From the NCBI GenBank assembly GCA_934593275.1, contig CAKTQE010000002.1:1-64000 (forward strand): a stretch of 64,000 nucleotides of DNA, given 5' to 3'. Shown here one piece after another: positions 1-64,000 of this stretch. A model generated the notes under the pieces. That model worked only from the letters and a program-made list of their open reading frames with translations. It was not told the DNA's origin and ran no database searches. Both the position numbers and the translations under genes were made by a program. Positions within the stretch are counted from its first letter, which is position 1, and each line of letters opens with the position of its first letter. This DNA is from an uncultured Oscillospiraceae bacterium (GTDB taxonomy: Bacteria; Bacillota; Clostridia; Oscillospirales; Oscillospiraceae).

Positions 1-459
1 GGCCGCACCGATAAGGGCTGGGTCTCCATGGACTATGTTTACGTAGACGGCACCACCGGCAAGAACACCGCCAAGGGCCTGGTCACCGGCAACGGCTTGC
101 ACGTCCGCAGCGGCCCGGGTACCAACTACAACTCCGTTGCCACCTACGCCGCCATGACCCGGGTCAACATCCTGGAGCAGGTCAAGGTTGGCGACACCAC
201 CTGGGGCTGCACCAAGGACGGCTGGATCAGCCTGAGCTATGTCTACATTGACGGCACCACCGGCGACGGTGCTGCCACCGGTACCGTTTCCGGCAACAAT
301 GTCAACATCCGCAGCGGCCCGGGTACCAACTACGACCGTGTCGGTTCCTACAACAGCGGCGACACCGTTCAGGTTTACGCTCAGTTCACCGTTGGCAACA
401 TGAAGTGGGGCTGCACCAGCAAGGGCTGGGTCTCCATGGATTACGTGGAAGTGGGCTAA
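1..459 (+). CDS. SH3b-repeat surface protein, C-terminal end (partial)
   Basis: The reading frame is open from the first base, so the start lies outside the window and only about 152 residues are visible. They form two bacterial SH3 (SH3b) repeats, each carrying the motif RSGPGTNY followed by a W-G-C-T pattern and ending in a GW(I/V)S motif. The repeats are joined by near-identical YVDGTTG/YIDGTTG linkers. SH3b repeats usually bind peptidoglycan peptides in secreted hydrolases or spore and wall proteins. The catalytic or anchoring part, if any, is upstream and unseen. The protein ends in VEVG and is followed by a strong terminator. Confidence 0.85.
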   Translation, partial: GRTDKGWVSMDYVYVDGTTGKNTAKGLVTGNGLHVRSGPGTNYNSVATYAAMTRVNILEQVKVGDTTWGCTKDGWISLSYVYIDGTTGDGAATGTVSGNNVNIRSGPGTNYDRVGSYNSGDTVQVYAQFTVGNMKWGCTSKGWVSMDYVEVG

Positions 460-483
460 GACCGCCTGATCACAACACATTTT

Positions 484-520
484 GGCAGCCCCGAAAGAAA
501 TCTCCGGGGCTGCCATTGTT
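484..520 (+). terminator. Rho-independent terminator after the SH3b gene
   Basis: A 10-bp GC-rich stem (GGCAGCCCCG paired with CGGGGCTGCC) with an 11-base loop is followed by ATTGTTT. It lies 25 bases past the stop codon. Confidence 0.85.
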
Positions 521-537
521 TATAGTGAGGTGTATTT

Positions 538-963
538 ATGAAACGTTTCCTTTGCTTTCTTCTCCTCCCTGCCCTGCTTTTAGGCCTTATGGGCTGCAAA
601 AGCCAGGTCACCATCGACTATGGAACATCCGCCCTCTATACAAAAGAGGATATGGATGAGGCAATACGGCTGATTCGTCAGGAATTTGATACCTGGAAGG
701 GCTGCGAGCTGCACAGCATTCGCTATACTTCAGACGACAACTGCAATGATGGAAACCTAACCTGGATGAACGACCTGGCAGAGGCCCAGGGCGAAGATCG
801 AAGCTTTACCCAGTGCATCTTTTTTGAAAGCAGTTTTCATTCCCCTAAAAAAGATAAAGATGCCGGAGCCTGGAATCCCGATGAGGAATACACCGGTTGG
901 CAATGGTGCCTGGCCCGAACCGAGGGCGGCCCTTGGAAACTGATGACCTGGGGCTATGCCTGA
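538..963 (+). CDS. Small lipoprotein of unknown function
   Basis: The 141-residue product starts with a positively charged signal peptide and a lipobox LMGC (cysteine near residue 20), so it should be lipidated and membrane-anchored outside the cell. The mature part has a Tyr/Thr-rich segment, a helix beginning KEDMDEAIRLI and several Trp residues (WKGC, GWQWC, MTWGYA). I do not recognise a family with certainty. It resembles small clostridial lipoproteins with a regulatory or sensor-like cystatin fold, but that is a guess. A GTGAGGTG ribosome site sits 7 bases before the ATG. It is a single gene between two terminators. Confidence 0.75.
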   Translation: MKRFLCFLLLPALLLGLMGCKSQVTIDYGTSALYTKEDMDEAIRLIRQEFDTWKGCELHSIRYTSDDNCNDGNLTWMNDLAEAQGEDRSFTQCIFFESSFHSPKKDKDAGAWNPDEEYTGWQWCLARTEGGPWKLMTWGYA

Positions 964-981
964 TAAGAAACGCACACTGCA

Positions 982-1024
982 CAAAACCCATTCCTGTCCA
1001 ATCAGCCGGCAGGAATGGGTTTTG
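982..1024. terminator. Bidirectional terminator between convergent genes
   Basis: A 15-bp perfect stem (CAAAACCCATTCCTG paired with CAGGAATGGGTTTTG) has T-runs on both strands. It lies between the lipoprotein gene and the convergent membrane-protein gene, so it can stop transcripts from both sides. Confidence 0.9.
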
Positions 1025-1030
1025 TTTGTA

Positions 1031-2233
1031 TTAATAGAAACACAGTGCCGTAAAGGTTCCGGCGGCAAGGTACAGCCAGAGGCGGAAGGTCTTTTTCCCG
1101 CTTCCCAGGGTGTAAAGCATCAGCAAGCAGCCAGCGGCAAGAACCAGAACCGCCCAGGCAGACAGCAGCCGCAAAGGCGTGAATCCAAAACGGGCGATAT
1201 AGAGCCACAGCTTCGCCCCGGCGGTAACGGCCAGGAAGATGCTCTGCACCATCATCACCGCCTGTAATCCTTTCCCCAGACGGGTTTGCCCTGTCAGCAG
1301 GGACAGCAGCCAAATAAGGAAGAAATTAATAGCCATCACGGTACATAGCTGGAAAAAGCCGCTTCTTGCATAATCCGAGGCAGTAAGGGTTCCGGGAATG
1401 TGTCCCGAAAACACCGCAAACAGGTTTCCCGCTTGCACCCCGAAAAACAGAAAATATACACCGCAGAACAGCCCCAAAACCAGGTTTGCCCCGGTTCCCG
1501 GAAGAACACGCAGCTTTTCCAGCTGCGCTGCTGACAGCACCGGTGTATTCTCTCGCCGGGCAGCCCCCCGTACTAGACCATAGAGATAGGCTCCAACAGG
1601 CAGACCAAAAACAAACCAGAGAAATTCATCCCAGAAACTCTCAGATAGATCAAACCTGAAAATATTTTGGACCCCCTGAACCAGGCTTTCAAATTCACTA
1701 TCCGCCTGACCCAGCAAATCCGTTACAAAGACCAATAGCGGCAGTGCCAACACCAGGCACAGGACAGCCAGCCAGAAATCCCGCCGTTTTTTCTGATTTT
1801 CCTCCCCTTTGAAAGGCTTGAACAAAGCCCCCAGGGCGCAGAGCGTATCCGTTACACGGCCAAAGAAATTTCCAAAGGGCAGCAGCAGAAATCCATCCAG
1901 ACAGTCCCAGGCAAAACCCAGGGCATCTTCCCCACCCCGGTCCGCCCCCAAAAAAGAAAGTGTCCAGAGGACGGCGGAGGCATGGAGTGCCAACAAGCCC
2001 CAGTCCTGGGTGGCGTTGCAGCGTTTCAGGCTCAGAGCCAGGGCAATCAGCACCGTCACCGCTGCCCAGAACCAGTGCTTTTTTCCTTTGGGCTGTTTTT
2101 TGAGTCCAATGGCAACGCCCCAGCCAAGAAATGCCAAAACAAAGAGCAGCATGGGCCATGGCTCCAACAGGGTTTTCCAATAAAACCAGCCCATAAAATA
2201 TCCAACAACGGGCAGGAAAAAACGCTTTTTCAT
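1031..2233 (-). CDS. DUF4153/DUF4173-like polytopic membrane protein
   Basis: The 400-residue protein is almost entirely hydrophobic, with roughly ten membrane segments and charged loops (KGKKHW, KGEENQKKRRDFW). The segment around SDYARSGFFQLC matches the YA-xx-GFF-L pattern I associate with DUF4173/DUF4153 proteins, whose function is unknown. The start at MKKRFFLP is chosen because its ATG overlaps the stop of the upstream XRE gene as TGATG, which implies translational coupling. It is the last gene of a three-gene operon with an XRE repressor and a DUF2975 protein. Such operons are usually self-regulated. Confidence 0.75.
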   Translation of the reverse strand: MKKRFFLPVVGYFMGWFYWKTLLEPWPMLLFVLAFLGWGVAIGLKKQPKGKKHWFWAAVTVLIALALSLKRCNATQDWGLLALHASAVLWTLSFLGADRGGEDALGFAWDCLDGFLLLPFGNFFGRVTDTLCALGALFKPFKGEENQKKRRDFWLAVLCLVLALPLLVFVTDLLGQADSEFESLVQGVQNIFRFDLSESFWDEFLWFVFGLPVGAYLYGLVRGAARRENTPVLSAAQLEKLRVLPGTGANLVLGLFCGVYFLFFGVQAGNLFAVFSGHIPGTLTASDYARSGFFQLCTVMAINFFLIWLLSLLTGQTRLGKGLQAVMMVQSIFLAVTAGAKLWLYIARFGFTPLRLLSAWAVLVLAAGCLLMLYTLGSGKKTFRLWLYLAAGTFTALCFY

Positions 2234-2442
2234 CACACATCCTCCTGATATTCCAGAATATCTCCGGGCTGACAGTTCAGCACCCGGCAAATCTCATTCA
2301 ATGTGGAGAACCGCACCGCCTTGGCCTTTTGATTTTTAAGAATGGATAGATTGGCCGGGGTGATACCAATGCGCTCCGCCAATTCCCCGGCAGAGATTTT
2401 CCGCTTTGCCATCATCACATCCAAATTAACAACGATTGCCAT
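2233..2442 (-). CDS. Small XRE-family (Cro/CI) transcriptional regulator
   Basis: The 69-residue protein is little more than one helix-turn-helix. Residues about 15-38 (KISAGELAERIGIT, then SILKN) form the recognition helix region, followed by FSTLNEICRVLNCQPGDIL, the typical last helices of YozG-like regulators. It has no sensing domain. It lies between a DUF2975 gene and a membrane-protein gene, an arrangement common in Firmicutes where the regulator is thought to control its own operon. The palindrome TTATCG-N5-CGATAA just upstream of the operon promoter is the obvious operator candidate. Confidence 0.9.
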   Translation of the reverse strand: MAIVVNLDVMMAKRKISAGELAERIGITPANLSILKNQKAKAVRFSTLNEICRVLNCQPGDILEYQEDV

Positions 2443-2451
2443 CTTTCGCCC

Positions 2452-2904
2452 TCACACCGTCAAATCCAGCTCACTGCGCATGGCAATGGCAGAGGAAAAC
2501 ACATTTTTAATGATCCGCACGATCAAACCCATAAATGCAGTCATCAGTGCCACAATGCCTAAAAAGTAGATTCTGGTGCAAAGACTCAGGCTGATAATGC
2601 TGACCACGAAGCAGCAAATGCTGATATTTTTCAAAAGTTCCACATTGTCACTGTCAAATACCTTTCCCTGCCGAAGATTCCGCAGAAGTTTATCCATGCA
2701 CCACAGCAGCATAAACCCAGGCACATTGCACACGTACAGGCAGATGATCAGAAGCACCGTGTCACGGAACTGAATATCCACAATAAACCGCGTCACCCAA
2801 CGGGAAATGGGCCACACCGCCCAGTCCAGTATCAGAATCAGCACCCCAAACACCCATACCAGCACCCGACTAAAGAGAATACCGGAATCCTTTTTGGCTT
2901 CCAT
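2452..2904 (-). CDS. DUF2975 family membrane protein
   Basis: The 150-residue protein has four predicted membrane segments: LVWVFGVLILILDW, TVLLIICLYVCNVPGFMLL, ISICCFVVSIISLSLC and LGIVALMTAFMGLIV. The central motif LLRNLRQGKVFDSDNV is the DUF2975 hallmark. The function is unknown, but DUF2975 proteins are nearly always next to a small XRE regulator, as here, where the regulator starts 9 bases downstream. An AGGAGG site is placed 7 bases before the ATG. It is the first gene of the operon and has its own promoter. Confidence 0.85.
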   Translation of the reverse strand: MEAKKDSGILFSRVLVWVFGVLILILDWAVWPISRWVTRFIVDIQFRDTVLLIICLYVCNVPGFMLLWCMDKLLRNLRQGKVFDSDNVELLKNISICCFVVSIISLSLCTRIYFLGIVALMTAFMGLIVRIIKNVFSSAIAMRSELDLTV

Positions 2905-2933
2905 AGCAAAACCTCCTGTGTTTTGATGGAATC

Positions 2934-2986
2934 AGAATAGCACAGAAGTGGATGTTTGTCAATAATCTTTTATCGTTTTTCGATAA
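2934..2986 (-). promoter_or_regulatory. Promoter and candidate operator of the DUF2975-XRE operon
   Basis: On the minus strand a TTGACA box (2957-2962) is separated by 17 bases from TATTCT (2934-2939). Seven bases upstream of the -35 box is the perfect palindrome TTATCG-N5-CGATAA (2970-2986), a likely binding site for the small XRE protein of the same operon. The operator role is inference. Confidence 0.7.
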
Positions 2987-3020
2987 GTATTTTCTCTTAT
3001 TCGATGGTTTGTAAATTTCA

Positions 3021-3050
3021 AACCCTGCCAGGCTTTCACCTGGCAGGGTT
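3021..3050 (-). terminator. Terminator hairpin upstream of DUF2975 operon region
   Basis: A 12-bp stem (AACCCTGCCAGG with CCTGGCAGGGTT) with a 6-base loop lies 29 bases past the stop of the minus-strand gene at 3079. The following minus-strand sequence is T-rich (TTTGAAATTT) but not a clean T-run. Confidence 0.65.
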
Positions 3051-3078
3051 GTCAATCTATAGGAATGGAATCCAACAC

Positions 3079-4149
3079 TCAATAACTGGAAAGCTCTGTG
3101 ATTTTCAGGCTCTCCCCCTCCCTGACCACAAGGAGCTTCATATTGTTGGTGGTTTGCACCACCCCTTTTCGGCCCGTTGTATTGACCAGATAGGTGATGT
3201 CGCAGAAGTACAAATTCTCCTCCAACCGGAGCAGATGGTGATATTTGATCTCCTGCAATTGATCCCGGACACTTTGGCCGAAGCTCAGGCCATCCAGCGC
3301 AGAGGCCAACCGGGTATAAAGCGGGCTTCCGGTGGCAATATACCGGCGCAGATTGGCCAGGTTCCCCCGTGCGCTGGCTTTGGTAGAGCCGGAAAAGGCA
3401 ATATACCGCTTTATAAAGTCTTCCAAAGTCTGGCGCAGGGCCTGTTCTTCTTCCTCACCGCAGTTGTCCTGCAAGAAAACCGTTTCGTAGTCCTCCCCTG
3501 TCACATCCAGGCCGTTCCGATCCAATACCCGGGGCTGGATGGTACCCAGGTAGCTTTCCAGCGTGTAGGTCACTTGGGTTGGAAAGGCCCCTTGCTCCCG
3601 AAATTCCGCAAACAGGGCATAGGGAATATCCCTCTGGGTTTGGTAGGTGTCCGGCAGTACCTTGTCCTCCAGCACCACCTGGGCCGTGCTGTCCACCGTC
3701 AACGTGATTGGGTTTCCCCAGAGAAAGGACAGGTCAAAGGACTGGTCTGATAAGGTCCATTGGGGCAGGCCATAGAGTCCTTGGGGCTGGGAAGTCAGGG
3801 TAAATTGGCCTATTTTCTGCTTGCCACAGCGAATTTCATAGCATAATGTGGTATCAGTAGAGCTTCCAGGGTCTTTTACGGCCCGAAAAGGGTCCTGACA
3901 GGCTTCCAAAATCTGTTTTTCGGCCTGATCCCGGCTTTGCAAATTGGGGTCTACCAAATCAAGCAGTTTCTGGGAGCCTGCAAGCACCGCTTCCTCTGTC
4001 ATGCCCTCCATGACTGTCTCCACCGCATGTTGGCTGCGGGAGGACTCATAGGCCCCCAGGTAATTCCAGAGAAAGCCCAACCCAAGCCCTCCAAGAAGCA
4101 GCACCGCTAGGGCGTAAAGGAGCATGACTTTCAGAAATTTATTTTTCAT
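3079..4149 (-). CDS. Membrane-anchored extracytoplasmic protein, unknown function
   Basis: The 356-residue protein has one N-terminal membrane segment (KVMLLYALAVLLLGGLGLGFLW) after the positive start MKNKFLK, and the remainder should face outward. A helical stretch with AVETVMEGMTEEAVLAGSQKLLDLV follows, then beta-rich sequence and a C-terminal part that looks like an NTF2/SnoaL-type fold (KYHHLLRLEENLYFCDITYLV). I do not recognise a family. The ATG at 4149 is preferred over an upstream GTG because AGGAGG lies 6 bases before it. It overlaps the end of the phosphodiester glycosidase gene by 11 bases, so the two are translated together and probably act together at the cell surface. Confidence 0.75.
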   Translation of the reverse strand: MKNKFLKVMLLYALAVLLLGGLGLGFLWNYLGAYESSRSQHAVETVMEGMTEEAVLAGSQKLLDLVDPNLQSRDQAEKQILEACQDPFRAVKDPGSSTDTTLCYEIRCGKQKIGQFTLTSQPQGLYGLPQWTLSDQSFDLSFLWGNPITLTVDSTAQVVLEDKVLPDTYQTQRDIPYALFAEFREQGAFPTQVTYTLESYLGTIQPRVLDRNGLDVTGEDYETVFLQDNCGEEEEQALRQTLEDFIKRYIAFSGSTKASARGNLANLRRYIATGSPLYTRLASALDGLSFGQSVRDQLQEIKYHHLLRLEENLYFCDITYLVNTTGRKGVVQTTNNMKLLVVREGESLKITELSSY

Positions 4150-5209
4150 AGGCACCCTCCTTTAGCACCAGGAACGTTGTAGGCACCGGCCGAATGCCGA
4201 TGACGGAAGCGCAGTTGTTGATGTAATCCCCCTGGAACCACATAAGGGAGGAGGAACCACCATCTAAATTACAGGCGTTCACCGCCCCGAATTTCAGCAT
4301 AATTTCCGCCAGGTCCTGCAAAGTGGCCCCCAGGCTCACCACCTGACGGCCATCAATAACCAGCAGGAGCATGGCCCCGTCAGAACGCTGACCGATGGCG
4401 GTTCTGGGATTCAAGCCGCTGGCCGTGTTCTCCGGCAGCACCGACTCCCCATTGGCAACCAGCACAGGGCCAAAGGAGACCCCGTATTGAATGTCCATTT
4501 CCGCAAGTTCCTCTTTGCTGGGGTTGCCTACATGGAGGATGCCTCCGCTGTCCAGCCCCACAAAGCCCTGGCGGGTGCCGGAATAATAGGATGTTCCCTG
4601 GTACACCACCATGGAATCCGGAATGCTGCCGTTGCCGTTGCCATTGGGGTCATAAAAGCCTCCGGCGTTGATGCCCGCCACCGCGTCAAATTCTTCTACC
4701 ATTTCCGCCACAGTGTAGCCCCTGACACCGAAGTATTCCGGAACGGAACCCATAATGACCCGGGTAGGGTCTAAAACAATCATCATAAACCCGGAATAGC
4801 CGGAGCCGGTGACCCGCTGCAAGATGATGCCATCGCCATCATCATCCGTAAAACCCCAGGGGTCGGCCTGGTCGGCGGGCCGGGTCTGCTGGGGCAGCTG
4901 AATGAGGGAGGTATCCGTCTGAATGTCCTCCTCCAGCTCTACCCGGGTAATAGATTCCACTTCCTCCGGACTTAAAAACCAGTCCGCCAGAAATCCCATG
5001 GCACTGGTCTCTTTCACGGACATGGCAAAAAGCCTTTTTGCCGCCTCTGACGGGCCATGAGTCACCACAAACATGGCCCCCAGCAGCAGTACTGCCACCA
5101 GCACCACCGTTTCCAGCAGCAGCAAAAGAGTCTTTCCCAAAAAGGCAGTAGTGCTTTTTCCAAAGCCTTGCGCCGCCTTTTTGCCCCTTTTCTCTTCCAA
5201 ATCTCCCAC
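4139..5209 (-). CDS. Membrane-anchored phosphodiester glycosidase (NAGPA domain)
   Basis: This 356-residue protein carries a positively charged start, one membrane segment near residues 27-50 and an extracellular NAGPA/DUF2233 domain. Diagnostic motifs are VAGINAGGF near the middle, NPRTAIGQR and the C-terminal NLDGGSSS, which carries the conserved active-site Asp. The family cleaves N-acetylglucosamine phosphodiesters, and in Firmicutes it is linked to wall or teichoic acid glycans and exopolysaccharide. Substrate here is unknown. A short Asp-rich segment DDDGDG before the domain could bind calcium. The gene is followed, with overlap, by an anchored protein of unknown function. Confidence 0.88.
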   Translation of the reverse strand: MGDLEEKRGKKAAQGFGKSTTAFLGKTLLLLLETVVLVAVLLLGAMFVVTHGPSEAAKRLFAMSVKETSAMGFLADWFLSPEEVESITRVELEEDIQTDTSLIQLPQQTRPADQADPWGFTDDDGDGIILQRVTGSGYSGFMMIVLDPTRVIMGSVPEYFGVRGYTVAEMVEEFDAVAGINAGGFYDPNGNGNGSIPDSMVVYQGTSYYSGTRQGFVGLDSGGILHVGNPSKEELAEMDIQYGVSFGPVLVANGESVLPENTASGLNPRTAIGQRSDGAMLLLVIDGRQVVSLGATLQDLAEIMLKFGAVNACNLDGGSSSLMWFQGDYINNCASVIGIRPVPTTFLVLKEGAYEK

Positions 5210-5224
5210 CTCTTTTCAAAAATG

Positions 5225-5250
5225 CCCCTGATGCAAAAAAACATCAGGGG
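5225..5250 (-). terminator. Terminator after the Mrp-family gene
   Basis: A 9-bp stem (CCCCTGATG with CATCAGGGG) is followed on the minus strand by CATTTTTG. It separates the Mrp gene from the glycosidase gene. Confidence 0.75.
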
Positions 5251-5258
5251 GCAAATGT

Positions 5259-6083
5259 TTATTCTGCCTTTTCGATGGCTGCGACCACATCCGTCAGAGC
5301 ATCGGTATTCACCGTCTCCATCCGGCCATTGTCGTAGGCTTCCGCCACCTTGGGGTCAATGGGCAGCCGGGCCAGAACAGGCAAGCCCAGATTCTGGGCG
5401 ACCTCGTCCAGATGGCCCTCGCCAAAGACCTTGATGTGCTTGCCGCAGTCCGGGCATTCCAGGTAGGAATAGTTCTCTACAAAGCCCAGAACGGGAATGT
5501 GCATCATTTCCGCCATGCGCACCGCCTTGGTTACGATCATGGACACCAGATCCTGGGGGCTGGTGACGATGACGATGCCGTCTACCGGCAGGCTCTGGAA
5601 CACCGTCAGAGGCACGTCACCGGTTCCGGGGGGCATATCCACAAACAGATAGTCCACGTCCTCCCAAATCACATCGGTCCAGAACTGCTTTACCGCACCG
5701 GCAATCACCGGGCCACGCCATACCACCGGGTCACCGGGGTTATCCAGCAGCAGGTTGATGGACATGACCTGAATACCGGAGGCCGTCAGGGCCGGATACA
5801 GCCCATCTTCGTTGGCACCCTGGCACTCGGTAACGCCAAAGGCCGTAGGGGCAGAGGGTCCGGTAATATCCGCATCCAACACGCCCACGCGCTTGCCCTG
5901 CCGGGCCATGGCAACGGCCAGCATAGAAGTGACGGTGGACTTGCCCACGCCGCCCTTGCCGGACACCACGGCGATGACCTTTTTCACCGTGGACTTGGGG
6001 TTCAACTGCGCCAGCAGACTCTCTTGCTTGCGGTCTCCGCAATCAGAACTGCAGCTGGAACAATTTCCGTTACAGGAACTCAT
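5259..6083 (-). CDS. Mrp/NBP35-family iron-sulfur carrier ATPase
   Basis: The 274-residue protein has a Cys-rich N-terminus (CNGNCSSCSSDCG), then a deviant Walker A GKGGVGKST, a switch region DADITGPSAP, FVDMPPGTGD and a CPDCGKH motif that is the CxxC bridging a 4Fe-4S cluster between two subunits in this family. Mrp/ApbC/Nbp35 proteins bind and transfer iron-sulfur clusters to target enzymes in the cytoplasm. The ATG at 6083 was chosen because AAGGAGA lies 7 bases before it; a TTG two codons earlier is less likely. It is a single gene with its own terminator. Confidence 0.93.
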   Translation of the reverse strand: MSSCNGNCSSCSSDCGDRKQESLLAQLNPKSTVKKVIAVVSGKGGVGKSTVTSMLAVAMARQGKRVGVLDADITGPSAPTAFGVTECQGANEDGLYPALTASGIQVMSINLLLDNPGDPVVWRGPVIAGAVKQFWTDVIWEDVDYLFVDMPPGTGDVPLTVFQSLPVDGIVIVTSPQDLVSMIVTKAVRMAEMMHIPVLGFVENYSYLECPDCGKHIKVFGEGHLDEVAQNLGLPVLARLPIDPKVAEAYDNGRMETVNTDALTDVVAAIEKAE

Positions 6084-6211
6084 AATCAACTCTCCTTAAA
6101 ATATCAATATCCTTTTGGGAAATTTCACAAAAATTCGGCTTTTCGCCGCAGGGTCTATTATAAGCCCCAACAAGTATTCTGTCAATGCCGTTTTCTTGGG
6201 GTTGCACTTCT

Positions 6212-8080
6212 CTACTGCTGGGCCTGGTCCCACTGCTCCATCAGCTCCATGAGGGTTTCTTCCGCCCCCTCCTTTTCTTCCAGCAAGCGGGTCAGTTCCT
6301 GGTAGTCCGCAGCGGCCAGCTGGATTTTTTCTTCCAGCTCCGCCACTTTCATTTCCTGCTTTTCGATTTCCCGTTCCAGGCGTTTTGCCAGCTTTTCCGC
6401 GTCCTTGGGACCGGACCGGGGCCGTTCCTTTTTGACCTTGGGTTCTAAGGATTGGGCAGGCAGCACCTTGGCCTGGGCCTCATGCTCCAAAATGGAGCGG
6501 TATTTTTCGTAACCGCAGCGGAAATCCCGGATGGTACCGTTTTCCAGTAGCCAGATTCGTTCAGCGAATTTCTCAATAAAGTACCGGTCGTGGGATACAA
6601 AGAGCAGCACGCCCTCGAATTCCTCAATAGCGGCTTCCACCCATTCCCGGGAGGCAATGTCCAAATGGTTGGTAGGCTCGTCCAGAATCAGCAAATTGAT
6701 TTTTTCATCCATGAGCTTACACAGCCGCAGTCGGGATTGCTCTCCGCCGGACAAGGTTCCTACGGTCTTGAACACATCCTCCCCCTGGAACAGGAATGCA
6801 CCTAATCGGTCTCTGGCCATCTGGGGGGACAGATTCTTTTCGTAGAGCATGGTGTCGTAAAGGCTGCGCTCCGGATGGTCAAAGTGAATGATCTGAGGCA
6901 GATACCCCCATTTCACCGTAGGGCCAAACTGGATTTTTCCGCCGCAGTCCTCCTCGCCCAACAGGCACTTGATAAAGGTGGACTTGCCCGTTCCGTTATC
7001 GCCCAGCAGGGCAATGCGCTCGCCGCCCTCTACCACCAGATTTACATCAGAAAACAGCACCCGGCCTCCAAAGGCCTTGGACACATTTTTCATCTTAAAG
7101 GCCACATCTCCGGAAAAATCCTTTTCTCCAAAGGAGGCTTTCATGGTTCGCTCCGTCTTGGGCCGTTCCGTCTTCTGAATGCGCTCCATGCGGTGCTGAA
7201 TGGACATGGCCCGGCGGTAAAGGGTGCGGTTGTTGATGCCCCAGCCTTTCATACGCTCCACGGTATAGCCCAGCTGCTTGAGCTTGGCCTGTTCCTGCTC
7301 ATACTGCTTGAGCTGCAAATCAAACCGGGCCTGTTTTTCCTCCATATAGTAGGAATAGTTGCCGGAATAGAATTCTCCGTGGCCGTCTACGATTTCAATG
7401 ACCCGGTCCGCCACCCGGTCAATAAAGTAGCGGTCATGGGAAATGGTCAGAACGGTGCCTTTAAAGCCGCTGATATACCCCTCCAGCCATTCCACGCTGT
7501 TCAGGTCCAAGTGGTTGGTGGGTTCGTCCAGTAGCAGGATGTCCGTTTTCTCCAGAAGCAGTCGGGCCAGATTGATGCGGGTCTTTTCCCCGCCGGAAAG
7601 GCTGTCAAACTCCTGGGGCCGCTGCTGGGGGGTGATGCCCAGGCCGTTGCAGATTTTGTCCACGTCCACGTCCATTTCGTAGCCTCCGCCGGATTGGAAG
7701 CGGTTGACCAGGGTGTCATATTCCCGCAGCTGCTCCTGGGTGGCTCCCTGGGCCATGGCGGCTTCCAGGGCCTCCATTTTCCGCTTGGTGGCGGTCAGCA
7801 CCGCAAAAGCGGAGCGCAGTACATCCTCTACGGTGTAACCCTGGGGGAATTTGGGGATCTGGGAAATAAGGCCCAGCTTTTTATTGGGGTTCACATAGAC
7901 CTCGCCCTGGTCATAGTCCATTTCCCCGGTGAGGATTTTAAAAAGGGTGGTCTTCCCGCAGCCGTTCCGGCCCAGAATGGCCACGCGCTCCCCCTCCTGA
8001 ATGTCAAAGGAAAGGTCCTGCAAGAGGTTTTCCCCAATAACGAAAAATTTATTTAAATTCTTAACCGATATATCTACCAT
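6212..8080 (-). CDS. ABC-F family ATPase (ribosome-associated type)
   Basis: The 622-residue soluble protein contains two ABC ATPase domains and no membrane segments. The first has GRNGCGKTT (near residue 37), LSGGEKTR and LLLDEPTNHLD. The second has GDNGTGKST and LSGGEQSR. They are joined by the long charged linker typical of ABC-F factors, and the C-terminus (about residues 560-620) is a coiled coil (KRLEREIEKQEMKVAELEEK), as in Uup/YfmR-like members. ABC-F proteins act on stalled ribosomes and some give antibiotic resistance. The exact subfamily cannot be assigned here. Spacing to neighbours suggests a single-gene unit. Confidence 0.92.
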   Translation of the reverse strand: MVDISVKNLNKFFVIGENLLQDLSFDIQEGERVAILGRNGCGKTTLFKILTGEMDYDQGEVYVNPNKKLGLISQIPKFPQGYTVEDVLRSAFAVLTATKRKMEALEAAMAQGATQEQLREYDTLVNRFQSGGGYEMDVDVDKICNGLGITPQQRPQEFDSLSGGEKTRINLARLLLEKTDILLLDEPTNHLDLNSVEWLEGYISGFKGTVLTISHDRYFIDRVADRVIEIVDGHGEFYSGNYSYYMEEKQARFDLQLKQYEQEQAKLKQLGYTVERMKGWGINNRTLYRRAMSIQHRMERIQKTERPKTERTMKASFGEKDFSGDVAFKMKNVSKAFGGRVLFSDVNLVVEGGERIALLGDNGTGKSTFIKCLLGEEDCGGKIQFGPTVKWGYLPQIIHFDHPERSLYDTMLYEKNLSPQMARDRLGAFLFQGEDVFKTVGTLSGGEQSRLRLCKLMDEKINLLILDEPTNHLDIASREWVEAAIEEFEGVLLFVSHDRYFIEKFAERIWLLENGTIRDFRCGYEKYRSILEHEAQAKVLPAQSLEPKVKKERPRSGPKDAEKLAKRLEREIEKQEMKVAELEEKIQLAAADYQELTRLLEEKEGAEETLMELMEQWDQAQQ

Positions 8081-8115
8081 TTGTTTTTCTCCATATTACG
8101 ATGGAAACAATACGA

Positions 8116-8703
8116 TTAAAGTTCCTGAATGATTCCTTCTATTTCCTCTTTGTCGCAAAACAGATTCACGGCCTGTAACAGGGCGTTGGCCGTCATATGC
8201 TCCGGTAACTCCAATCGCTTTAACAGTTTCCTGCGCTTTTCCCCGCTGTCCGGCCCTCCGGAAAGGCCCCATTCAAAGAAATCCTGTTTGGTAATGGGGT
8301 CACGGGGTGTTTCCTGGCTGCCGCCATCCATGGTGGCCCCGGCGGCTTTCAGGGCGGATAGAATTACCTCCGGGGTCATGCCCTCCACCCCCAGCTTTCC
8401 CTCTTTTCCCGGGGCGGCCTTTCGGCGTTCCTTCCCGGGAATATCCGGGATATAGGCATGTTTCAGGTATTTCCCAGGGATGGCACTTTTGATATGATTG
8501 CGAATGACAAAACCGGCACCGTCGGAGTCCGTAAACACGATCAGCCCCCGTATTTCCGCCACCCGCCGCAAAAGGGCCATCTGCTCTCTATCCTTGAAAA
8601 TGCCAAAACCGGAGGTTTCAAAAATGGGGGCTTCCACGATTTGGCTCAAGGTGTTTTTATCGTACCGGCCCTCTACCACAATGGCCTCTTGGATTTTAAC
8701 CAT
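8116..8703 (-). CDS. rnmV: Ribonuclease M5, 5S rRNA maturation
   Basis: The 195-residue protein starts MVKIQEAIVVEGRYDKN and carries a Toprim domain, with catalytic Glu in VEGRYD and the DxD motif in FTDSDGAG. The C-terminal half is the RNase M5-specific domain (QDFFEWGLSGGPDSGEKRRKLL). The enzyme trims 5S rRNA precursor at double-stranded ends together with ribosomal protein L18. The ATG at 8703 overlaps the stop of holA by 8 bases. The order comEC-holA-rnmV with overlaps suggests one transcript. Confidence 0.93.
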   Translation of the reverse strand: MVKIQEAIVVEGRYDKNTLSQIVEAPIFETSGFGIFKDREQMALLRRVAEIRGLIVFTDSDGAGFVIRNHIKSAIPGKYLKHAYIPDIPGKERRKAAPGKEGKLGVEGMTPEVILSALKAAGATMDGGSQETPRDPITKQDFFEWGLSGGPDSGEKRRKLLKRLELPEHMTANALLQAVNLFCDKEEIEGIIQEL

Positions 8704-9742
8704 GCCGTGCCTCCCGCGCCAGACTGAGCAGCAGCAGCTCCAAAAGCCGCTCCGGGTCATCATAAGAGGTTTTGATGCGGTAATCTGTTTCCAGCACCAA
8801 CTCCGCCGCCTTGCGGCAGAAGTCCGGACTGAATCGGCGGGCGGCCTCCATGGTCTTTCGGGCAGGATAGTCCGGCAGACCGCAGAGCTTTTGCAGGTCA
8901 AAGGAATTCTTTCTGTTGTCCAGCAGCGTCCGGGCCGTAGCCAGTCGGCGGAAATGGCCGCCGACTGCTCCCAGGATTGCCAAAGGCTCCTGCTGCATTT
9001 TCAGAAGCTGCTGTAGCTTCAGCAGTGCCTCGTCATACCGTCCGGCACTGAGTAGGTCTGTCATCTGAAATACCACCGCATCGAGCACCGGCTCTGTAAC
9101 GGCGTCAATATCCGCTTTGCAGATGGTGTCTGCCCCGGAATAGGCACAAATCTTATCGATTTCTCCCAAAAGTGCGGTCATGGTGCCATCGGTGATGTCA
9201 ACAAGGTAGGCACATAGCTCCGTGGATATTTTCTTCTGCCGGGAGGCAAAATGCCTTGTCAGCCAAGCGATCAGATCCCGCTGGTCCTGTTTTGCAAATT
9301 CCACCACCAGCCCCGCCTTGTCCAGGGCATCCCAGAGTTTTTTCATCCGTTTGTCCGGCTTCCAGGGTGCGCCGGTGTAGAGAAACAGCACGGTGCAGTA
9401 TTCCGGAATGTCGGAAAGCACCTGGGCCATACGCTCCCGGTCGGACTCGTTCATTTTGAACAGATCCATATCCTCCACCTGAACCAGGGTGTATTCCGCC
9501 ATCATGGGCAGATTCTCCACCGCCTCGGCAAAGGCCGTCAGGGTAAAGCTTTCCGTATTGAACCGATGGTAATTAAAGGATTCCGTCAGCGGGTCAAGGA
9601 GTATCTTTTTCAGCTGCCCCAGATAATGGTTCAGAAGAAAGGTCTCTTCCCCGAAAAATACATAGAGTCTGCCAGGGGCTTTCTCACGAATATGCTGCTT
9701 CAAAAGCTGTAACTCAGCCTCCGGCCCTTGTTTTTTTGCCAC
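8696..9742 (-). CDS. holA: DNA polymerase III delta subunit
   Basis: The 348-residue protein has the HolA start region LYVFFGEETFLLNHYLGQLK and central QDQRDLIAWL, followed by a three-domain clamp-loader architecture. Delta opens the beta sliding clamp during loading. A GTG at 9742 is chosen as start because AGGAGGG sits 6 bases before it and homology begins immediately after. This gives a 29-base overlap with the end of comEC, another sign of a comEC-holA operon as in Bacillus. Confidence 0.92.
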   Translation of the reverse strand: MAKKQGPEAELQLLKQHIREKAPGRLYVFFGEETFLLNHYLGQLKKILLDPLTESFNYHRFNTESFTLTAFAEAVENLPMMAEYTLVQVEDMDLFKMNESDRERMAQVLSDIPEYCTVLFLYTGAPWKPDKRMKKLWDALDKAGLVVEFAKQDQRDLIAWLTRHFASRQKKISTELCAYLVDITDGTMTALLGEIDKICAYSGADTICKADIDAVTEPVLDAVVFQMTDLLSAGRYDEALLKLQQLLKMQQEPLAILGAVGGHFRRLATARTLLDNRKNSFDLQKLCGLPDYPARKTMEAARRFSPDFCRKAAELVLETDYRIKTSYDDPERLLELLLLSLAREARHG

Positions 9743-11952
9743 TGTCTTCCCTCCTGATAAGAATGGTTCCCTCCCAGTCTGTTCTACGGATGTCACAGCC
9801 GGTTTCTTCCAGCCGGTCCAGCAACTCCTGGGCAGGATGACCGTAACGGTTCTTGGCCCCTACGCTGATGACCGCCAACTCCGGCTGGGTGGTTTCCAGC
9901 AATTCAGGGCAGGTGGAATACTTGGAACCATGATGCCCCACCACCAGAATGTCTGTTTTGGGCAGCACACCCTGACGGAGAAGCCGCCGTTCCCCGGCCA
10001 TGTCCAAATCACCGGTTATCAGTATAACACAGTTTTCGGATTCAAACAAGATGACCATGCTGTTTTCCTGCCGGGAATTGCCGCCGGTGTAGGGGTAAAA
10101 CCGTAAAATACCGGTTCCAAAGGAGATTTCCGTATTCTCCGTCAGAAGTGTTCCCGAAAGCTCCGGGTCTTCCCCGGGAAGCAGCACTTCCTCCGCGGGG
10201 ATCTGGGTCAGGAAATTGAGGGTTCCGCCCACATGGTCCCGGTCAAAATGGGTCTGGGCCAGCACATCCAGATGATAAAAATTCTGACTGCGAAGCATCT
10301 GCCATGCCATATCCGCAGACCTGGTGTCCGAGTCGCCGCCGCAATCAATAAGGGCATTCTCCCCGGCACTTTGCAGCAGCAAACATTGGCCCTGGCCCAC
10401 ATCCAGCACCGTCAGACGGCAGTCATCGGTCCTGGGTCCGTAGCCTGTCAGGACAGCGGAAATGGCCAGGCCCGCCAGTGCCGTGGCAAAGAAAATCTTC
10501 CCCTGCTTTTTCCGGCACAGACACCACGCTCCCACCACCCCGTAGGCAAAAAGCAGCCAGTAAACGCTCCATTTGCTGCAGGTATACACCGCCGCCATAG
10601 GCAGGCAAGAAAGCGTTCGAGAAATATACAGCACCAGTCGAATGGGCCAGGCCACGGTGCTGCCCAAAAAAGCACCCAGTGCCGGGAATATTGGGCCGAA
10701 CAAGCAAACACCCAGGATCCCCCCGAAAATCACAGGCAAAATCCACAACGTCAGCAGATTGGTCAGGACACCCACCAGAGAGATCACCCCAAAATACCAG
10801 GCGGAAACCGGCGTAGATAAAGCCATGGCACTGAGGCTGACAGAGAGAGAATCCGCCGCCACCAGGAAAAGCCTGGACCCTTTTTGGGGGCAGATGCTGC
10901 TGGAAGTAGGACGACAGGGGCTTCTGGAACAGGAGAATGCCCAACACGCTGAGGACTGATAGCTGGAAGCCCGGTGCGGCAATGACCAAGGGATTGTCCG
11001 CCATGAGCCACAGTGCCGCCGCGGCCAGGGCTGTTTTGGGGTCGTAGGCCCGCCGACTGAGTTTTGCCAATACCAGCAGTGCCGACATGATACAGGCCCG
11101 ACACACCGAAGAGGTGAATCCCGCCGCTGCCGCAAAAATCCACAGCACCGGAAGCCCTGCCACAAAGGCGATCCACGGGGTTTTTCCGGAAAGCAGCCAA
11201 ATGATACCAAAGAGCATGGCCACGTGGAGTCCCGACACCGCCACAATATGCCGGATGCCGCTGACCCGCAGGGCGGTTTCATCGGTATAGGAAAGGTCCT
11301 GGGTATCCCCCAGCAGCAAGGACTGGGCAAAGGGAGCCACGTCCTCCGGGAAGCACCGGGAAATGGCCGTCCGGGCGGAGCGGCCCAGAATCTGGGGCAG
11401 CACCCCAAGGCTTTTTTCGCCCGGAATGACCCTAATGTCTCCCTTGGGACTTGCGGTCAGGAAAACGCCCCTGCCGGAATTGCCGCCGGAAACTTTGCTG
11501 CCGCCGGGAAGCGTCAGGTTCAGGCGGAACGTTCCCGAAACCTTGTCCCCCGCCTGGGCAGACCGGCCCTCCGGAAGATAGGCACGGATGCCATAGGTTT
11601 TTCCCTCAAAATCCCAGGTTCCCTCCACACTATGGCCGTAAAGCCCCGGAGTGCTGTCTTTCTGACAATGAAGTTCCACTTCCCGGACTGTCTCGTCCAG
11701 GGGCAGCAGCGGCCCATAGGTAGACTTTTGCTGACACAGCAGCATGGTCGCCCCCGCTCCAAAGCCCAAAAGCAAGATGCCCAGTCTACGGAATCCGGGA
11801 TGCCGGCGAGATAAGGTCAGTACAGGAATGGCCAGAGCCCACCCGGCGGCAGTCAAAATTCCCGCCTGGTTCCAGCACAGCAGAACAATACAGGCCAACG
11901 CCGCCCCGAAGCCCAGAGTAAACCAGCACAGCCGCCGTATGCCCTTCTCCAT
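9714..11952 (-). pseudogene. comEC: DNA internalization protein ComEC, frameshifted
   Basis: The gene encodes the competence channel ComEC/Rec2 but is split between two frames. The 5' part starts at the ATG at 11952 (MEKGIRRLCW) and runs through the Competence domain (VSGLHVAMLFGI, GFTSSVCRA, PGFQLSVLSVLGIL) to SSYFQQHLPP. The rest, with more membrane segments and the metallo-beta-lactamase domain (TVLDVGQGQ, HFDRDHVGG, VVGHHGSKYS), continues in the +1 frame down to 9714. The switch lies in the run CCCTTTTTGGGGG (plus strand 10878-10890). One extra base in that run explains it, and the repaired product would be 745 residues, a normal ComEC length. This is either a true inactivating mutation, a phase-variable tract or an assembly indel. 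Confidence 0.88.
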
Positions 11953-11975
11953 TCCCGTACACCTCTTTCTTTTAT

Positions 11976-12005
11976 AAAAGGCGCAGCCGTGGAGCTGCGC
12001 CTTTT
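11976..12005 (-). terminator. Terminator after alaS
   Basis: A perfect 12-bp stem (AAAAGGCGCAGC with GCTGCGCCTTTT) with a 6-base loop lies 23 bases past the alaS stop. On the minus strand it ends in CCTTTTAT. Confidence 0.9.
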
Positions 12006-12028
12006 GGAATCTATTGTTGGGAGTTTTC

Positions 12029-14665
12029 TTACACTTTTCCGGAAACGAAATCGTCAACCAGAGCAAGGGCGTTGTCCACCTTGATGGGGTCCTTGCCGCC
12101 GCCCATGGCGCTGTCGGGCTTGCCGCCGCCGCAGCCGCCGCACTCGGTGCAGACCAGCTTCACCAGTTCACCGGCCTTGATGCCCCGCTTCACTGCTTCC
12201 TTGCCGCAGACTGCCAGGAAGGTGGGCTTGTCACCGTTGACGGAAGCCAGCACCGCAACCACGCCGGGCTCACGGTCCCGGAGCAGGTCGCCCATCTGGC
12301 GCATTCTGGCAGCATCTGCCTTGGGCAGCACCGCAGTCATGACTTTCAGGCCGCCGATCTCATGGGCACCGAACAAGAACCGCTCTGCATCGCCGGAGGC
12401 CTCCTTGGCCTTGTACTGTTCAATGACTTTCCGCAGTTCTTTGATTTCGTCCAGATGGCCCTGGAGTCTTCCGGCCAGTTCCATGGGCTTGACTTTCAGC
12501 CGTCCGGCAGCCTCGGTCAGCAGATTCCGGTTGGTTTCCAGCTTTTTCAGGCACAGCTTGCCGGTATAAGCCTCGATCCGGCGAACACCGGAGGCCACGG
12601 AACCCTCAGACTCGATTTCAAAGGGACCCACCTTTGCGGTATTGTCCAGATGGGTACCGCCGCAGAACTCCACGGAGTAGCCGCTCATGTTGACCACCCG
12701 TACCACATCGCCGTACTTTTCGCTGAACAGGGCGGTGGCACCCAGTTTCTTGGCTTCCTCAATGGGCATCTCCCGGGTCACAATGGGGTAACCCTCCAGA
12801 ATGGCGTTCTGAACAATGGAATTGACCTTGTTCAGCTCCTCTCGGGTCATGGGAGCGTAGTGGGTAAAGTCAAAGCGCAGGTAATCCGGCTCCACCAGAG
12901 AACCGGCCTGGTGTACATGGTCGCCCAGAACACTGCTCAGAGCCTTCTGCAGCAGATGGGTGGCAGAGTGGGCGCGCATAATGGCTTTCCGGCGGTCCAC
13001 ATCGATGGAGGCACATACAATGTCCTCTACGTGGATGGTGCCACGGTTCAGCTTGCCGTAGTGCAGGAACTTGCCGCCCTTGTCTTTCTGGACATTGGTG
13101 ACCTCAAAGCGGCTTTCGCCCAGCATGATCACGCCGGTATCCGCCACCTGGCCGCCCATTTCCGCATAGAACGGAGTCTTATCCAGCACCAGAATGCCGC
13201 TTTCGCCGCCGGAGATGGCACCGGAAACCTCGTCCCCTACGCAGATGGCCAGGACCTTGCTCTCGCAGTTGAAGCAGTCGTAGCCCACGAACTGGGTGGG
13301 CGTATTGTCAAGGCCCAGGTCAATACCGGCCCAGGCCAGGTCGCCCAGGGCTTTCCGGGCCTCTCTGGCCCGCTCTTTCTGCTCCTGCATGAGCTTGGCG
13401 AAGCCCTCCTGGTCCAGGGTCATATCCTCATCGGCCACCATTTCCAGGGTCAGGTCAATGGGGAAACCGTAGGTATCGTACAGCTTGAAGGCATCGGCAC
13501 CGGAGAACTCGTTTTCGCCCTTGGCCTTGTGTTCTGCCAGCATGTCGGCAAAAATCTTCATGCCGCCGTCAATGGTCCGGGCAAAGTTCTCTTCCTCCAC
13601 CTTGACCACCTTGGTGATATAGGCAGCCCGCTCCCGCAGGTAGGTGTAGTGGCTCTCGTTCTCGTGGATGACCGTCTCCACCACCTGATACAGGAACGGA
13701 TGGTCTACACCCAGGAGCTTGCCGTGGCGGGCAGCCCGCCGCAGCAGGCGGCGCAGCACATAGCCCCGGCCCTCGTTGCTGGGCAGAACGCCGTCAGCGA
13801 TCATAAAGGTAGAGGCCCGGATATGGTCCGTGATGACCCGGAGAGACACGTCCATCTTAACACTCTGGCCGTAGGAAGCGCCGGTGATCTCCGTGACCTT
13901 ATTGGTGATGTTCATAACGGTATCCACATCGAACAGGCTGTTCACGTCCTGGCACACCACGGCCAGACGTTCCAGGCCCATGCCGGTGTCGATGTTCTTA
14001 TGGGCCAGCTCCGTATAGTTGCCGTTGCCGTCGTTATTGAACTGGGAGAATACGTTGTTCCAGACCTCCATATAGCGGTCACACTCGCAGCCCACGGTGC
14101 AGCCGGGCTTGCCGCAGCCGTACTTTTCGCCGCGGTCATAGTAGATCTCGCTGCAGGGGCCGCAGGGGCCGGAGCCATGCTCCCAGAAGTTATCTTCCTT
14201 GCCAAAGCGGAAAATCCGGTCCGCGGGAACGCCTACCTCCTCATTCCAGATTTTGAAAGCCTCATCGTCATCCACGTAAATGGAGGGGTACAGCCGGTTC
14301 TTGTCCAGGCCCACGACCTCCGTCAGGAATTCCCAGCTCCAATGGATGGCTTCCCGCTTAAAATAGTCGCCAAAGGAGAAGTTGCCCAGCATTTCAAAAT
14401 AGGTGCCGTGGCGGGCGGTCTTGCCGATGTTTTCAATATCGCCGGTGCGGATGCACTTCTGGCAGGTGCAGACCCGATGGCGGGGCGGTTCTACTTCACC
14501 GGTGAAGTAGGGTTTCATAGGTGCCATGCCGGAGTTGATCAGCAGCAAGGACGCATCATTCTGAGGGATCAGGGAAAAGCTGGGCAGACGCAGATGGCCC
14601 TTGCTCTCGAAGAAGGAGAGGAACATTTCCCGCAGTTCATTTACGCCGTAAGGCTTCTGGCTCAT
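12029..14665 (-). CDS. alaS: Alanyl-tRNA synthetase
   Basis: The 878-residue enzyme charges tRNA-Ala. The N-terminal class II core is recognised by FFESKGHLRLPSFSLIP and GTYFEMLGNFSFGDY. The editing domain has HSATHLLQKAL and the zinc-site motif CGGTHLDNT. The C-terminal C-Ala domain ends with the glycine-rich CGGCGGGKPDSAMGGG. Length and domain order are those of a full bacterial AlaRS. Transcription starts at its own promoter and passes through a T-box leader, so expression should rise when uncharged tRNA-Ala accumulates. Confidence 0.97.
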   Translation of the reverse strand: MSQKPYGVNELREMFLSFFESKGHLRLPSFSLIPQNDASLLLINSGMAPMKPYFTGEVEPPRHRVCTCQKCIRTGDIENIGKTARHGTYFEMLGNFSFGDYFKREAIHWSWEFLTEVVGLDKNRLYPSIYVDDDEAFKIWNEEVGVPADRIFRFGKEDNFWEHGSGPCGPCSEIYYDRGEKYGCGKPGCTVGCECDRYMEVWNNVFSQFNNDGNGNYTELAHKNIDTGMGLERLAVVCQDVNSLFDVDTVMNITNKVTEITGASYGQSVKMDVSLRVITDHIRASTFMIADGVLPSNEGRGYVLRRLLRRAARHGKLLGVDHPFLYQVVETVIHENESHYTYLRERAAYITKVVKVEEENFARTIDGGMKIFADMLAEHKAKGENEFSGADAFKLYDTYGFPIDLTLEMVADEDMTLDQEGFAKLMQEQKERAREARKALGDLAWAGIDLGLDNTPTQFVGYDCFNCESKVLAICVGDEVSGAISGGESGILVLDKTPFYAEMGGQVADTGVIMLGESRFEVTNVQKDKGGKFLHYGKLNRGTIHVEDIVCASIDVDRRKAIMRAHSATHLLQKALSSVLGDHVHQAGSLVEPDYLRFDFTHYAPMTREELNKVNSIVQNAILEGYPIVTREMPIEEAKKLGATALFSEKYGDVVRVVNMSGYSVEFCGGTHLDNTAKVGPFEIESEGSVASGVRRIEAYTGKLCLKKLETNRNLLTEAAGRLKVKPMELAGRLQGHLDEIKELRKVIEQYKAKEASGDAERFLFGAHEIGGLKVMTAVLPKADAARMRQMGDLLRDREPGVVAVLASVNGDKPTFLAVCGKEAVKRGIKAGELVKLVCTECGGCGGGKPDSAMGGGKDPIKVDNALALVDDFVSGKV

Positions 14666-14689
14666 TTTTTATTTACCTCCATTTATCTT

Positions 14690-14930
14690 TTGCAAAACAA
14701 AAACCCCGCCCCTAAATTTAGGGGCGGAGTAAAATTTACCCGCGGTACCACCCTAATTTACCCGGAAGCCCGGGCATCTTAGCCGCTCTGTAACGGGAGC
14801 ATCCGCCCCGGTCATCCCGGGAGACGCAGGAAGTGGCGTGCAGCCGACGGCCGAAGGGCTTTCACCGTCCCCTTCTCGCTAAAGGTGTCAAACGCTGCTT
14901 GGTTTCCGCATTGTCTTTGCATATCTTCTG
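14690..14930 (-). promoter_or_regulatory. T-box riboswitch leader of alaS
   Basis: The minus-strand leader holds the canonical T-box sequence GGTGGTACCGCGG (plus 14740-14752), which pairs with the tRNA acceptor end. Upstream are stem I elements (AGCGAGAAGGGGACGGTG, then AAAGCCC). Downstream is the intrinsic terminator CCGCCCC/GGGGCGG (14706-14727) followed by GTTTTTGTTTT. Uncharged tRNA-Ala would favour the antiterminator and allow alaS expression. I did not resolve the specifier codon with confidence. Confidence 0.92.
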
Positions 14931-14932
14931 AT

Positions 14933-14960
14933 ATTTTATCACAAAGAGAAAAAATGTCAA
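14933..14960 (-). promoter_or_regulatory. alaS promoter
   Basis: A consensus TTGACA (14955-14960) is followed after 16 bases by TAAAAT (14933-14938) on the minus strand, just ahead of the T-box leader. Confidence 0.8.
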
Positions 14961-15003
14961 TGGGTAATCATAGAAAAAATCCAATTTTCCTTTGAATTCC
15001 TCA

Positions 15004-15366
15004 TTACAGCCGTTCAAAGTTCAAATATCTCGTCCCCTGAAAGGTGAGTTTTCCCTTGTCACCCTCTACCATCAGACCGTAGGCGTTTGCCTCAACGGAA
15101 AGTTCCATCCGATCTCCGCTTTCCAGCTGAAAGGTTGCATAATAGGTGGTGTAGGTACGGGAAAAATCGTCATCCATGTTCTTACGGCGGCGCACATCGG
15201 CTCGCTTTGCCACCACCGTTACAGGGACTGTCACTCTGGGCGCATGGTTATTCTTGTTCCACTGGCGGATGCTTTGGAAAATGGTTGCCAGAACCGTACA
15301 AAAAATCAATGTAAACGCAATGAAAAACAGAATGCGATAAAGGCCAAATCCCATGTAGAATCCCAT
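15004..15366 (-). CDS. DUF2500 family membrane-anchored protein
   Basis: The 120-residue protein has one N-terminal membrane helix (GLYRILFFIAFTLIFCTVLATIF). A beta-rich domain follows that starts TVPVTVVAKRADVRRRK and includes YTTYYATFQLESGDRMELSV and GDKGKLTFQGTRYLNFE, the DUF2500 pattern. Function is unknown. GAGGGAGAG precedes the ATG. It lies between pepF and the alaS promoter on the same strand and may be a small unit of its own. Confidence 0.85.
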   Translation of the reverse strand: MGFYMGFGLYRILFFIAFTLIFCTVLATIFQSIRQWNKNNHAPRVTVPVTVVAKRADVRRRKNMDDDFSRTYTTYYATFQLESGDRMELSVEANAYGLMVEGDKGKLTFQGTRYLNFERL

Positions 15367-15446
15367 ATCTCTCCCTCTTTTCTTGAAAATCCACCATCAT
15401 TATACCATGCAGGCCATGGCCCGTCAATTTAAGACATTTTAAAGAT

Positions 15447-15719
15447 TTAGATATGCTCTTCCAGCCAATGCAGCATTTCCTCCTGGCCCGCTTCCGTCAG
15501 GGGGAAATCCTTTTGCCCCTCCATGGTGCTTTTTTCATAGCAGAATGGGCCGTGCCAGTAGGCAGCGTGGAGGGTAGAACCCTCGTAGTCCACCTCTTTG
15601 GGGGTAGCCATGACCACCTCCGGCACCACCCGGAACCGGAACAGGCCCTTGGAGCCGGTAAAGATGTTATTCATGGCGAAAGTGTGCAGGGTGGGCAGAA
15701 ACAGAATTTCTTCTTCCAT
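15447..15719 (-). CDS. Small conserved-looking protein coupled to pepF
   Basis: This 90-residue protein has no signal peptide or membrane segment. It contains HTFAMNNIFTGSKGLFRF and ends in MLHWLEEHI. I do not recognise the family. The ATG sits 2 bases after the pepF stop codon, so it is almost certainly translated from the pepF transcript. The pattern of aromatic and charged residues (YEGSTLHAAYWHGPF) looks like a folded domain rather than a chance frame. No function can be proposed beyond association with the peptidase. Confidence 0.7.
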   Translation of the reverse strand: MEEEILFLPTLHTFAMNNIFTGSKGLFRFRVVPEVVMATPKEVDYEGSTLHAAYWHGPFCYEKSTMEGQKDFPLTEAGQEEMLHWLEEHI

Positions 15720-15720
15720 A

Positions 15721-17523
15721 TCAGGCCATCAGGCTTTCCATTTCGTCCAGAAGCTCCCCAAAGAGCTTCAGCGCATCGTTGACAGGCTCAGGGCTGGTCA
15801 TATCCACCCCGGCACCCTTCAAAAGGTCAATGGGACTTCTGGAACAGCCGCCGGACAGGAAATGAAGGTAATCCTTAACGGCACTCTCCCCCTCCCGCAA
15901 GATCCGGCGGGACAGAGCAATGGCGGCAGAATAGCCGGTGGCGTACTGGAACACATAGTAATTATAGTAGAAGTGGGGAATTCTGGCCCATTCCATGGCG
16001 ATCTCCTCGTCCACCACCATGTCCTCGCCGTAGTAGAGCTTGCAAAGTCTTGCGTACTCCGCGCAAAGCACATCGGCGGTCAGGGTCTGGCCCTGGTCTA
16101 CCATCTTGCCCATAAACAGCTCAAACTCCGCAAACATGGTCTGGCGGTAAATGGTACCCTTGAACTGGTCCAGGAAATGATTGATCAGGAACGCCCGCTC
16201 TTTTTTATCCGTGGTGTTTTTCAGAAGGTACTCCATCAGCAGGGCTTCGTTGCAGGTAGAGGCCACCTCTGCCACGAAAATCACATAATCCGAGTCAATG
16301 GGATTCTGGGTCCGGTTGGACAGGTAAGAATGGAGGGCGTGGCCCATTTCGTGGGCCAGGGTAAACTGGCTGTCCAGAGAGCCGGAGTAATTCAGCAGCA
16401 CAAAGGGATGGACCTTGGTTCCGGCGGAGTAAGCACCGCCCCGCTTGCCCTGGTTCTCATATACATCGATCCAGCGGCTCTCAAAGCCCTCTTTCAGAAT
16501 CTTCCGGTAATCCTCGCCCAGAGGGTAGAGGGCATCATACACCGTCTGCTTTGCCTGGGCAAAGGGGATTTTGGCGGGAACGTCCTTCAAAAGCGGGGTG
16601 TACACATCGTAAAAATGCAGCTCGTCCACGCCCAGCAGCTTTTTGCGCAGGCGCACATAGCGGTGCATCTTGTCCATGTTCTGGTGAACCGCCTCAATCA
16701 GATTGTCGTAAACCGATTCCGGAACGTTGGTGCCGTCCATGGCCGCCTCCCGGGCGGTATTGTACTTCCGGGCATTGGCAAAGAACTTCTGCTGCTTGTT
16801 CTGGGCATCCAACAGGCTGGCAGCTGTGTTGCGCATACCGCCCAGGGTATGATACATGTTTTCGTAGGCACTCTTCCGCAGCACCCGGTCTCCGCTTTCT
16901 TCCAGAGGAACAAAGGTGCTTTGGCTCAGGGCATGGGGCTTTCCTTCCGCATCCAGGGCATTGGGGAACTGCATATCCGCATCGGTCAGGGCACCGTAAA
17001 TGCTGTCCGGAGCGTTGGCCATCTCCCCGGCGGAAGCCAGCAGCCGTTCCTCCTGGGCAGAGAGGGTGTGGGCCTTTCTGCGGCGCAGGTCGGTCAGGTG
17101 CCGGCGGTAGCGTTCCAATTGGGGACAGGCGGCAAAAAAGCTTTCCAGCGTCTCCTCCTGGATGTCCATGATTTCCGGCGTAGAAAAGCTGAATGCGGCA
17201 CTCACATTGGTGGCCACGCCGATGAACTTGCCGCTCATGGCCTGGTAGGTGGCGTTGCGGGTGTCTTCATCGGCCTTGCGCATGGCATAGTTGCCCAGCA
17301 GTTCCAGCTGGCCGTCCAGCTCCTCCAAAAGGGAGAGGAAATCAAACAAAGTCTTTCCGCTTTCAGAAAGTTTTCCCGTAAAGGCGGAGACCTCCGGCAG
17401 TCTGGACAGGACGGCAGCCAAGCCTGCTTCCCAGGCCTCGTCAGAGGCAAACAGGTCCTCCAGGGTCCACTTGTCCTCCTGGGGGATCTCCTCACGGGCA
17501 CGAATGGTTTCGGAATTTGGCAT
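15721..17523 (-). CDS. pepF: Oligoendopeptidase F (M3B metallopeptidase)
   Basis: The 600-residue cytoplasmic enzyme has the zinc motif in LAHEMGHALHS and the downstream third-ligand region EVASTCNEALLMEYLL, as in M3B oligoendopeptidases. These cut peptides of about 7-17 residues during peptide turnover. The ATG at 17523 is supported by GGAGG 8 bases before it; a TTG five codons upstream overlaps the ribosome site and is rejected. The promoter on the minus strand is an extended -10 type (TGCTATAAT near 17550). A small unknown gene is coupled downstream. Confidence 0.94.
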   Translation of the reverse strand: MPNSETIRAREEIPQEDKWTLEDLFASDEAWEAGLAAVLSRLPEVSAFTGKLSESGKTLFDFLSLLEELDGQLELLGNYAMRKADEDTRNATYQAMSGKFIGVATNVSAAFSFSTPEIMDIQEETLESFFAACPQLERYRRHLTDLRRRKAHTLSAQEERLLASAGEMANAPDSIYGALTDADMQFPNALDAEGKPHALSQSTFVPLEESGDRVLRKSAYENMYHTLGGMRNTAASLLDAQNKQQKFFANARKYNTAREAAMDGTNVPESVYDNLIEAVHQNMDKMHRYVRLRKKLLGVDELHFYDVYTPLLKDVPAKIPFAQAKQTVYDALYPLGEDYRKILKEGFESRWIDVYENQGKRGGAYSAGTKVHPFVLLNYSGSLDSQFTLAHEMGHALHSYLSNRTQNPIDSDYVIFVAEVASTCNEALLMEYLLKNTTDKKERAFLINHFLDQFKGTIYRQTMFAEFELFMGKMVDQGQTLTADVLCAEYARLCKLYYGEDMVVDEEIAMEWARIPHFYYNYYVFQYATGYSAAIALSRRILREGESAVKDYLHFLSGGCSRSPIDLLKGAGVDMTSPEPVNDALKLFGELLDEMESLMA

Positions 17524-17603
17524 AGAATGAACCTCCAAACAATTTTTCTTTATTATAGCACAGATTGCACAAATTTCCAGAGCCTTTCCGGATTATTCTC
17601 TAT

Positions 17604-17633
17604 GTTGTATTTTTATACAACTTATGCTATATT
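17604..17633 (+). promoter_or_regulatory. Promoter with palindromic operator candidate before the EamA gene
   Basis: TTGTAT (17605-17610), a 17-base spacer and TATATT (17628-17633) with an upstream TG form a promoter. The -35 box lies inside a perfect inverted repeat, GTTGTAT-TTTT-ATACAAC (17604-17621), which suggests a repressor site. Confidence 0.65.
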
Positions 17634-17650
17634 ATCCCAGGGTGAATAGT

Positions 17651-18559
17651 ATGAAAAAACAACTTTCGGGCATTTTTGCCCTTTTGGGTGCCACCGTGAT
17701 CTGGGGCTCCGCCTTTATTGCCCAGAGCGTGGGCATGGACAAACTGGGGCCCTTTACCTTTCAGGCCGTCCGCTGCGCCTTGGCGGTGCTGTTTCTGTTT
17801 CTGGTGTCCGCATTGGTTCCGGGAAAAGAGGACTTCTGGCGCAGCTGGAAAAATCCGACCCTGTGGAAATCCGGCATGATCTGCGGAACGGCTCTTTTTG
17901 TGGCCAGCAGCTTGCAGCAAATCGGTCTCATGTATACCGATGCGGGGAAAGCCGGTTTTCTCACCGCCATGTATATTGTCATCGTCCCGTTCTTAGGGCT
18001 GGTCATTGGACAAAAACCGGGAAGAAATGCCGTTCTCAGCCTGATTCCCGCCGTGATTGGCCTGTATCTGCTCAGCTGTACCGGCCTGGAGGGCATCAAC
18101 AAAGGGGATGTGCTGCTTCTGGCGGGAGCCGCCGGGTTCTCCGTCCAGATTCTGCTGATTGACCGGCACTGCGGCGACCTGGACGTTCTGAAGCTCAACT
18201 GCATCCAGTCCCTGATGGTGGTAATTCTCTCCATTCCCTGCGCGCTTTTGACAGAGACCATCGAGCTGAATCTCATTCTCTCCTGCTGGCTGCCGCTGGG
18301 ATACGCCGGTATTCTTTCCATGGGCGTTGCCTATACCCTGCAAATCGTTGGACAGCAGCGGGTAGCCCCCACCGCCGCCGCGCTGCTAATGAGCCTTGAA
18401 TCGGTTTTTGCCGCCCTGTTTGGCTGGCTGCTGCTCCACGAAACCATGACCGGCACGGAACAGTTCGGCTGCGGACTGATGTTCTCCGCGGTGATTCTCT
18501 CCCAGATGCCAGAACAAAAGCAGAAAACCGTCTCTATGCCCCTGGAACAGAAGTGCTGA
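17651..18559 (+). CDS. EamA/DMT-family metabolite transporter
   Basis: The 302-residue protein has ten hydrophobic segments arranged as two EamA repeats. The first starts at GIFALLGATVIWGSAFIAQS and the second begins about residue 155 (GDVLLLAGAAGFSVQILLI) and includes PTAAALLMSLESVFAALFGWLLLHE, the classic DMT signature. It should export or import a small metabolite across the cytoplasmic membrane; substrate is unknown. The ATG at 17651 follows AGGGTGA by 5 bases. It is divergent from pepF and has its own promoter with a palindrome over the -35 box. Confidence 0.9.
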   Translation: MKKQLSGIFALLGATVIWGSAFIAQSVGMDKLGPFTFQAVRCALAVLFLFLVSALVPGKEDFWRSWKNPTLWKSGMICGTALFVASSLQQIGLMYTDAGKAGFLTAMYIVIVPFLGLVIGQKPGRNAVLSLIPAVIGLYLLSCTGLEGINKGDVLLLAGAAGFSVQILLIDRHCGDLDVLKLNCIQSLMVVILSIPCALLTETIELNLILSCWLPLGYAGILSMGVAYTLQIVGQQRVAPTAAALLMSLESVFAALFGWLLLHETMTGTEQFGCGLMFSAVILSQMPEQKQKTVSMPLEQKC

Positions 18560-18588
18560 CCTTTCATCAACCCCTCAGAATGCACGAA

Positions 18589-18622
18589 CCCCCGCTGCCG
18601 TTTTGAATGACGGCAGCGGGGG
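18589..18622. terminator. Bidirectional terminator between EamA gene and recR
   Basis: A 12-bp perfect stem CCCCCGCTGCCG/CGGCAGCGGGGG with a 10-base loop lies between convergent genes. T-rich sequence (CAATTTATTTTC) follows on the plus strand. Confidence 0.85.
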
Positions 18623-18643
18623 CAATTTATTTTCTTGAATGGG

Positions 18644-19243
18644 TCACATCTCCTGACGGCCCTCCAAGGCACGGGACAGGGTGACTTCATCGGCATATTC
18701 CAGCTGACTGCCCACGGGAACACCATAGGCAAGCCTCGTGACCCGGACACCCATGGGCCGGAGCAGACGGGAAATGTACATGGCCGTGGCCTCTCCCTCC
18801 GTATCGGGGTTGGTAGCCATAATGACCTCTTTTACATCGCCCTCACCGATCCGCAGCATCAGCTCCCGGATTTTAATATCATCCTGGGTCACCCGGTTCA
18901 GAGGGGAAATCACACCATGGAGTACATGGTATACCCCCCGGTACTCCCGGGAACGTTCCAGAGCGATCACATCCTTAGGCTCTGCCACCACGCAAATGGT
19001 GCTTTTATCCCGGGCGTCATCGGCACAGATGGGGCAAAGGGGCTGGTCGGTGAGATTCTGGCAGCAAGGGCAGGTATGCACCGTCCGCTTTGCCTCCAAA
19101 ATGGCATCCGCAAAGGCCTGGGCATCCTCCAAAGGCATTTCCAGCACATGAAAGGCCAGACGCTGGGCGGTTTTTCCGCCGATTCCGGGCAGACGGGCAA
19201 ACTGGTCTGCCAGATTTTGCAGCGACGCGGGGAAGAACTGCAT
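18644..19243 (-). CDS. recR: Recombination mediator RecR
   Basis: The 199-residue protein has the helix-hairpin-helix LPGIGGKTAQRLAFHVL, the zinc finger CPCCQNLTDQPLCPIC and a Toprim domain (ICVVAEPKDVIALE, NPDTEGEATAMYI). RecR with RecF/RecO loads RecA on single-stranded gaps. It is the last gene of dnaX-ybaB-recR, the standard Firmicute order, and starts 9 bases after ybaB. Confidence 0.97.
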   Translation of the reverse strand: MQFFPASLQNLADQFARLPGIGGKTAQRLAFHVLEMPLEDAQAFADAILEAKRTVHTCPCCQNLTDQPLCPICADDARDKSTICVVAEPKDVIALERSREYRGVYHVLHGVISPLNRVTQDDIKIRELMLRIGEGDVKEVIMATNPDTEGEATAMYISRLLRPMGVRVTRLAYGVPVGSQLEYADEVTLSRALEGRQEM

Positions 19244-19252
19244 GGCTCCTCC

Positions 19253-19606
19253 TTAGAACAGGCCGCCCAGGTTCAGGCCGCCGGTAAGCTTGGACATATT
19301 GTTGGCTGCCTCGCTGTCCGCGGTCCGCATGGCCTGGTTGACGGCGGCAATGATCATATCCTGCAGCATTTCCACATCCTCGGGGTCTACCGCCTCAGGG
19401 TTTAATTTCAGTTCCAGCACCTCATGCTTGCCGTTGACCGTAGCGGAAACCATACCGCCGCCGGACTGGGCGGAGAAGGTCTTATTCTCCTGCTCCTCCT
19501 GCATCCGCAGCATTTCCTGCTGCATCTTCTGGGCCTGTCTGAGCATGGCGGACTGATTCATGCCGCCCATTCCACCGGGCATTCCCCGGAAACCACCTTT
19601 TGCCAT
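19253..19606 (-). CDS. YbaB/EbfC nucleoid-associated protein
   Basis: The 117-residue protein has a glycine/methionine-rich start (GGFRGMPGGMGGMNQ), then a helix KMQQEMLRMQEEQENK, the conserved core GGGMVSATVNGKHEVLELKLNPEAV and a C-terminal helix. EbfC proteins bind DNA as dimers and are thought to help recombination or replication; the gene lies between dnaX and recR as in most bacteria. AAGGAGA precedes the ATG. Confidence 0.94.
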   Translation of the reverse strand: MAKGGFRGMPGGMGGMNQSAMLRQAQKMQQEMLRMQEEQENKTFSAQSGGGMVSATVNGKHEVLELKLNPEAVDPEDVEMLQDMIIAAVNQAMRTADSEAANNMSKLTGGLNLGGLF

Positions 19607-19630
19607 AACAAAATTCTCCTTATCAATTGA

Positions 19631-21235
19631 TTATTCTCGGATTTTCACAATATCCTGATGGGCACGGCCAAAATTCATCAGCTGTTCCATTTTTCCTGTT
19701 TTTCCGGAGGCAGACTGATCTACCACCGTCACTTTAATAGGTCTACCCAATTTGGCAGAGGCCTTTCGGGTAACGGTTGCCAGAATGTCCTCCCGGCTCA
19801 CGGTCTCTGCCACGAACCGGCTGCCGCAGCGCAGTTCCAGCACATTTCCCACTAGATTTCCCCGCAAGGGAGAGGCGGGATTTGCCACAAAGAAGCCGGA
19901 AGCAGGCCGGTGAAGCTCCGGACGAATGTCCTCCATAAGTTCCAGCCAGAATTGGTCGTTCTGGGGCATGGGAGGCGGTGCTTCCTCCTCCGGTGGGGCA
20001 TCCTCATCGTCAGGGGGCGGCGGGGCCTCCTCCTGTTCTTCCACAGCAGGAATTTCCTTGGTCTGCTTTACGACGAACTGACCGCTTTTCAGCTGGTCTT
20101 CCAATCGGGTGAGTCTTGCGTTCAAAGCCCCCGCGTCCAGGCTCAACTCCGGACGGCACAGGGAGACGATGCACAGCTCCGCATCCATTCGCCGGCCCGC
20201 GCTTCGGTTAAAGCCCGCCGCCGTGGACTGTACCAACTCCATCATTCGGACGATCTCTCCGGTGGAAAGACGTTTCGTAAGCTCTGCCACCTGGGAATCC
20301 GGTGCTACCCCGGAGAGCATAGCAATGCCGGAGCCGGGGGCGGTTTTCATCACCAATAGATCCCGCAGCAGGCTCTCCAATTCATCAAGCAAGGCCCCAA
20401 TGTCCTTGCCCTGGCTGTAAAGCTGATTAAAGAGGGTCAGGGCCTTGGGGGTATCGTGGGCGGCACAGTAGGACAGCAGGGTGCCGCACTTCTGCTCCCC
20501 CGCAATGCCCAGGCACTCATAGACCTTTTCCGCAGTGACCTCCCCGGTGGTGGCACTGGCGCACTGGTCCAGCAGGCTCAGGCCGTCACGCATGGCCCCG
20601 TCTGCCAGCCTTGCCAGCACCCGGGCGGCACTGTCGTCTAAATCAATGCTCTCCTGATAGGCAACATATTGCAGTCTCGCCGCAATGTCCTCCTGGCTGA
20701 TGCGCCGGAAAGAAAACCGCTGACACCGGGACAAAATGGTGGCCGGGACCTTGTGCAACTCCGTGGTGGCCAGAATAAACAGCAGATGCTCCGGCGGCTC
20801 CTCAATGATTTTCAGCAGGGCGTTAAAGGCGGAGAGGGACAGCATGTGTACCTCGTCCACGATATACACCCGCTTGCGGACCTGGGCCGGAGAGTACACC
20901 GCGTCATCCCGCAGGTCCCGCACATTGTCTACGCCGTTGTTGGAGGCGGCATCGATTTCCAGCACGTCCATGCAGGTTCCGGCGTCAATGGCCCGGCAGG
21001 CGGAACACGCATTGCAGGGGTTCCCGTTATCCGGATTCAAGCAGTTTACGGCCTTGGCCAGAATTTTGGCGCAGCTGGTCTTGCCGGTACCCCGGGAACC
21101 GGTAAAGAGATAGGCGTGGCTCAGCTTTCCGGTGACGATTTGGGTTTTCAGCGTCTGGGTCACCGCCAGCTGACCGGACACATCGTCAAAGGTCTGGGGG
21201 CGATATTTACGATAAAGGGCCTGATAAGCAGACAT
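19631..21235 (-). CDS. dnaX: DNA polymerase III subunits gamma/tau
   Basis: The 534-residue clamp loader ATPase starts MSAYQALYRKYRPQTFDDV. It has Walker A GSRGTGKTS, a four-cysteine zinc module (CLNPDNGNPCNACSACRA), the DEVHMLS Walker B and SRC sensor (ILSRCQRFSFRRI). A Pro/Glu-rich linker (EEQEEAPPPPDDEDAPPEEE) leads to the C-terminal tau domain. The ATG at 21235 is preceded by GGGGAGGAGG. It lies just downstream of the SRP RNA gene and starts the dnaX-ybaB-recR operon. Confidence 0.96.
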   Translation of the reverse strand: MSAYQALYRKYRPQTFDDVSGQLAVTQTLKTQIVTGKLSHAYLFTGSRGTGKTSCAKILAKAVNCLNPDNGNPCNACSACRAIDAGTCMDVLEIDAASNNGVDNVRDLRDDAVYSPAQVRKRVYIVDEVHMLSLSAFNALLKIIEEPPEHLLFILATTELHKVPATILSRCQRFSFRRISQEDIAARLQYVAYQESIDLDDSAARVLARLADGAMRDGLSLLDQCASATTGEVTAEKVYECLGIAGEQKCGTLLSYCAAHDTPKALTLFNQLYSQGKDIGALLDELESLLRDLLVMKTAPGSGIAMLSGVAPDSQVAELTKRLSTGEIVRMMELVQSTAAGFNRSAGRRMDAELCIVSLCRPELSLDAGALNARLTRLEDQLKSGQFVVKQTKEIPAVEEQEEAPPPPDDEDAPPEEEAPPPMPQNDQFWLELMEDIRPELHRPASGFFVANPASPLRGNLVGNVLELRCGSRFVAETVSREDILATVTRKASAKLGRPIKVTVVDQSASGKTGKMEQLMNFGRAHQDIVKIRE

Positions 21236-21361
21236 TGCGGCAACCTCCTCCCCGCTTTTTCTTGTAATAAGAACGGTTTTCTCAAAAAGAATCGGCCTAT
21301 AACAAGATCGCACACCTATATTTGAATGAATAGACACTCCTTGAGACCGTGCAGCCAGCTC

Positions 21362-21578
21362 AAAAACGGCAACCTCGCGGCACACGAAACATTCCGCTTA
21401 ATGCTGCTTGGTTCCCCACCTGACATGGTTCACGGGGTCTCGTTGCGCAAGACCGCTCTCTCAACACCGCGGTAACGGTCCAAGAGAAAATCTATTCACC
21501 CGGGTATAGGCATTCATCCCTGCTGTAGCGGATTGCAGGTACAGGGCACCGCTAACTCCCCGACTAGTGCGACCTTGT
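21362..21578 (-). ncRNA. ffs: Signal recognition particle RNA, long bacterial form
   Basis: The minus strand carries the Alu-domain core GGGGAGTTAGCGGTGCCCTG followed by TACCTGCAATCCGCTACAGCA. The S-domain has GAACCATGTCAGG and AAGCAGCATTAAGC, joined by a GGGGAACC tip that supplies the GGAA tetraloop of helix 8, where Ffh binds. The 5' GGTCGCAC and 3' GTGTGCC strands can pair to close the molecule, and TTTTTG follows. This is the Bacillus/Clostridium-type RNA with both Alu and S domains. End positions are approximate to a few bases. Confidence 0.93.
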
Positions 21579-21614
21579 TATAAGCCGATTCAGCTTTAAC
21601 AAAGTGAAATGTAT

Positions 21615-21836
21615 TCAGTTCAGCTTGGATTCGATGAAATCGGCCAGCTCTTTGAACGTGGTGATCTTCTGATCTTCCATATCCAGCTCCACACCCAGCT
21701 CGCTTTCCAGGTCCATGATCATCTCTACGATATCCAGAGAATCGATACCCAGGCTCTCAAAGGTGGAGTCGGGCTTGATCTCGGAAGCGTCCAGCTCCAG
21801 CTGCTTGGCAGCATAGTTTACAAGCTTCTCGTACAT
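21615..21836 (-). CDS. acpP: Acyl carrier protein
   Basis: The 73-residue acidic protein has the phosphopantetheine attachment motif GIDSLDIVEMIM, with the serine near residue 37, and the usual four-helix layout. It carries growing acyl chains in fatty acid synthesis. It is not beside other fab genes here. It lies directly upstream of the SRP RNA on the same strand. Confidence 0.96.
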   Translation of the reverse strand: MYEKLVNYAAKQLELDASEIKPDSTFESLGIDSLDIVEMIMDLESELGVELDMEDQKITTFKELADFIESKLN

Positions 21837-21889
21837 GAAAATACTCCCTTCGTCAAATAGTCTCTATCAAAGGTTTCCACGCTATTCTA

Positions 21890-23140
21890 TTACAAAGGTT
21901 TGGATTTGTCAATGGCCAATTCAGCCTTAACGCCCAATGCCGCCGCATAGGCCGTGGCCCAGGCGATTTGCAGGTTGAATCCGCCGGTATACGCATCACA
22001 ATCCAGGATTTCTCCCGCAAAATACAGTCCCCCGATTTTCTTGGAGGCCATGGTTTTGGGGTCCACCTCTCCGGTTTTGATGCCGCCGGAGGTAATGATG
22101 GCCTCTGCCACCGGGCGTTTGCATTTGATTTCCACTGGAAAGGCTTTTAAAAGCATCACCAGGGCATGACGGGATTGCCGGGTCAGGCTGTTGGCCTGAA
22201 GGTCCCGGGGGATTTGCAGCTTGTCCAGCACCACCGGAATCATGGAACGGGGCAATAGGTCTGTCAAGGCGTTTTCCATGGTACGGTTCTGGTACATATC
22301 CAGGTCCCGCAAAAGCCGTGCATCCAGCTTGCTTTCTTCCAGGGCGGGCTTTAAGTCGATCAAAAGACGGCAGCCCTCCCCTTTTAGATGGCAGCTGGCA
22401 CTGAGGACCGTAGGGCCGGAAACGCCAAAATGAGTAAAGAGCAGCTCTCCAAAGTCTTTATACAGCACCTTTCCCTTGGCGTTCACCAGCCTGACCCCCA
22501 CATTTCGCAGGGATAGACCCTGCATTTTGGGGCAGTCCTCTCCGGCTTCCTCCAAGGGTACCAGGCTTCCCTGGGGGGCCACCACCGTATGGCCCAATTT
22601 TTTTGCCATCTCATATCCGTCACCGGTGGAGCCGGTGGCCGGATAGGATAGGCCGCCTGTTGCCAGAATAATGGTTTTCGCTTTTAGTGCTTCCGTTTCC
22701 GTTCGCACCCCTGTTACACGGCCCTCCTGGGTGGTGATTTCCAGAACACGTCCGGTCTTGACGGTGACACCGGACTCCCGCATTTTCCGTTTCAGGCAGT
22801 CCAGAATGGACGCGGCACTGTCAGACTGGGGAAACACCCGGTTTCCCCGCTCGGTTTTCAGAGGGCAGCCCGCCGCTTGGAAAAACGCAACGGTTTTTTC
22901 CGGGGGAAAAGCCGTCATGGCACTGTAAAGAAAGCGTCCATTCCGGGGGGTATTTTGCAGCACTTCTTCCGCTGCGCAATTGTTTGTCACATTGCAGCGG
23001 CCCTTGCCGGTAATCAAAAGCTTTTTGCCCAACCGTTCGTTCCGCTCTAAAAGGGTCACGTTGCAGCCCTGCTCCGCGGCGGTAATGGCCGCAAACATCC
23101 CAGCTGGGCCACCGCCAATCACCAGAACATCACACATCAT
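21890..23140 (-). CDS. HI0933/BaiN-family FAD flavoprotein
   Basis: The 416-residue protein starts with an FAD-binding Rossmann motif, VLVIGGGPAGMFAAITAAE, followed by GKKLLITGKGRCNVTN, the hallmark of the HI0933-like family (TIGR00275). The end has GLYFAGEILDCDAYTGGFNLQ. Members include BaiN, a reductase of bile acid metabolism, but most have no known substrate. The start at 23140 (MMCDVLVIGGG) overlaps the end of the RpiR regulator gene by 11 bases, so the two form one operon and the regulator may control the flavoprotein. Confidence 0.88.
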   Translation of the reverse strand: MMCDVLVIGGGPAGMFAAITAAEQGCNVTLLERNERLGKKLLITGKGRCNVTNNCAAEEVLQNTPRNGRFLYSAMTAFPPEKTVAFFQAAGCPLKTERGNRVFPQSDSAASILDCLKRKMRESGVTVKTGRVLEITTQEGRVTGVRTETEALKAKTIILATGGLSYPATGSTGDGYEMAKKLGHTVVAPQGSLVPLEEAGEDCPKMQGLSLRNVGVRLVNAKGKVLYKDFGELLFTHFGVSGPTVLSASCHLKGEGCRLLIDLKPALEESKLDARLLRDLDMYQNRTMENALTDLLPRSMIPVVLDKLQIPRDLQANSLTRQSRHALVMLLKAFPVEIKCKRPVAEAIITSGGIKTGEVDPKTMASKKIGGLYFAGEILDCDAYTGGFNLQIAWATAYAAALGVKAELAIDKSKPL

Positions 23141-24005
23141 GGTCAACCGCCTGTTTCTCGTATACATCATACTCGTCCCAGATCCGCTCCAGAGTCTCGA
23201 AAGTACGGGCGATTTCCCGTTCCTTTTTGGCCGCAATGGCAACGATCAGGGCGTTGATCATGCTTAAAGGGGCCACCAGGCTGTCTACCAGAGAAACCAT
23301 GTCGCTCTTGGCCACCAGCACATGATCACAGCACTGACCAAGAGGAGAAAGCTTGCTGTCGGTAATGCCGATGACCGTGGCCCCGGCGGAACAGCAATAC
23401 CGGGCACCCTTGGTGGTGGAAGCGGAATACCGGGGGAAGCTGAACGCGATCACCACGTCCTCCGGCCCTACGCTGACCATCTTTTCAAACATTTCACCCT
23501 GGCTGACACCGGTGATCACATGGACATTGTTGAACATATAGTTCAGGTAGTACCCCAGAAACTCTGCCAGCGGCGCAACGGAACGAACGCCCAGAATAAA
23601 CACCCGCTTGGCTTTCAAAATGGCATTGACGGCATTTTGAAACTCCTCCCGGCTGACGTTTTCCTCGGTCTGGCGCAGCTTTTCAATATCGGCATGGATG
23701 ACCGTGGAAATCACATCCTGGTCTTTCATCCGGTCATTGGCCACCTCGATGCGCTGCACGGAGGTCAGGCGGTTCAGCACCATTTCCTGCATGGCTTTTT
23801 GCATACTGGGATAGCCGTCAAAGCCCAGGTCCACCGCAAACCGAACCACCGTGGACTCGGAAACGCCCACGTTCTGGGCAAGTTTATTGGCGGTCATAAA
23901 GGCCGCTTTATCATAGGATTCCAGGATATATTGGGCAATACGCTTCTGACCCTTGGAGAATCCGGGCATGTCTTGTTTTAAATTGGAAAGAATATCACTG
24001 CTCAC
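23130..24005 (-). CDS. MurR/RpiR-family transcriptional regulator
   Basis: The 291-residue protein has an N-terminal HTH_6 domain (KRIAQYILESYDKAAFMTANKLAQNVGVSE) and a C-terminal SIS sugar-phosphate binding domain (FILGVRSVAPLAEFLGYYL, VIGITDSKLSPL). Such regulators respond to phosphosugars. The GTG at 24005 is preceded by AGAGGGG. Its gene overlaps that of a BaiN-like flavoprotein, not a sugar gene, so the effector cannot be inferred from context. Confidence 0.93.
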   Translation of the reverse strand: MSSDILSNLKQDMPGFSKGQKRIAQYILESYDKAAFMTANKLAQNVGVSESTVVRFAVDLGFDGYPSMQKAMQEMVLNRLTSVQRIEVANDRMKDQDVISTVIHADIEKLRQTEENVSREEFQNAVNAILKAKRVFILGVRSVAPLAEFLGYYLNYMFNNVHVITGVSQGEMFEKMVSVGPEDVVIAFSFPRYSASTTKGARYCCSAGATVIGITDSKLSPLGQCCDHVLVAKSDMVSLVDSLVAPLSMINALIVAIAAKKEREIARTFETLERIWDEYDVYEKQAVDHDV

Positions 24006-24118
24006 GTGATAGCCCCTCTTTCTATGTACGTTGTTCTGCCGGTGGTAAACCGTATTCTTTTGTCATTCTAACAAATCCCGCGGTATTTTGCAAGCGGTTC
24101 CCGGATAACAATTCCTAA

Positions 24119-24823
24119 CTATTTTTTAAGTTCCCGTATTTCCGGCTCTGTAAGATAACGCCATTTCCCCTCCGGCAGATTTCCCAGGCAAAGGCTGCCC
24201 TCTCCGATTCGTTTCAGCCGCAGCACCTGCATTCCCGCCGCCTGGCACATTCTGCGGACCTGGCGGTTGCGGCCCTCATGGATCACCACTTCCAGCCGGG
24301 CCTTTTGGCCCCTGGACTCCAAGAGCCGGACCTTGGGCGGGCGGATCTGATAGCCGTCCAGCACAATGGGTCTTGCAAGCAGTTCTTCTTTTCCCGGCTC
24401 AAAACCGGAAACCAGCACACGGTAGGTTTTCTCGATTTCGTGGCTGGGGTGCATCAGGCGGTTGGCAAAGTCCCCATCATTTGTAAAGAGCAGCAGCCCC
24501 TCAGAGTCCATATCCAGCCGTCCAATGGGGTACACCCGCACCCCGCAATCTGCCACCAGGGAGGCGGCATCTGGCCGTCCCTTTTCATCCCGCAGGGTGG
24601 TAACGTAACCCCGGGGCTTGTGGAGCATCAGGTAGATGGGCTTTTCTTCCCCGGGCAGGGGGCGGCCATCCACAAGGATTTTATCGCTATCCGGGTCCGC
24701 CGTGGCCCCCAGCTCTGCCGGAAGACCGTTTAACGTGACCCGGCCCGCCCCGATCCATTTTTCAGCCTCCCGGCGGGAACACAGGCCCCTGGCGGAAAGG
24801 ATTTTTTGCAGTCGTTCTTTCAT
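24119..24823 (-). CDS. rluB: RsuA/RluB-family rRNA pseudouridine synthase
   Basis: The 234-residue enzyme has an S4 RNA-binding domain at residues 2-50 (RLQKILSARGLCSRREAE) and the catalytic Asp in GRLDMDSEGLLLFTNDG. It converts a uridine of 23S rRNA to pseudouridine. The ATG at 24823 overlaps the stop of the carboxypeptidase gene as ATGA. Position after dac in the scpAB operon matches Bacillus rluB synteny. The exact target uridine is inferred from that. Confidence 0.9.
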   Translation of the reverse strand: MKERLQKILSARGLCSRREAEKWIGAGRVTLNGLPAELGATADPDSDKILVDGRPLPGEEKPIYLMLHKPRGYVTTLRDEKGRPDAASLVADCGVRVYPIGRLDMDSEGLLLFTNDGDFANRLMHPSHEIEKTYRVLVSGFEPGKEELLARPIVLDGYQIRPPKVRLLESRGQKARLEVVIHEGRNRQVRRMCQAAGMQVLRLKRIGEGSLCLGNLPEGKWRYLTEPEIRELKK

Positions 24824-25902
24824 TGTTTTCTCCCAATTTTCCAAAAGGGCTTCTTGGCAGGAAGCTCCTTTTCAACCGTTTCTCCGTAAACAAGCCCTAC
24901 TTTTCCGATGACCTTTCCGGAAAGCAGCACATAGGCCCACCCGGCCTCACCCCCCTGAACCACCGGGGCATAGACAAACTCCCGGCCCCCCAGTACGATT
25001 TGAGGCTGTTCCTCCCGGCCCAGGGCATAGGTAAAATCCTGGGAAGAGAGCAGCCGGACAGTGCCTTCGCCGCCCATCAGCTGACGTTTTCCCAGCTGTT
25101 CCCCGGCACTGATCAGGAGCCTTGGCGCAAAGTCCTCAAAGCCCCGGTTCAAAAGGGCTTCATGGTCCTGCCAGTCCTGGGGGGCATCCATGGTGGCCGC
25201 CACCAATCTGCGGCCCTGCCTCTGGGCGGTGGATACCAGAATCCGCCCGGCGGAACGGGTATAGCCTGTTTTAATACCGTCTGCCCCGTCTACCAGCCAC
25301 AGAAGCTTATTGTGATTTTTCAAATACCGCTTCCCCACCGTAACGTTCTTTGTGGATACGGTTTTTGCAAAAATCGGGTTTTCCATGGCATAGGCCCCCA
25401 GCTTTGCCAAATCCCGGGCCGTAGAATAGTGGTCCGGGGCATCCAGGCCGTTGGGGTTTGCAAAATGGGTATCTGCAAGGCCCAGCAGCCGGGCCTTGTC
25501 GTTCATCCGCTCCACAAAGCCCTCTGCCGTTCCCCCGCAGTAAATGGCCAGGGCTACCGCCGCATCGTTGCCGGAGGAGAGCATCAAGCCGTAAAGAAGT
25601 TCCTGTATGGTAAGCACCTCGCCCTCCTGCAAATACATGGAGGAACCCTCAATGCCCACCGCCTCCCGGGGGATGCGCATTCGGTCTAAAACGTTACACT
25701 GCTCACAAACCAGCAGTGCCGTCATGATTTTTGTTGTACTGGCCATGGACGCCCGTTCTCCGGGGCTTTTCTCATAGAGCAGCCGCCCACTGACAGGCTC
25801 CAAAAGCACCGCCCTTTTGGCGGACACTGCCTCTGCCCGCTGGGGCAACAGCAAAACGGCAGCCAGGATGATAGCTGCCGTTTTGGCCAAAATTGATCTC
25901 AT
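24820..25902 (-). CDS. D-alanyl-D-alanine carboxypeptidase (DacF/DacB type)
   Basis: The 360-residue protein has a signal peptide (ILAKTAAIILAAVLLLPQRAEA) and the S11 penicillin-binding motifs STTK, SGN (LSSGNDAAVAL) and KTG (DGIKTGYT). It trims the terminal D-Ala from peptidoglycan pentapeptides outside the membrane, in sporulating Firmicutes often in spore cortex. A C-terminal beta domain follows the catalytic one. The ATG at 25902 is preferred, with a GTG three codons earlier as alternative. It shares an operon with rluB and lies near ytfJ, fitting a role in sporulation. Confidence 0.92.
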   Translation of the reverse strand: MRSILAKTAAIILAAVLLLPQRAEAVSAKRAVLLEPVSGRLLYEKSPGERASMASTTKIMTALLVCEQCNVLDRMRIPREAVGIEGSSMYLQEGEVLTIQELLYGLMLSSGNDAAVALAIYCGGTAEGFVERMNDKARLLGLADTHFANPNGLDAPDHYSTARDLAKLGAYAMENPIFAKTVSTKNVTVGKRYLKNHNKLLWLVDGADGIKTGYTRSAGRILVSTAQRQGRRLVAATMDAPQDWQDHEALLNRGFEDFAPRLLISAGEQLGKRQLMGGEGTVRLLSSQDFTYALGREEQPQIVLGGREFVYAPVVQGGEAGWAYVLLSGKVIGKVGLVYGETVEKELPAKKPFWKIGRKQ

Positions 25903-25941
25903 GTTCCTCACCCGTGGCTAGAATGCCCGGAAAAGGACGCA

Positions 25942-26319
25942 TTATTCCGGTTTCTTCTCAAACAGCGCAGAGATGCGATCCAGGGTCTCCGGAACCATTT
26001 CCACGATCCGGTCAGCAGTGGTATTGGCAGGCTCCGCAATGGTCAATATCCGCACATTGCCCTCTTTCACCACCAGGAAGCACACCGGCGTAACCTTGAC
26101 ACCGGCACCCACGCCGCCGCCAAAGGGATTCTGGGTCGGGGCCTTGCTGGATACAAAGTCCGAACCGCCGCCGCCCAGGCCAACGCTGATTTTGGACACG
26201 GGAATGATGGTAATGCCGTCTGCCGTCTGGATGGGCTGGCCTACCACCGTATTGGAATCCACCATTTCACGAACTTTCGCAATGGTGCTTTCCAGCATAT
26301 TGGGAAGTTTCTCACTCAT
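25942..26319 (-). CDS. ytfJ: GerW/YtfJ sporulation protein
   Basis: The 125-residue protein has the GerW signature: MLESTIAKVREMVDSNTVVG, ITIIPVSKISVGLGGGGSDF, and FGGGVGAGVKVTPVCFLV. In Bacillus subtilis YtfJ/GerW is made during sporulation and needed for germination responses. It overlaps the DUF2953 gene by 8 bases, the pairing seen in many Clostridia. It is one of the best signs that the organism forms spores. Confidence 0.93.
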   Translation of the reverse strand: MSEKLPNMLESTIAKVREMVDSNTVVGQPIQTADGITIIPVSKISVGLGGGGSDFVSSKAPTQNPFGGGVGAGVKVTPVCFLVVKEGNVRILTIAEPANTTADRIVEMVPETLDRISALFEKKPE

Positions 26320-26935
26320 TGACTTGCACCGCCTTTTTCTTCTTCATATCTAAAAACTGTTTTACTATTCGAATACCGTAGCGAATAACCAGCCCCAGGA
26401 GCCGCCCCAGGGTGATGGTCAAATCCATAGCAAAGACCACCCGGGTCTCGTTGCCCACAAAATCGCATTCCACCTGCACGTCCCGCTTTTTGATTACAAA
26501 GGCACGGTCCAGTTGGGGCATCAGGCATCCCACCGCCGCCCAGGCTCTGCCATAGTACACCGCCAGATCCGCCGGGTCATCCCCTGCCATGATCAGGTGG
26601 AACGTCAGGTGGTCCACTCGCAGTTTTCGCCGCAAATCTCCCAGAAAATCCAGGCCGGTTTGAATCAGGGGCAGGAAACGCTTCCAGTCGCCCCCGGGCT
26701 TTTTGGGGGATGGCTCCTGCCCAGGCTTTGTTGTTACCTGGGCTTCCGGCTTTTGTTTTTGCTTTTTGGGCCGGTGCAGCAGCCTATGGAGCCGGCCTGA
26801 CATGGGGTAAAGCCCCAGCCGGAACACGCTCACCAGCAGCACCGCCTCCGGTCCTCCGGCATCATAGCGAAGCCGCAGCCCCAAAGGCACACACCCCAGC
26901 AGCACCAGGATGGCCAGAAAAATCAGCCAGCCCAT
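26312..26935 (-). CDS. DUF2953 family membrane protein
   Basis: The 207-residue protein begins with a membrane helix (LIFLAILVLLGCVPLGLRL) followed by a beta domain, a proline/lysine linker (KKQKQKPEAQ to PSPKKPGGDW) and a conserved C-terminal part with DHLTFHLIMAGDDPADLAVYYGRAWA, the DUF2953 core. The function is unknown, but it is regularly paired with ytfJ and scpAB. Its ATG directly follows the scpB stop codon. Confidence 0.88.
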   Translation of the reverse strand: MGWLIFLAILVLLGCVPLGLRLRYDAGGPEAVLLVSVFRLGLYPMSGRLHRLLHRPKKQKQKPEAQVTTKPGQEPSPKKPGGDWKRFLPLIQTGLDFLGDLRRKLRVDHLTFHLIMAGDDPADLAVYYGRAWAAVGCLMPQLDRAFVIKKRDVQVECDFVGNETRVVFAMDLTITLGRLLGLVIRYGIRIVKQFLDMKKKKAVQVNE

Positions 26936-27514
26936 TTAGGTTGCCTCCGGGGAGGCCCCCGCTTCCTGCCCTTCCTCCGGCAGCTCGATTGGCTCACCAA
27001 AGGCGATTTTCTCAATGGGCGGCAGCTCCTCTAAGGATTTAAGGCCAAAGGTCCTTAAAAAATCCGGCGTGGTTTTATATTGAATGGGCCGCCCGGGTAC
27101 GTTGAGCCGTCCGGCCTCCTCGATGAGTTTTTTATTCAGCAGTGCCGCCACGGAATAAGAGCTGTCCGCTCCCCGGATCTGCTCCACCATGGCTTTGGTG
27201 GCGGGCTGATAATAGGCAATGATGGTCAGTGTTTCCAGCTGGGAAGAAGAAAGCTTCGGGGGCTTTCTGGTTTCCAGGGCCTTGGTGATATAGTCCGCCA
27301 TTTCGCCGGAGGACACCATCTGATAGCCCTGCTCCAGCCGGAGGATCCGAATACCCCGACGGTCATAGGCCAGTTGGTCTGCCAGAGCATCCACGGCCTT
27401 TACAATATCCTGGGGGTCTGTTTCCAGGGTCTGGGCCAATCGGGAGACCTCTACCCGCTCCCCGGCGGCAAAGAGAATGGCTTCGATGATTCTTTGCAGC
27501 TGTTCTAGTTCCAT
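26936..27514 (-). CDS. scpB: Segregation and condensation protein ScpB
   Basis: The 192-residue protein has the winged-helix pair of ScpB: IIEAILFAAGERVEVSRLA, then KLSSSQLETLTIIAYYQPATKAMVEQIRG and IEEAGRLNVPGRPIQYKTTPDFLRTFGL. ScpB dimers join SMC and ScpA in the condensin complex that organises and separates chromosomes. The ATG overlaps the scpA stop as TAATG. The tail EEGQEAGASPEAT is disordered. Confidence 0.96.
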   Translation of the reverse strand: MELEQLQRIIEAILFAAGERVEVSRLAQTLETDPQDIVKAVDALADQLAYDRRGIRILRLEQGYQMVSSGEMADYITKALETRKPPKLSSSQLETLTIIAYYQPATKAMVEQIRGADSSYSVAALLNKKLIEEAGRLNVPGRPIQYKTTPDFLRTFGLKSLEELPPIEKIAFGEPIELPEEGQEAGASPEAT

Positions 27515-28308
27515 TAGCCTTGTACTCCTTCCGCAATGTTCCGGTCCAGCAGCCGGACATTTGGGTTTTCTCCGCTGGTATCGTCCTCTAAGGTAATGGC
27601 ATTGGTCTTGCACAGTTCCAGAATGGCCAGGAATGTTGCCACCACCTCAGACCGGGTCTTGTTGCCCCGGAACAGAGACTTGAGTTTTTCCACACCCCTC
27701 AGAAGCAGTTGCCGCAGCACCTCTCCGGATTTCCGGGCCACGGGATAGGGTTCTTTGCCAACGATGCCCTTAAAATTCTGGGTCGGCGGCGGAAGCTGCC
27801 GCTGGCTCCGCTCTGTGATCATCTCCAACGCCCGCAACAAATCCCGGACGTCATGCTGATACCGGTAAGCCCCCGCCTTTTTCAGCGGCTCCGGCTCCTT
27901 GGTAAACAGGCACCGGCCAATTTCGTTTCGGGGTTCCAGTTCCGCCACCGCCACACGAATTTGCTCCATGGCCTCTCTGCGGCGGCGTTCAATCAGCCCC
28001 TGCCGCAGCTGGTCCAGCTCATCTTCCGCCTCCTGCTGCTCCGCGGCGGACAACAGCATCTTGGTTTTGATCAGCATCAGGTGGGATGCCATGGTAATAA
28101 ACTCACTGGCAATTTCCATATCCAGCCGCTTCATTTCGTCCAGATAGGCCAGATACTGCTCTAAAATCGCCGTAATGGATACATCCTGGATCTCAATTTT
28201 GTTTTTGCTCAGCAGTAAAAAGATAACATCCAGAGGGCCTTCAAAATCCGCCCGTTCTTCCGTCCGGGTGTGGACAATGCCCTCCAGGTGATATTGGGGT
28301 TCCGACAT
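27514..28308 (-). CDS. scpA: Segregation and condensation protein ScpA (kleisin)
   Basis: The 264-residue kleisin begins SEPQYHLEGIVHTRTEERADFEGPLDVIFLLLSKNKIEI, the conserved N-terminal SMC-binding part, and has a C-terminal winged helix that binds the other SMC head. It bridges the SMC heads with ScpB. The ATG at 28308 is where conservation begins; it opens the scpA-scpB-DUF2953-ytfJ-dac-rluB gene series, all with short gaps or overlaps. Confidence 0.95.
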   Translation of the reverse strand: MSEPQYHLEGIVHTRTEERADFEGPLDVIFLLLSKNKIEIQDVSITAILEQYLAYLDEMKRLDMEIASEFITMASHLMLIKTKMLLSAAEQQEAEDELDQLRQGLIERRRREAMEQIRVAVAELEPRNEIGRCLFTKEPEPLKKAGAYRYQHDVRDLLRALEMITERSQRQLPPPTQNFKGIVGKEPYPVARKSGEVLRQLLLRGVEKLKSLFRGNKTRSEVVATFLAILELCKTNAITLEDDTSGENPNVRLLDRNIAEGVQG

Positions 28309-28407
28309 AGATCCCGTTCCTCTCCCTTTGCGGCGGCTTTCTCCGGGAAAATCCCGGTTTCTCCAGGGTTTTCCCACCGCCAAGTTCAATTGATATATGT
28401 TTTTGGT

Positions 28408-28436
28408 ATTATACCACCCTTTTCCCTACTTCGCAA
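28408..28436 (-). promoter_or_regulatory. Promoter of the scpAB operon
   Basis: TTGCGA (28431-28436), a 17-base spacer and a perfect TATAAT (28408-28413) read on the minus strand about 100 bases before scpA. Confidence 0.75.
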
Positions 28437-28474
28437 GCATAGAATAAAAAAATATACAATCTGTATCAAAACGA

Positions 28475-28503
28475 TTGCAATTTCCGACAAGGTGTGATAA
28501 GAT
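28475..28503 (+). promoter_or_regulatory. Promoter of the small membrane protein gene
   Basis: TTGCAA (28475-28480), 17 bases and TAAGAT (28498-28503), followed after a short leader by a GGAGGG ribosome site. Confidence 0.65.
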
Positions 28504-28535
28504 ACCCCTAGAAAGAGACCGTTGGAGGGATAAAA

Positions 28536-28829
28536 GTGGGTAAGAAAAATCGGTATCGCGCGCTGGAGAAGCTTATGACCGAGCTTCTTTTGGGAGATGC
28601 TCTTGTTTTTGTGCTGTTTTTGGTGTTCTCCGCCAAAGGCTGGAATGTTGTGCGGGTCATTGCCGCCACCGTTTCGATCCTTACTTCTGTTTTGTCCCTG
28701 GGCTGGCTGTTCATCACCGGCGAACTGATCCGCAGAAGAAGCTTCTGGATGGTAACAGGCTTTGCAAGCATCTTCCTGTGCCTGCTCATCTCCCTGATTC
28801 TCAAATACCCCTGCCCGCCCATTGCGTAA
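28536..28829 (+). CDS. Small three-helix membrane protein, unknown function
   Basis: The 97-residue protein starts at a GTG placed 6 bases after GGAGGG. A basic N-terminus (GKKNRYRALEK) is followed by three hydrophobic segments: LLLGDALVFVLFLVFSA, VVRVIAATVSILTSVLSLGWLFI and VTGFASIFLCLLISLIL. I do not recognise a family. It has its own promoter and terminator and so is a one-gene unit, divergent from scpAB. Confidence 0.75.
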   Translation: MGKKNRYRALEKLMTELLLGDALVFVLFLVFSAKGWNVVRVIAATVSILTSVLSLGWLFITGELIRRRSFWMVTGFASIFLCLLISLILKYPCPPIA

Positions 28830-28839
28830 AAGAAAATAT

Positions 28840-28878
28840 CGGGCCTGAACGGAATCACCCGCTCAGGCCCGGTTTTTT
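28840..28878 (+). terminator. Strong Rho-independent terminator
   Basis: The stem CGGGCCTGA/TCAGGCCCG has a 14-base loop and is followed by GTTTTTTATT. Confidence 0.9.
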
Positions 28879-28971
28879 ATTGCATCCCCATTGCGCCCAG
28901 GGCTGCGTTGCTCATTTTGATTCAGATTTCCGTGATACTTTATTTGCTATTGGAAATCGCAATCGTGCATC

Positions 28972-30522
28972 TTAGCCTTTAATAAAAGTGTAAGTCCTAT
29001 CAAACTTGTCGCTATGTTCATTTATATTGTGGGCTACAATAATGATCATGGAATTGATTTTTCCCAAATTATTCAAGAATTTTTCAATTACGGCATTATT
29101 CATTGCAGAAAAAGGTTCGTCTAGTAGAATAATTTTCTTCTGACTACATAATGCTCTTAGCAGACCTACTACTTGCTTTTCTCCGCCACTCAATTCACCG
29201 CTACAAATGTTTTGCTTAATTTGAGAAATCAACTCTGATGGAAAATAAGATTCATACTCGGACAGTTTTTCTTTGCTATATGTTCCAAATAAAGTAACAT
29301 TGTCAATGTATGAAGCTTTAAACACGATGGTTGATTGTGGCGAATAAGTATTTAAACCATCAATATTCACGCACTCAATACCGTCATATTGAATTGCGCC
29401 ACAATCCGGCTCATAGAATTTCATCAGCATTCGAAATAGGACACTTTTTCCAATTCCGTTCTCTCCAATGATTAAATACTTTTTAGGAAAAATAAATTCC
29501 ATATCCGGAATTTCAATATTTACTTCTCCAAAAGACTTTTTAACATCTGTTACAGTGATCTTCTGTATGTTCTTAAGAGGCTTCAAATTTGATTCGCTTT
29601 TTTTAGTTGAGATCTCGATTAGTTTTTCTTGAATTTTCTTGACGGACTTCACTCGACCAATATTCAAGCTTAATTCATAAATCGGATCCGTAAATTTTGT
29701 GCTATACACAAAAGCGGCTGTAGCCATACCAACAGTAATTCTGTTTGAGAACAACAAAAATGCAATAACTATAAAAGAAACAACTGCAACAAGCTCAGTT
29801 GAACCGCCATTCAAAACCATTGAGAGGCTATTGAGTTTTCGAAAATACATATTATCGTTTAAAAGAGAGTCTAAATCATTTTCATTCTTTCTTTTTATGG
29901 TTTCAACTCCGTTCTTATCCATTATTTCATGTGCTTCAAAATAGGTTTTTAATTTTGATGTGTATTTGCCAACACTGTTTGAATAATTTCCATTACGCTT
30001 TGATAATTCGTTAGCTGTGATCCACGGAACAAACACAGCAAATACTGAACACCCAATTATTGCTATTGTAATAACTGGATTCACAAAAACAATTAAAGAA
30101 CCACCAAAAACAACAATCATGATAAGACTTCGATAAATAGCTAGTAGCGGACTCAAATAATTCTGTATCATCTCTGTTATATCATTCGATTGCATTGATA
30201 AATACTCGCCAGTATCATAACAATTAAAATCTTGATAATTCTTATCGTACACAGCATTAAAAAAGTCTTTCTTTATTGCCTTTTCAAATTTTACCCGTCT
30301 GAAGTCTGCTGCACGATTTCCAGAATAACAGGCAAATAAATATGCAATAAACAGCAAAAAATAAACCAAACTGATAAATCCGATTTTCTTCATTCCGTCT
30401 TGATAATGATCAATCAAGTAACCTGGTAACAGCAGTATTACAGAATTTATTGCTGTTTCTATACAATAACAGAGAATACTAAGAATGACATATCCCTTTA
30501 TCGTTTTCAAATATTTTCTCAT
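28972..30522 (-). CDS. AT-rich ABC exporter (permease-ATPase fusion)
   Basis: The 516-residue protein has an N-terminal membrane domain of about six helices (GYVILSILCYCIETAINSVILLLPGYLI onward) and a C-terminal ATPase with Walker A GENGIGKS, signature LSGGEKQ, Walker B IILLDEP and switch His (VAHN). It is a half-transporter of the type I exporter class, often used for peptides or drugs; the substrate is unknown. Its base composition is strikingly AT-rich against its neighbours, so it was probably acquired by transfer, and it lies beside the tmRNA gene, a common integration site. An extended -10 (TGATATAAT) lies near 30570. No precursor peptide gene was found next to it. Confidence 0.85.
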   Translation of the reverse strand: MRKYLKTIKGYVILSILCYCIETAINSVILLLPGYLIDHYQDGMKKIGFISLVYFLLFIAYLFACYSGNRAADFRRVKFEKAIKKDFFNAVYDKNYQDFNCYDTGEYLSMQSNDITEMIQNYLSPLLAIYRSLIMIVVFGGSLIVFVNPVITIAIIGCSVFAVFVPWITANELSKRNGNYSNSVGKYTSKLKTYFEAHEIMDKNGVETIKRKNENDLDSLLNDNMYFRKLNSLSMVLNGGSTELVAVVSFIVIAFLLFSNRITVGMATAAFVYSTKFTDPIYELSLNIGRVKSVKKIQEKLIEISTKKSESNLKPLKNIQKITVTDVKKSFGEVNIEIPDMEFIFPKKYLIIGENGIGKSVLFRMLMKFYEPDCGAIQYDGIECVNIDGLNTYSPQSTIVFKASYIDNVTLFGTYSKEKLSEYESYFPSELISQIKQNICSGELSGGEKQVVGLLRALCSQKKIILLDEPFSAMNNAVIEKFLNNLGKINSMIIIVAHNINEHSDKFDRTYTFIKG

Positions 30523-30644
30523 TGCTGATCTTTCCAATCTGTTCTCGATCTCGCTGTCTGTATAGGTTCATTATATCATGCAACATTCAGAGAGTCCAGT
30601 ACTCAGAATCACTGTAAAATCCGATTTTCAGAAATTCTCCTAAA

Positions 30645-30840
30645 AATTCTTAAAATTCCCCTCTTTGGCCTCACCAAATAAAAAACCACCCCGTGGGGGT
30701 GGCGTGGGTCGGAAAGTGGTACGGAGCCGTGGGGAATCGAATACATTATGGTGTGCATTTCGTCTAGCCGAAATGCACCAGAGTGCCGCTGGCACTCTGA
30801 TTTAGATGGGTTCGATTCCCCTCTTTGGCTCCACCAAATA
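30645..30840 (+). repeat. Inverted tmRNA 3'-end copies enclosing two hairpins
   Basis: On the plus strand, opposite to ssrA, are two imperfect copies of the tmRNA 3' end: a first near 30650-30672 and a second at 30808-30835 ending in GGCTCCACCA. A third, reversed copy (TGGTACGGAGCCG, then GGGGAATCGAA at 30731-30741) pairs with the second through GGAGCC/GGCTCC and GGGGAATCGAA/TTCGATTCCCC. The loop holds hairpins TGCATTTCG/CGAAATGCA (30754-30777) and CAGAGTGCC/GGCACTCTG (30779-30799). The same layout occurs beside tRNA-Pro(GGG). Function unknown. Confidence 0.7.
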
Positions 30841-30872
30841 GTAAATCCACCCCTTGGGGGTGGATTTACTAT
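30833..30872. terminator. Palindrome after tmRNA, probable terminator
   Basis: A long perfect stem (AAATAGTAAATCCACCCC against GGGGTGGATTTACTATTT) directly follows the tmRNA CCA end on the minus strand. No clean T-run follows, so terminator function is likely but not certain. Confidence 0.6.
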
Positions 30873-30873
30873 T

Positions 30874-31222
30874 TGGTGGAGCCGAGGGGAATCGAACCCC
30901 TGTCCGAAAGCAACTTGGAAAGAATCTCTCCGGGCGCAGTTTGTTATTTACATTCCCTCATCCCGGCGGGAACAAACACCCTACGGGAATTGGTAGCTTC
31001 ATGATGCATGGTATGCGCAAAGCTTAGCGTACGCACGGGCTCCACTCAAATCACACCCGAGCCCGGCTCGTGGACCTTCCGGGGCGGATGGGCGCCTAAT
31101 TAGGCAGCCAGGGCAACAGTATTGTTGTCAGTTAAATTTAAAAAGTTACCCGTTTTATCGTGGTCAGGTGCCACGGCCCGCTATTCCAGCCTCACTACCC
31201 CCGTCGAAACCAGTACGGCCCC
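30874..31222 (-). ncRNA. ssrA: Transfer-messenger RNA (tmRNA)
   Basis: The 349-base RNA rescues stalled ribosomes with SmpB. Its 5' end GGGGCCG pairs with 3' CGGCUCC to form the alanine-type acceptor stem, followed by A and an encoded CCA. GGTTTCGACGGGGG follows the 5' stem and the T-arm is GGGGTTCGATTCCCC. The tag reading frame ends ...NLTDNNTVALAA then TAA (stop at 31100-31102), the usual ALAA-type proteolysis tag. It lies downstream of ppi and smpB on the same strand. I see no clear separate promoter. Confidence 0.95.
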
Positions 31223-31244
31223 GTATGGAAGAAAAGTGCTGGGG

Positions 31245-31275
31245 TTTCCGCCGGGGAATAGTCCCCGGCGGGAAA
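31245..31275 (-). terminator. Hairpin after the peptidyl-prolyl isomerase gene
   Basis: A 13-14 bp stem TTTCCGCCGGGGA/TCCCCGGCGGGAAA with a 4-base loop lies between ppi and ssrA. It lacks a good T-run on the minus strand and could also be a processing site. Confidence 0.55.
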
Positions 31276-31282
31276 TGTTAAA

Positions 31283-31819
31283 TCAGAACCGGCCGTAGGG
31301 ATCCGGCAGCTTCTTGGGTTCGGGATAAGTCTCGCCGTGGGTGTCCACGGTGATGGAAGCGATTTTCTGCTCTGCCACAGGGCGGTCATTGGGTCCGGTC
31401 TTGGTAGAGGCAATGGCATCCACCACGTCCATGCCGGAGGTCACCTTGCCGAAAGCAGCATACTGGCCGTCCAGGTGCTTGGCATCCTCGTGCATAATGA
31501 AGAACTGGCTTCCTGCGGAGTTGGGAGAAGAGGACCGGGCCATGCTGAGTACACCGCGCTTGTGCTTGAGGTCATTCTTCACACCGTTGAAGAAGAACTC
31601 GCCCTTGATGCAGTAGCCGGGGCCGCCCATGCCGGTGCCATCGGGGCAGCCGCCCTGAATCATAAAGCCGGGAATCACCCGATGGAAAATCAGGCCGTCA
31701 TAGTAATTGTGGTTGGCCAGGTCAATAAAGTTGTAAACGCTCTGGGGGGCTTTCTCGGGGTACAGTTCGCCCTCGATCACGCCGCCGTTTTCCATTGTGA
31801 TTTTAAAAGTAGGATTCAT
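31283..31819 (-). CDS. Cyclophilin-type peptidyl-prolyl isomerase
   Basis: The 178-residue cytoplasmic enzyme has the cyclophilin core: YNFIDLANHNYYDGLIFHRVIPGFMIQGG, GVLSMARSSSPNSAGSQFFIM and LDGQYAAFGKV. The catalytic Arg is in the FHRVIPGFMIQGG segment. It speeds proline isomerisation in protein folding. There is no signal peptide. It starts 3 bases after smpB ends, so the two share a transcript. Confidence 0.94.
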   Translation of the reverse strand: MNPTFKITMENGGVIEGELYPEKAPQSVYNFIDLANHNYYDGLIFHRVIPGFMIQGGCPDGTGMGGPGYCIKGEFFFNGVKNDLKHKRGVLSMARSSSPNSAGSQFFIMHEDAKHLDGQYAAFGKVTSGMDVVDAIASTKTGPNDRPVAEQKIASITVDTHGETYPEPKKLPDPYGRF

Positions 31820-31821
31820 TG

Positions 31822-32256
31822 TTACCGCTCCTTCATTGCACGCTCGATCTGCCGCTTTGCATCCCGCTCCGCAGCAGAGGCACGCTTATCATATAGTTTT
31901 TTTCCCTTGCACAGACCGACTTTCACCTTTACCCGGCTGCCCTTAAAATAGACGGACAGAGGGATCAGGGAATAACCGTCCTGCTTGACTTTTCCAAGCA
32001 AGCGCATAATTTCCCGCTTGTGCATCAGCAGTTTTCTGGGACGTTTTTCGTCCCGATTGAAAATATTGCCATGGTCATAGGGAGAAATGTGCATCTGGTT
32101 CAGGATCAGTTCCCCGTTTTTGATGCCGCACCAGGCATCTTTCAGGTTTAATGTACCTGCCCGGATGGATTTGACCTCCGTACCGCACAGCTCGATCCCG
32201 GCTTCAAACTCTTCCTCCACGAAATACTCGTGATAGGCCTCCCGGTTCCGGGCCAT
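31822..32256 (-). CDS. smpB: tmRNA-binding protein SmpB
   Basis: SmpB binds tmRNA and places it in the ribosomal A site. The sequence has ARNREAYHEYFVEEEFEAGIELCGTEVKSIRAG, NLKDAW and the C-terminal tail KLYDKRASAAERDAKRQIERAMKER that occupies the mRNA channel. An ATG at 32256 is chosen (144 residues). An in-frame ATG at 32298 would give 158 residues, but a TATAAT lies only about 20 bases before it, which would leave nearly no leader. The gene is close to ssrA, its RNA partner. Confidence 0.93.
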   Translation of the reverse strand: MARNREAYHEYFVEEEFEAGIELCGTEVKSIRAGTLNLKDAWCGIKNGELILNQMHISPYDHGNIFNRDEKRPRKLLMHKREIMRLLGKVKQDGYSLIPLSVYFKGSRVKVKVGLCKGKKLYDKRASAAERDAKRQIERAMKER

Positions 32257-32314
32257 GACCTTGATACTCTCCTTTTCCAGATTGCTCACCTCACCCATTA
32301 CATTGATGCCTTTA

Positions 32315-32989
32315 TTATACCATGGCTGTCAAGTCTTCAAACAGCATCTTTTCCAATTCCTGGGGGCTGTCAAAATGGTAGGTACACAGGCGTTCCATCT
32401 CCTGGGCAATTTCCGGGCAGCTTTTCCGGCCCCACCCGGCAAAGGCAATGTCACAGCCGGCCTTGCTGGCCATTTCCCAGGCGGGCTTCATATCGTCTAC
32501 CACCAATAGATCCTTAGGTTCCAGGCCGTAGGTTTCCATGATGCGCTCCAAGGGGTAGGTGCTGGGCTTGCGCTGCTCCTCCGGCAAATCCCAGCCATAA
32601 ATGGCATCCGGCAGCAGCCCAAAGTGGTCTTTATAATCCCTGGTAATGTTTTCCTCACAGGAGTGAGAAACCACGCAGATTTTTCCCCCGGCCTGCCGGA
32701 ACCGCTGCAGCAACTCCCGGATGCCGGGATAAGGCAGGGGTCTATGGGTGCGGATATAGGTCTGCCAGCCCTTAAATTCTTCCTCTAAGTCTTGGTCTGT
32801 AAAGCCGTACCACTGGCGGCACATCTGGGCAAAGCCCAGGTGGTAGCAGCCGGAGGTATATTTTTCCAAAGAAACCTCCGCTCCCGGACAATAGGTATGA
32901 ACGGCTTGCTCAAAATAGGGATAATTCACGGTGGCCTCACTCTGGACCGCCGTATCGTCATGGTCCATGACCAAACAGGCGTATTTCAT
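32315..32989 (-). CDS. HAD-superfamily hydrolase (phosphatase-like)
   Basis: The 224-residue protein has HAD motif I as VMDHDDTAV (nucleophile Asp and DxD), motif II VVSHS and motif IV VVDDMKPAWEMA, with a helical cap between. It resembles phosphoglycolate phosphatase-like enzymes acting on small phosphorylated metabolites; the substrate is unknown. The ATG at 32989 follows GGGAGG. It overlaps no neighbour and faces the divergent small gene at 33118. Confidence 0.85.
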   Translation of the reverse strand: MKYACLVMDHDDTAVQSEATVNYPYFEQAVHTYCPGAEVSLEKYTSGCYHLGFAQMCRQWYGFTDQDLEEEFKGWQTYIRTHRPLPYPGIRELLQRFRQAGGKICVVSHSCEENITRDYKDHFGLLPDAIYGWDLPEEQRKPSTYPLERIMETYGLEPKDLLVVDDMKPAWEMASKAGCDIAFAGWGRKSCPEIAQEMERLCTYHFDSPQELEKMLFEDLTAMV

Positions 32990-33061
32990 TTCTGGCCGCC
33001 TCCCTTCTCTTTTTCGGCTATTATAGCAAACTCGCAGGGTTGCCGCAACCAAAATTTTCCG

Positions 33062-33090
33062 TTGCAGTTATCGAACGTTTGTGCTATAAT
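33062..33090 (+). promoter_or_regulatory. Promoter for the 88-residue protein gene
   Basis: TTGCAG (33062-33067), 17 bases and a perfect TATAAT (33085-33090) precede an AAAGGAGGTG ribosome site. Confidence 0.75.
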
Positions 33091-33117
33091 AAAAGCAGTG
33101 AAAGGAGGTGCCGCCTG

Positions 33118-33384
33118 GTGGAACAGCTGTTGCAGCCGGTGGATGTGATTGCCCTATGGGGGGCTGACGGGAAAATTCAACCTTTGCGCCTGCGAATGCA
33201 GGGGGAGTCCGGACCCCAGCGGGTGGATGTTCTGCAAATTCTCCAGGAAAAGCAATGGAACCGCTACGGCTGGGAGGGTATTCAGTTTCTATGTGTCGTG
33301 CAAACCGGTAGTACGCAGTGGGTTGTGACCCTATTCTACAGCCAGCGGCACCGCTGCTGGAGCATCTCCGGCGGTGCCGCATAG
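33118..33384 (+). CDS. Small conserved-looking protein, unknown function
   Basis: An 88-residue protein starts at GTG 33118 (VEQLLQPVDVIALWGADGK), preceded by AAAGGAGGTG and a consensus-like promoter, which is strong evidence that it is real. It is rich in Trp, Gln and beta-type residues (RYGWEGIQFLCVV, TQWVVTLFYSQRHRCWSIS) and lacks membrane segments. The layout suggests a small beta domain. No family is recognised. Its last 54 bases overlap, tail to tail, with the sigma-like gene on the other strand. Confidence 0.7.
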   Translation: MEQLLQPVDVIALWGADGKIQPLRLRMQGESGPQRVDVLQILQEKQWNRYGWEGIQFLCVVQTGSTQWVVTLFYSQRHRCWSISGGAA

Positions 33385-33756
33385 TTCTTTTTCTTCTTCC
33401 AGATGCCGCTCTAAACGAATACGAATTTTACAAAGCATACTCCGAACTTTTCCCTGAGAAAAGCCGCTTTTTTCGGAAATTTCCTTGGAACTGTCCAAAT
33501 ACCAGTACCGGCAGACAAAGAGGCTGCGCTCTATAGGGGTCAGGGTATTCAAAAAACGTTGAACGCTTTCCAAGTTTTCCAGGCTACCCTCTCCGCTGAC
33601 ACACGCCCCCAGTTCTTCCAAGGCCTGCCGGACCTGACCGCCGCCCTGCTTAAAAGACTGGCGTCTGCGCCAGCGGTCCAAATATTTTGCCGCCGTTTCC
33701 CGGATGGCTTCTTCCGAACGGGAAAAATGCAGGCTTAAAATCCCGGTACCCTCCAT
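33331..33756 (-). CDS. Sigma-70-like factor, short
   Basis: The 141-residue protein ends with a sigma region 4-like helix-turn-helix (LTPIERSLFVCRYWYLDSSKEISEKSGFSQGKVRSMLCKIRIRLERHLEEE). The N-terminal part (SEEAIRETAAKYLDRW) resembles the start of region 2 but is too short for a complete one. It is therefore a reduced ECF-like factor or a sigma-like regulator. No anti-sigma gene is adjacent. Its coding end overlaps a convergent small gene by 54 bases. Confidence 0.75.
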   Translation of the reverse strand: MEGTGILSLHFSRSEEAIRETAAKYLDRWRRRQSFKQGGGQVRQALEELGACVSGEGSLENLESVQRFLNTLTPIERSLFVCRYWYLDSSKEISEKSGFSQGKVRSMLCKIRIRLERHLEEEKELCGTAGDAPAAVPLAVE

Positions 33757-33882
33757 ACAGGCTCCCCCCTTGTAATGTCTCTTACCTATATAGACGGAAA
33801 AAGGAGTGGTTTTGTTTCATGTTTTCCGAAAAGTTTTCAGAAAATTCATATCTGCCGGGTTTTTGGATTTTTTACCCTGGGA

Positions 33883-33911
33883 TTGACGATTGGAAGAAAG
33901 CAGAGTATAAT
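33883..33911 (+). promoter_or_regulatory. Promoter of the sufC-sufB operon
   Basis: TTGACG (33883-33888), a 17-base spacer and TATAAT (33906-33911) are close to consensus. A small hairpin GGGATC/GATCCC and an AGGAGG site follow before sufC. Confidence 0.85.
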
Positions 33912-33967
33912 ACAAAGGCAAAGAATAAAAGACGGGATCCGGTTTTGATCCCGAGCAGGAGGCTCCA

Positions 33968-34693
33968 ATGCTGGAACTACAGAACATCGTCTGGTCCCTT
34001 CCGGACGGCGAAAAAATCATTAACGGCATCAATATGCGTGCCGGTGCGGGAAAACTCACCGTGGTGACCGGACCCAATGGCGGCGGCAAAACCTCTATCG
34101 CAAAGCTGACCGCCGGACTCTATACCCCAGACAGTGGCCACATCCTTTTGGACGGCCAGGACATTACCAAACTGGATATGACCCAGCGGGCCAAGCTGGG
34201 CATTGCCTACGCATTCCAAAGCCCCGTGCATTTTAAGGGGCTGACCGTCCGGGATCTACTGGAAATCTCCGCAGAGGAAAAGCTGGACGATGGCAAAATC
34301 TGCAATTATCTGAGCAAAGTGGGACTCTGCGCCCAGGACTATATGGAGCGGTCTGTAGATGCCAGCCTTTCCGGTGGCGAGATCAAGCGCATTGAAATCG
34401 CCACGGTACTGGCCCGAAAAAATGCCCGGCTGCTGGTATTTGACGAGCCTGAGGCCGGTATTGACCTGTGGAGCTTTACAAGCCTGATTGAAGTATTCCG
34501 CAGTCTCCGGGAGGAGCGGGACCGGGCACTGCTGGTGATTTCCCATCAGGAACGGATTTTGGAAATTGCCGATGAGATCGTTGTGATCGCCGCAGGCCAG
34601 GTTCGGGCCGCCGGACCCCGGGAGGAGATTCTGCCCACCCTGCTGGCCGGTGAAAAGGCCCCGGGCTGCCCCATTCAGAAACCGTCCTGCTAA
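33968..34693 (+). CDS. sufC: SufC-like ATPase of a minimal SUF system
   Basis: The 241-residue ABC ATPase has Walker A GPNGGGKTS, a Q-loop YAFQSPVHFKGLTV, signature LSGGEIKRIEIA and Walker B LLVFDEPEAGID, the SufC-specific EAGID variant. It energises iron-sulfur cluster assembly on the SufB scaffold. It is followed 19 bases later by one SufB/SufD-type gene and no sufS, sufU or sufD. This is the arrangement called the minimal or SUF-like system of anaerobes. Confidence 0.92.
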   Translation: MLELQNIVWSLPDGEKIINGINMRAGAGKLTVVTGPNGGGKTSIAKLTAGLYTPDSGHILLDGQDITKLDMTQRAKLGIAYAFQSPVHFKGLTVRDLLEISAEEKLDDGKICNYLSKVGLCAQDYMERSVDASLSGGEIKRIEIATVLARKNARLLVFDEPEAGIDLWSFTSLIEVFRSLREERDRALLVISHQERILEIADEIVVIAAGQVRAAGPREEILPTLLAGEKAPGCPIQKPSC

Positions 34694-34712
34694 AGAAAGA
34701 GAGGAGATTTTT

Positions 34713-35633
34713 ATGGAAAAAATTACGGAAGAAATGCTCCAGATCATCTCTGACTTGCAGGGACAATACGGCGGAGCCTATAATATCCGGGAAAACGGCG
34801 GCTGCGCCGGAAGACAGTCTACAGAGCATATTCAAATCGACTCCAAAACCGACAACCCCGGTTTGGAAATCCACATTTCTTCGGAAGCCCAGGATGAAAC
34901 GGTCTATATCCCCGCCTGTGTGACCCATGGCAATGTGGACGATGTGGTTTACAACGACTTTTTTGTCTCCAAGGGTGCCAAGGTGACCATTGTAGCTGGC
35001 TGCGGTGTCCATACGGACAATGAGGAAAACGCACGGCACAACGGCATCCATCGGTTCTTCCTGGAAGAAAACGCCCAGGTACTTTACAAGGAAAAACACA
35101 TCGGCACCGGCAAGGGCCAGGGCATCCGCTCTATTGACCCGGTAACGGAAGCGACCCTGGGGCCAAATGCCCTGCTGGAAATGGACACCATTCAAATTGG
35201 CGGCGTAGACCGGACCACCCGGACCACCAAGGCCCGACTGGACACCGGCGCAAGACTCACCATCCACGAAAGCATCCTGACAGAGCTGGACCAGACCGCC
35301 CAGACCGAATTTGAAGTCACCATGGAGGGCGACGACTCTGCCGTAGACCTGGTTTCCCGGTCCGTTGCCAAGGGCAACTCCAAGCAGAACTACCACTCCC
35401 GCATCATCGGCAACTGCCGCTGCACGGGACACTCGGAGTGCGATGCCATACTGGTAGACCACGGCACCGTCAACGCCGCCCCGGAGCTTTACGCCGGAAA
35501 CATTGACGCGGGACTCATCCACGAAGCCGCCATCGGCAAAATTGCCGGAGAGCAGATCATCAAACTCCGCACCCTGGGACTGACCGAGGAAGAAGCCGAG
35601 GCCAAGATCATTGACGGCTTCCTGAGAGGATAA
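34713..35633 (+). CDS. sufB: SufB/SufD-type scaffold protein (minimal SUF)
   Basis: The 306-residue protein is a short SufB-like beta-helix: DETVYIPACVTHGNVDDVVYNDFFVSKGAKVTIVAGCGVH at the start, SRIIGNCRCTGHSECDAILVDHG and a C-terminal EAAIGKIAGEQIIKLRTLGLTEEEAEAKIIDGFLRG. The last segment is the conserved SufC-binding end. Cys residues in CGVH and CRCTGHSEC are candidate cluster ligands. It is shorter than Escherichia coli SufB (about 495 residues), fitting the ancestral single-scaffold type. The ATG at 34713 follows GAGGAG. Confidence 0.9.
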   Translation: MEKITEEMLQIISDLQGQYGGAYNIRENGGCAGRQSTEHIQIDSKTDNPGLEIHISSEAQDETVYIPACVTHGNVDDVVYNDFFVSKGAKVTIVAGCGVHTDNEENARHNGIHRFFLEENAQVLYKEKHIGTGKGQGIRSIDPVTEATLGPNALLEMDTIQIGGVDRTTRTTKARLDTGARLTIHESILTELDQTAQTEFEVTMEGDDSAVDLVSRSVAKGNSKQNYHSRIIGNCRCTGHSECDAILVDHGTVNAAPELYAGNIDAGLIHEAAIGKIAGEQIIKLRTLGLTEEEAEAKIIDGFLRG

Positions 35634-35669
35634 GGCATCCGCTCTGTCGTTTATAAAGAAGCAGCGTGA

Positions 35670-35704
35670 AAAAGTCCGGGCAGAAAACTGTTCGGACTTT
35701 TCTT
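35670..35704 (+). terminator. Terminator of the suf operon
   Basis: The stem AAAAGTCCG/CGGACTTTT with a 14-base loop is followed by CTTGC, with T residues within the 3' arm. Confidence 0.75.
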
Positions 35705-35797
35705 GCATATTTCAAAACTATGGTAGAATTGTTCGTTCGTTTATGGTAGAATTTGAATACGGAAGTTGGACAACAAATCAGGATTTCGGAGGTAGTT

Positions 35798-36430
35798 ATG
35801 GCTTTTGATTTTAAGAAAGAATATAAAGAATTCTATATGCCCAAAAACAAACCGGAAATCGTACTCGTTCCAAGAGCAAATTATATTGCAGTCAGAGGAA
35901 CAGGCGATCCGAACGAAGAGGGCGGGGCTTATCAGCAGGCAATCGGCGTATTATATGCAGTCGCCTACACTCTGAAAATGAGTTATAAAACAGATCATAA
36001 AATTTCCGGTTTTTTTGAATATGTTGTTCCACCGCTTGAGGGTTTCTGGTGGCAAGAACATACAGACGGCGTGGATTATACCGACAAGTCCACTTTCAAC
36101 TGGATTTCCGTTATCCGCTTGCCTGATTTCATAACGAAAGAGGACTTTGAATGGGCCGTTGAAGCCGCAACGGAAAAGAAAAAGCTGGATTGTTCCTCGG
36201 CAGAACTGATGACCATCGATGAGGGCTTGTGCGTACAAATCATGCACTTGGGGCCATTTGATGAGGAACCCGCAACCGTTGCACTCATGGATGCGTATTT
36301 GGAGCAAAACGGATACACAAACGATCTGAATAAGGAAAGATTACATCACGAAATCTATCTGTCCGATGCGAGAAAGGTTCCTCCGGAAAAATGGAAAACG
36401 GTGATCAGACATCCTATAAAGAAATTGTAA
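35798..36430 (+). CDS. GyrI-like small-molecule-binding domain protein
   Basis: The 210-residue cytoplasmic protein has the features of stand-alone GyrI-like proteins: VLVPRANYIAVRGTGDPNEEGGAYQQAIGVLYAVAYTLKM near the start, PPLEGFWW and LCVQIMHLGPFDEEPATV. Such domains bind drugs or metabolites and sometimes have hydrolase activity. Codon use is more AT-rich than in suf genes, and it lies between suf and the tRNA-Pro locus, so recent acquisition is possible. The ATG at 35798 follows CGGAGG by 5 bases. Two TAGAATTTG/TAGAATTGT direct repeats precede it. Confidence 0.85.
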   Translation: MAFDFKKEYKEFYMPKNKPEIVLVPRANYIAVRGTGDPNEEGGAYQQAIGVLYAVAYTLKMSYKTDHKISGFFEYVVPPLEGFWWQEHTDGVDYTDKSTFNWISVIRLPDFITKEDFEWAVEAATEKKKLDCSSAELMTIDEGLCVQIMHLGPFDEEPATVALMDAYLEQNGYTNDLNKERLHHEIYLSDARKVPPEKWKTVIRHPIKKL

Positions 36431-36514
36431 ACTTCCCATTTGATGAACCGGGAAACTCGTTATTTGGTGATTTGGGTAAATTCCTGTTTGCCTAACTGAT
36501 TTGCGTACTTTTGA

Positions 36515-36651
36515 TTGCAACCAGTTTTTGAACTGGTTGCCGCCAAATGCCACCGGCATTTGGCATTTAATTGGGTTCGAATCCTGTCACGGGCAAAAAA
36601 ATGAACACCACCCAAAAGGTAGTGTTCTTTTTTTGGTCCGAGTGACTGGAT
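36515..36651. repeat. 171-bp-period repeat unit 1 next to tRNA-Pro(GGG)
   Basis: Nearly identical to 36686-36822. In order it holds the hairpin GCAACCAGTT/AACTGGTTGC, the hairpin GCCAAATGCC/GGCATTTGGC, ATTTAATTGGGTTCGAATCC, which mimics a tRNA T-arm, a terminator-like stem (36603-36627) and the tRNA CCA-side sequence GGTCCGAGTGACTGGA. It differs from unit 2 at a few bases (ATCCTGTCAC instead of ATCCAGTCAC, and GAACACCACC). Confidence 0.9.
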
Positions 36652-36761
36652 CGATAGCTGGCTTTGCGGCGGCAAAGCCATATGGTTGCAACCAGTTTTT
36701 GAACTGGTTGCCGCCAAATGCCACCGGCATTTGGCATTTAATTGGGTTCGAATCCAGTCAC
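36642..36761. other. Cloverleaf-like palindromic structure built from tRNA 3' sequence
   Basis: Arms GTGACTGGATCGA (36642-36654) and TCGAATCCAGTCAC (36748-36761) are inverted copies of the tRNA-Pro T-arm/acceptor side and pair with one bulge. Inside are three hairpins: TGGCTTTGC/GCAAAGCCA (36659-36680), GCAACCAGTT/AACTGGTTGC (36688-36711) and GCCAAATGCC/GGCATTTGGC (36713-36735). The whole is a four-way junction. It is not a tRNA, since no anticodon or D-arm consensus is present. Confidence 0.75.
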
Positions 36762-36822
36762 GGGCAAAAAAAAGAACACTACCCAAAAGGTAGTGTTCTT
36801 TTTTTGGTCCGAGTGACTGGAT
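36686..36822. repeat. 171-bp-period repeat unit 2, overlapping the tRNA-Pro 3' end
   Basis: Second copy of the unit at 36515-36651. Its right end is the real 3' end of tRNA-Pro(GGG), which implies that unit 1 arose by duplication or insertion at the tRNA 3' end. Confidence 0.9.
36774..36798. terminator. Terminator of tRNA-Pro(GGG), bidirectional
   Basis: A perfect 10-bp stem GAACACTACC/GGTAGTGTTC is flanked by A- and T-runs on both sides, so it can end the minus-strand tRNA transcript and any plus-strand transcript. Confidence 0.85.
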
Positions 36823-36881
36823 TCGAACCAGCGGCCTCTTGAACCCCATTCAAGCGCGATACCAAACTTCGCCACACCCGG
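36805..36881 (-). tRNA. tRNA-Pro, anticodon GGG
   Basis: The 77-base tRNA has a seven-pair acceptor stem (CCGGGTG with CACTCGG), an encoded ACCA, anticodon stem CTTGA/TCAAG with loop ATGGGGT giving anticodon GGG, and T-arm CTGGTTCGAATCCAG. It has a consensus promoter upstream. Its 3' portion has been copied into the neighbouring repeats. Confidence 0.95.
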
Positions 36882-36914
36882 ATATTAACGTTGCTGTTCC
36901 CTGACAGCTCGAAT

Positions 36915-36943
36915 ATATTAACACAGTATTCATAAAATGTCAA
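36915..36943 (-). promoter_or_regulatory. Promoter of tRNA-Pro(GGG)
   Basis: TTGACA (36938-36943), 17 bases and TAATAT (36915-36920) on the minus strand. Confidence 0.8.
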
Positions 36944-36996
36944 GCATTATTTTCCTCCTCCGCCGAAAAAGGCGGAGGAGGTGTTTTTGAGGCGAA

Positions 36997-37218
36997 TTAC
37001 TCGCCCCGCTCACTGCTGACCACCTTGCCGATGTTCCACAGGTGGACAACGGTTTCCTCGGCGGAACGCTTTTCTTCTTCGTTGGCGTACTCCACAAAAA
37101 CCGTGTGGGCAGAGCAATCCACGCACTCTACCTGCACATTCCAGCCGCCCTCATGCAGCAGCATTCCGGGGCCACGGCAAATGGGGCATTCTTCCAACAT
37201 CATTTTCTCGTCCATCAT
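36997..37218 (-). CDS. Small zinc-ribbon protein, Lar-like
   Basis: The 73-residue protein has two knuckles, CPIC at residues 11-14 and CVDC at 32-35, separated by GMLLHEGGWNVQVE and followed by a helix ending VHLWNIGKV. The layout resembles Lar-family restriction-alleviation proteins of phages (C-x2-C, C-x2-C, then a W-N helix), but here it follows a housekeeping radical SAM pair, so the role is probably different. The ATG at 37218 follows AAGGAGA by 5 bases. The next ATG, one codon on, is an alternative. A GC-rich hairpin lies just past the stop (36955-36976). Confidence 0.75.
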   Translation of the reverse strand: MMDEKMMLEECPICRGPGMLLHEGGWNVQVECVDCSAHTVFVEYANEEEKRSAEETVVHLWNIGKVVSSERGE

Positions 37219-37228
37219 TACATTCTCC

Positions 37229-37888
37229 TTATCGAAATATATTTTTCTGACTGTCGTAAATTTCTTCTCTTGCCACATGGCAAAAGTCCGGGGCCAGCTC
37301 CGGCAGATAGACCTTGATGGCCTCCAGCAATTGATTAGGGTTCAGGGTGGGATTCTGGCAGCAGATACAGGCGTTCAGCAGCAGCTGCCCCGCTCCCCCC
37401 TCCTCCAGGCACAGGCCGTGGAGCATGGGGATAATATCTTGCTCCACAGTGCCGTTCTTGCCCTTTTTGGAAACCACCAGGCTTTCCCTGGAAAAGAGGG
37501 CCAGAATGGCTTCCATGGCACCCTGGGGGATGCCCCGGTCATATTCCAGGGTGAGTCTGCATTGAAGCAGGGCCAGATCCCGGAGCTTCCGGCCCCCCTG
37601 ATAGCAAGCAAGGCCCTTGACACCGGGTACCAGGCAAGCATTGAGCCGATGCAAGATTTCTTCCTCCGGCACCGGTTCCCCTTCCAAATCAAAGTCCAGC
37701 AGTTCACACTGACTTTCCACCCCTACAGACAACGGCAGGGCAATGGATACCGAGGGTCTTGGGTTAAAGCCCTTGGTATGAGTCAGGGGCAGCCCCGCCC
37801 GCTTAAAGGAACGCTGAAACACCCGCATCAAATCCAGGTGGGACATCCAGACGGCGGTACCGGTTTTCTCAAATAAAAGTCTAATCAT
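37229..37888 (-). CDS. TIGR03936/DUF2344 radical SAM-associated protein
   Basis: The 219-residue protein begins MIRLLFEKTGTAVWMSHLDLMRVFQRSFKRAGLPLTHTKGFNPRP, the DUF2344 signature. It has no radical SAM cysteine motif itself. It always follows a TIGR03960 B12-binding/radical SAM protein, and in some bacteria the two are fused. Its ATG lies 5 bases before the stop of that gene, giving an 8-base overlap. The function is unknown; a tRNA- or ribosome-related modification has been suggested only by distribution. Confidence 0.9.
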   Translation of the reverse strand: MIRLLFEKTGTAVWMSHLDLMRVFQRSFKRAGLPLTHTKGFNPRPSVSIALPLSVGVESQCELLDFDLEGEPVPEEEILHRLNACLVPGVKGLACYQGGRKLRDLALLQCRLTLEYDRGIPQGAMEAILALFSRESLVVSKKGKNGTVEQDIIPMLHGLCLEEGGAGQLLLNACICCQNPTLNPNQLLEAIKVYLPELAPDFCHVAREEIYDSQKNIFR

Positions 37889-39716
37889 CGCACCGGACCT
37901 CCTTGAGCAGCTGGGAAGCACCGCACCCGGCGCAGCCATGGCGGCAATCCGGGGTCACCCGCCCCTCGTAGGCCTCCCGCCGTTCCCGCAGCAAAAATTT
38001 CTTGGTAACGCCTACATCGATCATATCCCAGGGCAGAATCTCGTCCTCCCCGTAGCCACGGACGGTGTAGAAATCCGGGTCCACGCCGCACTTTTGGAAA
38101 GCATCCTGCCACAAATCGTAGCGGAAATACTCGTCCCAGCCGTCCAGCCTGGCCCCCTGTTTCACGGCCTCCTCGATCACGGGGCCAAGACGGCGGTCAC
38201 CCCGGGCAAACACCGCTTCCAGGCGGCTTAAGTCCGGGCTGTGGTAATCATATTCAATGGATTTGGAATAGAAATGGTCTTTAAGCAGCTTGCACCGGCG
38301 CAAATACTCCTGAGGCGTGATCTGCCGCTCCCACTGGAACGGCGTATGGGGCTTGGGTACAAAATAGGCCGTGGCCACATGGACCCGCAAGCCCCGCTTT
38401 TTGTTGACGGCGTGTTCTTTCCAGGCCTGGATGACCTTGTAGACCAGCTCCGCAATGCCCAATACGTCCTCATCGGTTTCCGTAGGCAGACCCAGCATGA
38501 AATAGAGTTTGACGCTGCTCCATCCCCCGGCAAAGGCCTGGGTACAGGTGGTCAGAATTTCTTCCTCTGTCAGGTTCTTATTGATCACATCCCGCAGCCG
38601 CTGGGTTCCCGCTTCCGGGGCGAAGGTCAGGCCGGATTTCCGAACCGCCTGAAGTTTCTCCATCAGTTCCCGGGAAAAGTTGTCCGCCCGCAGGGATGGC
38701 ACCGACAGGGAAATGTGGTTTGCCTCACAGTAGGGCAGCATCTGGTCTGTCAGTGCTTTCAATCCCCGGTAATCCGAGGTGGAAAGACTGGACAAGGTGA
38801 CTTCGTTGAAGCCCGTGTTTTCCATCAGCTGCCGGGCCTGGTCATACAAGACCTCCGGGCTTTTTTTCCGCACCGGGCGGCAGGAAAAGCCCGCCTGACA
38901 GAAGCGGCAGCCACGGATACAGCCACGGAACACCTCTAAATTGGCCCGGTCATGGACGATTTCTGTAGAGGGGACGATCATTTCCGTGGGGAAATAGGCG
39001 GTATCCAGGTTTTCAACGATCCGTTTTGTAACCACCTCCGGGGCATCGTTCACCGGGATCACCGCCCGCAGAACACCCTGGTCATCATATTGGTGGGTAT
39101 AGAAAGAGGGTACATAAACCCCGGGGATTTTAGAGACCTCTTTCAGGAATTGGTCTTTTTCCCAGTTGCCCTGTTTGGCTTTTCGGTAGCAATCCAGGAT
39201 TTGGACGGTGCTTTCCTCCCCCTCTCCCAGGGAAAAGAAATCCACAAACTCCGCCAGGGGTTCCGGATTAAAGGCACAGACACCACCGGCAAAGACCATG
39301 TTTTTTAAGTCTTTCCGCTCTTTGGCGTGGAGTGGAATACCGGAGAGCCGGAGCATATTCAAAATATTGGAATAGGACATTTCATAGCCAATGGTAAAGG
39401 CCACCATGTCAAAATCCTTTACCGGGTCCTGGCTTTCCAAGGCCCACAGGGGCAGATCGTTTTCTACCATGGCCCGCTCCATATCCCCCCAGGGGGCAAA
39501 GACCCGCTCGCACCATACATCCGGGATCCGGTTCATGACCCCGTATAAAATCCGCATTCCCACATTGGACATGCCGATCTCATAGGTGTCCGGGAAGCAG
39601 AACGCCACTCGCAGGGCCACATCTTCCTTGTTCTTGCAAATCTGCCCCCATTCACCGCCTACATATCTTGCAGGCTTTTGAACCGTGGGCAGAATGCGGT
39701 TTTTGAGTTCTGTCAT
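37881..39716 (-). CDS. TIGR03960 B12-binding-domain radical SAM protein
   Basis: The 611-residue protein has an N-terminal cobalamin-binding-like region (FCFPDTYEIGMSNVGMRILYGVMN) and a central radical SAM core with CIRGCRFCQAGF (CX3CX2C). After it come RKKSPEVLYDQARQLMENTGFNEVTLSSLSTSDY and LYFMLGLPTETDEDVLGI. The C-terminus ends CRHGCAGCGAS, extra cysteines that may bind a second cluster. The reaction is unknown; it works with the downstream DUF2344 protein. It is widespread in Clostridia, and I see no oddity in this copy. Confidence 0.92.
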   Translation of the reverse strand: MTELKNRILPTVQKPARYVGGEWGQICKNKEDVALRVAFCFPDTYEIGMSNVGMRILYGVMNRIPDVWCERVFAPWGDMERAMVENDLPLWALESQDPVKDFDMVAFTIGYEMSYSNILNMLRLSGIPLHAKERKDLKNMVFAGGVCAFNPEPLAEFVDFFSLGEGEESTVQILDCYRKAKQGNWEKDQFLKEVSKIPGVYVPSFYTHQYDDQGVLRAVIPVNDAPEVVTKRIVENLDTAYFPTEMIVPSTEIVHDRANLEVFRGCIRGCRFCQAGFSCRPVRKKSPEVLYDQARQLMENTGFNEVTLSSLSTSDYRGLKALTDQMLPYCEANHISLSVPSLRADNFSRELMEKLQAVRKSGLTFAPEAGTQRLRDVINKNLTEEEILTTCTQAFAGGWSSVKLYFMLGLPTETDEDVLGIAELVYKVIQAWKEHAVNKKRGLRVHVATAYFVPKPHTPFQWERQITPQEYLRRCKLLKDHFYSKSIEYDYHSPDLSRLEAVFARGDRRLGPVIEEAVKQGARLDGWDEYFRYDLWQDAFQKCGVDPDFYTVRGYGEDEILPWDMIDVGVTKKFLLRERREAYEGRVTPDCRHGCAGCGASQLLKEVRCDD

Positions 39717-39743
39717 CTTGTTACCTCTTTGGAATTGGTAGCC

Positions 39744-40295
39744 CTATTGTACTCTGAGTTTGCCATCTTTGCAAGTGATATTTCCAACAGCCATCCAAAG
39801 AACCAGAACGGCCCCAGGGTACAGGCCCAACCAAAGAAGCCCCAGCCCCGCCAAAGCCCCTGCCAAGGCCCCGACCCGGCGGCAGATTTTCAAAGCCACC
39901 CCCTCGGAATGCCGGAATCGGATCAGGCAAAAAAGAATGCGCCCACCATCCAGAGGGTAAATGGGCAGCAGATTATAAAGGCCCTGGAACAAACCGCATA
40001 GGGCGAGCCTGGGAAAGCATCTTCCCAGCAGCAGCAGTCCCAGGCTTCCCACCGGACCCGCTGCCGCTGCCAACAGCTCCCGGCCATTGGAGAGTCCCCC
40101 GACCTCCATCGTGGCCCCTCTTTCCCCCAGCCGGATATCCCCCAGGGAACCGCCCAACGCCACGGCAGCGGCCCCATGGCACAGTTCGTGAAATAGAGCC
40201 GCCGTCACCGCCGCCAGAAGCCAGGAAATGGGCAGCACCAGCAGTGCCAGAGCCAGCAGCACACAGCCCCAACCTGACACCTGTACCCTACCCAA
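39744..40295 (-). CDS. M50 (site-2) membrane protease, SpoIVFB-like
   Basis: The protein of about 183 residues has the zinc motif HELCH in a membrane helix (ALFHELCHGAAAVALGG) and the second-site motif NLLPIYPLDGGR, both diagnostic of intramembrane metalloproteases. SpoIVFB activates the mother-cell sigma factor K during sporulation, and this short form without PDZ or CBS domains is similar in size. The start is uncertain: TTG 40295 has GGGGAG 6 bases upstream, GTG 40280 is the alternative. The gene overlaps a small membrane protein gene upstream by 8 bases. Confidence 0.85.
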   Translation of the reverse strand: MGRVQVSGWGCVLLALALLVLPISWLLAAVTAALFHELCHGAAAVALGGSLGDIRLGERGATMEVGGLSNGRELLAAAAGPVGSLGLLLLGRCFPRLALCGLFQGLYNLLPIYPLDGGRILFCLIRFRHSEGVALKICRRVGALAGALAGLGLLWLGLYPGAVLVLWMAVGNITCKDGKLRVQ

Positions 40296-40539
40296 TTCCG
40301 GCTCCCCGCAGGATGCTCTGGCAAAACACCGCCACAGCCTGTCCGGGCGCAACCCCCTGCCGCAGCCCCAAAAGCAGCTGACCCAGGGCCTCCTTGGTCA
40401 CCTGAGGATCCCCGGGCAGCAGCAGTTCTTCCAAAACATGCTGAGGAAGAAACAGCACCGTCAGCAAAATCACGGCGGCAATAATCAGAAAAACCTTTTT
40501 GTGCCTTTTCCGGGGTCCATACTCAATACGGTAGCCCAT
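40288..40539 (-). CDS. Small single-pass membrane protein upstream of M50 protease
   Basis: The 83-residue protein has a basic start (YGPRKRHKK) followed by a membrane helix VFLIIAAVILLTVLFLP and an external tail with KEALGQLLLGLRQGVAPGQAVAVFCQSIL. A GGGGAGGGGAGG-like site precedes the ATG. In Bacillus the gene before spoIVFB is spoIVFA, its inhibitor, which has a peptidase-like domain; this protein is much smaller and lacks it. The position and coupling suggest a partner of the protease. Confidence 0.75.
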   Translation of the reverse strand: MGYRIEYGPRKRHKKVFLIIAAVILLTVLFLPQHVLEELLLPGDPQVTKEALGQLLLGLRQGVAPGQAVAVFCQSILRGAGIG

Positions 40540-40613
40540 AGCCTCCCCTCCCCCACAATATATGCCAGGCAACAGGAAAGCATACCGATGATTTCTAAAA
40601 AATCGTTTACCCC

Positions 40614-40642
40614 TTGACATCCCGACAATTATTGAGTATAAT
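40614..40642 (+). promoter_or_regulatory. Consensus promoter of tRNA-Pro(CGG)
   Basis: A perfect TTGACA (40614-40619), 17-base spacer and perfect TATAAT (40637-40642) end 11 bases before the tRNA. Confidence 0.92.
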
Positions 40643-40653
40643 ACTGGGGCTAT

Positions 40654-40730
40654 CGGGGTGTGGCGAAGTTTGGTATCGCGCTTGGTTCGGGTCCAAGAGG
40701 CCTCGGGTTCGAATCCCGACACTCCGACCA
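40654..40730 (+). tRNA. tRNA-Pro, anticodon CGG
   Basis: The 77-base tRNA has acceptor stem CGGGGTG/CACTCCG, an encoded ACCA, anticodon stem CTTGG/CCAAG with loop TTCGGGT (anticodon CGG) and T-arm TCGGGTTCGAATCCCGA. It is closely related to the tRNA-Pro(GGG) at 36.8 kb. Confidence 0.95.
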
Positions 40731-40738
40731 TATTCAGT

Positions 40739-40780
40739 AAAACGCTGGAATCTCTAGAGGATTTCGGCGTTTTCCTTTTC
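40739..40780 (+). terminator. Terminator of tRNA-Pro(CGG)
   Basis: An AAAACGC/GCGTTTT stem with inner GAATC/GGATTTC pairing is followed by TTCCTTTTCC. It lies 8 bases after CCA. Confidence 0.75.
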
Positions 40781-40943
40781 CGTAAGGAAACAGAGCGTGA
40801 ATACCAGATTTTGACAGATTTCACAATAGAATGAATCGTTTTCCTGTTGGAACGGTCTGATTTTTGTTAAAAAGAGAGAAATATAGAAAAATCGCGTGAA
40901 AAGTTTAGAAAAAGGTTGAATATATATATATATGTATAATTAT

Positions 40944-40986
40944 GTGTGCGGAAGTTCTGTTTTATCAGGACACGCACACTTTTTTT
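40944..40986 (+). promoter_or_regulatory. Attenuator-like hairpin of a mobile-element leader
   Basis: GTGTGCG (40944-40950) pairs with CGCACAC (40973-40979), with an inner TTCTG/CAGGA stem, followed by seven T residues. An AT repeat and TATAAT lie upstream (40935-40940), and GGGAGGAA follows. The stretch 40781-40943 holds nothing else recognisable. Confidence 0.65.
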
Positions 40987-41006
40987 GTTTATGGGAGGAA
41001 TAACAA

Positions 41007-41063
41007 ATGCGTATCGTGTTGGATACCGGCAAGAAAACAATCACCGTGCCGTGGAAAACCTGA
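41007..41063 (+). pseudogene. Truncated start of a conjugative-element gene
   Basis: A good GGGAGGAATAACAA ribosome site precedes an 18-codon frame, MRIVLDTGKKTITVPWKT, that stops abruptly. I recognise this start as similar to a small conserved protein near the beginning of Tn916-like and other clostridial conjugative elements, where the protein continues past VPW. Here the homology ends at that point, so it looks like a remnant joined to unrelated sequence. The 110 bases that follow, to the lipoprotein gene, hold no other gene I can see. Confidence 0.5.
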
Positions 41064-41173
41064 CGCAAAAGCTATAGAAAACAATCTTTGTTGTGTCTAT
41101 AAACAAAAAACCGAAAGGAATGCTGCGCATATTGTAATGGACGCACAAAATACATGAAACGAGGAAAGAGAAC

Positions 41174-42124
41174 ATGGAAAAAATGATTGCGCTGCTTCTG
41201 GCGGCGGTAATGTGCCTGAGCCTTGCGGCTTGCGGAGGTAACGCTGAGGATGGTTCTAAAACATGTGATTCGGATATGTTTCCTGTAGGCGTTTGGATTA
41301 GCTTGTATTCGGGAGAAACGCTTACACTTAATAGCGACAATACAATGTCTATTGGTAGTAGCTCTGGAACATGGTCGCTAACAGATTCCTGCTTGACATT
41401 AAACTACACTATCCAAGAAAACGGACGCACAATAGAGGTATATTGCGATATAGTAGAAGAAAACGAGTATAAATTGTTAAGAAGGCAGTCAGTAGGTAAG
41501 CTGGACGGGACAGCCACAAGCTTTACACAGGAAGAATACTACGCAGAGGACGATATAGGAGAAATCAAGCAGTCTGTTTCTAAGACAATAGGCGATACTG
41601 TGTCAACCGATATTCTGGAATTGTCACTGAATAATGTGGAATTATCTTATTATGCGGCTGGCGCGGTCACAAGTACATCTGATGGACGAACAACGAATGT
41701 TCATGGAGCTTGTTCTCCCTTAGAAAGTGGTGGTTACTATACTGCAAACAAAGGGCGCACACTGGTATGCTTAGACTTCACGTTAACAAATACAGATAGG
41801 AGTAGTTTAAGAACAGACCAATATATTTTAACGTTTTCTGTAATACAAAATGGTGATTATGCAGTTGTAAGAGGATATGACTTAAACAATGCGGACGGTA
41901 GAAATGGATTGAATTTATCGCATATGCCAATATCTACAAATGGGCAAGATTTTAAAACGAATGGCACAACAAGTATAATTATAAAAGCAGGAGAGACTGA
42001 CCGAATTAAATGTGTTGGTATCATAGGATTTGACGCAGACATTTCCGGTTCATTTGAATTAATCGCACAAATTAAGAATTCGGATGGAGAAGTAGAAAAG
42101 TTTATTTACGCAATCGAGAAGTAA
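41174..42124 (+). CDS. AT-rich lipoprotein, DUF4352-like C-terminal domain
   Basis: The 316-residue protein has a signal peptide with lipobox LAAC (Cys near residue 20). Residues about 30-110 form a lipocalin-like or DUF5640-type beta unit (FPVGVWISLYSGETLTLNSDNTMSI). The C-terminal part (DTVSTDILELSLNNVELSY, KGRTLVCLDFTLTNTDRSSL) matches the DUF4352 immunoglobulin-like fold. It is exported and anchored. The AT-rich codon use and the mobile-element leader upstream suggest that it is cargo of a decayed integrative element. Function unknown. Confidence 0.8.
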   Translation: MEKMIALLLAAVMCLSLAACGGNAEDGSKTCDSDMFPVGVWISLYSGETLTLNSDNTMSIGSSSGTWSLTDSCLTLNYTIQENGRTIEVYCDIVEENEYKLLRRQSVGKLDGTATSFTQEEYYAEDDIGEIKQSVSKTIGDTVSTDILELSLNNVELSYYAAGAVTSTSDGRTTNVHGACSPLESGGYYTANKGRTLVCLDFTLTNTDRSSLRTDQYILTFSVIQNGDYAVVRGYDLNNADGRNGLNLSHMPISTNGQDFKTNGTTSIIIKAGETDRIKCVGIIGFDADISGSFELIAQIKNSDGEVEKFIYAIEK

Positions 42125-42133
42125 ACGAAGTAT

Positions 42134-42162
42134 AGGAGCGGGGCGCGTGTCCCGCTCCTTTT
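42134..42162 (+). terminator. Terminator after the AT-rich lipoprotein gene
   Basis: Stem AGGAGCGGG/CCCGCTCCT with an 8-base loop, followed by TTTT. Confidence 0.88.
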
Positions 42163-42265
42163 CCTATATGTTTCATTAGGGTATACTCAAACTGCACCAT
42201 AAAATACAAACAGGCCGGTTGGGAAACACCTATTTGTTCCGGGGGCAGTATAGCGTGTAAAAAAG

Positions 42266-42324
42266 AAAAACAGTACACTTTTTGAGAGGCAAAACCTGCC
42301 CCTCTGGTTTTGTGTACTGTTTTT
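42266..42324. terminator. Nested hairpin with T-run
   Basis: AAAAACAGTACAC pairs with GTGTACTGTTTTT and encloses GAGAGGC/GCCCCTC. It lies in a gene-free stretch (42163-42363) where I see nothing else except a possible TATAAT near 42328. It may be a second bidirectional terminator or an insertion scar. Confidence 0.6.
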
Positions 42325-42363
42325 GGGGTATAATTGGTCGCTTTTTCCTTGGCATGTGCCAAA

Positions 42364-42416
42364 AAGATGGGCCGCCTCGAACGATTTTGAAAAATCGTTT
42401 TGAGACAGCCCATCTT
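42364..42416 (-). terminator. Terminator of the molybdenum hydroxylase operon
   Basis: AAGATGGGC/GCCCATCTT with an inner AACGATTTT/AAATCGTTTT stem is followed on the minus strand by CTTTTTGG. It lies 20 bases past the xdhC stop and ends the long minus-strand operon. Confidence 0.85.
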
Positions 42417-42436
42417 GCTTTTATTCTTTGCCTCTG

Positions 42437-43450
42437 TCAGGCGTTTTTCTGTGCCATCATGGCCCGATGCTGAATCATCTGGGCGGTGATGGAAATGGCG
42501 ATCTCTGCCGGGGTCTGGGCCAGAATGCTCAGGCCGATGGGGGTGGTGATGCGCTCCAAATCCTGGTCTGTGCAGCCGAATTCCTCTTTCAGGCGGCGGA
42601 ACACACCAGCTTTTTTGTGTGCGCTGCCAATAACACCGATGTAAGAGGCGGGGGTGCGGAGGATTTGGGCTTGCAGCACCGTGTCATAGGAGTGGCCCCG
42701 GGTCATGATGCAGACCAGGTCCTTTTCTGTAACGGTAATAAAATCACGGATCCGCTCAAAGTCCACCAATAGCACCTGCTCTGCCTGGGGGAACAGCCCC
42801 CGGTTGGCAAATTCCGGACGGTCATCCATAACAACGCAGCGGAACCCCACACGGGCCAGCACCGGAACCAGCTCTTGGGCCACATGGCCGCAGCCCAGGA
42901 CATAGACCCGACTGGAAGAACTGATTTGTTCCAGGAAGTATTCTCTTCCCTCCAAGGTCAGCCGTCCGGGGATCTGGCCCAAGGGCCTGGGGAATTGCCC
43001 CACGGTGGGTACCTGGCCGTCTTCTCCGCAGACATCCAAGCGGCCATTCTCGCAGAGTTCCTCCACCAGCCACACATCCCGGCCCTCCTCCATGGCCCTA
43101 TCTGCCTGACGGGCAATGTCGATGGCCTGGGCATCGTGGGCGGCGATAAAGTGGAAATAAACACTGCAATTGCCGCCGCAAATCATGCCAAGATTCTGAA
43201 CATCATCCCGGGTCAGGGTAAAATCCTGGCCCCGGGATGTTTGTTCTTCCAGGACTTTCTGGGCGATTTTCATGGAGCGATACTCCACCGCACCGCCGCC
43301 GATGGTGCCGCAGATGCGGCCCTCCTGACCCACCAGCATTCTGGCTCCCGCCCCTCGGGGCGTTGCACCGGAAGAAGTGATAACCGTCACCAGCACCAGG
43401 TCTTCCCCTTGCTCCAGCCGCTGCCGGATTTCATGGAACATTTTTTTCAT
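42437..43450 (-). CDS. XdhC-family molybdenum hydroxylase maturation protein
   Basis: The 337-residue protein has the XdhC/CoxI N-terminal domain (LVLVTVITSSGATPRGAGARMLV, GTIGGGAVEY, GMICGGNCSVYFHF) and a C-terminal Rossmann domain (VYVLGCGHVAQELVPVLARVGF, CIMTRGHSYDTVLQ, YIGVIGS). XdhC binds molybdenum cofactor and helps insert its sulfurated form into hydroxylases of the xanthine oxidase family. The Cys in MICGGNC is a likely cofactor ligand. It is the last gene of the operon that starts at the aldehyde oxidoreductase. Confidence 0.93.
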   Translation of the reverse strand: MKKMFHEIRQRLEQGEDLVLVTVITSSGATPRGAGARMLVGQEGRICGTIGGGAVEYRSMKIAQKVLEEQTSRGQDFTLTRDDVQNLGMICGGNCSVYFHFIAAHDAQAIDIARQADRAMEEGRDVWLVEELCENGRLDVCGEDGQVPTVGQFPRPLGQIPGRLTLEGREYFLEQISSSSRVYVLGCGHVAQELVPVLARVGFRCVVMDDRPEFANRGLFPQAEQVLLVDFERIRDFITVTEKDLVCIMTRGHSYDTVLQAQILRTPASYIGVIGSAHKKAGVFRRLKEEFGCTDQDLERITTPIGLSILAQTPAEIAISITAQMIQHRAMMAQKNA

Positions 43451-43462
43451 TGATTGACCTCC

Positions 43463-44068
43463 TTAAATGGGTACACTTCCGATTTCTTCTACAGTCCAGT
43501 CTCCGTTTTCCCAGCAAAGCCGGGTCACGGAGCCATAGGGAAGGGACACGGTTCTGATATTTTCCATCGGAATTTGTTGAATGCCGCAAAGAAAAGCACG
43601 GATCACCGTCAGGTGGGCGACCACCGCCACACTTTCCTGGGTTTTTCCTAGGATTTCTTTTAACGCACCCTCAAACCGCCGGGCGCATTCTTCCAGAGGT
43701 TCCCCACCGGGGGGCGGCAAGGTGGGGTCGTCTCCCCGCAGGGCATAGAGGCTCGGCCATCTTTTTTCGATTTCGGAAAAAGGCAGCCTCTCCCAGATAC
43801 CGGCATGTTGCTCCCGCAGGTCGGGGTGGATGCGCAGCAGAATGTCCATGGCCCGGGCCGTATCCAAAGCCCGGAGCAAAGGACTTGTATAGCATTGCCG
43901 GACTCCTTTGGCCCGGAGATAGGCCCCGGCAAGACGGCCCTGGTTTTCCCCCTCCCGGCTCAGGGGAATGTCCGTAATGCCGATACAATACCGGCCCGGG
44001 CCGGGAAACACCGGCGTTCCGTGGCGGACCAGGTACACATGGCGTGGCTTTTCCAAATCCTTGACCAT
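43463..44068 (-). CDS. Histidine phosphatase family protein
   Basis: The 201-residue protein has the phosphohistidine motif LVRHGTPVF, then SPLLRALDTARAM, WERLP and the second His in VVAHLTVIR. The family includes phosphoglycerate mutases and cobalamin-pathway CobC phosphatases. Its place inside a molybdenum hydroxylase maturation operon suggests that it removes a phosphate or nucleotide from a cofactor intermediate; this is inference. It starts 12 bases after the CoA-ligase gene. Confidence 0.88.
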   Translation of the reverse strand: MVKDLEKPRHVYLVRHGTPVFPGPGRYCIGITDIPLSREGENQGRLAGAYLRAKGVRQCYTSPLLRALDTARAMDILLRIHPDLREQHAGIWERLPFSEIEKRWPSLYALRGDDPTLPPPGGEPLEECARRFEGALKEILGKTQESVAVVAHLTVIRAFLCGIQQIPMENIRTVSLPYGSVTRLCWENGDWTVEEIGSVPI

Positions 44069-44080
44069 GGCGTTCCCCCT

Positions 44081-45271
44081 TTATTTCAGAATATGCCGCT
44101 TGCCCGGATACAAAGGGCGGTCATCACAGGACGCGGCAGAGGTTTCAATGTGGATGGATAAATTCGGATACAGAGAACGGGCAGCGGAATAGAGTTGGTT
44201 TTCCTGCCCGGGAAGCAATGTTTTTGCGCAGATGTATAGCCCATTTTCACACCGGGCGGTGTAGTCCACAAGGGCAGGGACGGAAAAGAGAGTGCTGTCC
44301 AATGCCTCTATGGAAACTGTTTTCTCAAGCCTTGACACCGGGCCAATACGCCGGGTGATGCCGCCACAGGGACAAGGGGGCAGGAAACGGGTATAGTCCC
44401 CGGTGCGGTATCGGATCAGGGGCATGGCTTCCAGGCCGACGGTGGTAATAACCAGTTCCCCATAGGCCCCCTGGGGCAGCACCCGGCCCTGGGAGTCTAC
44501 GATTTCCGCAATGATATGATTTTCCCGCAGGTGCATCCCCTCCAAAGCTGGGCATGTCACAGCACCACCCAGGCCGCACTCCCGGCTGCCGTAGTGGGGA
44601 TAAAGGGGATTCCCCAAAAGGAACTCCAATTCCTCCATAACCCCAGTGGGACAGGCATCTCCCGATACCAAGGCTCGGCGGATGGGAAGCCCGGGATACA
44701 GCCGCAGAAGGCCCAGCAGTGGTACCGGAAAGCCAATATAGGCCGTGGCCCCTGTTTGTTCTATCTGCCGGGCCGCTTCTTCCCAGCATGTCCCAAAGCA
44801 GCCACGGACAGGAATGGCCCCCAGGGACTCCACCGCCCTCGCAATCAGGTCTCCCAGGCTAAAGGCACCGGAAAAAGGAAAGGCAATCAGGCATTTTTCC
44901 CCAGGCGAGAGCATTTCCGAAATACCGGCGGCAAAAAAGCCCACGGTATGCTGGCAGTCTGCCGCCGTATAAAAAACCCGTTTGGCAGGGCCGGTGGTGC
45001 CGGAGGTGGCACCGGAAATCACCCGGCTGACCTGGGCCTGAGAGGTGGCAAGATACCGCCCCGGGTTGTCTGACAGCATCTGGGGCGTGGTAAAGGGCAA
45101 ACAAGACAGGGCATCCAAAGAAGAAACCTCACGGGGCAGCCCCTGGCTTTTGGGCAGACGGGCCAGGGTTTCATTCAGGCGGCGCAATTGCAGCTCTTGC
45201 AGGTTCTCCCGGGTCAGATGGGATATCCCCTCAACCCTCTCGATCCATTGTTCCAGTTTCGTCCGATTCAT
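44081..45271 (-). CDS. AMP/CoA ligase of the DVU_1553 type
   Basis: The 396-residue protein is an adenylate-forming enzyme related to phenylacetyl-CoA ligase (PaaK). It has SGATSGTTGPAKRVFYT (the P-loop-like motif), YPHYGSREC in the acid-binding region and YRTGDYTRFLPPCPCGG with a Cys pair. It would activate a carboxylate as acyl-AMP or acyl-CoA. No aromatic degradation genes are near, so the substrate is likely part of a cofactor or protein maturation step. Its ATG lies within the radical SAM gene, a 41-base overlap, and there is no strong ribosome site, which points to coupled translation. Confidence 0.85.
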   Translation of the reverse strand: MNRTKLEQWIERVEGISHLTRENLQELQLRRLNETLARLPKSQGLPREVSSLDALSCLPFTTPQMLSDNPGRYLATSQAQVSRVISGATSGTTGPAKRVFYTAADCQHTVGFFAAGISEMLSPGEKCLIAFPFSGAFSLGDLIARAVESLGAIPVRGCFGTCWEEAARQIEQTGATAYIGFPVPLLGLLRLYPGLPIRRALVSGDACPTGVMEELEFLLGNPLYPHYGSRECGLGGAVTCPALEGMHLRENHIIAEIVDSQGRVLPQGAYGELVITTVGLEAMPLIRYRTGDYTRFLPPCPCGGITRRIGPVSRLEKTVSIEALDSTLFSVPALVDYTARCENGLYICAKTLLPGQENQLYSAARSLYPNLSIHIETSAASCDDRPLYPGKRHILK

Positions 45272-46541
45272 AAAAGCAAGTCAGATAGTGGGCGCAGAAA
45301 GGTTTGATTTTTCCCTCGGCGTATACGTGGAGGCTGCAACGGTGCAGCCGTTCGATATTCAGATTGCCCGCGTCCTGGAAAACCATGGAAGAAAGGGTCA
45401 AGCTTCTGTGGCGCAGACAATACAAAAAGGTATCAAAATCCATTTCATCGGAAAGCTCCCCCTGGGGTGCCGCTTCCTGGGGATAACGCCGCCAGTGCCG
45501 GGCCACATACTCCCGGTTGTGGGAGGCATCGCATTTTCTCTGGGCGGAGTGGGTGATATTAGAAAGGGGCCGCAGCTTTCCCGTAGGCTCCACCAGGAAG
45601 TTGGCGTGAAACCCGCAGAGCGGATGGTCACATTGGGAGGGCATAAAGCTATCCAAGGGAATAGTTGCTTGTCCCGAAAGGTCCGCCATCAGATCATCCA
45701 GGGTATACCGGGTTCGGCTTCCCTCCGGGCAGCGGCCAAAATAGGAAACCGGCTGAAAGTGAATGCCCCGAACCCCAGGAACCCTTGTCTTTGCAAAGGC
45801 CACCAATTCCCCCAAATTCTCCGTATTGACCCCCGGTACAACCGTTGGCACCAGGGTGACCCCCAGGCCCAGGGCTGCACAGACATCGATCGCCCGGAGT
45901 TTTTCTTCCAGCAAGGGTCTTCCCCGGAGTTTTTCATAAATCTCCTGCCGGGTGCCGTCAAACTGCAAAAATACAATGTCCAGCCCCGCCTTGGCCAGGG
46001 CCTTGGCATATTCCACGTCCCGGGACAGCCTCAGTCCGTTGGTATTCACCTGAACATAGCTGCACCCCACCTCTTTGGCGTACCGCACCAGTTCCGGCAA
46101 ATCGTCCCGCAGGGTCGGCTCCCCGCCGGAGAGCTGTAGGAGGGGTTTTCCGCAGAGGGTACGAATGCGGTCAATGGCCTTTTTCACCTGCTCCATGGGC
46201 ATGTCCGCCTCCTGCTGGCCGCCGTCCGCAAAGCAGAAAGCACACCGCAGGTCACAGCGTTTTGTAACCTCCAAAAGGACACAGCAGGAGCCGGATTCAT
46301 GCTCCGGACAAAGGCCGCAGTTTTGGGGACACTGGGTTCCCAGTTCCCCCAAAGGCTGGGCGCACTGGGTCCATGTATCAAAATCCACATTGCCCCGCCA
46401 CACATCAGCCGAAAAGGCCCCATGGTCCGGACACTGCTTGGAAAGGAATACGGAGCCGTCTTCCCGCTGTTCCAGCTGGGCCGGAATATTTTTCAGGCAG
46501 ACCGGGCATACCGAGCGGGTTGTTCTGGGAAAGGATGCCAT
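45231..46541 (-). CDS. Radical SAM maturase (TrsS-like) of the hydroxylase locus
   Basis: The 436-residue protein has a Cys-rich N-terminus (C12, C15, C37, C60, C71, C75, C78, C86, C87) and then the radical SAM motif CDLRCAFCF (C96, C100, C103). GGEPTLRDDLPELV is the SAM-binding GGE segment. The many extra cysteines may hold further clusters. In related families the N-terminal CPxC site can be a selenocysteine; here it is Cys and the frame has no internal TGA. The partners (oxidoreductase, CoA ligase, methyltransferase) suggest cofactor or peptide modification; the reaction is unknown. AGGTG precedes the ATG. Confidence 0.88.
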   Translation of the reverse strand: MASFPRTTRSVCPVCLKNIPAQLEQREDGSVFLSKQCPDHGAFSADVWRGNVDFDTWTQCAQPLGELGTQCPQNCGLCPEHESGSCCVLLEVTKRCDLRCAFCFADGGQQEADMPMEQVKKAIDRIRTLCGKPLLQLSGGEPTLRDDLPELVRYAKEVGCSYVQVNTNGLRLSRDVEYAKALAKAGLDIVFLQFDGTRQEIYEKLRGRPLLEEKLRAIDVCAALGLGVTLVPTVVPGVNTENLGELVAFAKTRVPGVRGIHFQPVSYFGRCPEGSRTRYTLDDLMADLSGQATIPLDSFMPSQCDHPLCGFHANFLVEPTGKLRPLSNITHSAQRKCDASHNREYVARHWRRYPQEAAPQGELSDEMDFDTFLYCLRHRSLTLSSMVFQDAGNLNIERLHRCSLHVYAEGKIKPFCAHYLTCFYESDETGTMDREG

Positions 46542-46545
46542 TTTT

Positions 46546-47601
46546 TCACCTCATGCCGAAACATTCTTCTTTAAAAACAAGGTAGCTCAGATTATACGGC
46601 TCACAAAGGGATTCCACCGCCCCGGAGAGAATGGCCTGAACTTCTCCGCTGGGGCAGACGGCAGAGCAATTGAGCATCACCGCCAACTCCGTACAGGGGG
46701 CGGTAAAGGTTTTGGTCACGGCAATATCCCGGCCAATGCCCAGCATATCTACCTTTCCGTAATCCCCCTCAGCGGTCCAGGCCAGCAGTTTCAGGTGGGG
46801 AATATCCTGGCCAATGGCGGCCACTTCCCGCCGGACGGTTTGGGCCAAATCCATTAAATAGGCGTTGCCGTCAAAGTCATTGCAGCAGACGGTGGCGTGG
46901 TACTGGATATAATACTCGCTGATTCGGCCCATGGCCCGGCCAAAGGCTTCCCCGCCGTAGCCAATATCCGGCCTGTGCATGGAGGCAGACTGCCGGATCA
47001 TGGCCTGAGAAAGATCCTCCAAGCCAGCACCTGTCAAGGCACTGATGGGGATGACCCTGGCCTGGGGGTAATGGGTTTCCAGCCAGCGGCATTCCTGCCG
47101 TATTTCCTCCTGGGTCAGAAGATCGCACTTGTTCAGAACGATCAGATCCGCTTCCACCAGTTGGGTATGGAGGATATAGTGGATGTCGCTGTTCCCCGCC
47201 CGCAATTGAGCCAATACCTGGGGTTCCGTCAGCACCGTAAAAGGTGCCAACTCATAGCGGCCCGGGTAATCCCGTTGGAGGGTGTGGTAAACGTGATCCA
47301 AGGCCCCCACGCCAAAGCCGGGGATATCGGAAATCACCAGTTCACAGCCCTCCTTGTCAAAGAGGCTGTCCAGACGTTCAACCAGAGTCTTGGTGATGTA
47401 GCAGATGCAGCTGCCTGTCAGTTCCGAGGCATTGCAGCCGGAAAGAGCGGCCAGTTTGTGATCTGCCAGACTTTGCTGCCCCAAGTCATTGCTGATCATG
47501 GCGGCTTTGCCGTGGTGGGCAGAAAAGAACCTCGTCAGGGCCATCATGGTGGTGGTTTTTCCGGAGCCTAAGAAGCCGCTGAATACCGCAAACTTTTTCA
47601 T
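46546..47601 (-). CDS. CobW/HypB-like GTPase of the hydroxylase locus
   Basis: The 351-residue GTPase has P-loop FSGFLGSGKTT, SDIPGFG, and NKCD specificity motif (VLNKCDLLTQEE). It is G3E-like, a group that inserts metals in enzymes or moves metal cofactors (CobW, HypB, UreG). A mid-protein CICYITKTLVERL segment carries a Cys pair. I infer delivery of metal or cofactor during maturation of the molybdenum enzyme. Its ATG overlaps the stop of the C-GCAxxG-C-C gene as ATGA. Confidence 0.85.
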   Translation of the reverse strand: MKKFAVFSGFLGSGKTTTMMALTRFFSAHHGKAAMISNDLGQQSLADHKLAALSGCNASELTGSCICYITKTLVERLDSLFDKEGCELVISDIPGFGVGALDHVYHTLQRDYPGRYELAPFTVLTEPQVLAQLRAGNSDIHYILHTQLVEADLIVLNKCDLLTQEEIRQECRWLETHYPQARVIPISALTGAGLEDLSQAMIRQSASMHRPDIGYGGEAFGRAMGRISEYYIQYHATVCCNDFDGNAYLMDLAQTVRREVAAIGQDIPHLKLLAWTAEGDYGKVDMLGIGRDIAVTKTFTAPCTELAVMLNCSAVCPSGEVQAILSGAVESLCEPYNLSYLVFKEECFGMR

Positions 47602-48026
47602 GTGAGAACCCCCGCTCTATCTAATATTTCCACACATTTTTCGTAGGTTGCAGCAATAATACCCGGGCAATACTGCACTTTTTTTGCGGGGCTGATGCCC
47701 ACAATGTCCTGGCAGTCTGTCGCCTGAAATTCCTCCTCTGCCCACTTAACAAACCACTGGGTAAACTCCCCCAGGGCCGCCTTGTGGGCCGGATGCTCAT
47801 AGGCGGCTTCCTCCGGCTTTCCTGTAAAGTAGGAGATCATGCAGCAGCCCGCCGGCATACAGCCGCAAAGATAGCCGCTGCCGCCAATGCCGCCGTTGAG
47901 TCCCTGCATACTTCGGACAAAGCCGGGATTTTCCTCAGAAAATGTTTCCATCAACAAAATGGCCAATATCTGTCCGCATGCGTAACCGCAGCGGCTCAAC
48001 TCTAAAATCCGTTCTTCCAGATCCAT
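47598..48026 (-). CDS. C-GCAxxG-C-C family redox protein
   Basis: The 142-residue protein has the C-GCAxxG-C-C pattern of its family: SRCGYACGQ near the start and GGIGGSGYLCGCMPAGCCMI in the middle, plus C in DCQDIVG and YCPG. The family is found in anaerobes next to redox enzymes and often carries Cys or metal sites. The role here is unknown. An ATG at 48026 is chosen with AAAGGA upstream. It ends overlapping the GTPase gene. Confidence 0.88.
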   Translation of the reverse strand: MDLEERILELSRCGYACGQILAILLMETFSEENPGFVRSMQGLNGGIGGSGYLCGCMPAGCCMISYFTGKPEEAAYEHPAHKAALGEFTQWFVKWAEEEFQATDCQDIVGISPAKKVQYCPGIIAATYEKCVEILDRAGVLT

Positions 48027-48030
48027 CGGC

Positions 48031-48546
48031 TCACATCCTTTCGCAAACGAACAGCACATAACAGATGTGCTTTCCCTGGGGCGCACACACATGCTCCTGG
48101 GTCCAAAGGGCTTCCAGATAGTACGCCCGCCAGCTGCTTGTCATATCTTCGATATGCCGCACCGCAAACCCCGCTGTGCGGCACTGGTTGAGCAGCTCTA
48201 CCACATCCTCGGTCACGTCCGAGAATACCAGCTTGCCGCCGGGGCGCAGAAGTCTTGCCGCCTCCTGAATAGCCCCCGGCACATTGCCGCTGACGTAAAA
48301 GCTGCACTGGCTGAGAATACCGTCAAAGGAAGCGGCTTCCCAGGGGGTATGGAGAAAATCGCCGGGTTCTACGTCGCTTCCCCGGGGACACAGGTCCAGG
48401 CCCTGGGCTTCATATCCCTTTTCCCGCAGGAGCCTGACCCCGTCTCCGTCACCGGCTCCCATATCCAGCCAGCGGCAGCCCTGGGGCAGAAAGGCCAGTT
48501 CGATCAGATAGCGGCTGTGTTCCAGGCCGCCGGGATGGCCCTGCAT
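48031..48546 (-). CDS. SAM-dependent methyltransferase (TrsM-like)
   Basis: The 171-residue methyltransferase has SAM motif I WLDMGAGDGDGVRLL, then GLDLCPRGSDVEPGDFL, FDGILSQCSFYVS and LLRPGGKLVFSDV. It is the small arsenite/ubiquinone-type class I fold. Cys residues in DLCP and SQCS correspond, as I recall, to positions where some relatives have selenocysteine. The methyl acceptor is unknown; in this locus it could be the cofactor, an intermediate or a Cys residue. It overlaps the stop of the zinc-ribbon gene (TAATG). Confidence 0.87.
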   Translation of the reverse strand: MQGHPGGLEHSRYLIELAFLPQGCRWLDMGAGDGDGVRLLREKGYEAQGLDLCPRGSDVEPGDFLHTPWEAASFDGILSQCSFYVSGNVPGAIQEAARLLRPGGKLVFSDVTEDVVELLNQCRTAGFAVRHIEDMTSSWRAYYLEALWTQEHVCAPQGKHICYVLFVCERM

Positions 48547-48764
48547 TATTTATCCTCCAGGGCTTTCTCTACGGAAAGCACCTTGCCCAGGGCCAATTCC
48601 TCAGGGACGTAAATAAAGCCGCACTTGGGACACACTGGAAGCTCCACGGGAAAACCGTTGTCCAAGTACATGAACTTTGCCTTTCCCTTTTCCAGCTTGC
48701 ATTGGCATTTGAGACAGGTGAGCTTTCCCTCCGGGTCGATGGTATAGTAGTTTTTATCTGCCAT
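48546..48764 (-). CDS. Small zinc-ribbon/redox protein (DVU_1557 type)
   Basis: The 72-residue protein has two CxxC pairs: LTCLKCQCKLEKG and PVCPKCGFIYVP, a rubredoxin-like or zinc-ribbon arrangement. The middle segment KAKFMYLDNGFPVELP is typical of the family seen in these clusters. It is likely an electron carrier or scaffold for the neighbouring oxidoreductase. It lies 10 bases after the ferredoxin/CCG-domain protein gene and is coupled to the methyltransferase gene. Confidence 0.83.
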   Translation of the reverse strand: MADKNYYTIDPEGKLTCLKCQCKLEKGKAKFMYLDNGFPVELPVCPKCGFIYVPEELALGKVLSVEKALEDK

Positions 48765-48774
48765 GGCGTTCTCC

Positions 48775-51027
48775 TTACTCCCGGTTTACAATATTCATCC
48801 GGTGGCTGTAGGCTCCATGCACCCGGTACCCGCCCCCAATCGGCTCAAAGCGAACCCAGAACGTCACATTGCCCAGACGAAGGCTGGTCAGGCACAGACC
48901 GGTTTCTCCATCCAAGATTCCCTGGCCGGTTTCCCGCAGGTGCCGCAGAACCTGAACCACATCGGATTGGAGGATCATCCGGTCATCCATCATAGACTCC
49001 GCCTCCGGGGTGTATTCAATCACAAATTCCGGCTCCATTTCCGGCACCTCCTGGTTCCAAATCTGCTTCATCAGGCCGTATTTTAACCCCAAACGGTTTT
49101 TCCGCTTGGCACTGATATCCGGGCAGTTGTCCGCCGGGGTATTATAAACCAGCTCCAACAGGTGCATGGACCGGCGGCCCTGGCGGGCGAAGCGGTCCCG
49201 ACAGGCCATGCAGTAGCTTAAATAGGGCAAATCTGACCGCTCCAGGCACTGGACAGTCATTTCATCTGCCACCTCCCGGTTGGCATACTGGGTCAGGCCA
49301 CCATAGCCGCAGCAAGGAGCCTGATCTCCCTCATAGGGTGTTTGCATCACCTGGCAGCCCAGTTCTTCCGCAATGCGGCGAATGGAATCCTGGGTCTGCC
49401 GGTCTCCCCTGGCACCGCAGCCGTCATGAACCGCCACAGGCCCGCAAAACTGCCCATGGGGCGGCAGACCGATTTCTTCCAAGACTTCCCAAATCCCCCG
49501 AACCTGTTGGCCTTGACCGGTAAGCTGCTTTTTACAGGTGGGACAGCCCGCAATGACCACCGGGTTTCCAAGGCTTTCCAGCTTCTCCCGGAGAAAAGCC
49601 ACGGTGTCATCGTAAAGCTCATATCGACCCGCCCAGTCACAGATGGCACCGCAGCAGCCCAGCATCAGGGCAACGCCCCCTTGCAGGCGGTCACACAAAT
49701 CCAAATAGGCCGCTTTCACCGCCTGGGGGGCAATGGCGGACGCCTGACAGCCGGGGAAAAAGACGTATTTACAGGTTGTAAACCCCGGCTGGGCCAGGGA
49801 CAAAAAGGCCTCTCCGTTGGAAAATAGCATGTCCATCAGAGCAAACTCATGGGGGGCCAAGGGCATTTTTCCGGTGGTGACCATGTTTCTCCGGGCGATC
49901 AGGCAAACCTCTGCCATGTCATAGCCATTGGGACACAAGACGCTGCACTGGCCGCAGAGGGAACAGGCGTTAATGGGCTTGTTCATCATGTGGTCACCCA
50001 TGATGATGGAAACATTGTTGTAGATTTCCCGGGTCAGGACCCGGGGGAATTTTTTATAATGGCGCAGATAGGCGCAGCCCTTGATACATTCCTCGCACCG
50101 GCACTGGATGCACCGGGCCGCTTCCGCAATGGCTTCTTCCCGGTCTGTGCAGGCAATGCGCTTGCTGGGGGCGACACCCTCCAAGGAGGTATAGAGCCTG
50201 GTTTCCACGCTGCCCTCCTGGCCTCGGGTATTGGCAGGGTCCAGCTTTTGGGCCATACGGTCGGCGGAAAGGGCCGCTTTTTTGGCGGCGAAAGCAGCGC
50301 CAAGGATCCCCTGCCAGGGGCCGGTAATGAGATTTCTCTCCCGGCAGACCATCAGTGCTTCATCGGAATGATCCTGGGGATACAAGGCGTTGAAAACCGC
50401 AAAGGAAGCACAGACCAAATCAAATTTTCCCGCCTCCTGCCGGAAGCAGCTTTCCGGGTCAGCGTTCCAGACAAAACGGACATCCAAGCCAGATAGATCC
50501 GCCTCCGCCCCCTGGGGAACCTTTGGCAAGACCTGGGTCAGCAAGGCCCCGGCATCACTCTGGGAGAGATAGAACGTCACGGGGTACATTTTCTTGCTCA
50601 GTTCCCCGGCAAAAAACAGGGTAAAGAGGTCTGCCCCAAAAATTGCGGCGGTTTTGGTCTTTTTCCGCAGCAGTCCCCTACCCTTTCCGTGGCTGCCGTA
50701 GGCTACGGCGGCGGCTTCCAGTTTCCCCAGGGCAATGCCGTCTCCCAAGGAACAGAGCTTGCATTTCTCTTCACAGGGGGCCTCACACAGGGCCGACAGG
50801 ATATGGGGCAAGGGAGTGATTTTTTCGTAAAGCCGCAGGGCTTTGTCAAAATCCCCCTGGGCAATGGCCTGGGTCATGGCCTTGGCATCCAGCTTCAGAG
50901 GACAAGCGGCACTACAGTAGGCGGGCTGTTCATGGACGCACAGATGTTCCCGGGCTTCCAGCTCCTCTTTGGTAAACATCCGCTTTTGCCGGTAAATATG
51001 GGTGGAGGCCCGTTCTTCCAGGATCAT
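48775..51027 (-). CDS. Dicluster ferredoxin / CCG-domain oxidoreductase (DVU_1558 type)
   Basis: The 750-residue protein joins several modules. Residues about 25-100 are a GltD-like dicluster domain (CVHEQPAYCSAACPLKLDAKAM, CEAPCEEKCKLCSLGDGIALG). Residues about 120-300 look like the FAD/NAD Rossmann region that follows in GltD, but the GxGxxG is replaced by IFGADLFTLFFAG, so flavin binding is probably lost. Then come two 4Fe-4S binding sets (CIQCRCEECIKGC, CSLCGQCSVLCPNGY) and two CCG-type domains (PGCQAS, LGCCGAI, APCCGYGG). The likely role is electron transfer from or to the aldehyde oxidoreductase, similar to heterodisulfide reductase-type subunits. The start follows GAGGAGGTGATCC. Confidence 0.9.
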   Translation of the reverse strand: MILEERASTHIYRQKRMFTKEELEAREHLCVHEQPAYCSAACPLKLDAKAMTQAIAQGDFDKALRLYEKITPLPHILSALCEAPCEEKCKLCSLGDGIALGKLEAAAVAYGSHGKGRGLLRKKTKTAAIFGADLFTLFFAGELSKKMYPVTFYLSQSDAGALLTQVLPKVPQGAEADLSGLDVRFVWNADPESCFRQEAGKFDLVCASFAVFNALYPQDHSDEALMVCRERNLITGPWQGILGAAFAAKKAALSADRMAQKLDPANTRGQEGSVETRLYTSLEGVAPSKRIACTDREEAIAEAARCIQCRCEECIKGCAYLRHYKKFPRVLTREIYNNVSIIMGDHMMNKPINACSLCGQCSVLCPNGYDMAEVCLIARRNMVTTGKMPLAPHEFALMDMLFSNGEAFLSLAQPGFTTCKYVFFPGCQASAIAPQAVKAAYLDLCDRLQGGVALMLGCCGAICDWAGRYELYDDTVAFLREKLESLGNPVVIAGCPTCKKQLTGQGQQVRGIWEVLEEIGLPPHGQFCGPVAVHDGCGARGDRQTQDSIRRIAEELGCQVMQTPYEGDQAPCCGYGGLTQYANREVADEMTVQCLERSDLPYLSYCMACRDRFARQGRRSMHLLELVYNTPADNCPDISAKRKNRLGLKYGLMKQIWNQEVPEMEPEFVIEYTPEAESMMDDRMILQSDVVQVLRHLRETGQGILDGETGLCLTSLRLGNVTFWVRFEPIGGGYRVHGAYSHRMNIVNRE

Positions 51028-51055
51028 GGGATCACCTCCTCAGAAATTGCCAATA

Positions 51056-51077
51056 GAGAGGCGGTTGCCCGCCTCTC
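51056..51077 (-). terminator. Hairpin between aldehyde oxidoreductase and downstream genes
   Basis: Stem GAGAGGCGG/CCGCCTCTC with a 4-base loop. It has no T-run on the minus strand. It may weaken downstream expression or stabilise the mRNA end. Confidence 0.5.
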
Positions 51078-51119
51078 CATTGCAGCACAGAGATTTAGAA
51101 TTCAGAACGTATGTTTATC

Positions 51120-53876
51120 TCACTTTTCCAGGTCTTTCAGAGCGGCCAGAACCACCTCAGGCAGTGCGGGGACTCGGGTGATCCGGGCACCGGTGGCATT
51201 GTAAATGGCGTTCAGGATGGCGGGGTGCGGTGCATCCAGAGGTGCCTCGCCGCAACCGGCGGCACCGTAGGGGCCTTCGGGGCGGTAGGTTTCAACATAG
51301 TGCAGCTCGATGTCATCGGGAACATCCTTGGGATAAGGAATGCCGCAGTTTTTCAGGCTGGTGTGCTTGCTCAGGTCATCAAAGTCCTCAGTAAGAGCCA
51401 GACCGATGCCCTGGGCCAGACCGCCGTAGAAGTTGCCGTCAACCAGCAGCCGGTTCATAATGGTACCCACGTCTGCCACACAGGTGAACTTCTCAACAGT
51501 GACCTTGCCGGTCTGGGTATCCACGCAGACCTCCGGCAGGAACAGGGTGTACATGTATACGGAGAAGGGGTCACCCTGGGCGGTAGCCTGGTCAACGGGA
51601 TGGTCAGCACAGTAGGTGGCGACCCACTGGCCCTGTACCTTGGTGTCAATGCCATCGGCTACCATTTCATCATAGGTGCGGTAGGTGCCGTCCTCTTTCC
51701 GCATGGCGGTCAGCAGGTTCTCCGCTGCCAGACGGCAGGCGTTGCCGGACATGACCTGGCTGCGGGAGCCACCGGCGGGGCCGGAGTTGGGGGTGATTTT
51801 GGTGTCGTTCATCACAAGGCGAATCTGCTCCGGACGAATGCCCGCCTGACGCAGGGTCTCATGGGCAGATACCAGCATACCCATATCCGCGCCCTGGCCG
51901 TGATCCTCCCAGGAGGCGTACATGGTAACGCTGCCGTCGGGGTTCAGTTCCGCATAGGCCTGAGAGGAGTCCACGCCATCCAGACCGCAGCCATAAACAC
52001 CGGAGGAAACGCCAATGCCGTACTTGTAGCGGCCATCGGAAGCGGCGTTCTTTTCGGCAACACGCTTCTTGGCGGCCTCATAGAGGGGACGGGCCTGTTT
52101 ATACATTTCTTCCAGGCAGTAGACATCGGGCTTGTAGCCTGTGGGAATGGTAGAACCCTCGGATTCCTTATAGCAGTTCAGCTCCCGGATGTCAAAGGGG
52201 TCCATGCCCATCTTTGCAGCCAGAACGTCAATGGCGATTTCAGAACCCATAAAGGACTGGGGAGAGCCGTAGGCACGGAACGCGGAACCCCAGGCGTGGT
52301 TGGTAAAGACGGTAGTACTCTTATTGCGGATGGTGGGAATATGGTAGCCCGCGCCCACAAACTGGCTCAGCCGGTGGGTCAGCAGGTCGCCAAATTCGGA
52401 GTAGGGACCGTGGTCTACGTAGTTATCGCCCCACAGGCCCAGAAGCTTGCCCTTTTCATCGGCGGCCAGTTTGATGTGCATGAAAGCGGGGCTGCGCTTG
52501 CCGGTGTAGGTGATGTTCTGGAACTGGTTGAATACCAGAGACACAGGACGGCCGGTGATCTTGGCGGCAACGCCCAGAATGGCCTCGTTGGTGGGCGAGA
52601 ACTTATAGCCGAAGGTACCGCCGGCGTGGTTCTGAACCAGCCGCAGCTTCTCCATAGGAACACCGATGCCGTCAGCAATCATGGGCATATGCAGGTGAAT
52701 GCCGATGGACTTGGAATGTACGGTGAGCATACCGTCCTCATCGATATAGGCATAGCCACAGTCCGGCTCCAGGTGCAGATGGGGCTGGCGGGAGCAGTAG
52801 GACTCAATTTCCACCACATTGGGTGCGGAATCAAAGTCAAAGTCCGGGCCTTTGATACAGTTGGTTTCGTAATAGGCGTTGGGAATGCCGGGATGGATCT
52901 CAACGGCGTCCTCCGCAATGGCATCCATGGCGTTCATGTAAGCGGGCAGCTCTTCAATGTCCACTTTTACCGCATCGGCAGCGGCTCTGGCATGGGCTTC
53001 GGTATCGGCGGCCACAATGGCGATGGCGTCACCGAACTGGAAAATCTTCTCATCACACAGAACAGGACGCTCCCAGCCATCGGTTTTGTTGTTCAGAGGC
53101 AGCATGACAAGACCGTTGATGCGGTTCTTTCCACCGGCTGCCACAATATCCTTGGCGGTGATGATCTGGAACACACCGGGCATTTTTTCGGCTTCGGATG
53201 TATCAATGCCCTTGATATTGGCATGGCTGACCTTTGCCTGAACCAGGGCCAGACGCAGGGTGTCGGCGGGCATCTTCAGGGCATCGTCCGCGCCAAAGTC
53301 CCAAGTGCCGGTGACCTTCTGGGCGGCGGAGGGACGGATGTACTTAGTGCCTACAATGGAATCCTCCGTGGGCTTAAAGACCAGGTCCTCCTTGGTGATT
53401 TCCCCACGAATGACCCGGGCTGCATCCATGACCGCATCAATGAGGGGCTTATAGCCGGTGCAGCGGCAGAGATTCCGGTTCTTCTGGAACCAGTCTCTTA
53501 CCTCCTCCCGGGTGGGCGAGGGATTGTTGTCCAGCAGAACCTTGGCGGTCATAATAAAACCGGGGGAACAGAAGCCGCACTGGGCGCAGCCGTGGGCCAT
53601 CCAGGCCACCTGCAGCGGGTGCATATCGGAAATGGTGCCGATGCCCTCAATGGTGGTGATTTGCGCGCCGTCTTTCAGGCGGCTGAGTTTGGTGAGGCAG
53701 GAACGGGTGACCTTGCCATCGACAATAACATTACATGCGCCGCAGTGACCTTCTCCGCAGCCAATCTTACAGCCGGTCAACAGCAGACGCTCCCGCAGGA
53801 ACGAAGCCAGCGTTTCGTTCTCCTCAACCAGGACGGAACGGGTAATGCCGTTGATTACAAATGTTCTTTTGATCAT
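51120..53876 (-). CDS. Molybdopterin aldehyde oxidoreductase (MOP type)
   Basis: The 918-residue enzyme belongs to the xanthine oxidase family and oxidises aldehydes. The N-terminal plant-type 2Fe-2S site uses C40, C45, C48 and C60; the second uses C100, C103, C137 and C139, the same numbers as in Desulfovibrio gigas MOP. The molybdopterin-binding part has HAWGSAFRAYGSPQ, EDHGQGADMG, GGSRSQVMSGNA and AAGCGEAP, with E877 as the likely catalytic Glu. No FAD domain is present, so electrons leave through the 2Fe-2S clusters. The start follows GGGGAGG. The maturation genes follow downstream. Confidence 0.95.
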   Translation of the reverse strand: MIKRTFVINGITRSVLVEENETLASFLRERLLLTGCKIGCGEGHCGACNVIVDGKVTRSCLTKLSRLKDGAQITTIEGIGTISDMHPLQVAWMAHGCAQCGFCSPGFIMTAKVLLDNNPSPTREEVRDWFQKNRNLCRCTGYKPLIDAVMDAARVIRGEITKEDLVFKPTEDSIVGTKYIRPSAAQKVTGTWDFGADDALKMPADTLRLALVQAKVSHANIKGIDTSEAEKMPGVFQIITAKDIVAAGGKNRINGLVMLPLNNKTDGWERPVLCDEKIFQFGDAIAIVAADTEAHARAAADAVKVDIEELPAYMNAMDAIAEDAVEIHPGIPNAYYETNCIKGPDFDFDSAPNVVEIESYCSRQPHLHLEPDCGYAYIDEDGMLTVHSKSIGIHLHMPMIADGIGVPMEKLRLVQNHAGGTFGYKFSPTNEAILGVAAKITGRPVSLVFNQFQNITYTGKRSPAFMHIKLAADEKGKLLGLWGDNYVDHGPYSEFGDLLTHRLSQFVGAGYHIPTIRNKSTTVFTNHAWGSAFRAYGSPQSFMGSEIAIDVLAAKMGMDPFDIRELNCYKESEGSTIPTGYKPDVYCLEEMYKQARPLYEAAKKRVAEKNAASDGRYKYGIGVSSGVYGCGLDGVDSSQAYAELNPDGSVTMYASWEDHGQGADMGMLVSAHETLRQAGIRPEQIRLVMNDTKITPNSGPAGGSRSQVMSGNACRLAAENLLTAMRKEDGTYRTYDEMVADGIDTKVQGQWVATYCADHPVDQATAQGDPFSVYMYTLFLPEVCVDTQTGKVTVEKFTCVADVGTIMNRLLVDGNFYGGLAQGIGLALTEDFDDLSKHTSLKNCGIPYPKDVPDDIELHYVETYRPEGPYGAAGCGEAPLDAPHPAILNAIYNATGARITRVPALPEVVLAALKDLEK

Positions 53877-53912
53877 AATGCTGAGACCTCCCCTTTTTGC
53901 TACAATGCCAAA

Positions 53913-54164
53913 CTACTTGTGTGTACCGCAGGGATCTTTGTCAGGTCCGTTTCCGGTCAGATCCTGCAAACGCTGCATACCGCGGGCGGTGTAAAAAACC
54001 AGTTGGGACAGGCTTCCATCCAGATTTTCTCCCCGCAAGACCAGGGTATTGGCCGTTTCCAGATAGTCAATGGGCAGTGTCCGGCGGTAGGTCTTTCCGC
54101 TTACACTGTCTGTGACCTCCAGGGTGACCTCCCGGGCAGAGATTTGAAAGATGTCCTCGTTCAT
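53913..54164 (-). CDS. Small protein at the head of the hydroxylase operon
   Basis: The 83-residue protein is beta-rich: FQISAREVTLEVTDSVSGKTYRRTLPIDYLETANTLVLRGENLDG, then QLVFYTARGMQRLQDLTG. The tail ends DKDPCGTHK. I do not recognise the family. The ATG at 54164 has GGAGG 9 bases upstream. It is the first gene of the operon, 36 bases before the aldehyde oxidoreductase, so it may be a dedicated subunit, chaperone or regulator. Confidence 0.75.
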   Translation of the reverse strand: MNEDIFQISAREVTLEVTDSVSGKTYRRTLPIDYLETANTLVLRGENLDGSLSQLVFYTARGMQRLQDLTGNGPDKDPCGTHK

Positions 54165-54214
54165 GGTTTTTCGCCTCCATTCATTCACCCGATATGTGCA
54201 ACTTTTACAATTTC

Positions 54215-54263
54215 ATTATAACTTATAAGGGAAAGCATATACAACATGTAAAATTTTATAAGT
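54215..54263 (-). promoter_or_regulatory. Promoter and inverted repeat upstream of the hydroxylase operon
   Basis: TTGTAT (54239-54244), an 18-base spacer and TATAAT (54215-54220) read on the minus strand. The inverted repeat ACTTATAA (54221-54228) and TTATAAGT (54256-54263) brackets the -35 box and could be an operator. Confidence 0.6.
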
Positions 54264-54346
54264 CGTAGAAAAAGGAACGGAAATATTGTGCAAGGCTTCT
54301 AAAAATTGTTGACAAAATTTGAATGGATTTTCATAAAGCGCATTTT

Positions 54347-55303
54347 TTAGTTCCAGGGTTTTGGCAATACCAGGCTCACGCAGCTGTCACACAGCGGGAC
54401 GCCGGTCAACGGATGGCCCAGCTCCTCCCCATAATCTTCAAGGGCCTGTCGGACACCGGGGAGGTTTGGATTTCCCCAGTCATGCAGCAGCAGAAATCCC
54501 CCGGGATTCAGCCTGGGCCAGAAATACCGAAAACCGTCCAGGGTAACCTGGTAGAAATCCCCGTCCAGAGATACCAGGCAAAACCGTTCTTCCAGCCCCC
54601 GGAGAGACTCTGGGAAAAAGCCGGGATAGATTCTGGCCTGTTCCGGGTATGGTAAGGCTTTCAAAACCGTTTCCGGGTCTGTATTCCCATGGGCCTGCTG
54701 AAAGGCACAGCCCGCCCCGGCAAGTTCGGCAAAGCCCTGAAAGCTGTCAAAAAGATAGAGGACCCGCTGCGGCAAAAGGCGGTTGATACACCCGGCGAAG
54801 AATCCCCGGTAAACCCCCAGCTCCGCGGCGGCACCGGGAACCTTTGACACCTGGCCGCAGAGCAGTTCTAAAGTAGACAGCCGCACATAGTCCCCTGCCA
54901 GGGCCTCCGGCGGGAGTTGAGGCTTCCGCAGTTTTCCGGGAACAGGGATCACACGGTATTTAGAAAGCAGTTGATCAAGAATGTCTTTTCCCAAAATCGA
55001 CTCTGCCACGGTGCAGTTCCGGTTTCGGTCCTCCAAAACCCAACTGTCCTTTACATACAGTATTCTGTTTTCCGGCAGACCGATCTCCCGGCAGGTCCGG
55101 GCCACGGCCTGGGCGTGGCGGGTGGTTACGATCATCAGGCTGCACCGGCTGATGTCCAGCTCCCGGGGACGGCAAACCGGCTTTCCCATGAACATGGCAC
55201 TGCTTGGAACGGTTTCCACAAACCCATCGATGCTAAATTCCGGCAGCACCCGGTCCAGCAGCTCCGCCGCACCGCAGCCGGTACCCCAAAGATAGATACC
55301 CAT
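54347..55303 (-). CDS. TylF/MycF-type methyltransferase with N-terminal Rossmann region
   Basis: The 318-residue protein begins with a Rossmann-like unit (MGIYLWGTGCGAAELLDRVLPEFSIDGFVE, a PglD- or FkbM-type N-terminal region) and continues with a TylF/MycF methyltransferase domain (AAELGVYRGFFAGCINRLLPQRVLYLFDSFQGF, LVSLDGDFYQVTLDGFRYFWPRLNPGGFLLLHDWG). TylF enzymes methylate sugar hydroxyls and need magnesium, with the metal site in the LDGDFY and HDWG segments. It sits between the two Mo-related operons, with its own promoter. The substrate is unknown. The ATG at 55303 follows GGGGG by 7 bases. Confidence 0.82.
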   Translation of the reverse strand: MGIYLWGTGCGAAELLDRVLPEFSIDGFVETVPSSAMFMGKPVCRPRELDISRCSLMIVTTRHAQAVARTCREIGLPENRILYVKDSWVLEDRNRNCTVAESILGKDILDQLLSKYRVIPVPGKLRKPQLPPEALAGDYVRLSTLELLCGQVSKVPGAAAELGVYRGFFAGCINRLLPQRVLYLFDSFQGFAELAGAGCAFQQAHGNTDPETVLKALPYPEQARIYPGFFPESLRGLEERFCLVSLDGDFYQVTLDGFRYFWPRLNPGGFLLLHDWGNPNLPGVRQALEDYGEELGHPLTGVPLCDSCVSLVLPKPWN

Positions 55304-55330
55304 CGTTGCGCCCCCTTTCGTCATACATCC

Positions 55331-55358
55331 ATTATATCGGATTTGCACAATTATTCAA
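55331..55358 (-). promoter_or_regulatory. Promoter of the TylF-type gene
   Basis: TTGAAT (55353-55358), 16 bases and TATAAT (55331-55336) on the minus strand. Confidence 0.65.
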
Positions 55359-55377
55359 GAAAAAATTCAAAAGTGTA

Positions 55378-55406
55378 TTTACAAATCCTACAAATTGTCG
55401 TATAGT
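55378..55406 (+). promoter_or_regulatory. Promoter of the nucleotidyltransferase-importer operon
   Basis: TTTACA (55378-55383), a 17-base spacer and TATAGT (55401-55406) about 64 bases before the TTG start. The sequence TTTACAAATCC and GTCGTA recur loosely near the hydroxylase promoter, but the match is too short to call a shared operator. Confidence 0.65.
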
Positions 55407-55469
55407 AATTCTAAGCAAATTCATTTTGGTTGTAATTCGCTTTTGGAATCGGCACAGGAGGTGGGAAAT

Positions 55470-56396
55470 TTGCAGAATGCGGCCCTTATTTTGGCGGCGG
55501 GAATGTCCTCCCGTATGGGGGATTTTAAGCCCATGATGAGCATTGGCTCCATTTCCGTGGCCCAGCGGGTGGTGGCGACCTTTCATCGGGCGGGGGTGGA
55601 TAAAATCGTTATGGTCACGGGCTATAACGCCCCCATGCTTGAAAAGCATTTGTCAGACAATGGCATTATCTTTTTAAGAAATGAGGATTATCGCCAAACC
55701 CAGATGTTTGATTCCGTAAAAATTGGCCTTACCTATCTGCAAGACAAATGTGACCGGGTTCTGCTGACCCCTGTTGACGTACCGCTCTTTACCGCCCAGA
55801 CCGTGGAAAAGCTTCTGTCCTCCGGCAGCGCGTTGGCCTGTCCCCGGTGTCAGGGGGCTACGGGGCATCCCATTCTCATTGGTAGCCGCCTGATTCCCAC
55901 CATTCTGGCAGACTGCGGGGACCGGGGGCTGCAAGGGGCCATGGGGCGATGCGGGGAAGAAATGTGCCTGGTAGAGGTGGACGACCAGGGGACTCTAAAG
56001 GATGCAGACACTCCGGAGGATTTTTCCGCCCTGCTGGCCTATCACAATTCCCAACTGGTGCGGCCCGTTGTCAACGTCTCCCTGGACCGGGAGTTCACCT
56101 TTTTTGACCGGAGACTGGCCATGCTGTTGATGCTGGTAGACGAGACCCACTCTGTAAGGGCCGCCGGACAGCGGATGCAGATGAGCTATACCAGCTGCTG
56201 GAATATGATCAAGGCTCTGGAAAGCCAGCTGAACTATCCCCTGCTCCAAAGGGTCCAGGGCGGCGCAAAAGGCAGTCAAAGCTGGCTGACCGAGGAGGGA
56301 AAACGGTTTTTGGAGCGTTACAATGCCTATGAACAGGCGGTAAAAAACTACGCCGATTCCATTTTCGAAGACCACTTTGAGGGGCTGTTTGAATGA
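55470..56396 (+). CDS. MobA-like nucleotidyltransferase fused to ModE-like HTH (DVU_1551 type)
   Basis: The 308-residue protein has an N-terminal NTP transferase domain (LILAAGMSSRMGDFKPMM, VVMVTGYNAPML-like region, LLTPVDVPLFT, GHPILIG) as in MocA, which adds CMP to molybdopterin. The C-terminal part from about residue 205 (EFTFFDRRLAMLLMLVDETHSVRAAGQRMQMSYTSCWNMIKALE) is the winged-helix domain of ModE, with the typical tail RVQGGAKGSQSWLTEEGKRFLERY. A TTG at 55470 with AGGAGGTG 8 bases before it is chosen as start. It could both make the cofactor form and sense it, and so control these operons. The gene is divergent from the hydroxylase operon. Confidence 0.9.
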   Translation: MQNAALILAAGMSSRMGDFKPMMSIGSISVAQRVVATFHRAGVDKIVMVTGYNAPMLEKHLSDNGIIFLRNEDYRQTQMFDSVKIGLTYLQDKCDRVLLTPVDVPLFTAQTVEKLLSSGSALACPRCQGATGHPILIGSRLIPTILADCGDRGLQGAMGRCGEEMCLVEVDDQGTLKDADTPEDFSALLAYHNSQLVRPVVNVSLDREFTFFDRRLAMLLMLVDETHSVRAAGQRMQMSYTSCWNMIKALESQLNYPLLQRVQGGAKGSQSWLTEEGKRFLERYNAYEQAVKNYADSIFEDHFEGLFE

Positions 56397-56938
56397 AACG
56401 CCGTTTGTTTTTGACAGGACCCATCGGCTGCGGCAAAAGCACCGCCATCACTCAGGGACTTGGTGACCGCCGGAATCGGCTAAAGGGTTTCGTGACCCTC
56501 CGGGAGGGTCAGCCCTCCAAGCCGGAACGGTTTTGGCTGGAAACACTGCCAAAACGGGAACGGGCGGTATTCCTGGATTTGACGGGAGAGCAGCCGCGGG
56601 TCGATTTGCGTGTTTTTTCCGGCCTGGGCGTTCAGAGTCTTCAAAAAGGCCCTCTTCTTTTAGATGAGATTGGCGGTATTGAACTGCTGTGTCCTGCGTT
56701 TCTGGAAGCTTTGGAAGAAGTCCTATCCGGTGAGGCACCGGTTTTAGGGGTTGTAAAGCTCTCTGAATCCAGTATGGCCTTGGCCCGGTGTCTGGGGCTT
56801 GCGGAGGAATATGGAACCGCCGCTGAACAGCTGCGCTGCCTCTTGGCACGAGATGGGCAGACAGTGCTTTACACCTGTGGACAATTTGACCCCCTGGCCC
56901 AGGATTTGGTAGGGCTGTGGGCAAAGGAATACTTATAG
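56393..56938 (+). CDS. THEP1-like P-loop NTPase
   Basis: The 181-residue protein has a Walker A GPIGCGKST at residues 9-17 and a Walker B-like LLLDEIGGIELL, in the layout of nucleoside-triphosphatases of the THEP1/YjdF type. A basic motif (KRRLFLTG) begins the protein. Its ATG overlaps the stop of the nucleotidyltransferase gene as ATGA. Such NTPases occur in cofactor loci, but the role here is unknown; nucleotide handling for a cytidylylated cofactor is one option. Confidence 0.82.
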   Translation: MKRRLFLTGPIGCGKSTAITQGLGDRRNRLKGFVTLREGQPSKPERFWLETLPKRERAVFLDLTGEQPRVDLRVFSGLGVQSLQKGPLLLDEIGGIELLCPAFLEALEEVLSGEAPVLGVVKLSESSMALARCLGLAEEYGTAAEQLRCLLARDGQTVLYTCGQFDPLAQDLVGLWAKEYL

Positions 56939-56974
56939 AGAAGGACTGAAATATTTTTAGAGAGGAGCGGGTCC

Positions 56975-57991
56975 ATGACACAAAAATATCGGCGCACGGT
57001 CTGGCTCCTGGGTCTGGGGCTGATCGCAGCCATGGCTGCCTCTGTTACTCTGGGGCGTTACCCCGTTGCCCTGGGGGATCTGCTGAAAATTCTGGGCAGT
57101 CGCCTGGGGTTGCCCATTGCAAAAACCTGGGCAGTTCAAACGGAAGTGGCCCTTGTGAACATCCGGCTTCCCCGGGTGGTTCTCAGCGTATTGGTAGGGG
57201 CCTGTCTCGCGGCGGCAGGGGCCTGCTATCAGGGTGTCTTTCAAAACCCCATGGCCTCCCCGGATATTCTGGGGGCTTCCGCGGGGGCAGGCTTTGGGGC
57301 GGCATTGATGATTTTACTTGGCATGTCCAATGTGTTCATCACCCTGGGGGCCTTTGGATGCAGCTTATTGACCGTGGCCCTGGTGTTTGCGGTGAGCCGT
57401 CACGCCAAAGGAGAACGAATTTTGGGGCTGGTGCTTTCAGGCATTATGATTTCCTCACTGTTTCAGGCGGGAACCTCCTTTTTGAAGCTGGTGGCGGACC
57501 CCAATAACCAGCTGCCCCAAATCACCTATTGGCTGATGGGCAGTCTCTCCGGAGCCAAGTGGGGAGAAATTCGCTTTGTGTTCCTGCCCATGCTGGCAGG
57601 GCTGCTGCCGCTGCTGCTGCTGCGCTGGCGGCTCAATGTGGTGACCATGGGCGACGATGAAGCCCTGGCCATGGGCGTAGATGCGGGAAAACTGCGGCTC
57701 ATCATGGTGGTCTGCTCCACCCTGGTCACCGCCTCGGCGGTATCCGTCAGCGGCGCCATCGGCTGGGTGGGCCTGGTCATCCCCCATATGATGCGGCGGC
57801 TGGTGGGTTCCGATTACCGGTACCTGATGCCGGCCTCCATGCTGGGCGGCGGCATCTTCCTGCTGCTGGTGGACAATATTTCCCGGGCCGCCACGGCATC
57901 CGGAATTCCCATCGGCATTCTCACCGCCTTTGTTGGCGCACCGTTTTTCCTCTGGCTCATTACAGGAAGGGGGGAACGCTATGCCGATTGA
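56975..57991 (+). CDS. FecCD-type ABC importer permease
   Basis: The 338-residue permease has about nine to ten membrane segments and the BtuC/FecD signature: RLPRVVLSVLVGACLAAAGACYQGVFQNPMASPDILGASAGAGFGAA near the start, then GLVLSGIMISSLFQAGTSFLK and VSGAIGWVGLVIPHMMRRLVGSDYRYLMPAS. It belongs to type II importers, which take up metal chelates, vitamin B12 or, in the MolBC case, molybdate. It shares the operon with a cognate ATPase and binding protein. Confidence 0.93.
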   Translation: MTQKYRRTVWLLGLGLIAAMAASVTLGRYPVALGDLLKILGSRLGLPIAKTWAVQTEVALVNIRLPRVVLSVLVGACLAAAGACYQGVFQNPMASPDILGASAGAGFGAALMILLGMSNVFITLGAFGCSLLTVALVFAVSRHAKGERILGLVLSGIMISSLFQAGTSFLKLVADPNNQLPQITYWLMGSLSGAKWGEIRFVFLPMLAGLLPLLLLRWRLNVVTMGDDEALAMGVDAGKLRLIMVVCSTLVTASAVSVSGAIGWVGLVIPHMMRRLVGSDYRYLMPASMLGGGIFLLLVDNISRAATASGIPIGILTAFVGAPFFLWLITGRGERYAD

Positions 57992-58769
57992 GGTAAAGAA
58001 TTTATGCTTTTCCTATGGGAAACGGCAGGTTCTAAAGGACATCAGCTTTCGGGTAGACGAAGGAGAATTCTTGTCCATCCTGGGACCTAACGGCGTGGGA
58101 AAAAGCACCCTGTTTCGCTGTATGCTGGGTCTGCTCTCCGGGTATTCCGGGCAAGTGCTGGTAGACGGAGCGGACATCCGCCATATTTCCGTTCAGGAGC
58201 GGGCCAAACACATTGCCTACATTCCCCAGAGCAGTGACCCCACTTTCCATTTCAGCGTGGGAGATGTGGTCTTGATGGGAACCACCAGCGGCCTTTCCGC
58301 TTTTCAAACCCCCGGCAAAAAGGCTTTGGAACGCCGGGACTGGGCCATGGAAAAGGTAGGCATTTCCCACCTTACCGAACGCTGCTACCACAGGCTCTCA
58401 GGGGGCGAGCAGCGGCTTGTAATGATTGCCCGGGCCATTGCCCAGGATGCGCCCATTCTGATGCTGGACGAGCCTACCGCCAATCTGGATTTTGGCAATC
58501 AGCTGCGGGTTTTGCAGCAGATACAGGCTCTGGCAAAAGAGGGCTATACCGTCATCCAGACCACCCACCACCCGGAACAGAGCTTCCAGTTTTCTTCCAG
58601 GATTCTTGCCATTCAGGATGGCCGGATTTTGCAGGACGGAAGCCCCCGGCAGGTGCTGACAAAGGAAAATATGGAAAAGCTCTACCACGTGGATGTGGAA
58701 GTGGTCAGTCTCATGGAGGATGAGGCAAGAATTTGTATTCCAAAACTAAAAAGGAGTGCTGAAAAATGA
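57981..58769 (+). CDS. FecE/MolC-type ABC importer ATPase
   Basis: The 262-residue ATPase has Walker A GPNGVGKST, Q-loop IPQSS, signature LSGGEQRLVMIARA and Walker B ILMLDEPTANLD. The start at MPIEVKNLCFSYGKRQVL is 11 bases inside the permease gene end. It energises the type II importer. Its 3' end overlaps the binding-protein gene as ATGA, so all three are coupled. Confidence 0.93.
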   Translation: MPIEVKNLCFSYGKRQVLKDISFRVDEGEFLSILGPNGVGKSTLFRCMLGLLSGYSGQVLVDGADIRHISVQERAKHIAYIPQSSDPTFHFSVGDVVLMGTTSGLSAFQTPGKKALERRDWAMEKVGISHLTERCYHRLSGGEQRLVMIARAIAQDAPILMLDEPTANLDFGNQLRVLQQIQALAKEGYTVIQTTHHPEQSFQFSSRILAIQDGRILQDGSPRQVLTKENMEKLYHVDVEVVSLMEDEARICIPKLKRSAEK

Positions 58770-59893
58770 AAAGAACGACCGTATGGATTCTGGTGCTGAC
58801 CATGCTGCTGGGGCTGCTCTCCGGCTGCGGAAGCACACCCGCGCCTACCGAAACCGCTCCGGCGGCTCCTGCCACAGAGGCGGCACCCCAGGAAACCACC
58901 CAGGCCCCAGCGGAAGCCCAGACCCAGGAATTCACCGATGACGTGGGCCGCACCGTGACCCTGCCCGCCCAAATCACCGCCATTGCCATTTCCGGACCTC
59001 TGAGCCAGGTATACATTCTGCCTCTGGCAGGTGATATGCTGGTAGGCGTCAGCAATGTCTACGCCAAAGAGCAGGAAAAGTTTTTGCCGGATTATCTGAC
59101 CCAAAAAACCGAAATCGGTCAGCTCTACGGCGGCAAGGCCACCTTGAATCTGGAAGGGCTGCTGGCGGCAAACCCGGATGTGGTCATCGATATCGGTCAG
59201 CCCAAAAAGAGCATGAAAGAAGACCTGGACGGTCTGACCGCCCAGACCGGCATCCCCTTTGTCCATGTAGATGCCACCGTAGCCACTGCGGCCCAGGCCT
59301 ACCGAACCCTTGGTAAGCTTCTGGGACGGCAGGAACAGGCGGAGAAGATCGCCTTGTGGTGTGAGAACACTTACAGCTGTATGGAAGCCATTATGGAAAA
59401 AGTGGATGGGGACAACGCCCGGAAGACCATTCTCTACTGCCTGGGCGACAAGGGTACCAACGTCATGGCCGAGGGTTCTTTCCATGCAGAAACCGTCAAC
59501 ATGATGGGCAAGAACATGGCCAGCCTGGAGGAAGTCAATCCCAGTGGCAACGGCAACGAGGTGGATATGGAGCAGCTGCTTCTGTGGAACCCGGAAGTGC
59601 TGGTGTTCGCTCCGGAAAGCTGCTACAACTCCGTGGCCACGGACCCCCAGTGGAGCCAGATGCAGGCGGTAGCCAACAAGCAGTATTATAAGACACCTTA
59701 CGGACCCTATGGCTGGCTGTCCTCTCCCCCCTCCGTCCAGCGTTACTTGGGAATGCTGTGGCTGGGTGCGGTGCTGTACCCGGACTACATTGACTACGAT
59801 CTGCAAACCGAAGTCACGGAATACTACAAGATGTTCTACGGCTGCGATTTGACCGATGAAATGTATCAGGACCTGATGAAAGACGCTCTGTAA
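58766..59893 (+). CDS. Type II importer substrate-binding lipoprotein
   Basis: The 375-residue lipoprotein has a signal peptide with lipobox LLSGCG (Cys near residue 21), a Thr/Pro/Ala-rich linker (TPAPTETAPAAPATEAAPQE) and a periplasmic-binding type III domain (EFTDDVGRTVTLPAQITAIAI, TLNLEGLLAANPDVVIDIG, WNPEVLVFAPES). The DVGRTVTLP motif is common in iron-chelate, cobalamin and metal-oxyanion binders. Its neighbours (MobA/ModE fusion, molybdenum enzyme) make molybdate or tungstate plausible. Confidence 0.88.
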   Translation: MKRTTVWILVLTMLLGLLSGCGSTPAPTETAPAAPATEAAPQETTQAPAEAQTQEFTDDVGRTVTLPAQITAIAISGPLSQVYILPLAGDMLVGVSNVYAKEQEKFLPDYLTQKTEIGQLYGGKATLNLEGLLAANPDVVIDIGQPKKSMKEDLDGLTAQTGIPFVHVDATVATAAQAYRTLGKLLGRQEQAEKIALWCENTYSCMEAIMEKVDGDNARKTILYCLGDKGTNVMAEGSFHAETVNMMGKNMASLEEVNPSGNGNEVDMEQLLLWNPEVLVFAPESCYNSVATDPQWSQMQAVANKQYYKTPYGPYGWLSSPPSVQRYLGMLWLGAVLYPDYIDYDLQTEVTEYYKMFYGCDLTDEMYQDLMKDAL

Positions 59894-59902
59894 TATGTTA
59901 AA

Positions 59903-60096
59903 CGCCCCTCGGAACTAAGGAAACTCTGAATAAATCGTCTGCGGCTGAGCGGCGAATCTTTTGCCCCCAGACTGCGGTTTGAAAAATGGGAAATACATAC
60001 AGTATTCCCTCATTTTCCAAACCTTGTCTGGAACCAAAATCTTTCGCCGTCAGCTCTTGCCGATTTAATCAGAGCTTCCCTAAAAACCGAGGGGCG
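59903..60096. terminator. Terminator split by an insertion
   Basis: CGCCCCTCGG (59903-59912) pairs with CCGAGGGGCG (60087-60096). Without the 161-bp insert the loop would be AACTAAAAA, forming a normal terminator between convergent genes. The inserted element now lies in that loop. Confidence 0.75.
59919..60079. mobile_element. 161-bp MITE-like palindromic element
   Basis: The left end GGAAACTCTGAATAAATCG and the right end CGATTTAATCAGAGCTTCC are imperfect terminal inverted repeats. The interior is also palindromic (CCAGAC/GTCTGG, GGTTTG/CAAACC, around 59968-60031), so the whole folds into one long hairpin. A 4-bp CTAA direct repeat flanks it (59915-59918 and 60080-60083), a typical target-site duplication. 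No coding capacity. Confidence 0.75.
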
Positions 60097-60105
60097 TAAG
60101 TATAT

Positions 60106-60801
60106 TCAGAAGAAGAATTTCCGTTCCACGGTTTCCCGGGCGGGGCGGCAGATGGCCAGGAAAATCAAGGCACCTCCCATTAAAATCAGGGCCACCATGG
60201 GATACCAGGACCAGCCGATGAATTTTGGAAAGTGGAAGGTCAGGCCCATCAGAAACTCCATCAGGGGCAGAAATGCCCCCAGGGCGATGAGTGCGCCACC
60301 GAAGATATAGGCCGCTCCCCGGCGAAGATAGTGCAGCAGTGCCACCACCGCCGTTACAAGCACACCCAGGAAACCCACCACAGGGAAGGCGAAGCTCAGA
60401 AACCATCCACCTTGTATGGAAAGGTCAATATAGAGAATATAGATTCCTGCTGCTGCAAAGGTGCAGGGTACAAAAATCACCGGGTTGGGGTTTCGGAACC
60501 ACAATGGCAGGATGGCCGCAATATAGAATAGCACAATCCCTCCCACCGCATAGCCGGACCAGGTAATGGCATGGTTAAACTGGGCATCACAAATCAGCGT
60601 CACCAGAATGGGTACCAGCAGCATAATGGTCACAGTACCCAATATAGCCTTGCCCCCTGCCTTGGCCTGGGGGTATCGGTCCATGGGATACAGAAGTCTT
60701 CCCTCCTGCCGCACCATCTCCGGATGATAGGGAACCGTACCGCACAGAGGACACTTTTTTTCGCTGTCTGCCAGCTTCACACCGCAATTGATACAATACA
60801 T
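60106..60801 (-). CDS. DUF6320-like zinc-ribbon membrane protein
   Basis: The 231-residue protein begins with a zinc ribbon (MYCINCGVKLADSEKKCPLCGT) and then has about six to seven membrane helices from GGKAILGTVTIMLLVPILVTLI on. It resembles the DUF6320 family; function unknown. The gene follows the hydrolase-acyltransferase gene by 11 bases, so they likely share a transcript, and it may support or anchor the product or reaction of that enzyme. Confidence 0.82.
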   Translation of the reverse strand: MYCINCGVKLADSEKKCPLCGTVPYHPEMVRQEGRLLYPMDRYPQAKAGGKAILGTVTIMLLVPILVTLICDAQFNHAITWSGYAVGGIVLFYIAAILPLWFRNPNPVIFVPCTFAAAGIYILYIDLSIQGGWFLSFAFPVVGFLGVLVTAVVALLHYLRRGAAYIFGGALIALGAFLPLMEFLMGLTFHFPKFIGWSWYPMVALILMGGALIFLAICRPARETVERKFFF

Positions 60802-60812
60802 TTTTGTTCACC

Positions 60813-62975
60813 TCACACTCGTGAATTGGTCTGGACTTCCGCACCCAGGCCCAGTTCCCGCAGCACCCGGAAGAAATGGGACTCCAACTGGGGTTCCCGT
60901 ATCTTACGGGTAAAATTCACGTATAAATCTGTGCCAAAAGACAGTATTCCGCAATTCTGGGGTGCCGTTGCCTGGGCACTGAGAATGAAATCCATCCGCT
61001 GCACATAGGGAAGCATTTCCCCAGGCAGCTCCACCTGACCCAGATTGGACATACACAGGCAGGCTTTTTTCTCCCCAATGGCATCAAACACCGCTTTCAT
61101 AACCATGTTTTTGACAAACAGGGGCATGACCCGAAGCAGCAGCATTTTTTCACTGCTGACGTTGGCGGCAATGCGGCTGCTCATGACCTTGGGGGTCACA
61201 TCCAGGCCCATCCGATGGTTGATGGCCTGGCAAATCTCCGAAAAGCTGTACCGCCCCAGTCTGGGGTCGATTTCCGGGGTGGTATAAAGTGCGAAGTTGC
61301 GCAGGGTGGTACTGGGAAAGAGCTTGCGCAGATTCACGGGAATCTGCACCCGGATGGGAATGCGCTTTCGGATATTAGGAACCTCCTCTTCCTGCATATT
61401 TTGCAGTGCCATCATCAGGACGGCGCACAGAAAGCCTGTCAGGGTCACGCCATAGCCATGGGCCTTTTCCAGGGCCGCTTTGGCATCAATACGAAAGCAG
61501 GTGATGTTCAGAAACTCCTGGGTCTCCGGTGTCCCCTGGGGCCGCCAGGCGTTGTCCTCCCGGCGGCTGGCATTGACATTTCCCGCGTATTTTAGAAAAC
61601 TGTCCTCCAGTTCCGCCTCCCGGGGAGCCTCCAATCGGCCAAGAACACCTTTTTCCGCTGGGATCGCCAGTCCATACTTCTGCTGCAAATACTCCGCCAC
61701 CAGAGATTTGAGGAACACCAAGCCCCCGTTGCCATCGGTGACGGCATGGAAAAACTCTACCGCAATGCGGTTTTCATAGACAATGACCCGAAAGGCACAC
61801 CGGCGGGCCTCATGCTTGCTCATTCTGGTCACCGGGTAGCTGCTTTCCTGCCGAATCGCCGGTGCTGCCTCCAACTGTTGCAGATAGTACCAGAACAGGC
61901 CCTTGCGCAAACAGACGCACATAGAGGGAAACCGGCGGACCGTAACATCCAGTGCCGACTGCAACACCCCCACATCCACCGGCTCTCGCAAAGAGGCGGA
62001 CAGGCGGAACACATTGCTCCAACTCTGCCGCAGGGCCGCGGGATAGATTTTCGCCGCGTTATCCAGCCGCATCCACCGGAGTTTTCGCTCCCGGGAGAGG
62101 TAGCGGGTCAAAAATCCATTGATTTTCTGCCAGTCCTCCCGGTCCTCGCTCAGGCCATAAAGCACATAGGCATGCCAGCGTTCAGGCCGGACAAAGATTT
62201 GGCAGGGTACCCCCGCCTGTTTGAGAGCCGCCGCCATATTCTCGGAATCACTTCGGAGAATTTCATCTCCTCCCGCAAGAATAAGTGTGGGAGGCAGACC
62301 TTGCAGCTTTCCAAAAAGCGGTGACACCAATGGATTTTCCGGCGTTTCTGAATAGCACCGGGCGTAAAAGGCCAGCTGCTCTTTGGAAAGGGACACGTCC
62401 TTTGTTTCATTGTATCCGTAGCTTTCCCCGGAAGCGGTCAAATCGGTCCAGGGAGAAATGGCTGTGATGCTGCCGGGAAGTGGTTTTCCTTGCTCCATGA
62501 GATACAGGCACAGGGCAAAGCACAGCCCTCCCCCGGCACTTTCGCCGCAAAGGCTGATTTTAGAGGGTGGGTAGCCCTTGCCCAGCAGATAATCATAGGC
62601 CGTGGCCGCATCCTCCAGTGCCGCCGGAAAGGGATGCTCCGGAGCCAACCGGTAAGCCCCGCAAAACACCTGGACACCGCATTCGTCTGCCAGTACCGAG
62701 CCAAAGCCCAGGGCGTAATCCAGGCCACCGCAGGTATAGCCGCCGCCATGGAGGTACAGCACCACCCCATCCCGGCGCAGGTCTTTGGGAAGCACCCAGG
62801 CCCCCCGGAACGCCTCAAAGTCATGGCTTTTCACCCGCACCTGGGCATGGCGGGTGGCACGCATCAATTCTCCGATGGCATTCTGCCCTTTCCGGGTGGT
62901 TTCCAGAGAGCAGTTTTCCAGCATCGGCTTCATATGGGCCAGCTGTTCCCGAACGGTATTTGCTGATAGCTGCAT
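60813..62975 (-). CDS. Alpha/beta hydrolase fused to a condensation-like acyltransferase
   Basis: The 720-residue protein has two enzyme halves. Residues about 70-290 are an HSL-type alpha/beta hydrolase with oxyanion motif LHGGGYTCG, nucleophile GESAGG and a C-terminal His region (PERWHAYVLYGL). Residues about 300-720 are related to alcohol acetyltransferases and condensation domains, with the motif EFFHAVTDGNGG, matching the catalytic HxxxDG, and TGFLCAVLMMALQNM. The first half could cut or transfer an ester, the second could acylate an alcohol from acyl-CoA. The fusion suggests linked deacylation and acylation. The substrate is unknown. The start follows GGGGG. Confidence 0.85.
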   Translation of the reverse strand: MQLSANTVREQLAHMKPMLENCSLETTRKGQNAIGELMRATRHAQVRVKSHDFEAFRGAWVLPKDLRRDGVVLYLHGGGYTCGGLDYALGFGSVLADECGVQVFCGAYRLAPEHPFPAALEDAATAYDYLLGKGYPPSKISLCGESAGGGLCFALCLYLMEQGKPLPGSITAISPWTDLTASGESYGYNETKDVSLSKEQLAFYARCYSETPENPLVSPLFGKLQGLPPTLILAGGDEILRSDSENMAAALKQAGVPCQIFVRPERWHAYVLYGLSEDREDWQKINGFLTRYLSRERKLRWMRLDNAAKIYPAALRQSWSNVFRLSASLREPVDVGVLQSALDVTVRRFPSMCVCLRKGLFWYYLQQLEAAPAIRQESSYPVTRMSKHEARRCAFRVIVYENRIAVEFFHAVTDGNGGLVFLKSLVAEYLQQKYGLAIPAEKGVLGRLEAPREAELEDSFLKYAGNVNASRREDNAWRPQGTPETQEFLNITCFRIDAKAALEKAHGYGVTLTGFLCAVLMMALQNMQEEEVPNIRKRIPIRVQIPVNLRKLFPSTTLRNFALYTTPEIDPRLGRYSFSEICQAINHRMGLDVTPKVMSSRIAANVSSEKMLLLRVMPLFVKNMVMKAVFDAIGEKKACLCMSNLGQVELPGEMLPYVQRMDFILSAQATAPQNCGILSFGTDLYVNFTRKIREPQLESHFFRVLRELGLGAEVQTNSRV

Positions 62976-63090
62976 GGCAAAGCCCCCATCTGTAGGTTTT
63001 AAAAGGTTTCCTTGGGAAACGGTAAAGAATTTTCATAAAGATTATAGGGGATAAACATGAATTTTTCAATATCATTTCCGTATTTTCATA

Positions 63091-63133
63091 AAAAACACGT
63101 CCGCGGAGAATTGCATCCCGCAGACGTGTTTGT
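63091..63133 (-). terminator. Terminator after the LCP-family gene
   Basis: AAACACGTC and GACGTGTTT, with inner GCGG/CCGC pairing, lie just past the stop. On the minus strand TTTTTATG follows. Confidence 0.85.
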
Positions 63134-63142
63134 TGTACCCTA

Positions 63143-64000
63143 TTACTGGTAGAAGAGCATGTCAACAACCTGTTCCAAAGAGTCCTGATCCGGGTAGAAT
63201 TCCATGAATTCCTCCCCCACCTTTGCCTCTCCGTCAATGGTCACAAAGTCTTCGATTTTTGCTTCCAGCAGCCGGTCTGCCAGCTTTTGGAGCTGATTGA
63301 CGGTATAGTCTGTCTGGAAAGCGTCGCCAAGGCTCAGGGTCAGCTTGGTGAGCAGATCAGGGTCTTTTTTGGCAGCACCGATCAGGTTCTCGATCAGGCC
63401 AGACATATACTGCTCCTGCCGCTTCATACGGCTGAGGTTTGTCTGATCTCCCGTACCGTGGCGGCTCCGGACATATTTCAAGGCGTCCTGTCCCATCAGC
63501 GTCACCGTATCGCCCTTTATCAAGGTCTCGCTGTCCTGAAAATCATCCAGCACGGTGACAGTGACACCGCCAACCGCATCGTTGACGGTGGGAACGGCAT
63601 CCATGGTGAAGCTCATATAGTGGTCGATGGTCACGCCACCCAGGAATTTGGACACCACCTTTTTGGCATTGATGCAGCTGTCAGAGCCGCCGCTGCCATA
63701 GGTATGGGCCAAAGCCAGCTGACCGGTATAGGTACCCGCCTCGTCACCAAAAACGCCAAGACGGATGATCTCAGTCATGGTATCCCGGTTCAGAAGCAAG
63801 GGTGTACAGACATTTGTATCTTTGTCCAGTACCAGCACCAGATTAAAGTCGGACTGCATATCGTTGATATAGGCCCGGCTGTCATCGGGGTATTCATTTT
63901 TATCCAATCCCAGAACCAGAATGGTTTCCAGGTTTTCCTTTCGTTTACGGACTTCCTCTGTGGACGGGACAGTGGACGCTTCCGTTACGGCTGCGGAGGT
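63143..64000 (-). CDS. LytR-CpsA-Psr family protein, C-terminal part (partial)
   Basis: The frame stays open to the window edge, so the start and membrane anchor lie outside. The visible 285 residues contain TILVLGLDKNEYPDDSRAYINDMQSDFNLVLVLD, LLLNRDTMTEI, DHYMSFTMDAVPTVNDAVGGVTV and KYVRSRHGTGDQTNLSRMKRQEQYM, the Arg-rich pyrophosphate-binding motifs of LCP domains. Such proteins attach teichoic acids or other polymers to peptidoglycan outside the cell. The substrate polymer cannot be told. The preceding residues (STVPSTEEVRKRKENLE) look like a linker. Confidence 0.92.
   Translation of the reverse strand, partial: TSAAVTEASTVPSTEEVRKRKENLETILVLGLDKNEYPDDSRAYINDMQSDFNLVLVLDKDTNVCTPLLLNRDTMTEIIRLGVFGDEAGTYTGQLALAHTYGSGGSDSCINAKKVVSKFLGGVTIDHYMSFTMDAVPTVNDAVGGVTVTVLDDFQDSETLIKGDTVTLMGQDALKYVRSRHGTGDQTNLSRMKRQEQYMSGLIENLIGAAKKDPDLLTKLTLSLGDAFQTDYTVNQLQKLADRLLEAKIEDFVTIDGEAKVGEEFMEFYPDQDSLEQVVDMLFYQ

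Follow-up and report, generated by a model that had tools for sequence, protein, structure and literature searches.

What the accessory genes of a molybdenum hydroxylase operon do, and on which component they act, is the question raised by the window analysed here, a stretch of 64,000 nucleotides from an uncultured Oscillospiraceae bacterium, in which a MOP-type aldehyde oxidoreductase (AOR) is followed by a series of genes that includes a radical SAM enzyme, a methyltransferase, and an adenylating ligase.

Gene content and order of the operon

All ten genes named in the preliminary description are open frames on the minus strand (42437-53876), in the tight order AOR–DIC–ZNR–MT–CGCA–CobW–TrsS–ligase–phosphatase–XdhC, with family scans upholding their identities, and two further genes lie upstream, to 55348 (Table 1). 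By coordinates, TrsS and the ligase overlap by 41 nt, CobW and CGCA by 4 nt, and ZNR and MT by 1 nt, whereas 92 nt separate DIC from AOR and four other joints have gaps of 4-12 nt. The overlap of CGCA with MT depends on the first ATG of CGCA, with homologues suggesting a start near 48023.

Table 1. Features of the operon and its surroundings, with bit scores and curated cut-offs of the NCBIfam models.
Feature	Position	Strand	Basis
AOR: MOP-type molybdopterin aldehyde oxidoreductase, 918 aa	51120..53876	-	NF045668, 1541 bits (cut-off 1100); best PDB 1sij, 1dgj (aldehyde oxidoreductases)
DIC: Fer4_20, 4Fe-4S dicluster, CCG protein, 750 aa	48775..51027	-	NF045663 (dicluster oxidoreductase), 788 bits (cut-off 530); Pfam
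DIC-C: C-terminal domain of DIC	48778..49032	-	predicted RelE/ParE/BrnT-like fold
ZNR: 72-aa CxxC..CxxCG zinc finger with LEDK end	48546..48764	-	NF045645 (DVU_1557 redox protein), 93 bits (cut-off 60); PF24292; C-terminus
MT: SAM-dependent methyltransferase, DVU_1556-like	48031..48546	-	NF045667 (DVU_1556 methyltransferase), 98.9 bits (cut-off 155)
CGCA: C-GCAxxG-C-C protein, DVU_1555 family	47598..48092	-	NF045669 (DVU_1555), 129 bits (cut-off 103)
CobW-like GTPase, occasional member paired with TrsS	46546..47601	-	PF02492
TrsS: radical SAM enzyme, tetraether lipid synthase homologue	45231..46541	-	NF045646, 504 bits (cut-off 490); 7tol by sequence and fold
PaaK-like adenylating ligase, DVU_1553-like	44081..45271	-	NF045666 (DVU_1553 AMP ligase), 295.9 bits (cut-off 300); phenylacetate-CoA ligase chains 4r1l, 2y4o
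Histidine phosphatase, CobC-like	43463..44068	-	PF00300; best NCBIfam TIGR03162, below cut-off
XdhC-type molybdenum hydroxylase maturation factor	42437..43450	-	NF045664 (XdhC-related AOR factor), 321.9 bits (cut-off 350); PF13478, PF02625
U1: small protein of ~83-91 aa, C-terminal DPCGxH motif	53913..54188	-	upstream of AOR in Clostridia
TylF-like methyltransferase, upstream of U1	54347..55348	-	PF05711
MocA-like nucleotidyltransferase, divergent, with ModE/LysR-type DNA-binding domain	55395..56396	+	NF045665 (DVU_1551 NTP transferase), 187.8 bits (cut-off 315); TIGR00637 below cut-off; PF12804, PF00126
NTPase, FecCD permease, ABC ATPase, and periplasmic binding protein, after the nucleotidyltransferase	56393..59893	+	PF03266, PF01032, PF00005, PF01497

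NCBIfam already models most of the operon under Desulfovibrio vulgaris names, with DVU_1551, 1553, 1555, 1556, and 1557 appearing in the model names, which supports the parallel drawn earlier with DVU_1551-DVU_1559. This set (NF045645, NF045646, NF045663-NF045669) covers the same gene families as the window, however the window additionally contains the CobW-like GTPase, U1, and the TylF-like gene, and its MT, ligase (narrowly), XdhC, and nucleotidyltransferase fall below the curated cut-offs. None of the model names gives a function for the set, and in the open-access literature searched DVU_1559 is only listed, as an aldehyde oxidoreductase in PMC10920352, with no paper found for the other tags. 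Pfam and NCBIfam scans gave no match for U1, and the Pfam scan of DIC gave no Pyr_redox match.

The order AOR-DIC-ZNR-MT-CGCA-TrsS-ligase is found again in Clostridia, Desulfovibrionaceae, and Chloroflexi, and the series is therefore more than chance. The expected co-occurrence of the accessory genes as neighbours holds for this recurrent stretch, but not for CobW, an occasional member present in 3/80 AOR loci plus the window, and found adjoining TrsS at loci L033, L108-L110, L126, and L163. Nor do the seven genes behave as the single unit first supposed, since in many Clostridia loci the phosphatase and XdhC are away from TrsS and grouped with the nucleotidyltransferase. Besides the window, U1 occurs in 43 of the 80 AOR loci, and TylF-like relatives in 26 of the 80, often upstream of AOR.

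Co-inheritance of AOR and TrsS

In a sample of the class of a Blautia (243 genomes), AOR and TrsS occur in the identical 12 genomes. The phylum sample (phylum of G013, 247 genomes) contains 23 AOR-positive genomes, 22 of which also carry TrsS, and the family sample (family of G034, 288 genomes) contains 181 with AOR, 187 with TrsS, and 175 with both. The accessory genes are thus a dedicated set co-inherited with this AOR clade, as had been proposed, and the co-inheritance suggests that the operon's other products are needed, with the caveat that the co-occurrence p-values ignore shared ancestry. The preservation of gene order over long distances makes hitch-hiking conceivable, whereby the genes would be neighbours by habit with no shared function. 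However, for 13 AOR loci lacking TrsS despite ~9 kb or more of sequence after AOR, TrsS scores over the cut-off elsewhere in 12 of the 13 genomes, and this unlinked co-inheritance largely refutes such an explanation, leaving it very improbable indeed.

The dependence is not absolute in either direction. TrsS occurs without AOR in 6 of the 29 TrsS-positive genomes of the phylum sample, with a seventh carrying a partial AOR, and the TRS module (MT, TrsS, ligase, and usually CGCA) is therefore separable from AOR, but the accessory genes cannot be called widespread without a molybdenum hydroxylase. AOR without TrsS is seen in 6/181 genomes of the family sample (including G027), in G253 of the phylum sample, and in G015 among the unlinked loci, with the AOR of G027, G620, G795, and G253 lying at a contig end. 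A further genome, G378, whose AOR scores below the cut-off, carries AOR-DIC-ZNR-MT-CGCA-ligase with TrsS absent. The 13 sister MOP-like loci yielded a single 19-bit TrsS match, and no match for ZNR, MT, CGCA, or the ligase.

The molybdenum site and substrate pocket of the AOR

The D. gigas MOP aldehyde oxidoreductase (1sij, 1vlb), among the best-studied molybdenum hydroxylases (PMC10223205), is a full-length homologue of the window AOR, and a genome encoding the exact D. gigas protein carries this operon around that gene, although the D. gigas stretch read, unlike the window, contains no CobW match. The gene of this much-studied enzyme sits among accessory genes for which we found, in the open-access literature, neither a function nor a link of their products to the D. 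gigas AOR, in agreement with the earlier suggestion of undescribed chemistry.

The preliminary description placed that chemistry on the molybdenum enzyme or its cofactor. Modification of the AOR protein or molybdopterin by TrsS, MT, and the ligase would fit the rarity of over-cut-off AORs without TrsS, a dependence running mainly in that direction in the phylum sample, as well as the lack of adjoining TRS genes beside the sister AOR-like enzymes, and the residues W650 and H653 (D. gigas numbering), neither of which varies among 104 TRS-type AORs and both of which are missing from the 13 sisters. However, crystals of as-isolated D. gigas AOR show molybdenum with two dithiolene sulfurs, two oxo ligands, and OH/water (PMC3877041). 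Since the operon is present and these ligands are ordinary, the proposed modification is not visible in the D. gigas enzyme, an argument drawn from published structures of the AOR alone, from which a labile group could have gone, and from samples of varied activity. Furthermore, TRS occurs without AOR, and all six divergent AORs that retain TRS lack H653. A comparison for residues largely confined to TRS-type AORs gave 65 columns; the most conspicuous are W650, H653, and those of the benzaldehyde pocket, but none of the 65 singles out a modification site; D. gigas Glu869 is conserved in 103/104 TRS-type AORs, the remaining one having a gap. We consider modification of the AOR or its cofactor unlikely.

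A variant of this idea, in which TRS gives molybdenum a labile ligand (e.g. sulfur or selenium) that is lost on purification, appears distinctly improbable. An XdhC relative does lie within the operon, but sulfurases are not known to need a radical SAM enzyme, ligase, or methyltransferase. The activity of D. gigas AOR samples varies from full to none and can be restored with dithionite plus sulfide (PMC3877041), and TrsS has been counted among selenoproteins (PMC13188914; locus L120), whereas the as-isolated enzyme is without a sulfido ligand, which is not needed for catalysis, and its inhibition by cyanide is reversible (PMC3877041).

Alternatively, the operon may encode a small-molecule pathway, in which TrsS and MT would make or alter a substrate, AOR would oxidise the aldehyde, and the PaaK-like ligase would activate the resulting acid, with DIC and ZNR just carrying electrons. 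An aldehyde oxidase and an acid-CoA ligase acting after it would pair naturally, the ligase has phenylacetate-CoA ligases as its PDB relatives, and HGD-D or BcrA-type proteins, known members of which act on acyl-CoA, are found at some TRS loci. Phe425 and Tyr535, between which benzaldehyde is reported to be sandwiched in D. gigas AOR (PMC4726530), are each conserved in 102/104 TRS-type AORs, suggesting a common substrate. Against such a pathway, the six divergent AORs have rebuilt pockets (Phe425 changed in 6/6, Tyr535 kept in 4/6) and retain TRS, and the C-terminal domain of DIC (DIC-C) and ZNR are kept at most TRS places lacking AOR, as set out below. We regard this pathway as rather unlikely, though with an appreciable chance.

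The DIC-C/ZNR unit as candidate client, and the possible chemistry of TrsS

The boundaries of the TRS module suggest a different partner. Of 88 distinct TrsS places, most of them found via AOR, 84 have DIC-C and ZNR at a distance of no more than 9 kb, compared with 72 that have AOR, and both DIC-C and ZNR are kept in 12 of the 16 places with no AOR inside 9 kb; the four places without nearby DIC-C and ZNR are L125, L126, L164, and L170. Three genomes, G012, G013, and G022, carry AOR-DIC-ZNR at one locus and TRS at another, the latter accompanied by a DIC-C and a ZNR of its own. The ZNR matches at AOR-less loci are weak (19-50 bits), and simple adjacency may account for the retention of DIC-C and ZNR. 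One ORF spans DIC or DIC-C plus ZNR in 10 distinct cases, these being stop-to-stop ORFs in which an internal start is possible.

The C-terminus of ZNR is LEDK in 108 of 119 distinct ORFs, with no LEDK-like tail seen in the other operon families compared. DIC-C has a predicted fold like that of the RelE/ParE/HigB/BrnT toxins and weak Pfam matches to DUF4258 (GPP34, found in 2/40, scores slightly better, with a best E of 0.0015), whilst ZNR weakly matches the MqsA and YgiT zinc-finger antitoxins (TIGR03830 in 22/40, best E 1.7e-4, with other zinc-binding models comparable). The arrangement of a RelE-like unit followed by a zinc-finger unit resembles that of toxin-antitoxin pairs, known RelE-like/zinc-finger pairs having this order; DIC-C, however, belongs to an Fe-S redox protein, and toxin activity is not implied. 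In the PDB, sequence profiles of ZNR and of DIC-C found weak or chance matches only, and we found no literature on DUF4258 together with YgiT. ZNR also resembles the amino-group carrier LysW/ArgW (weak match in 3/40), likewise a small zinc protein whose C-terminal tail is conserved, but the tail differs, being LEDK in ZNR, and the operon genes include no ATP-grasp ligase.

TrsS resembles the tetraether lipid synthase GDGT-MAS/Tes (7tol, MJ0619) by sequence and by fold (TM 0.79), although it scores 290 bits against the Tes model NF045702, missing the cut-off of 450. The window TrsS keeps the ligands of the rubredoxin site (C12, C15, C37, H40), the N-terminal cluster (C71, C75, C78, H81), and the radical SAM cluster (C96, C100, C103), along with the labile Met (M386), with all of these 97-100% conserved in 111 TrsS sequences, and C309, C402, and C416, which align with Cys of the C-terminal cluster in Tes, are putative ligands of that cluster. 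TrsS differs from Tes in its setting, a bacterial molybdenum enzyme operon, and in a conserved Cys/Sec at a position occupied by Ile in Tes. A role in pterin methylation, suggested by the annotation of MJ0619, was dropped, as the Tes paper reports that this annotation could not be corroborated.

We tentatively favour, at somewhat less than even chances, a reading in which TRS is a maturation module with DIC-C/ZNR as its client. One module would comprise AOR, the molybdenum cofactor helpers (XdhC, the MocA-like transferase, and the phosphatase), and DIC plus ZNR, with DIC probably accepting electrons from AOR; the second, TRS, would mature the DIC-C/ZNR unit rather than the molybdenum centre, consistent with the retention of TRS by the six divergent AORs with altered substrate pockets. 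TrsS may act on an unactivated carbon by Tes-like radical chemistry, aided by the conserved Cys/Sec, the ligase may adenylate a carboxylate, and MT may methylate, yielding a group that the DIC/ZNR complex would carry or require for docking. The suspected target accordingly moves from the molybdenum centre to a small unit with LEDK as the candidate site, making the radical SAM chemistry a question for mass spectrometry in D. vulgaris.

A more specific and improbable version makes ZNR the carrier of a new prosthetic group, for which the PaaK-like ligase would adenylate an acid and attach it at the C-terminal LEDK lysine, MT would methylate the attached group, and TrsS would complete it by way of a catalytic Cys or Sec. 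Docking of ZNR, as an antitoxin-like zinc finger, on the RelE-like DIC domain would then have converted a toxin-antitoxin-type pair to a redox cofactor arm, accepting electrons from AOR and, elsewhere, serving double-cubane/BcrA-type systems.

A link between CobW and the lack of a Cys-rich loop in TrsS is suggestive, although the CobW set is largely one clade. With TrsS types labelled by hand per locus (a cruder CC test flags a few loci otherwise), the loop, CC or CxC, is present in 86/92 AOR-type TrsS, and absent from 8/8 CobW-adjacent and 11/11 HGD-type enzymes.

Gene order in the window and at related loci

The minus-strand gene series of the preliminary description is borne out gene by gene, with coordinates 42437-55348. 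AOR, a MOP-type molybdenum aldehyde oxidoreductase, is followed by DIC, a 4Fe-4S dicluster/CCG protein whose C-terminal domain (DIC-C) has a RelE-like predicted fold, the zinc finger ZNR, and the TRS module, consisting of the methyltransferase MT, the radical SAM enzyme TrsS, a ligase and usually the C-GCAxxG-C-C protein CGCA. The small protein U1 carries a conserved C-terminal DPCGxHxH motif, has no match in Pfam or NCBIfam, and is possibly a metal- or AOR-binding helper. Judged by its position after the MocA-like gene, the FecCD-type ABC importer is possibly a MolBCA-type one for molybdate or tungstate.

Features of the operon and its divergent neighbours
Feature	Position	Strand	Remark
TylF-like methyltransferase	54347-55348	-	first in transcription order, upstream of U1
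U1	53913-54188	-	start probably near 54164
AOR	51120-53876	-	
DIC	48775-51027	-	
ZNR	48546-48764	-	72-aa zinc finger
MT	48031-48546	-	
CGCA	47598-48092	-	
CobW-like GTPase	46546-47601	-	
TrsS	45231-46541	-	
PaaK-like ligase	44081-45271	-	
Histidine phosphatase	43463-44068	-	
XdhC	42437-43450	-	last in transcription order
MocA-like nucleotidyltransferase		+	ModE-type domain; divergent from operon
NTPase		+	divergent from operon
FecCD-type ABC importer	56975-59893	+	after MocA-like gene

The comparison covered AOR-relative loci from named genomes, the best 80 of 536. The order AOR-DIC-ZNR-MT-CGCA-TrsS-ligase is shared by loci of Oscillospiraceae, Lachnospiraceae, Megasphaera, Desulfovibrionaceae, Desulfobulbaceae, and Chloroflexi. 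DIC is found in 74/80, ZNR in 69/80, CGCA in 62/80, MT in 58/80, ligase in 55/80, TrsS in 52/80, and CobW in 3/80, many of the loci being truncated by contig ends. In these best 80, U1 lies upstream of AOR in 43, and relatives of the TylF-like methyltransferase are present in 26. XdhC, the nucleotidyltransferase, and the phosphatase stand either downstream in the series or as a separate unit, and CobW adjoins TrsS also at places away from AOR.

NCBIfam models cover AOR, DIC, ZNR, MT, CGCA, TrsS, XdhC, the ligase, and the nucleotidyltransferase; five of these take their names from genes in the range DVU_1551 to DVU_1557. Four of the window's proteins (MT, XdhC, the ligase, and the nucleotidyltransferase) score under the curated cut-offs. 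The available excerpts identify the D. vulgaris aldehyde oxidoreductase as DVU_1559 (PMC10920352) and list TrsS among radical SAM selenoprotein families in a 2026 review (PMC13188914); searches of an open-access library turned up no paper that assigns the gene set a function.

Co-occurrence of AOR and TrsS, and the D. gigas enzyme

TrsS scored over its NCBIfam cut-off in 40 of the 44 genomes searched, taken from 44 of the 80 AOR loci. G016 holds a 487-bit TrsS match with one TGA, G021 has a fragment at a contig end, not over cut-off, and TrsS was not found in G015 and G027 among these 44. All 14 control genomes matched TrsS at E 0.001, none over cut-off (0/14), and at E 1e-60 three archaeal controls matched, again none over cut-off. 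Thirteen AOR loci with ~9 kb or more past AOR show no TrsS, which is over cut-off elsewhere in 12 of the 13 genomes, the sole exception being L056 in G015.

In the phylum of G013 (247 genomes), TrsS is over cut-off in 29, AOR in 23, and both in 22; AOR without TrsS occurs only in G253, as contig-end fragments, and seven TrsS genomes lack an over-cut-off AOR, with a partial AOR in one of these, G136. Within the class of G032, a Blautia (243 genomes), AOR and TrsS are over cut-off in the identical 12 genomes, with G378 holding only a truncated AOR below cut-off. For the family of G034, a Fundidesulfovibrio (288 genomes; D. gigas AOR match at E 1e-300, TrsS at E 1e-60), AOR was matched in 181 and TrsS in 187 (183 over cut-off), giving 175 genomes with both, 6 with AOR only, 12 with TrsS only, and 95 with neither. 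The AOR is at a contig end in three of the six AOR-only genomes (G027, G620, G795), and in five of the 12 TrsS-only genomes (G628, G682, G705, G708, G759) the stretch between the contig start and TrsS is too short to hold AOR. With kinship ignored, Fisher values are 2.1e-54 for the family, 2.4e-24 for the phylum, and 1.5e-20 for the class.

The AOR of G729 matches the crystallised D. gigas enzyme residue for residue over 906 positions (100% identity), and its gene is followed by DIC, ZNR, MT, CGCA, TrsS, ligase, XdhC, and phosphatase. The as-isolated enzyme is described, in excerpts of PMC3877041 and PMC10223205, as having Mo bound by two dithiolene sulfurs of the cytosine-dinucleotide pterin, two oxo ligands, and OH/water, with no sulfido ligand and activity without one, the activity differing between samples. 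Since this enzyme has both the operon and these published Mo ligands, the proposed dedicated modification by TrsS, MT, and ligase, on either AOR or the cofactor, is, as far as those excerpts describe it, not evident as a stable one in this best-studied case. Modification of the AOR protein or cofactor by the TRS module is quite improbable, although a labile one may occur; supply of a labile Mo ligand by the module is very unlikely indeed.

The TRS module away from AOR

Judging from the neighbours of TrsS, the sister loci, and the AORs with changed pockets, the TRS module tracks DIC-C/ZNR more closely than it tracks a substrate pocket. Of 88 distinct places where TrsS has sufficient flanking sequence, 84 have both DIC-C and ZNR nearby, 81 MT, 79 the ligase, 75 CGCA, and 72 AOR; most of these places came via AOR, so that sampling favours it. 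ZNR, MT, CGCA, and ligase gave no match at 13 sister MOP-like loci, where weak DIC matches occur in five (19-106 bits) and a 19-bit TrsS match in one. Six AORs of 1040-1064 bits accompanied by TRS have changed Phe425 in 6/6 and Tyr535 in 2/6, the residues of the benzaldehyde sandwich (excerpt of PMC4726530).

Six genomes of the G013 phylum sample have TrsS without AOR. Five of them, covered together with flanks (L138, L139, L142, L146, L152), retain DIC-C, ZNR (weak matches), MT, and TrsS, with the ligase in 4/5; the remaining one, L115, offers a short segment holding TrsS and ligase. G012, G013, and G022 keep an AOR-DIC-ZNR locus separate from a TRS module that has its own DIC-C and ZNR. The best-supported reading, held tentatively, is that the TRS module matures the DIC-C/ZNR electron-transfer unit, whereby TrsS would attack an unactivated carbon by radical chemistry, the ligase would activate a carboxylate, and MT would methylate. 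Links at gene level are all that is shown, and both client and chemistry are inferred; that the module instead forms a small-molecule pathway is unlikely.

TrsS adjoins HGD-D-family double-cubane-like proteins in L139, L157, and L164 by our own profile search, an assignment supported by Pfam in L139 and L164, not in L157, and in L139 it also adjoins a BcrA-type ATPase. Paired nearby TrsS genes, one shorter or more divergent, occur with a PaaK-like ligase in L157 (6885-9471), L164 (2646-5238), and L123 (11938-15931), with an HGD-D-like protein near the pair in L157 and L164. Elsewhere, the module lies divergent beside an aldehyde ferredoxin oxidoreductase gene (L122, 6153-8111) or downstream of a MopB-type molybdopterin oxidoreductase (L121, 5942-7987).

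Features of TrsS

The closest solved relative of TrsS by sequence and fold is archaeal tetraether lipid synthase (Tes; 7tol, TM 0.79). The ligands that Tes uses at its rubredoxin site, radical SAM cluster, and N-terminal cluster, together with its labile Met, as given in the available excerpt on Tes, are kept among 111 TrsS in 97-100% of the rows that have a residue at the site. Three C-terminal Cys aligning with Tes are conserved to the same extent. TrsS has a further conserved Cys (Cys86 in the window; 109/111 rows), whereas Tes has Ile at that site. In L120 (G016, a Synergistaceae assembly), an in-frame TGA (2594-2596, minus strand) falls at this position, the pattern expected of selenocysteine, and is a probable one. 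A single TGA, somewhere along the gene, is also present in a TrsS of G427.

A Cys-rich loop is present in 86/92 TrsS labelled AOR-type, missing in 11/11 labelled HGD-type, and absent from all eight CobW-adjacent TrsS, the window's included, the last hinting that CobW may stand in for the loop's role. The loop region of the L034 TrsS (about 17200-18900) holds a long low-complexity insertion with SGQASGQAF-kind repeats. In L166 (8853-9572), the spot directly upstream of a TrsS, taken by CobW in L163, is occupied by a DUF5714 protein that weakly resembles C-GCAxxG-C-C proteins.
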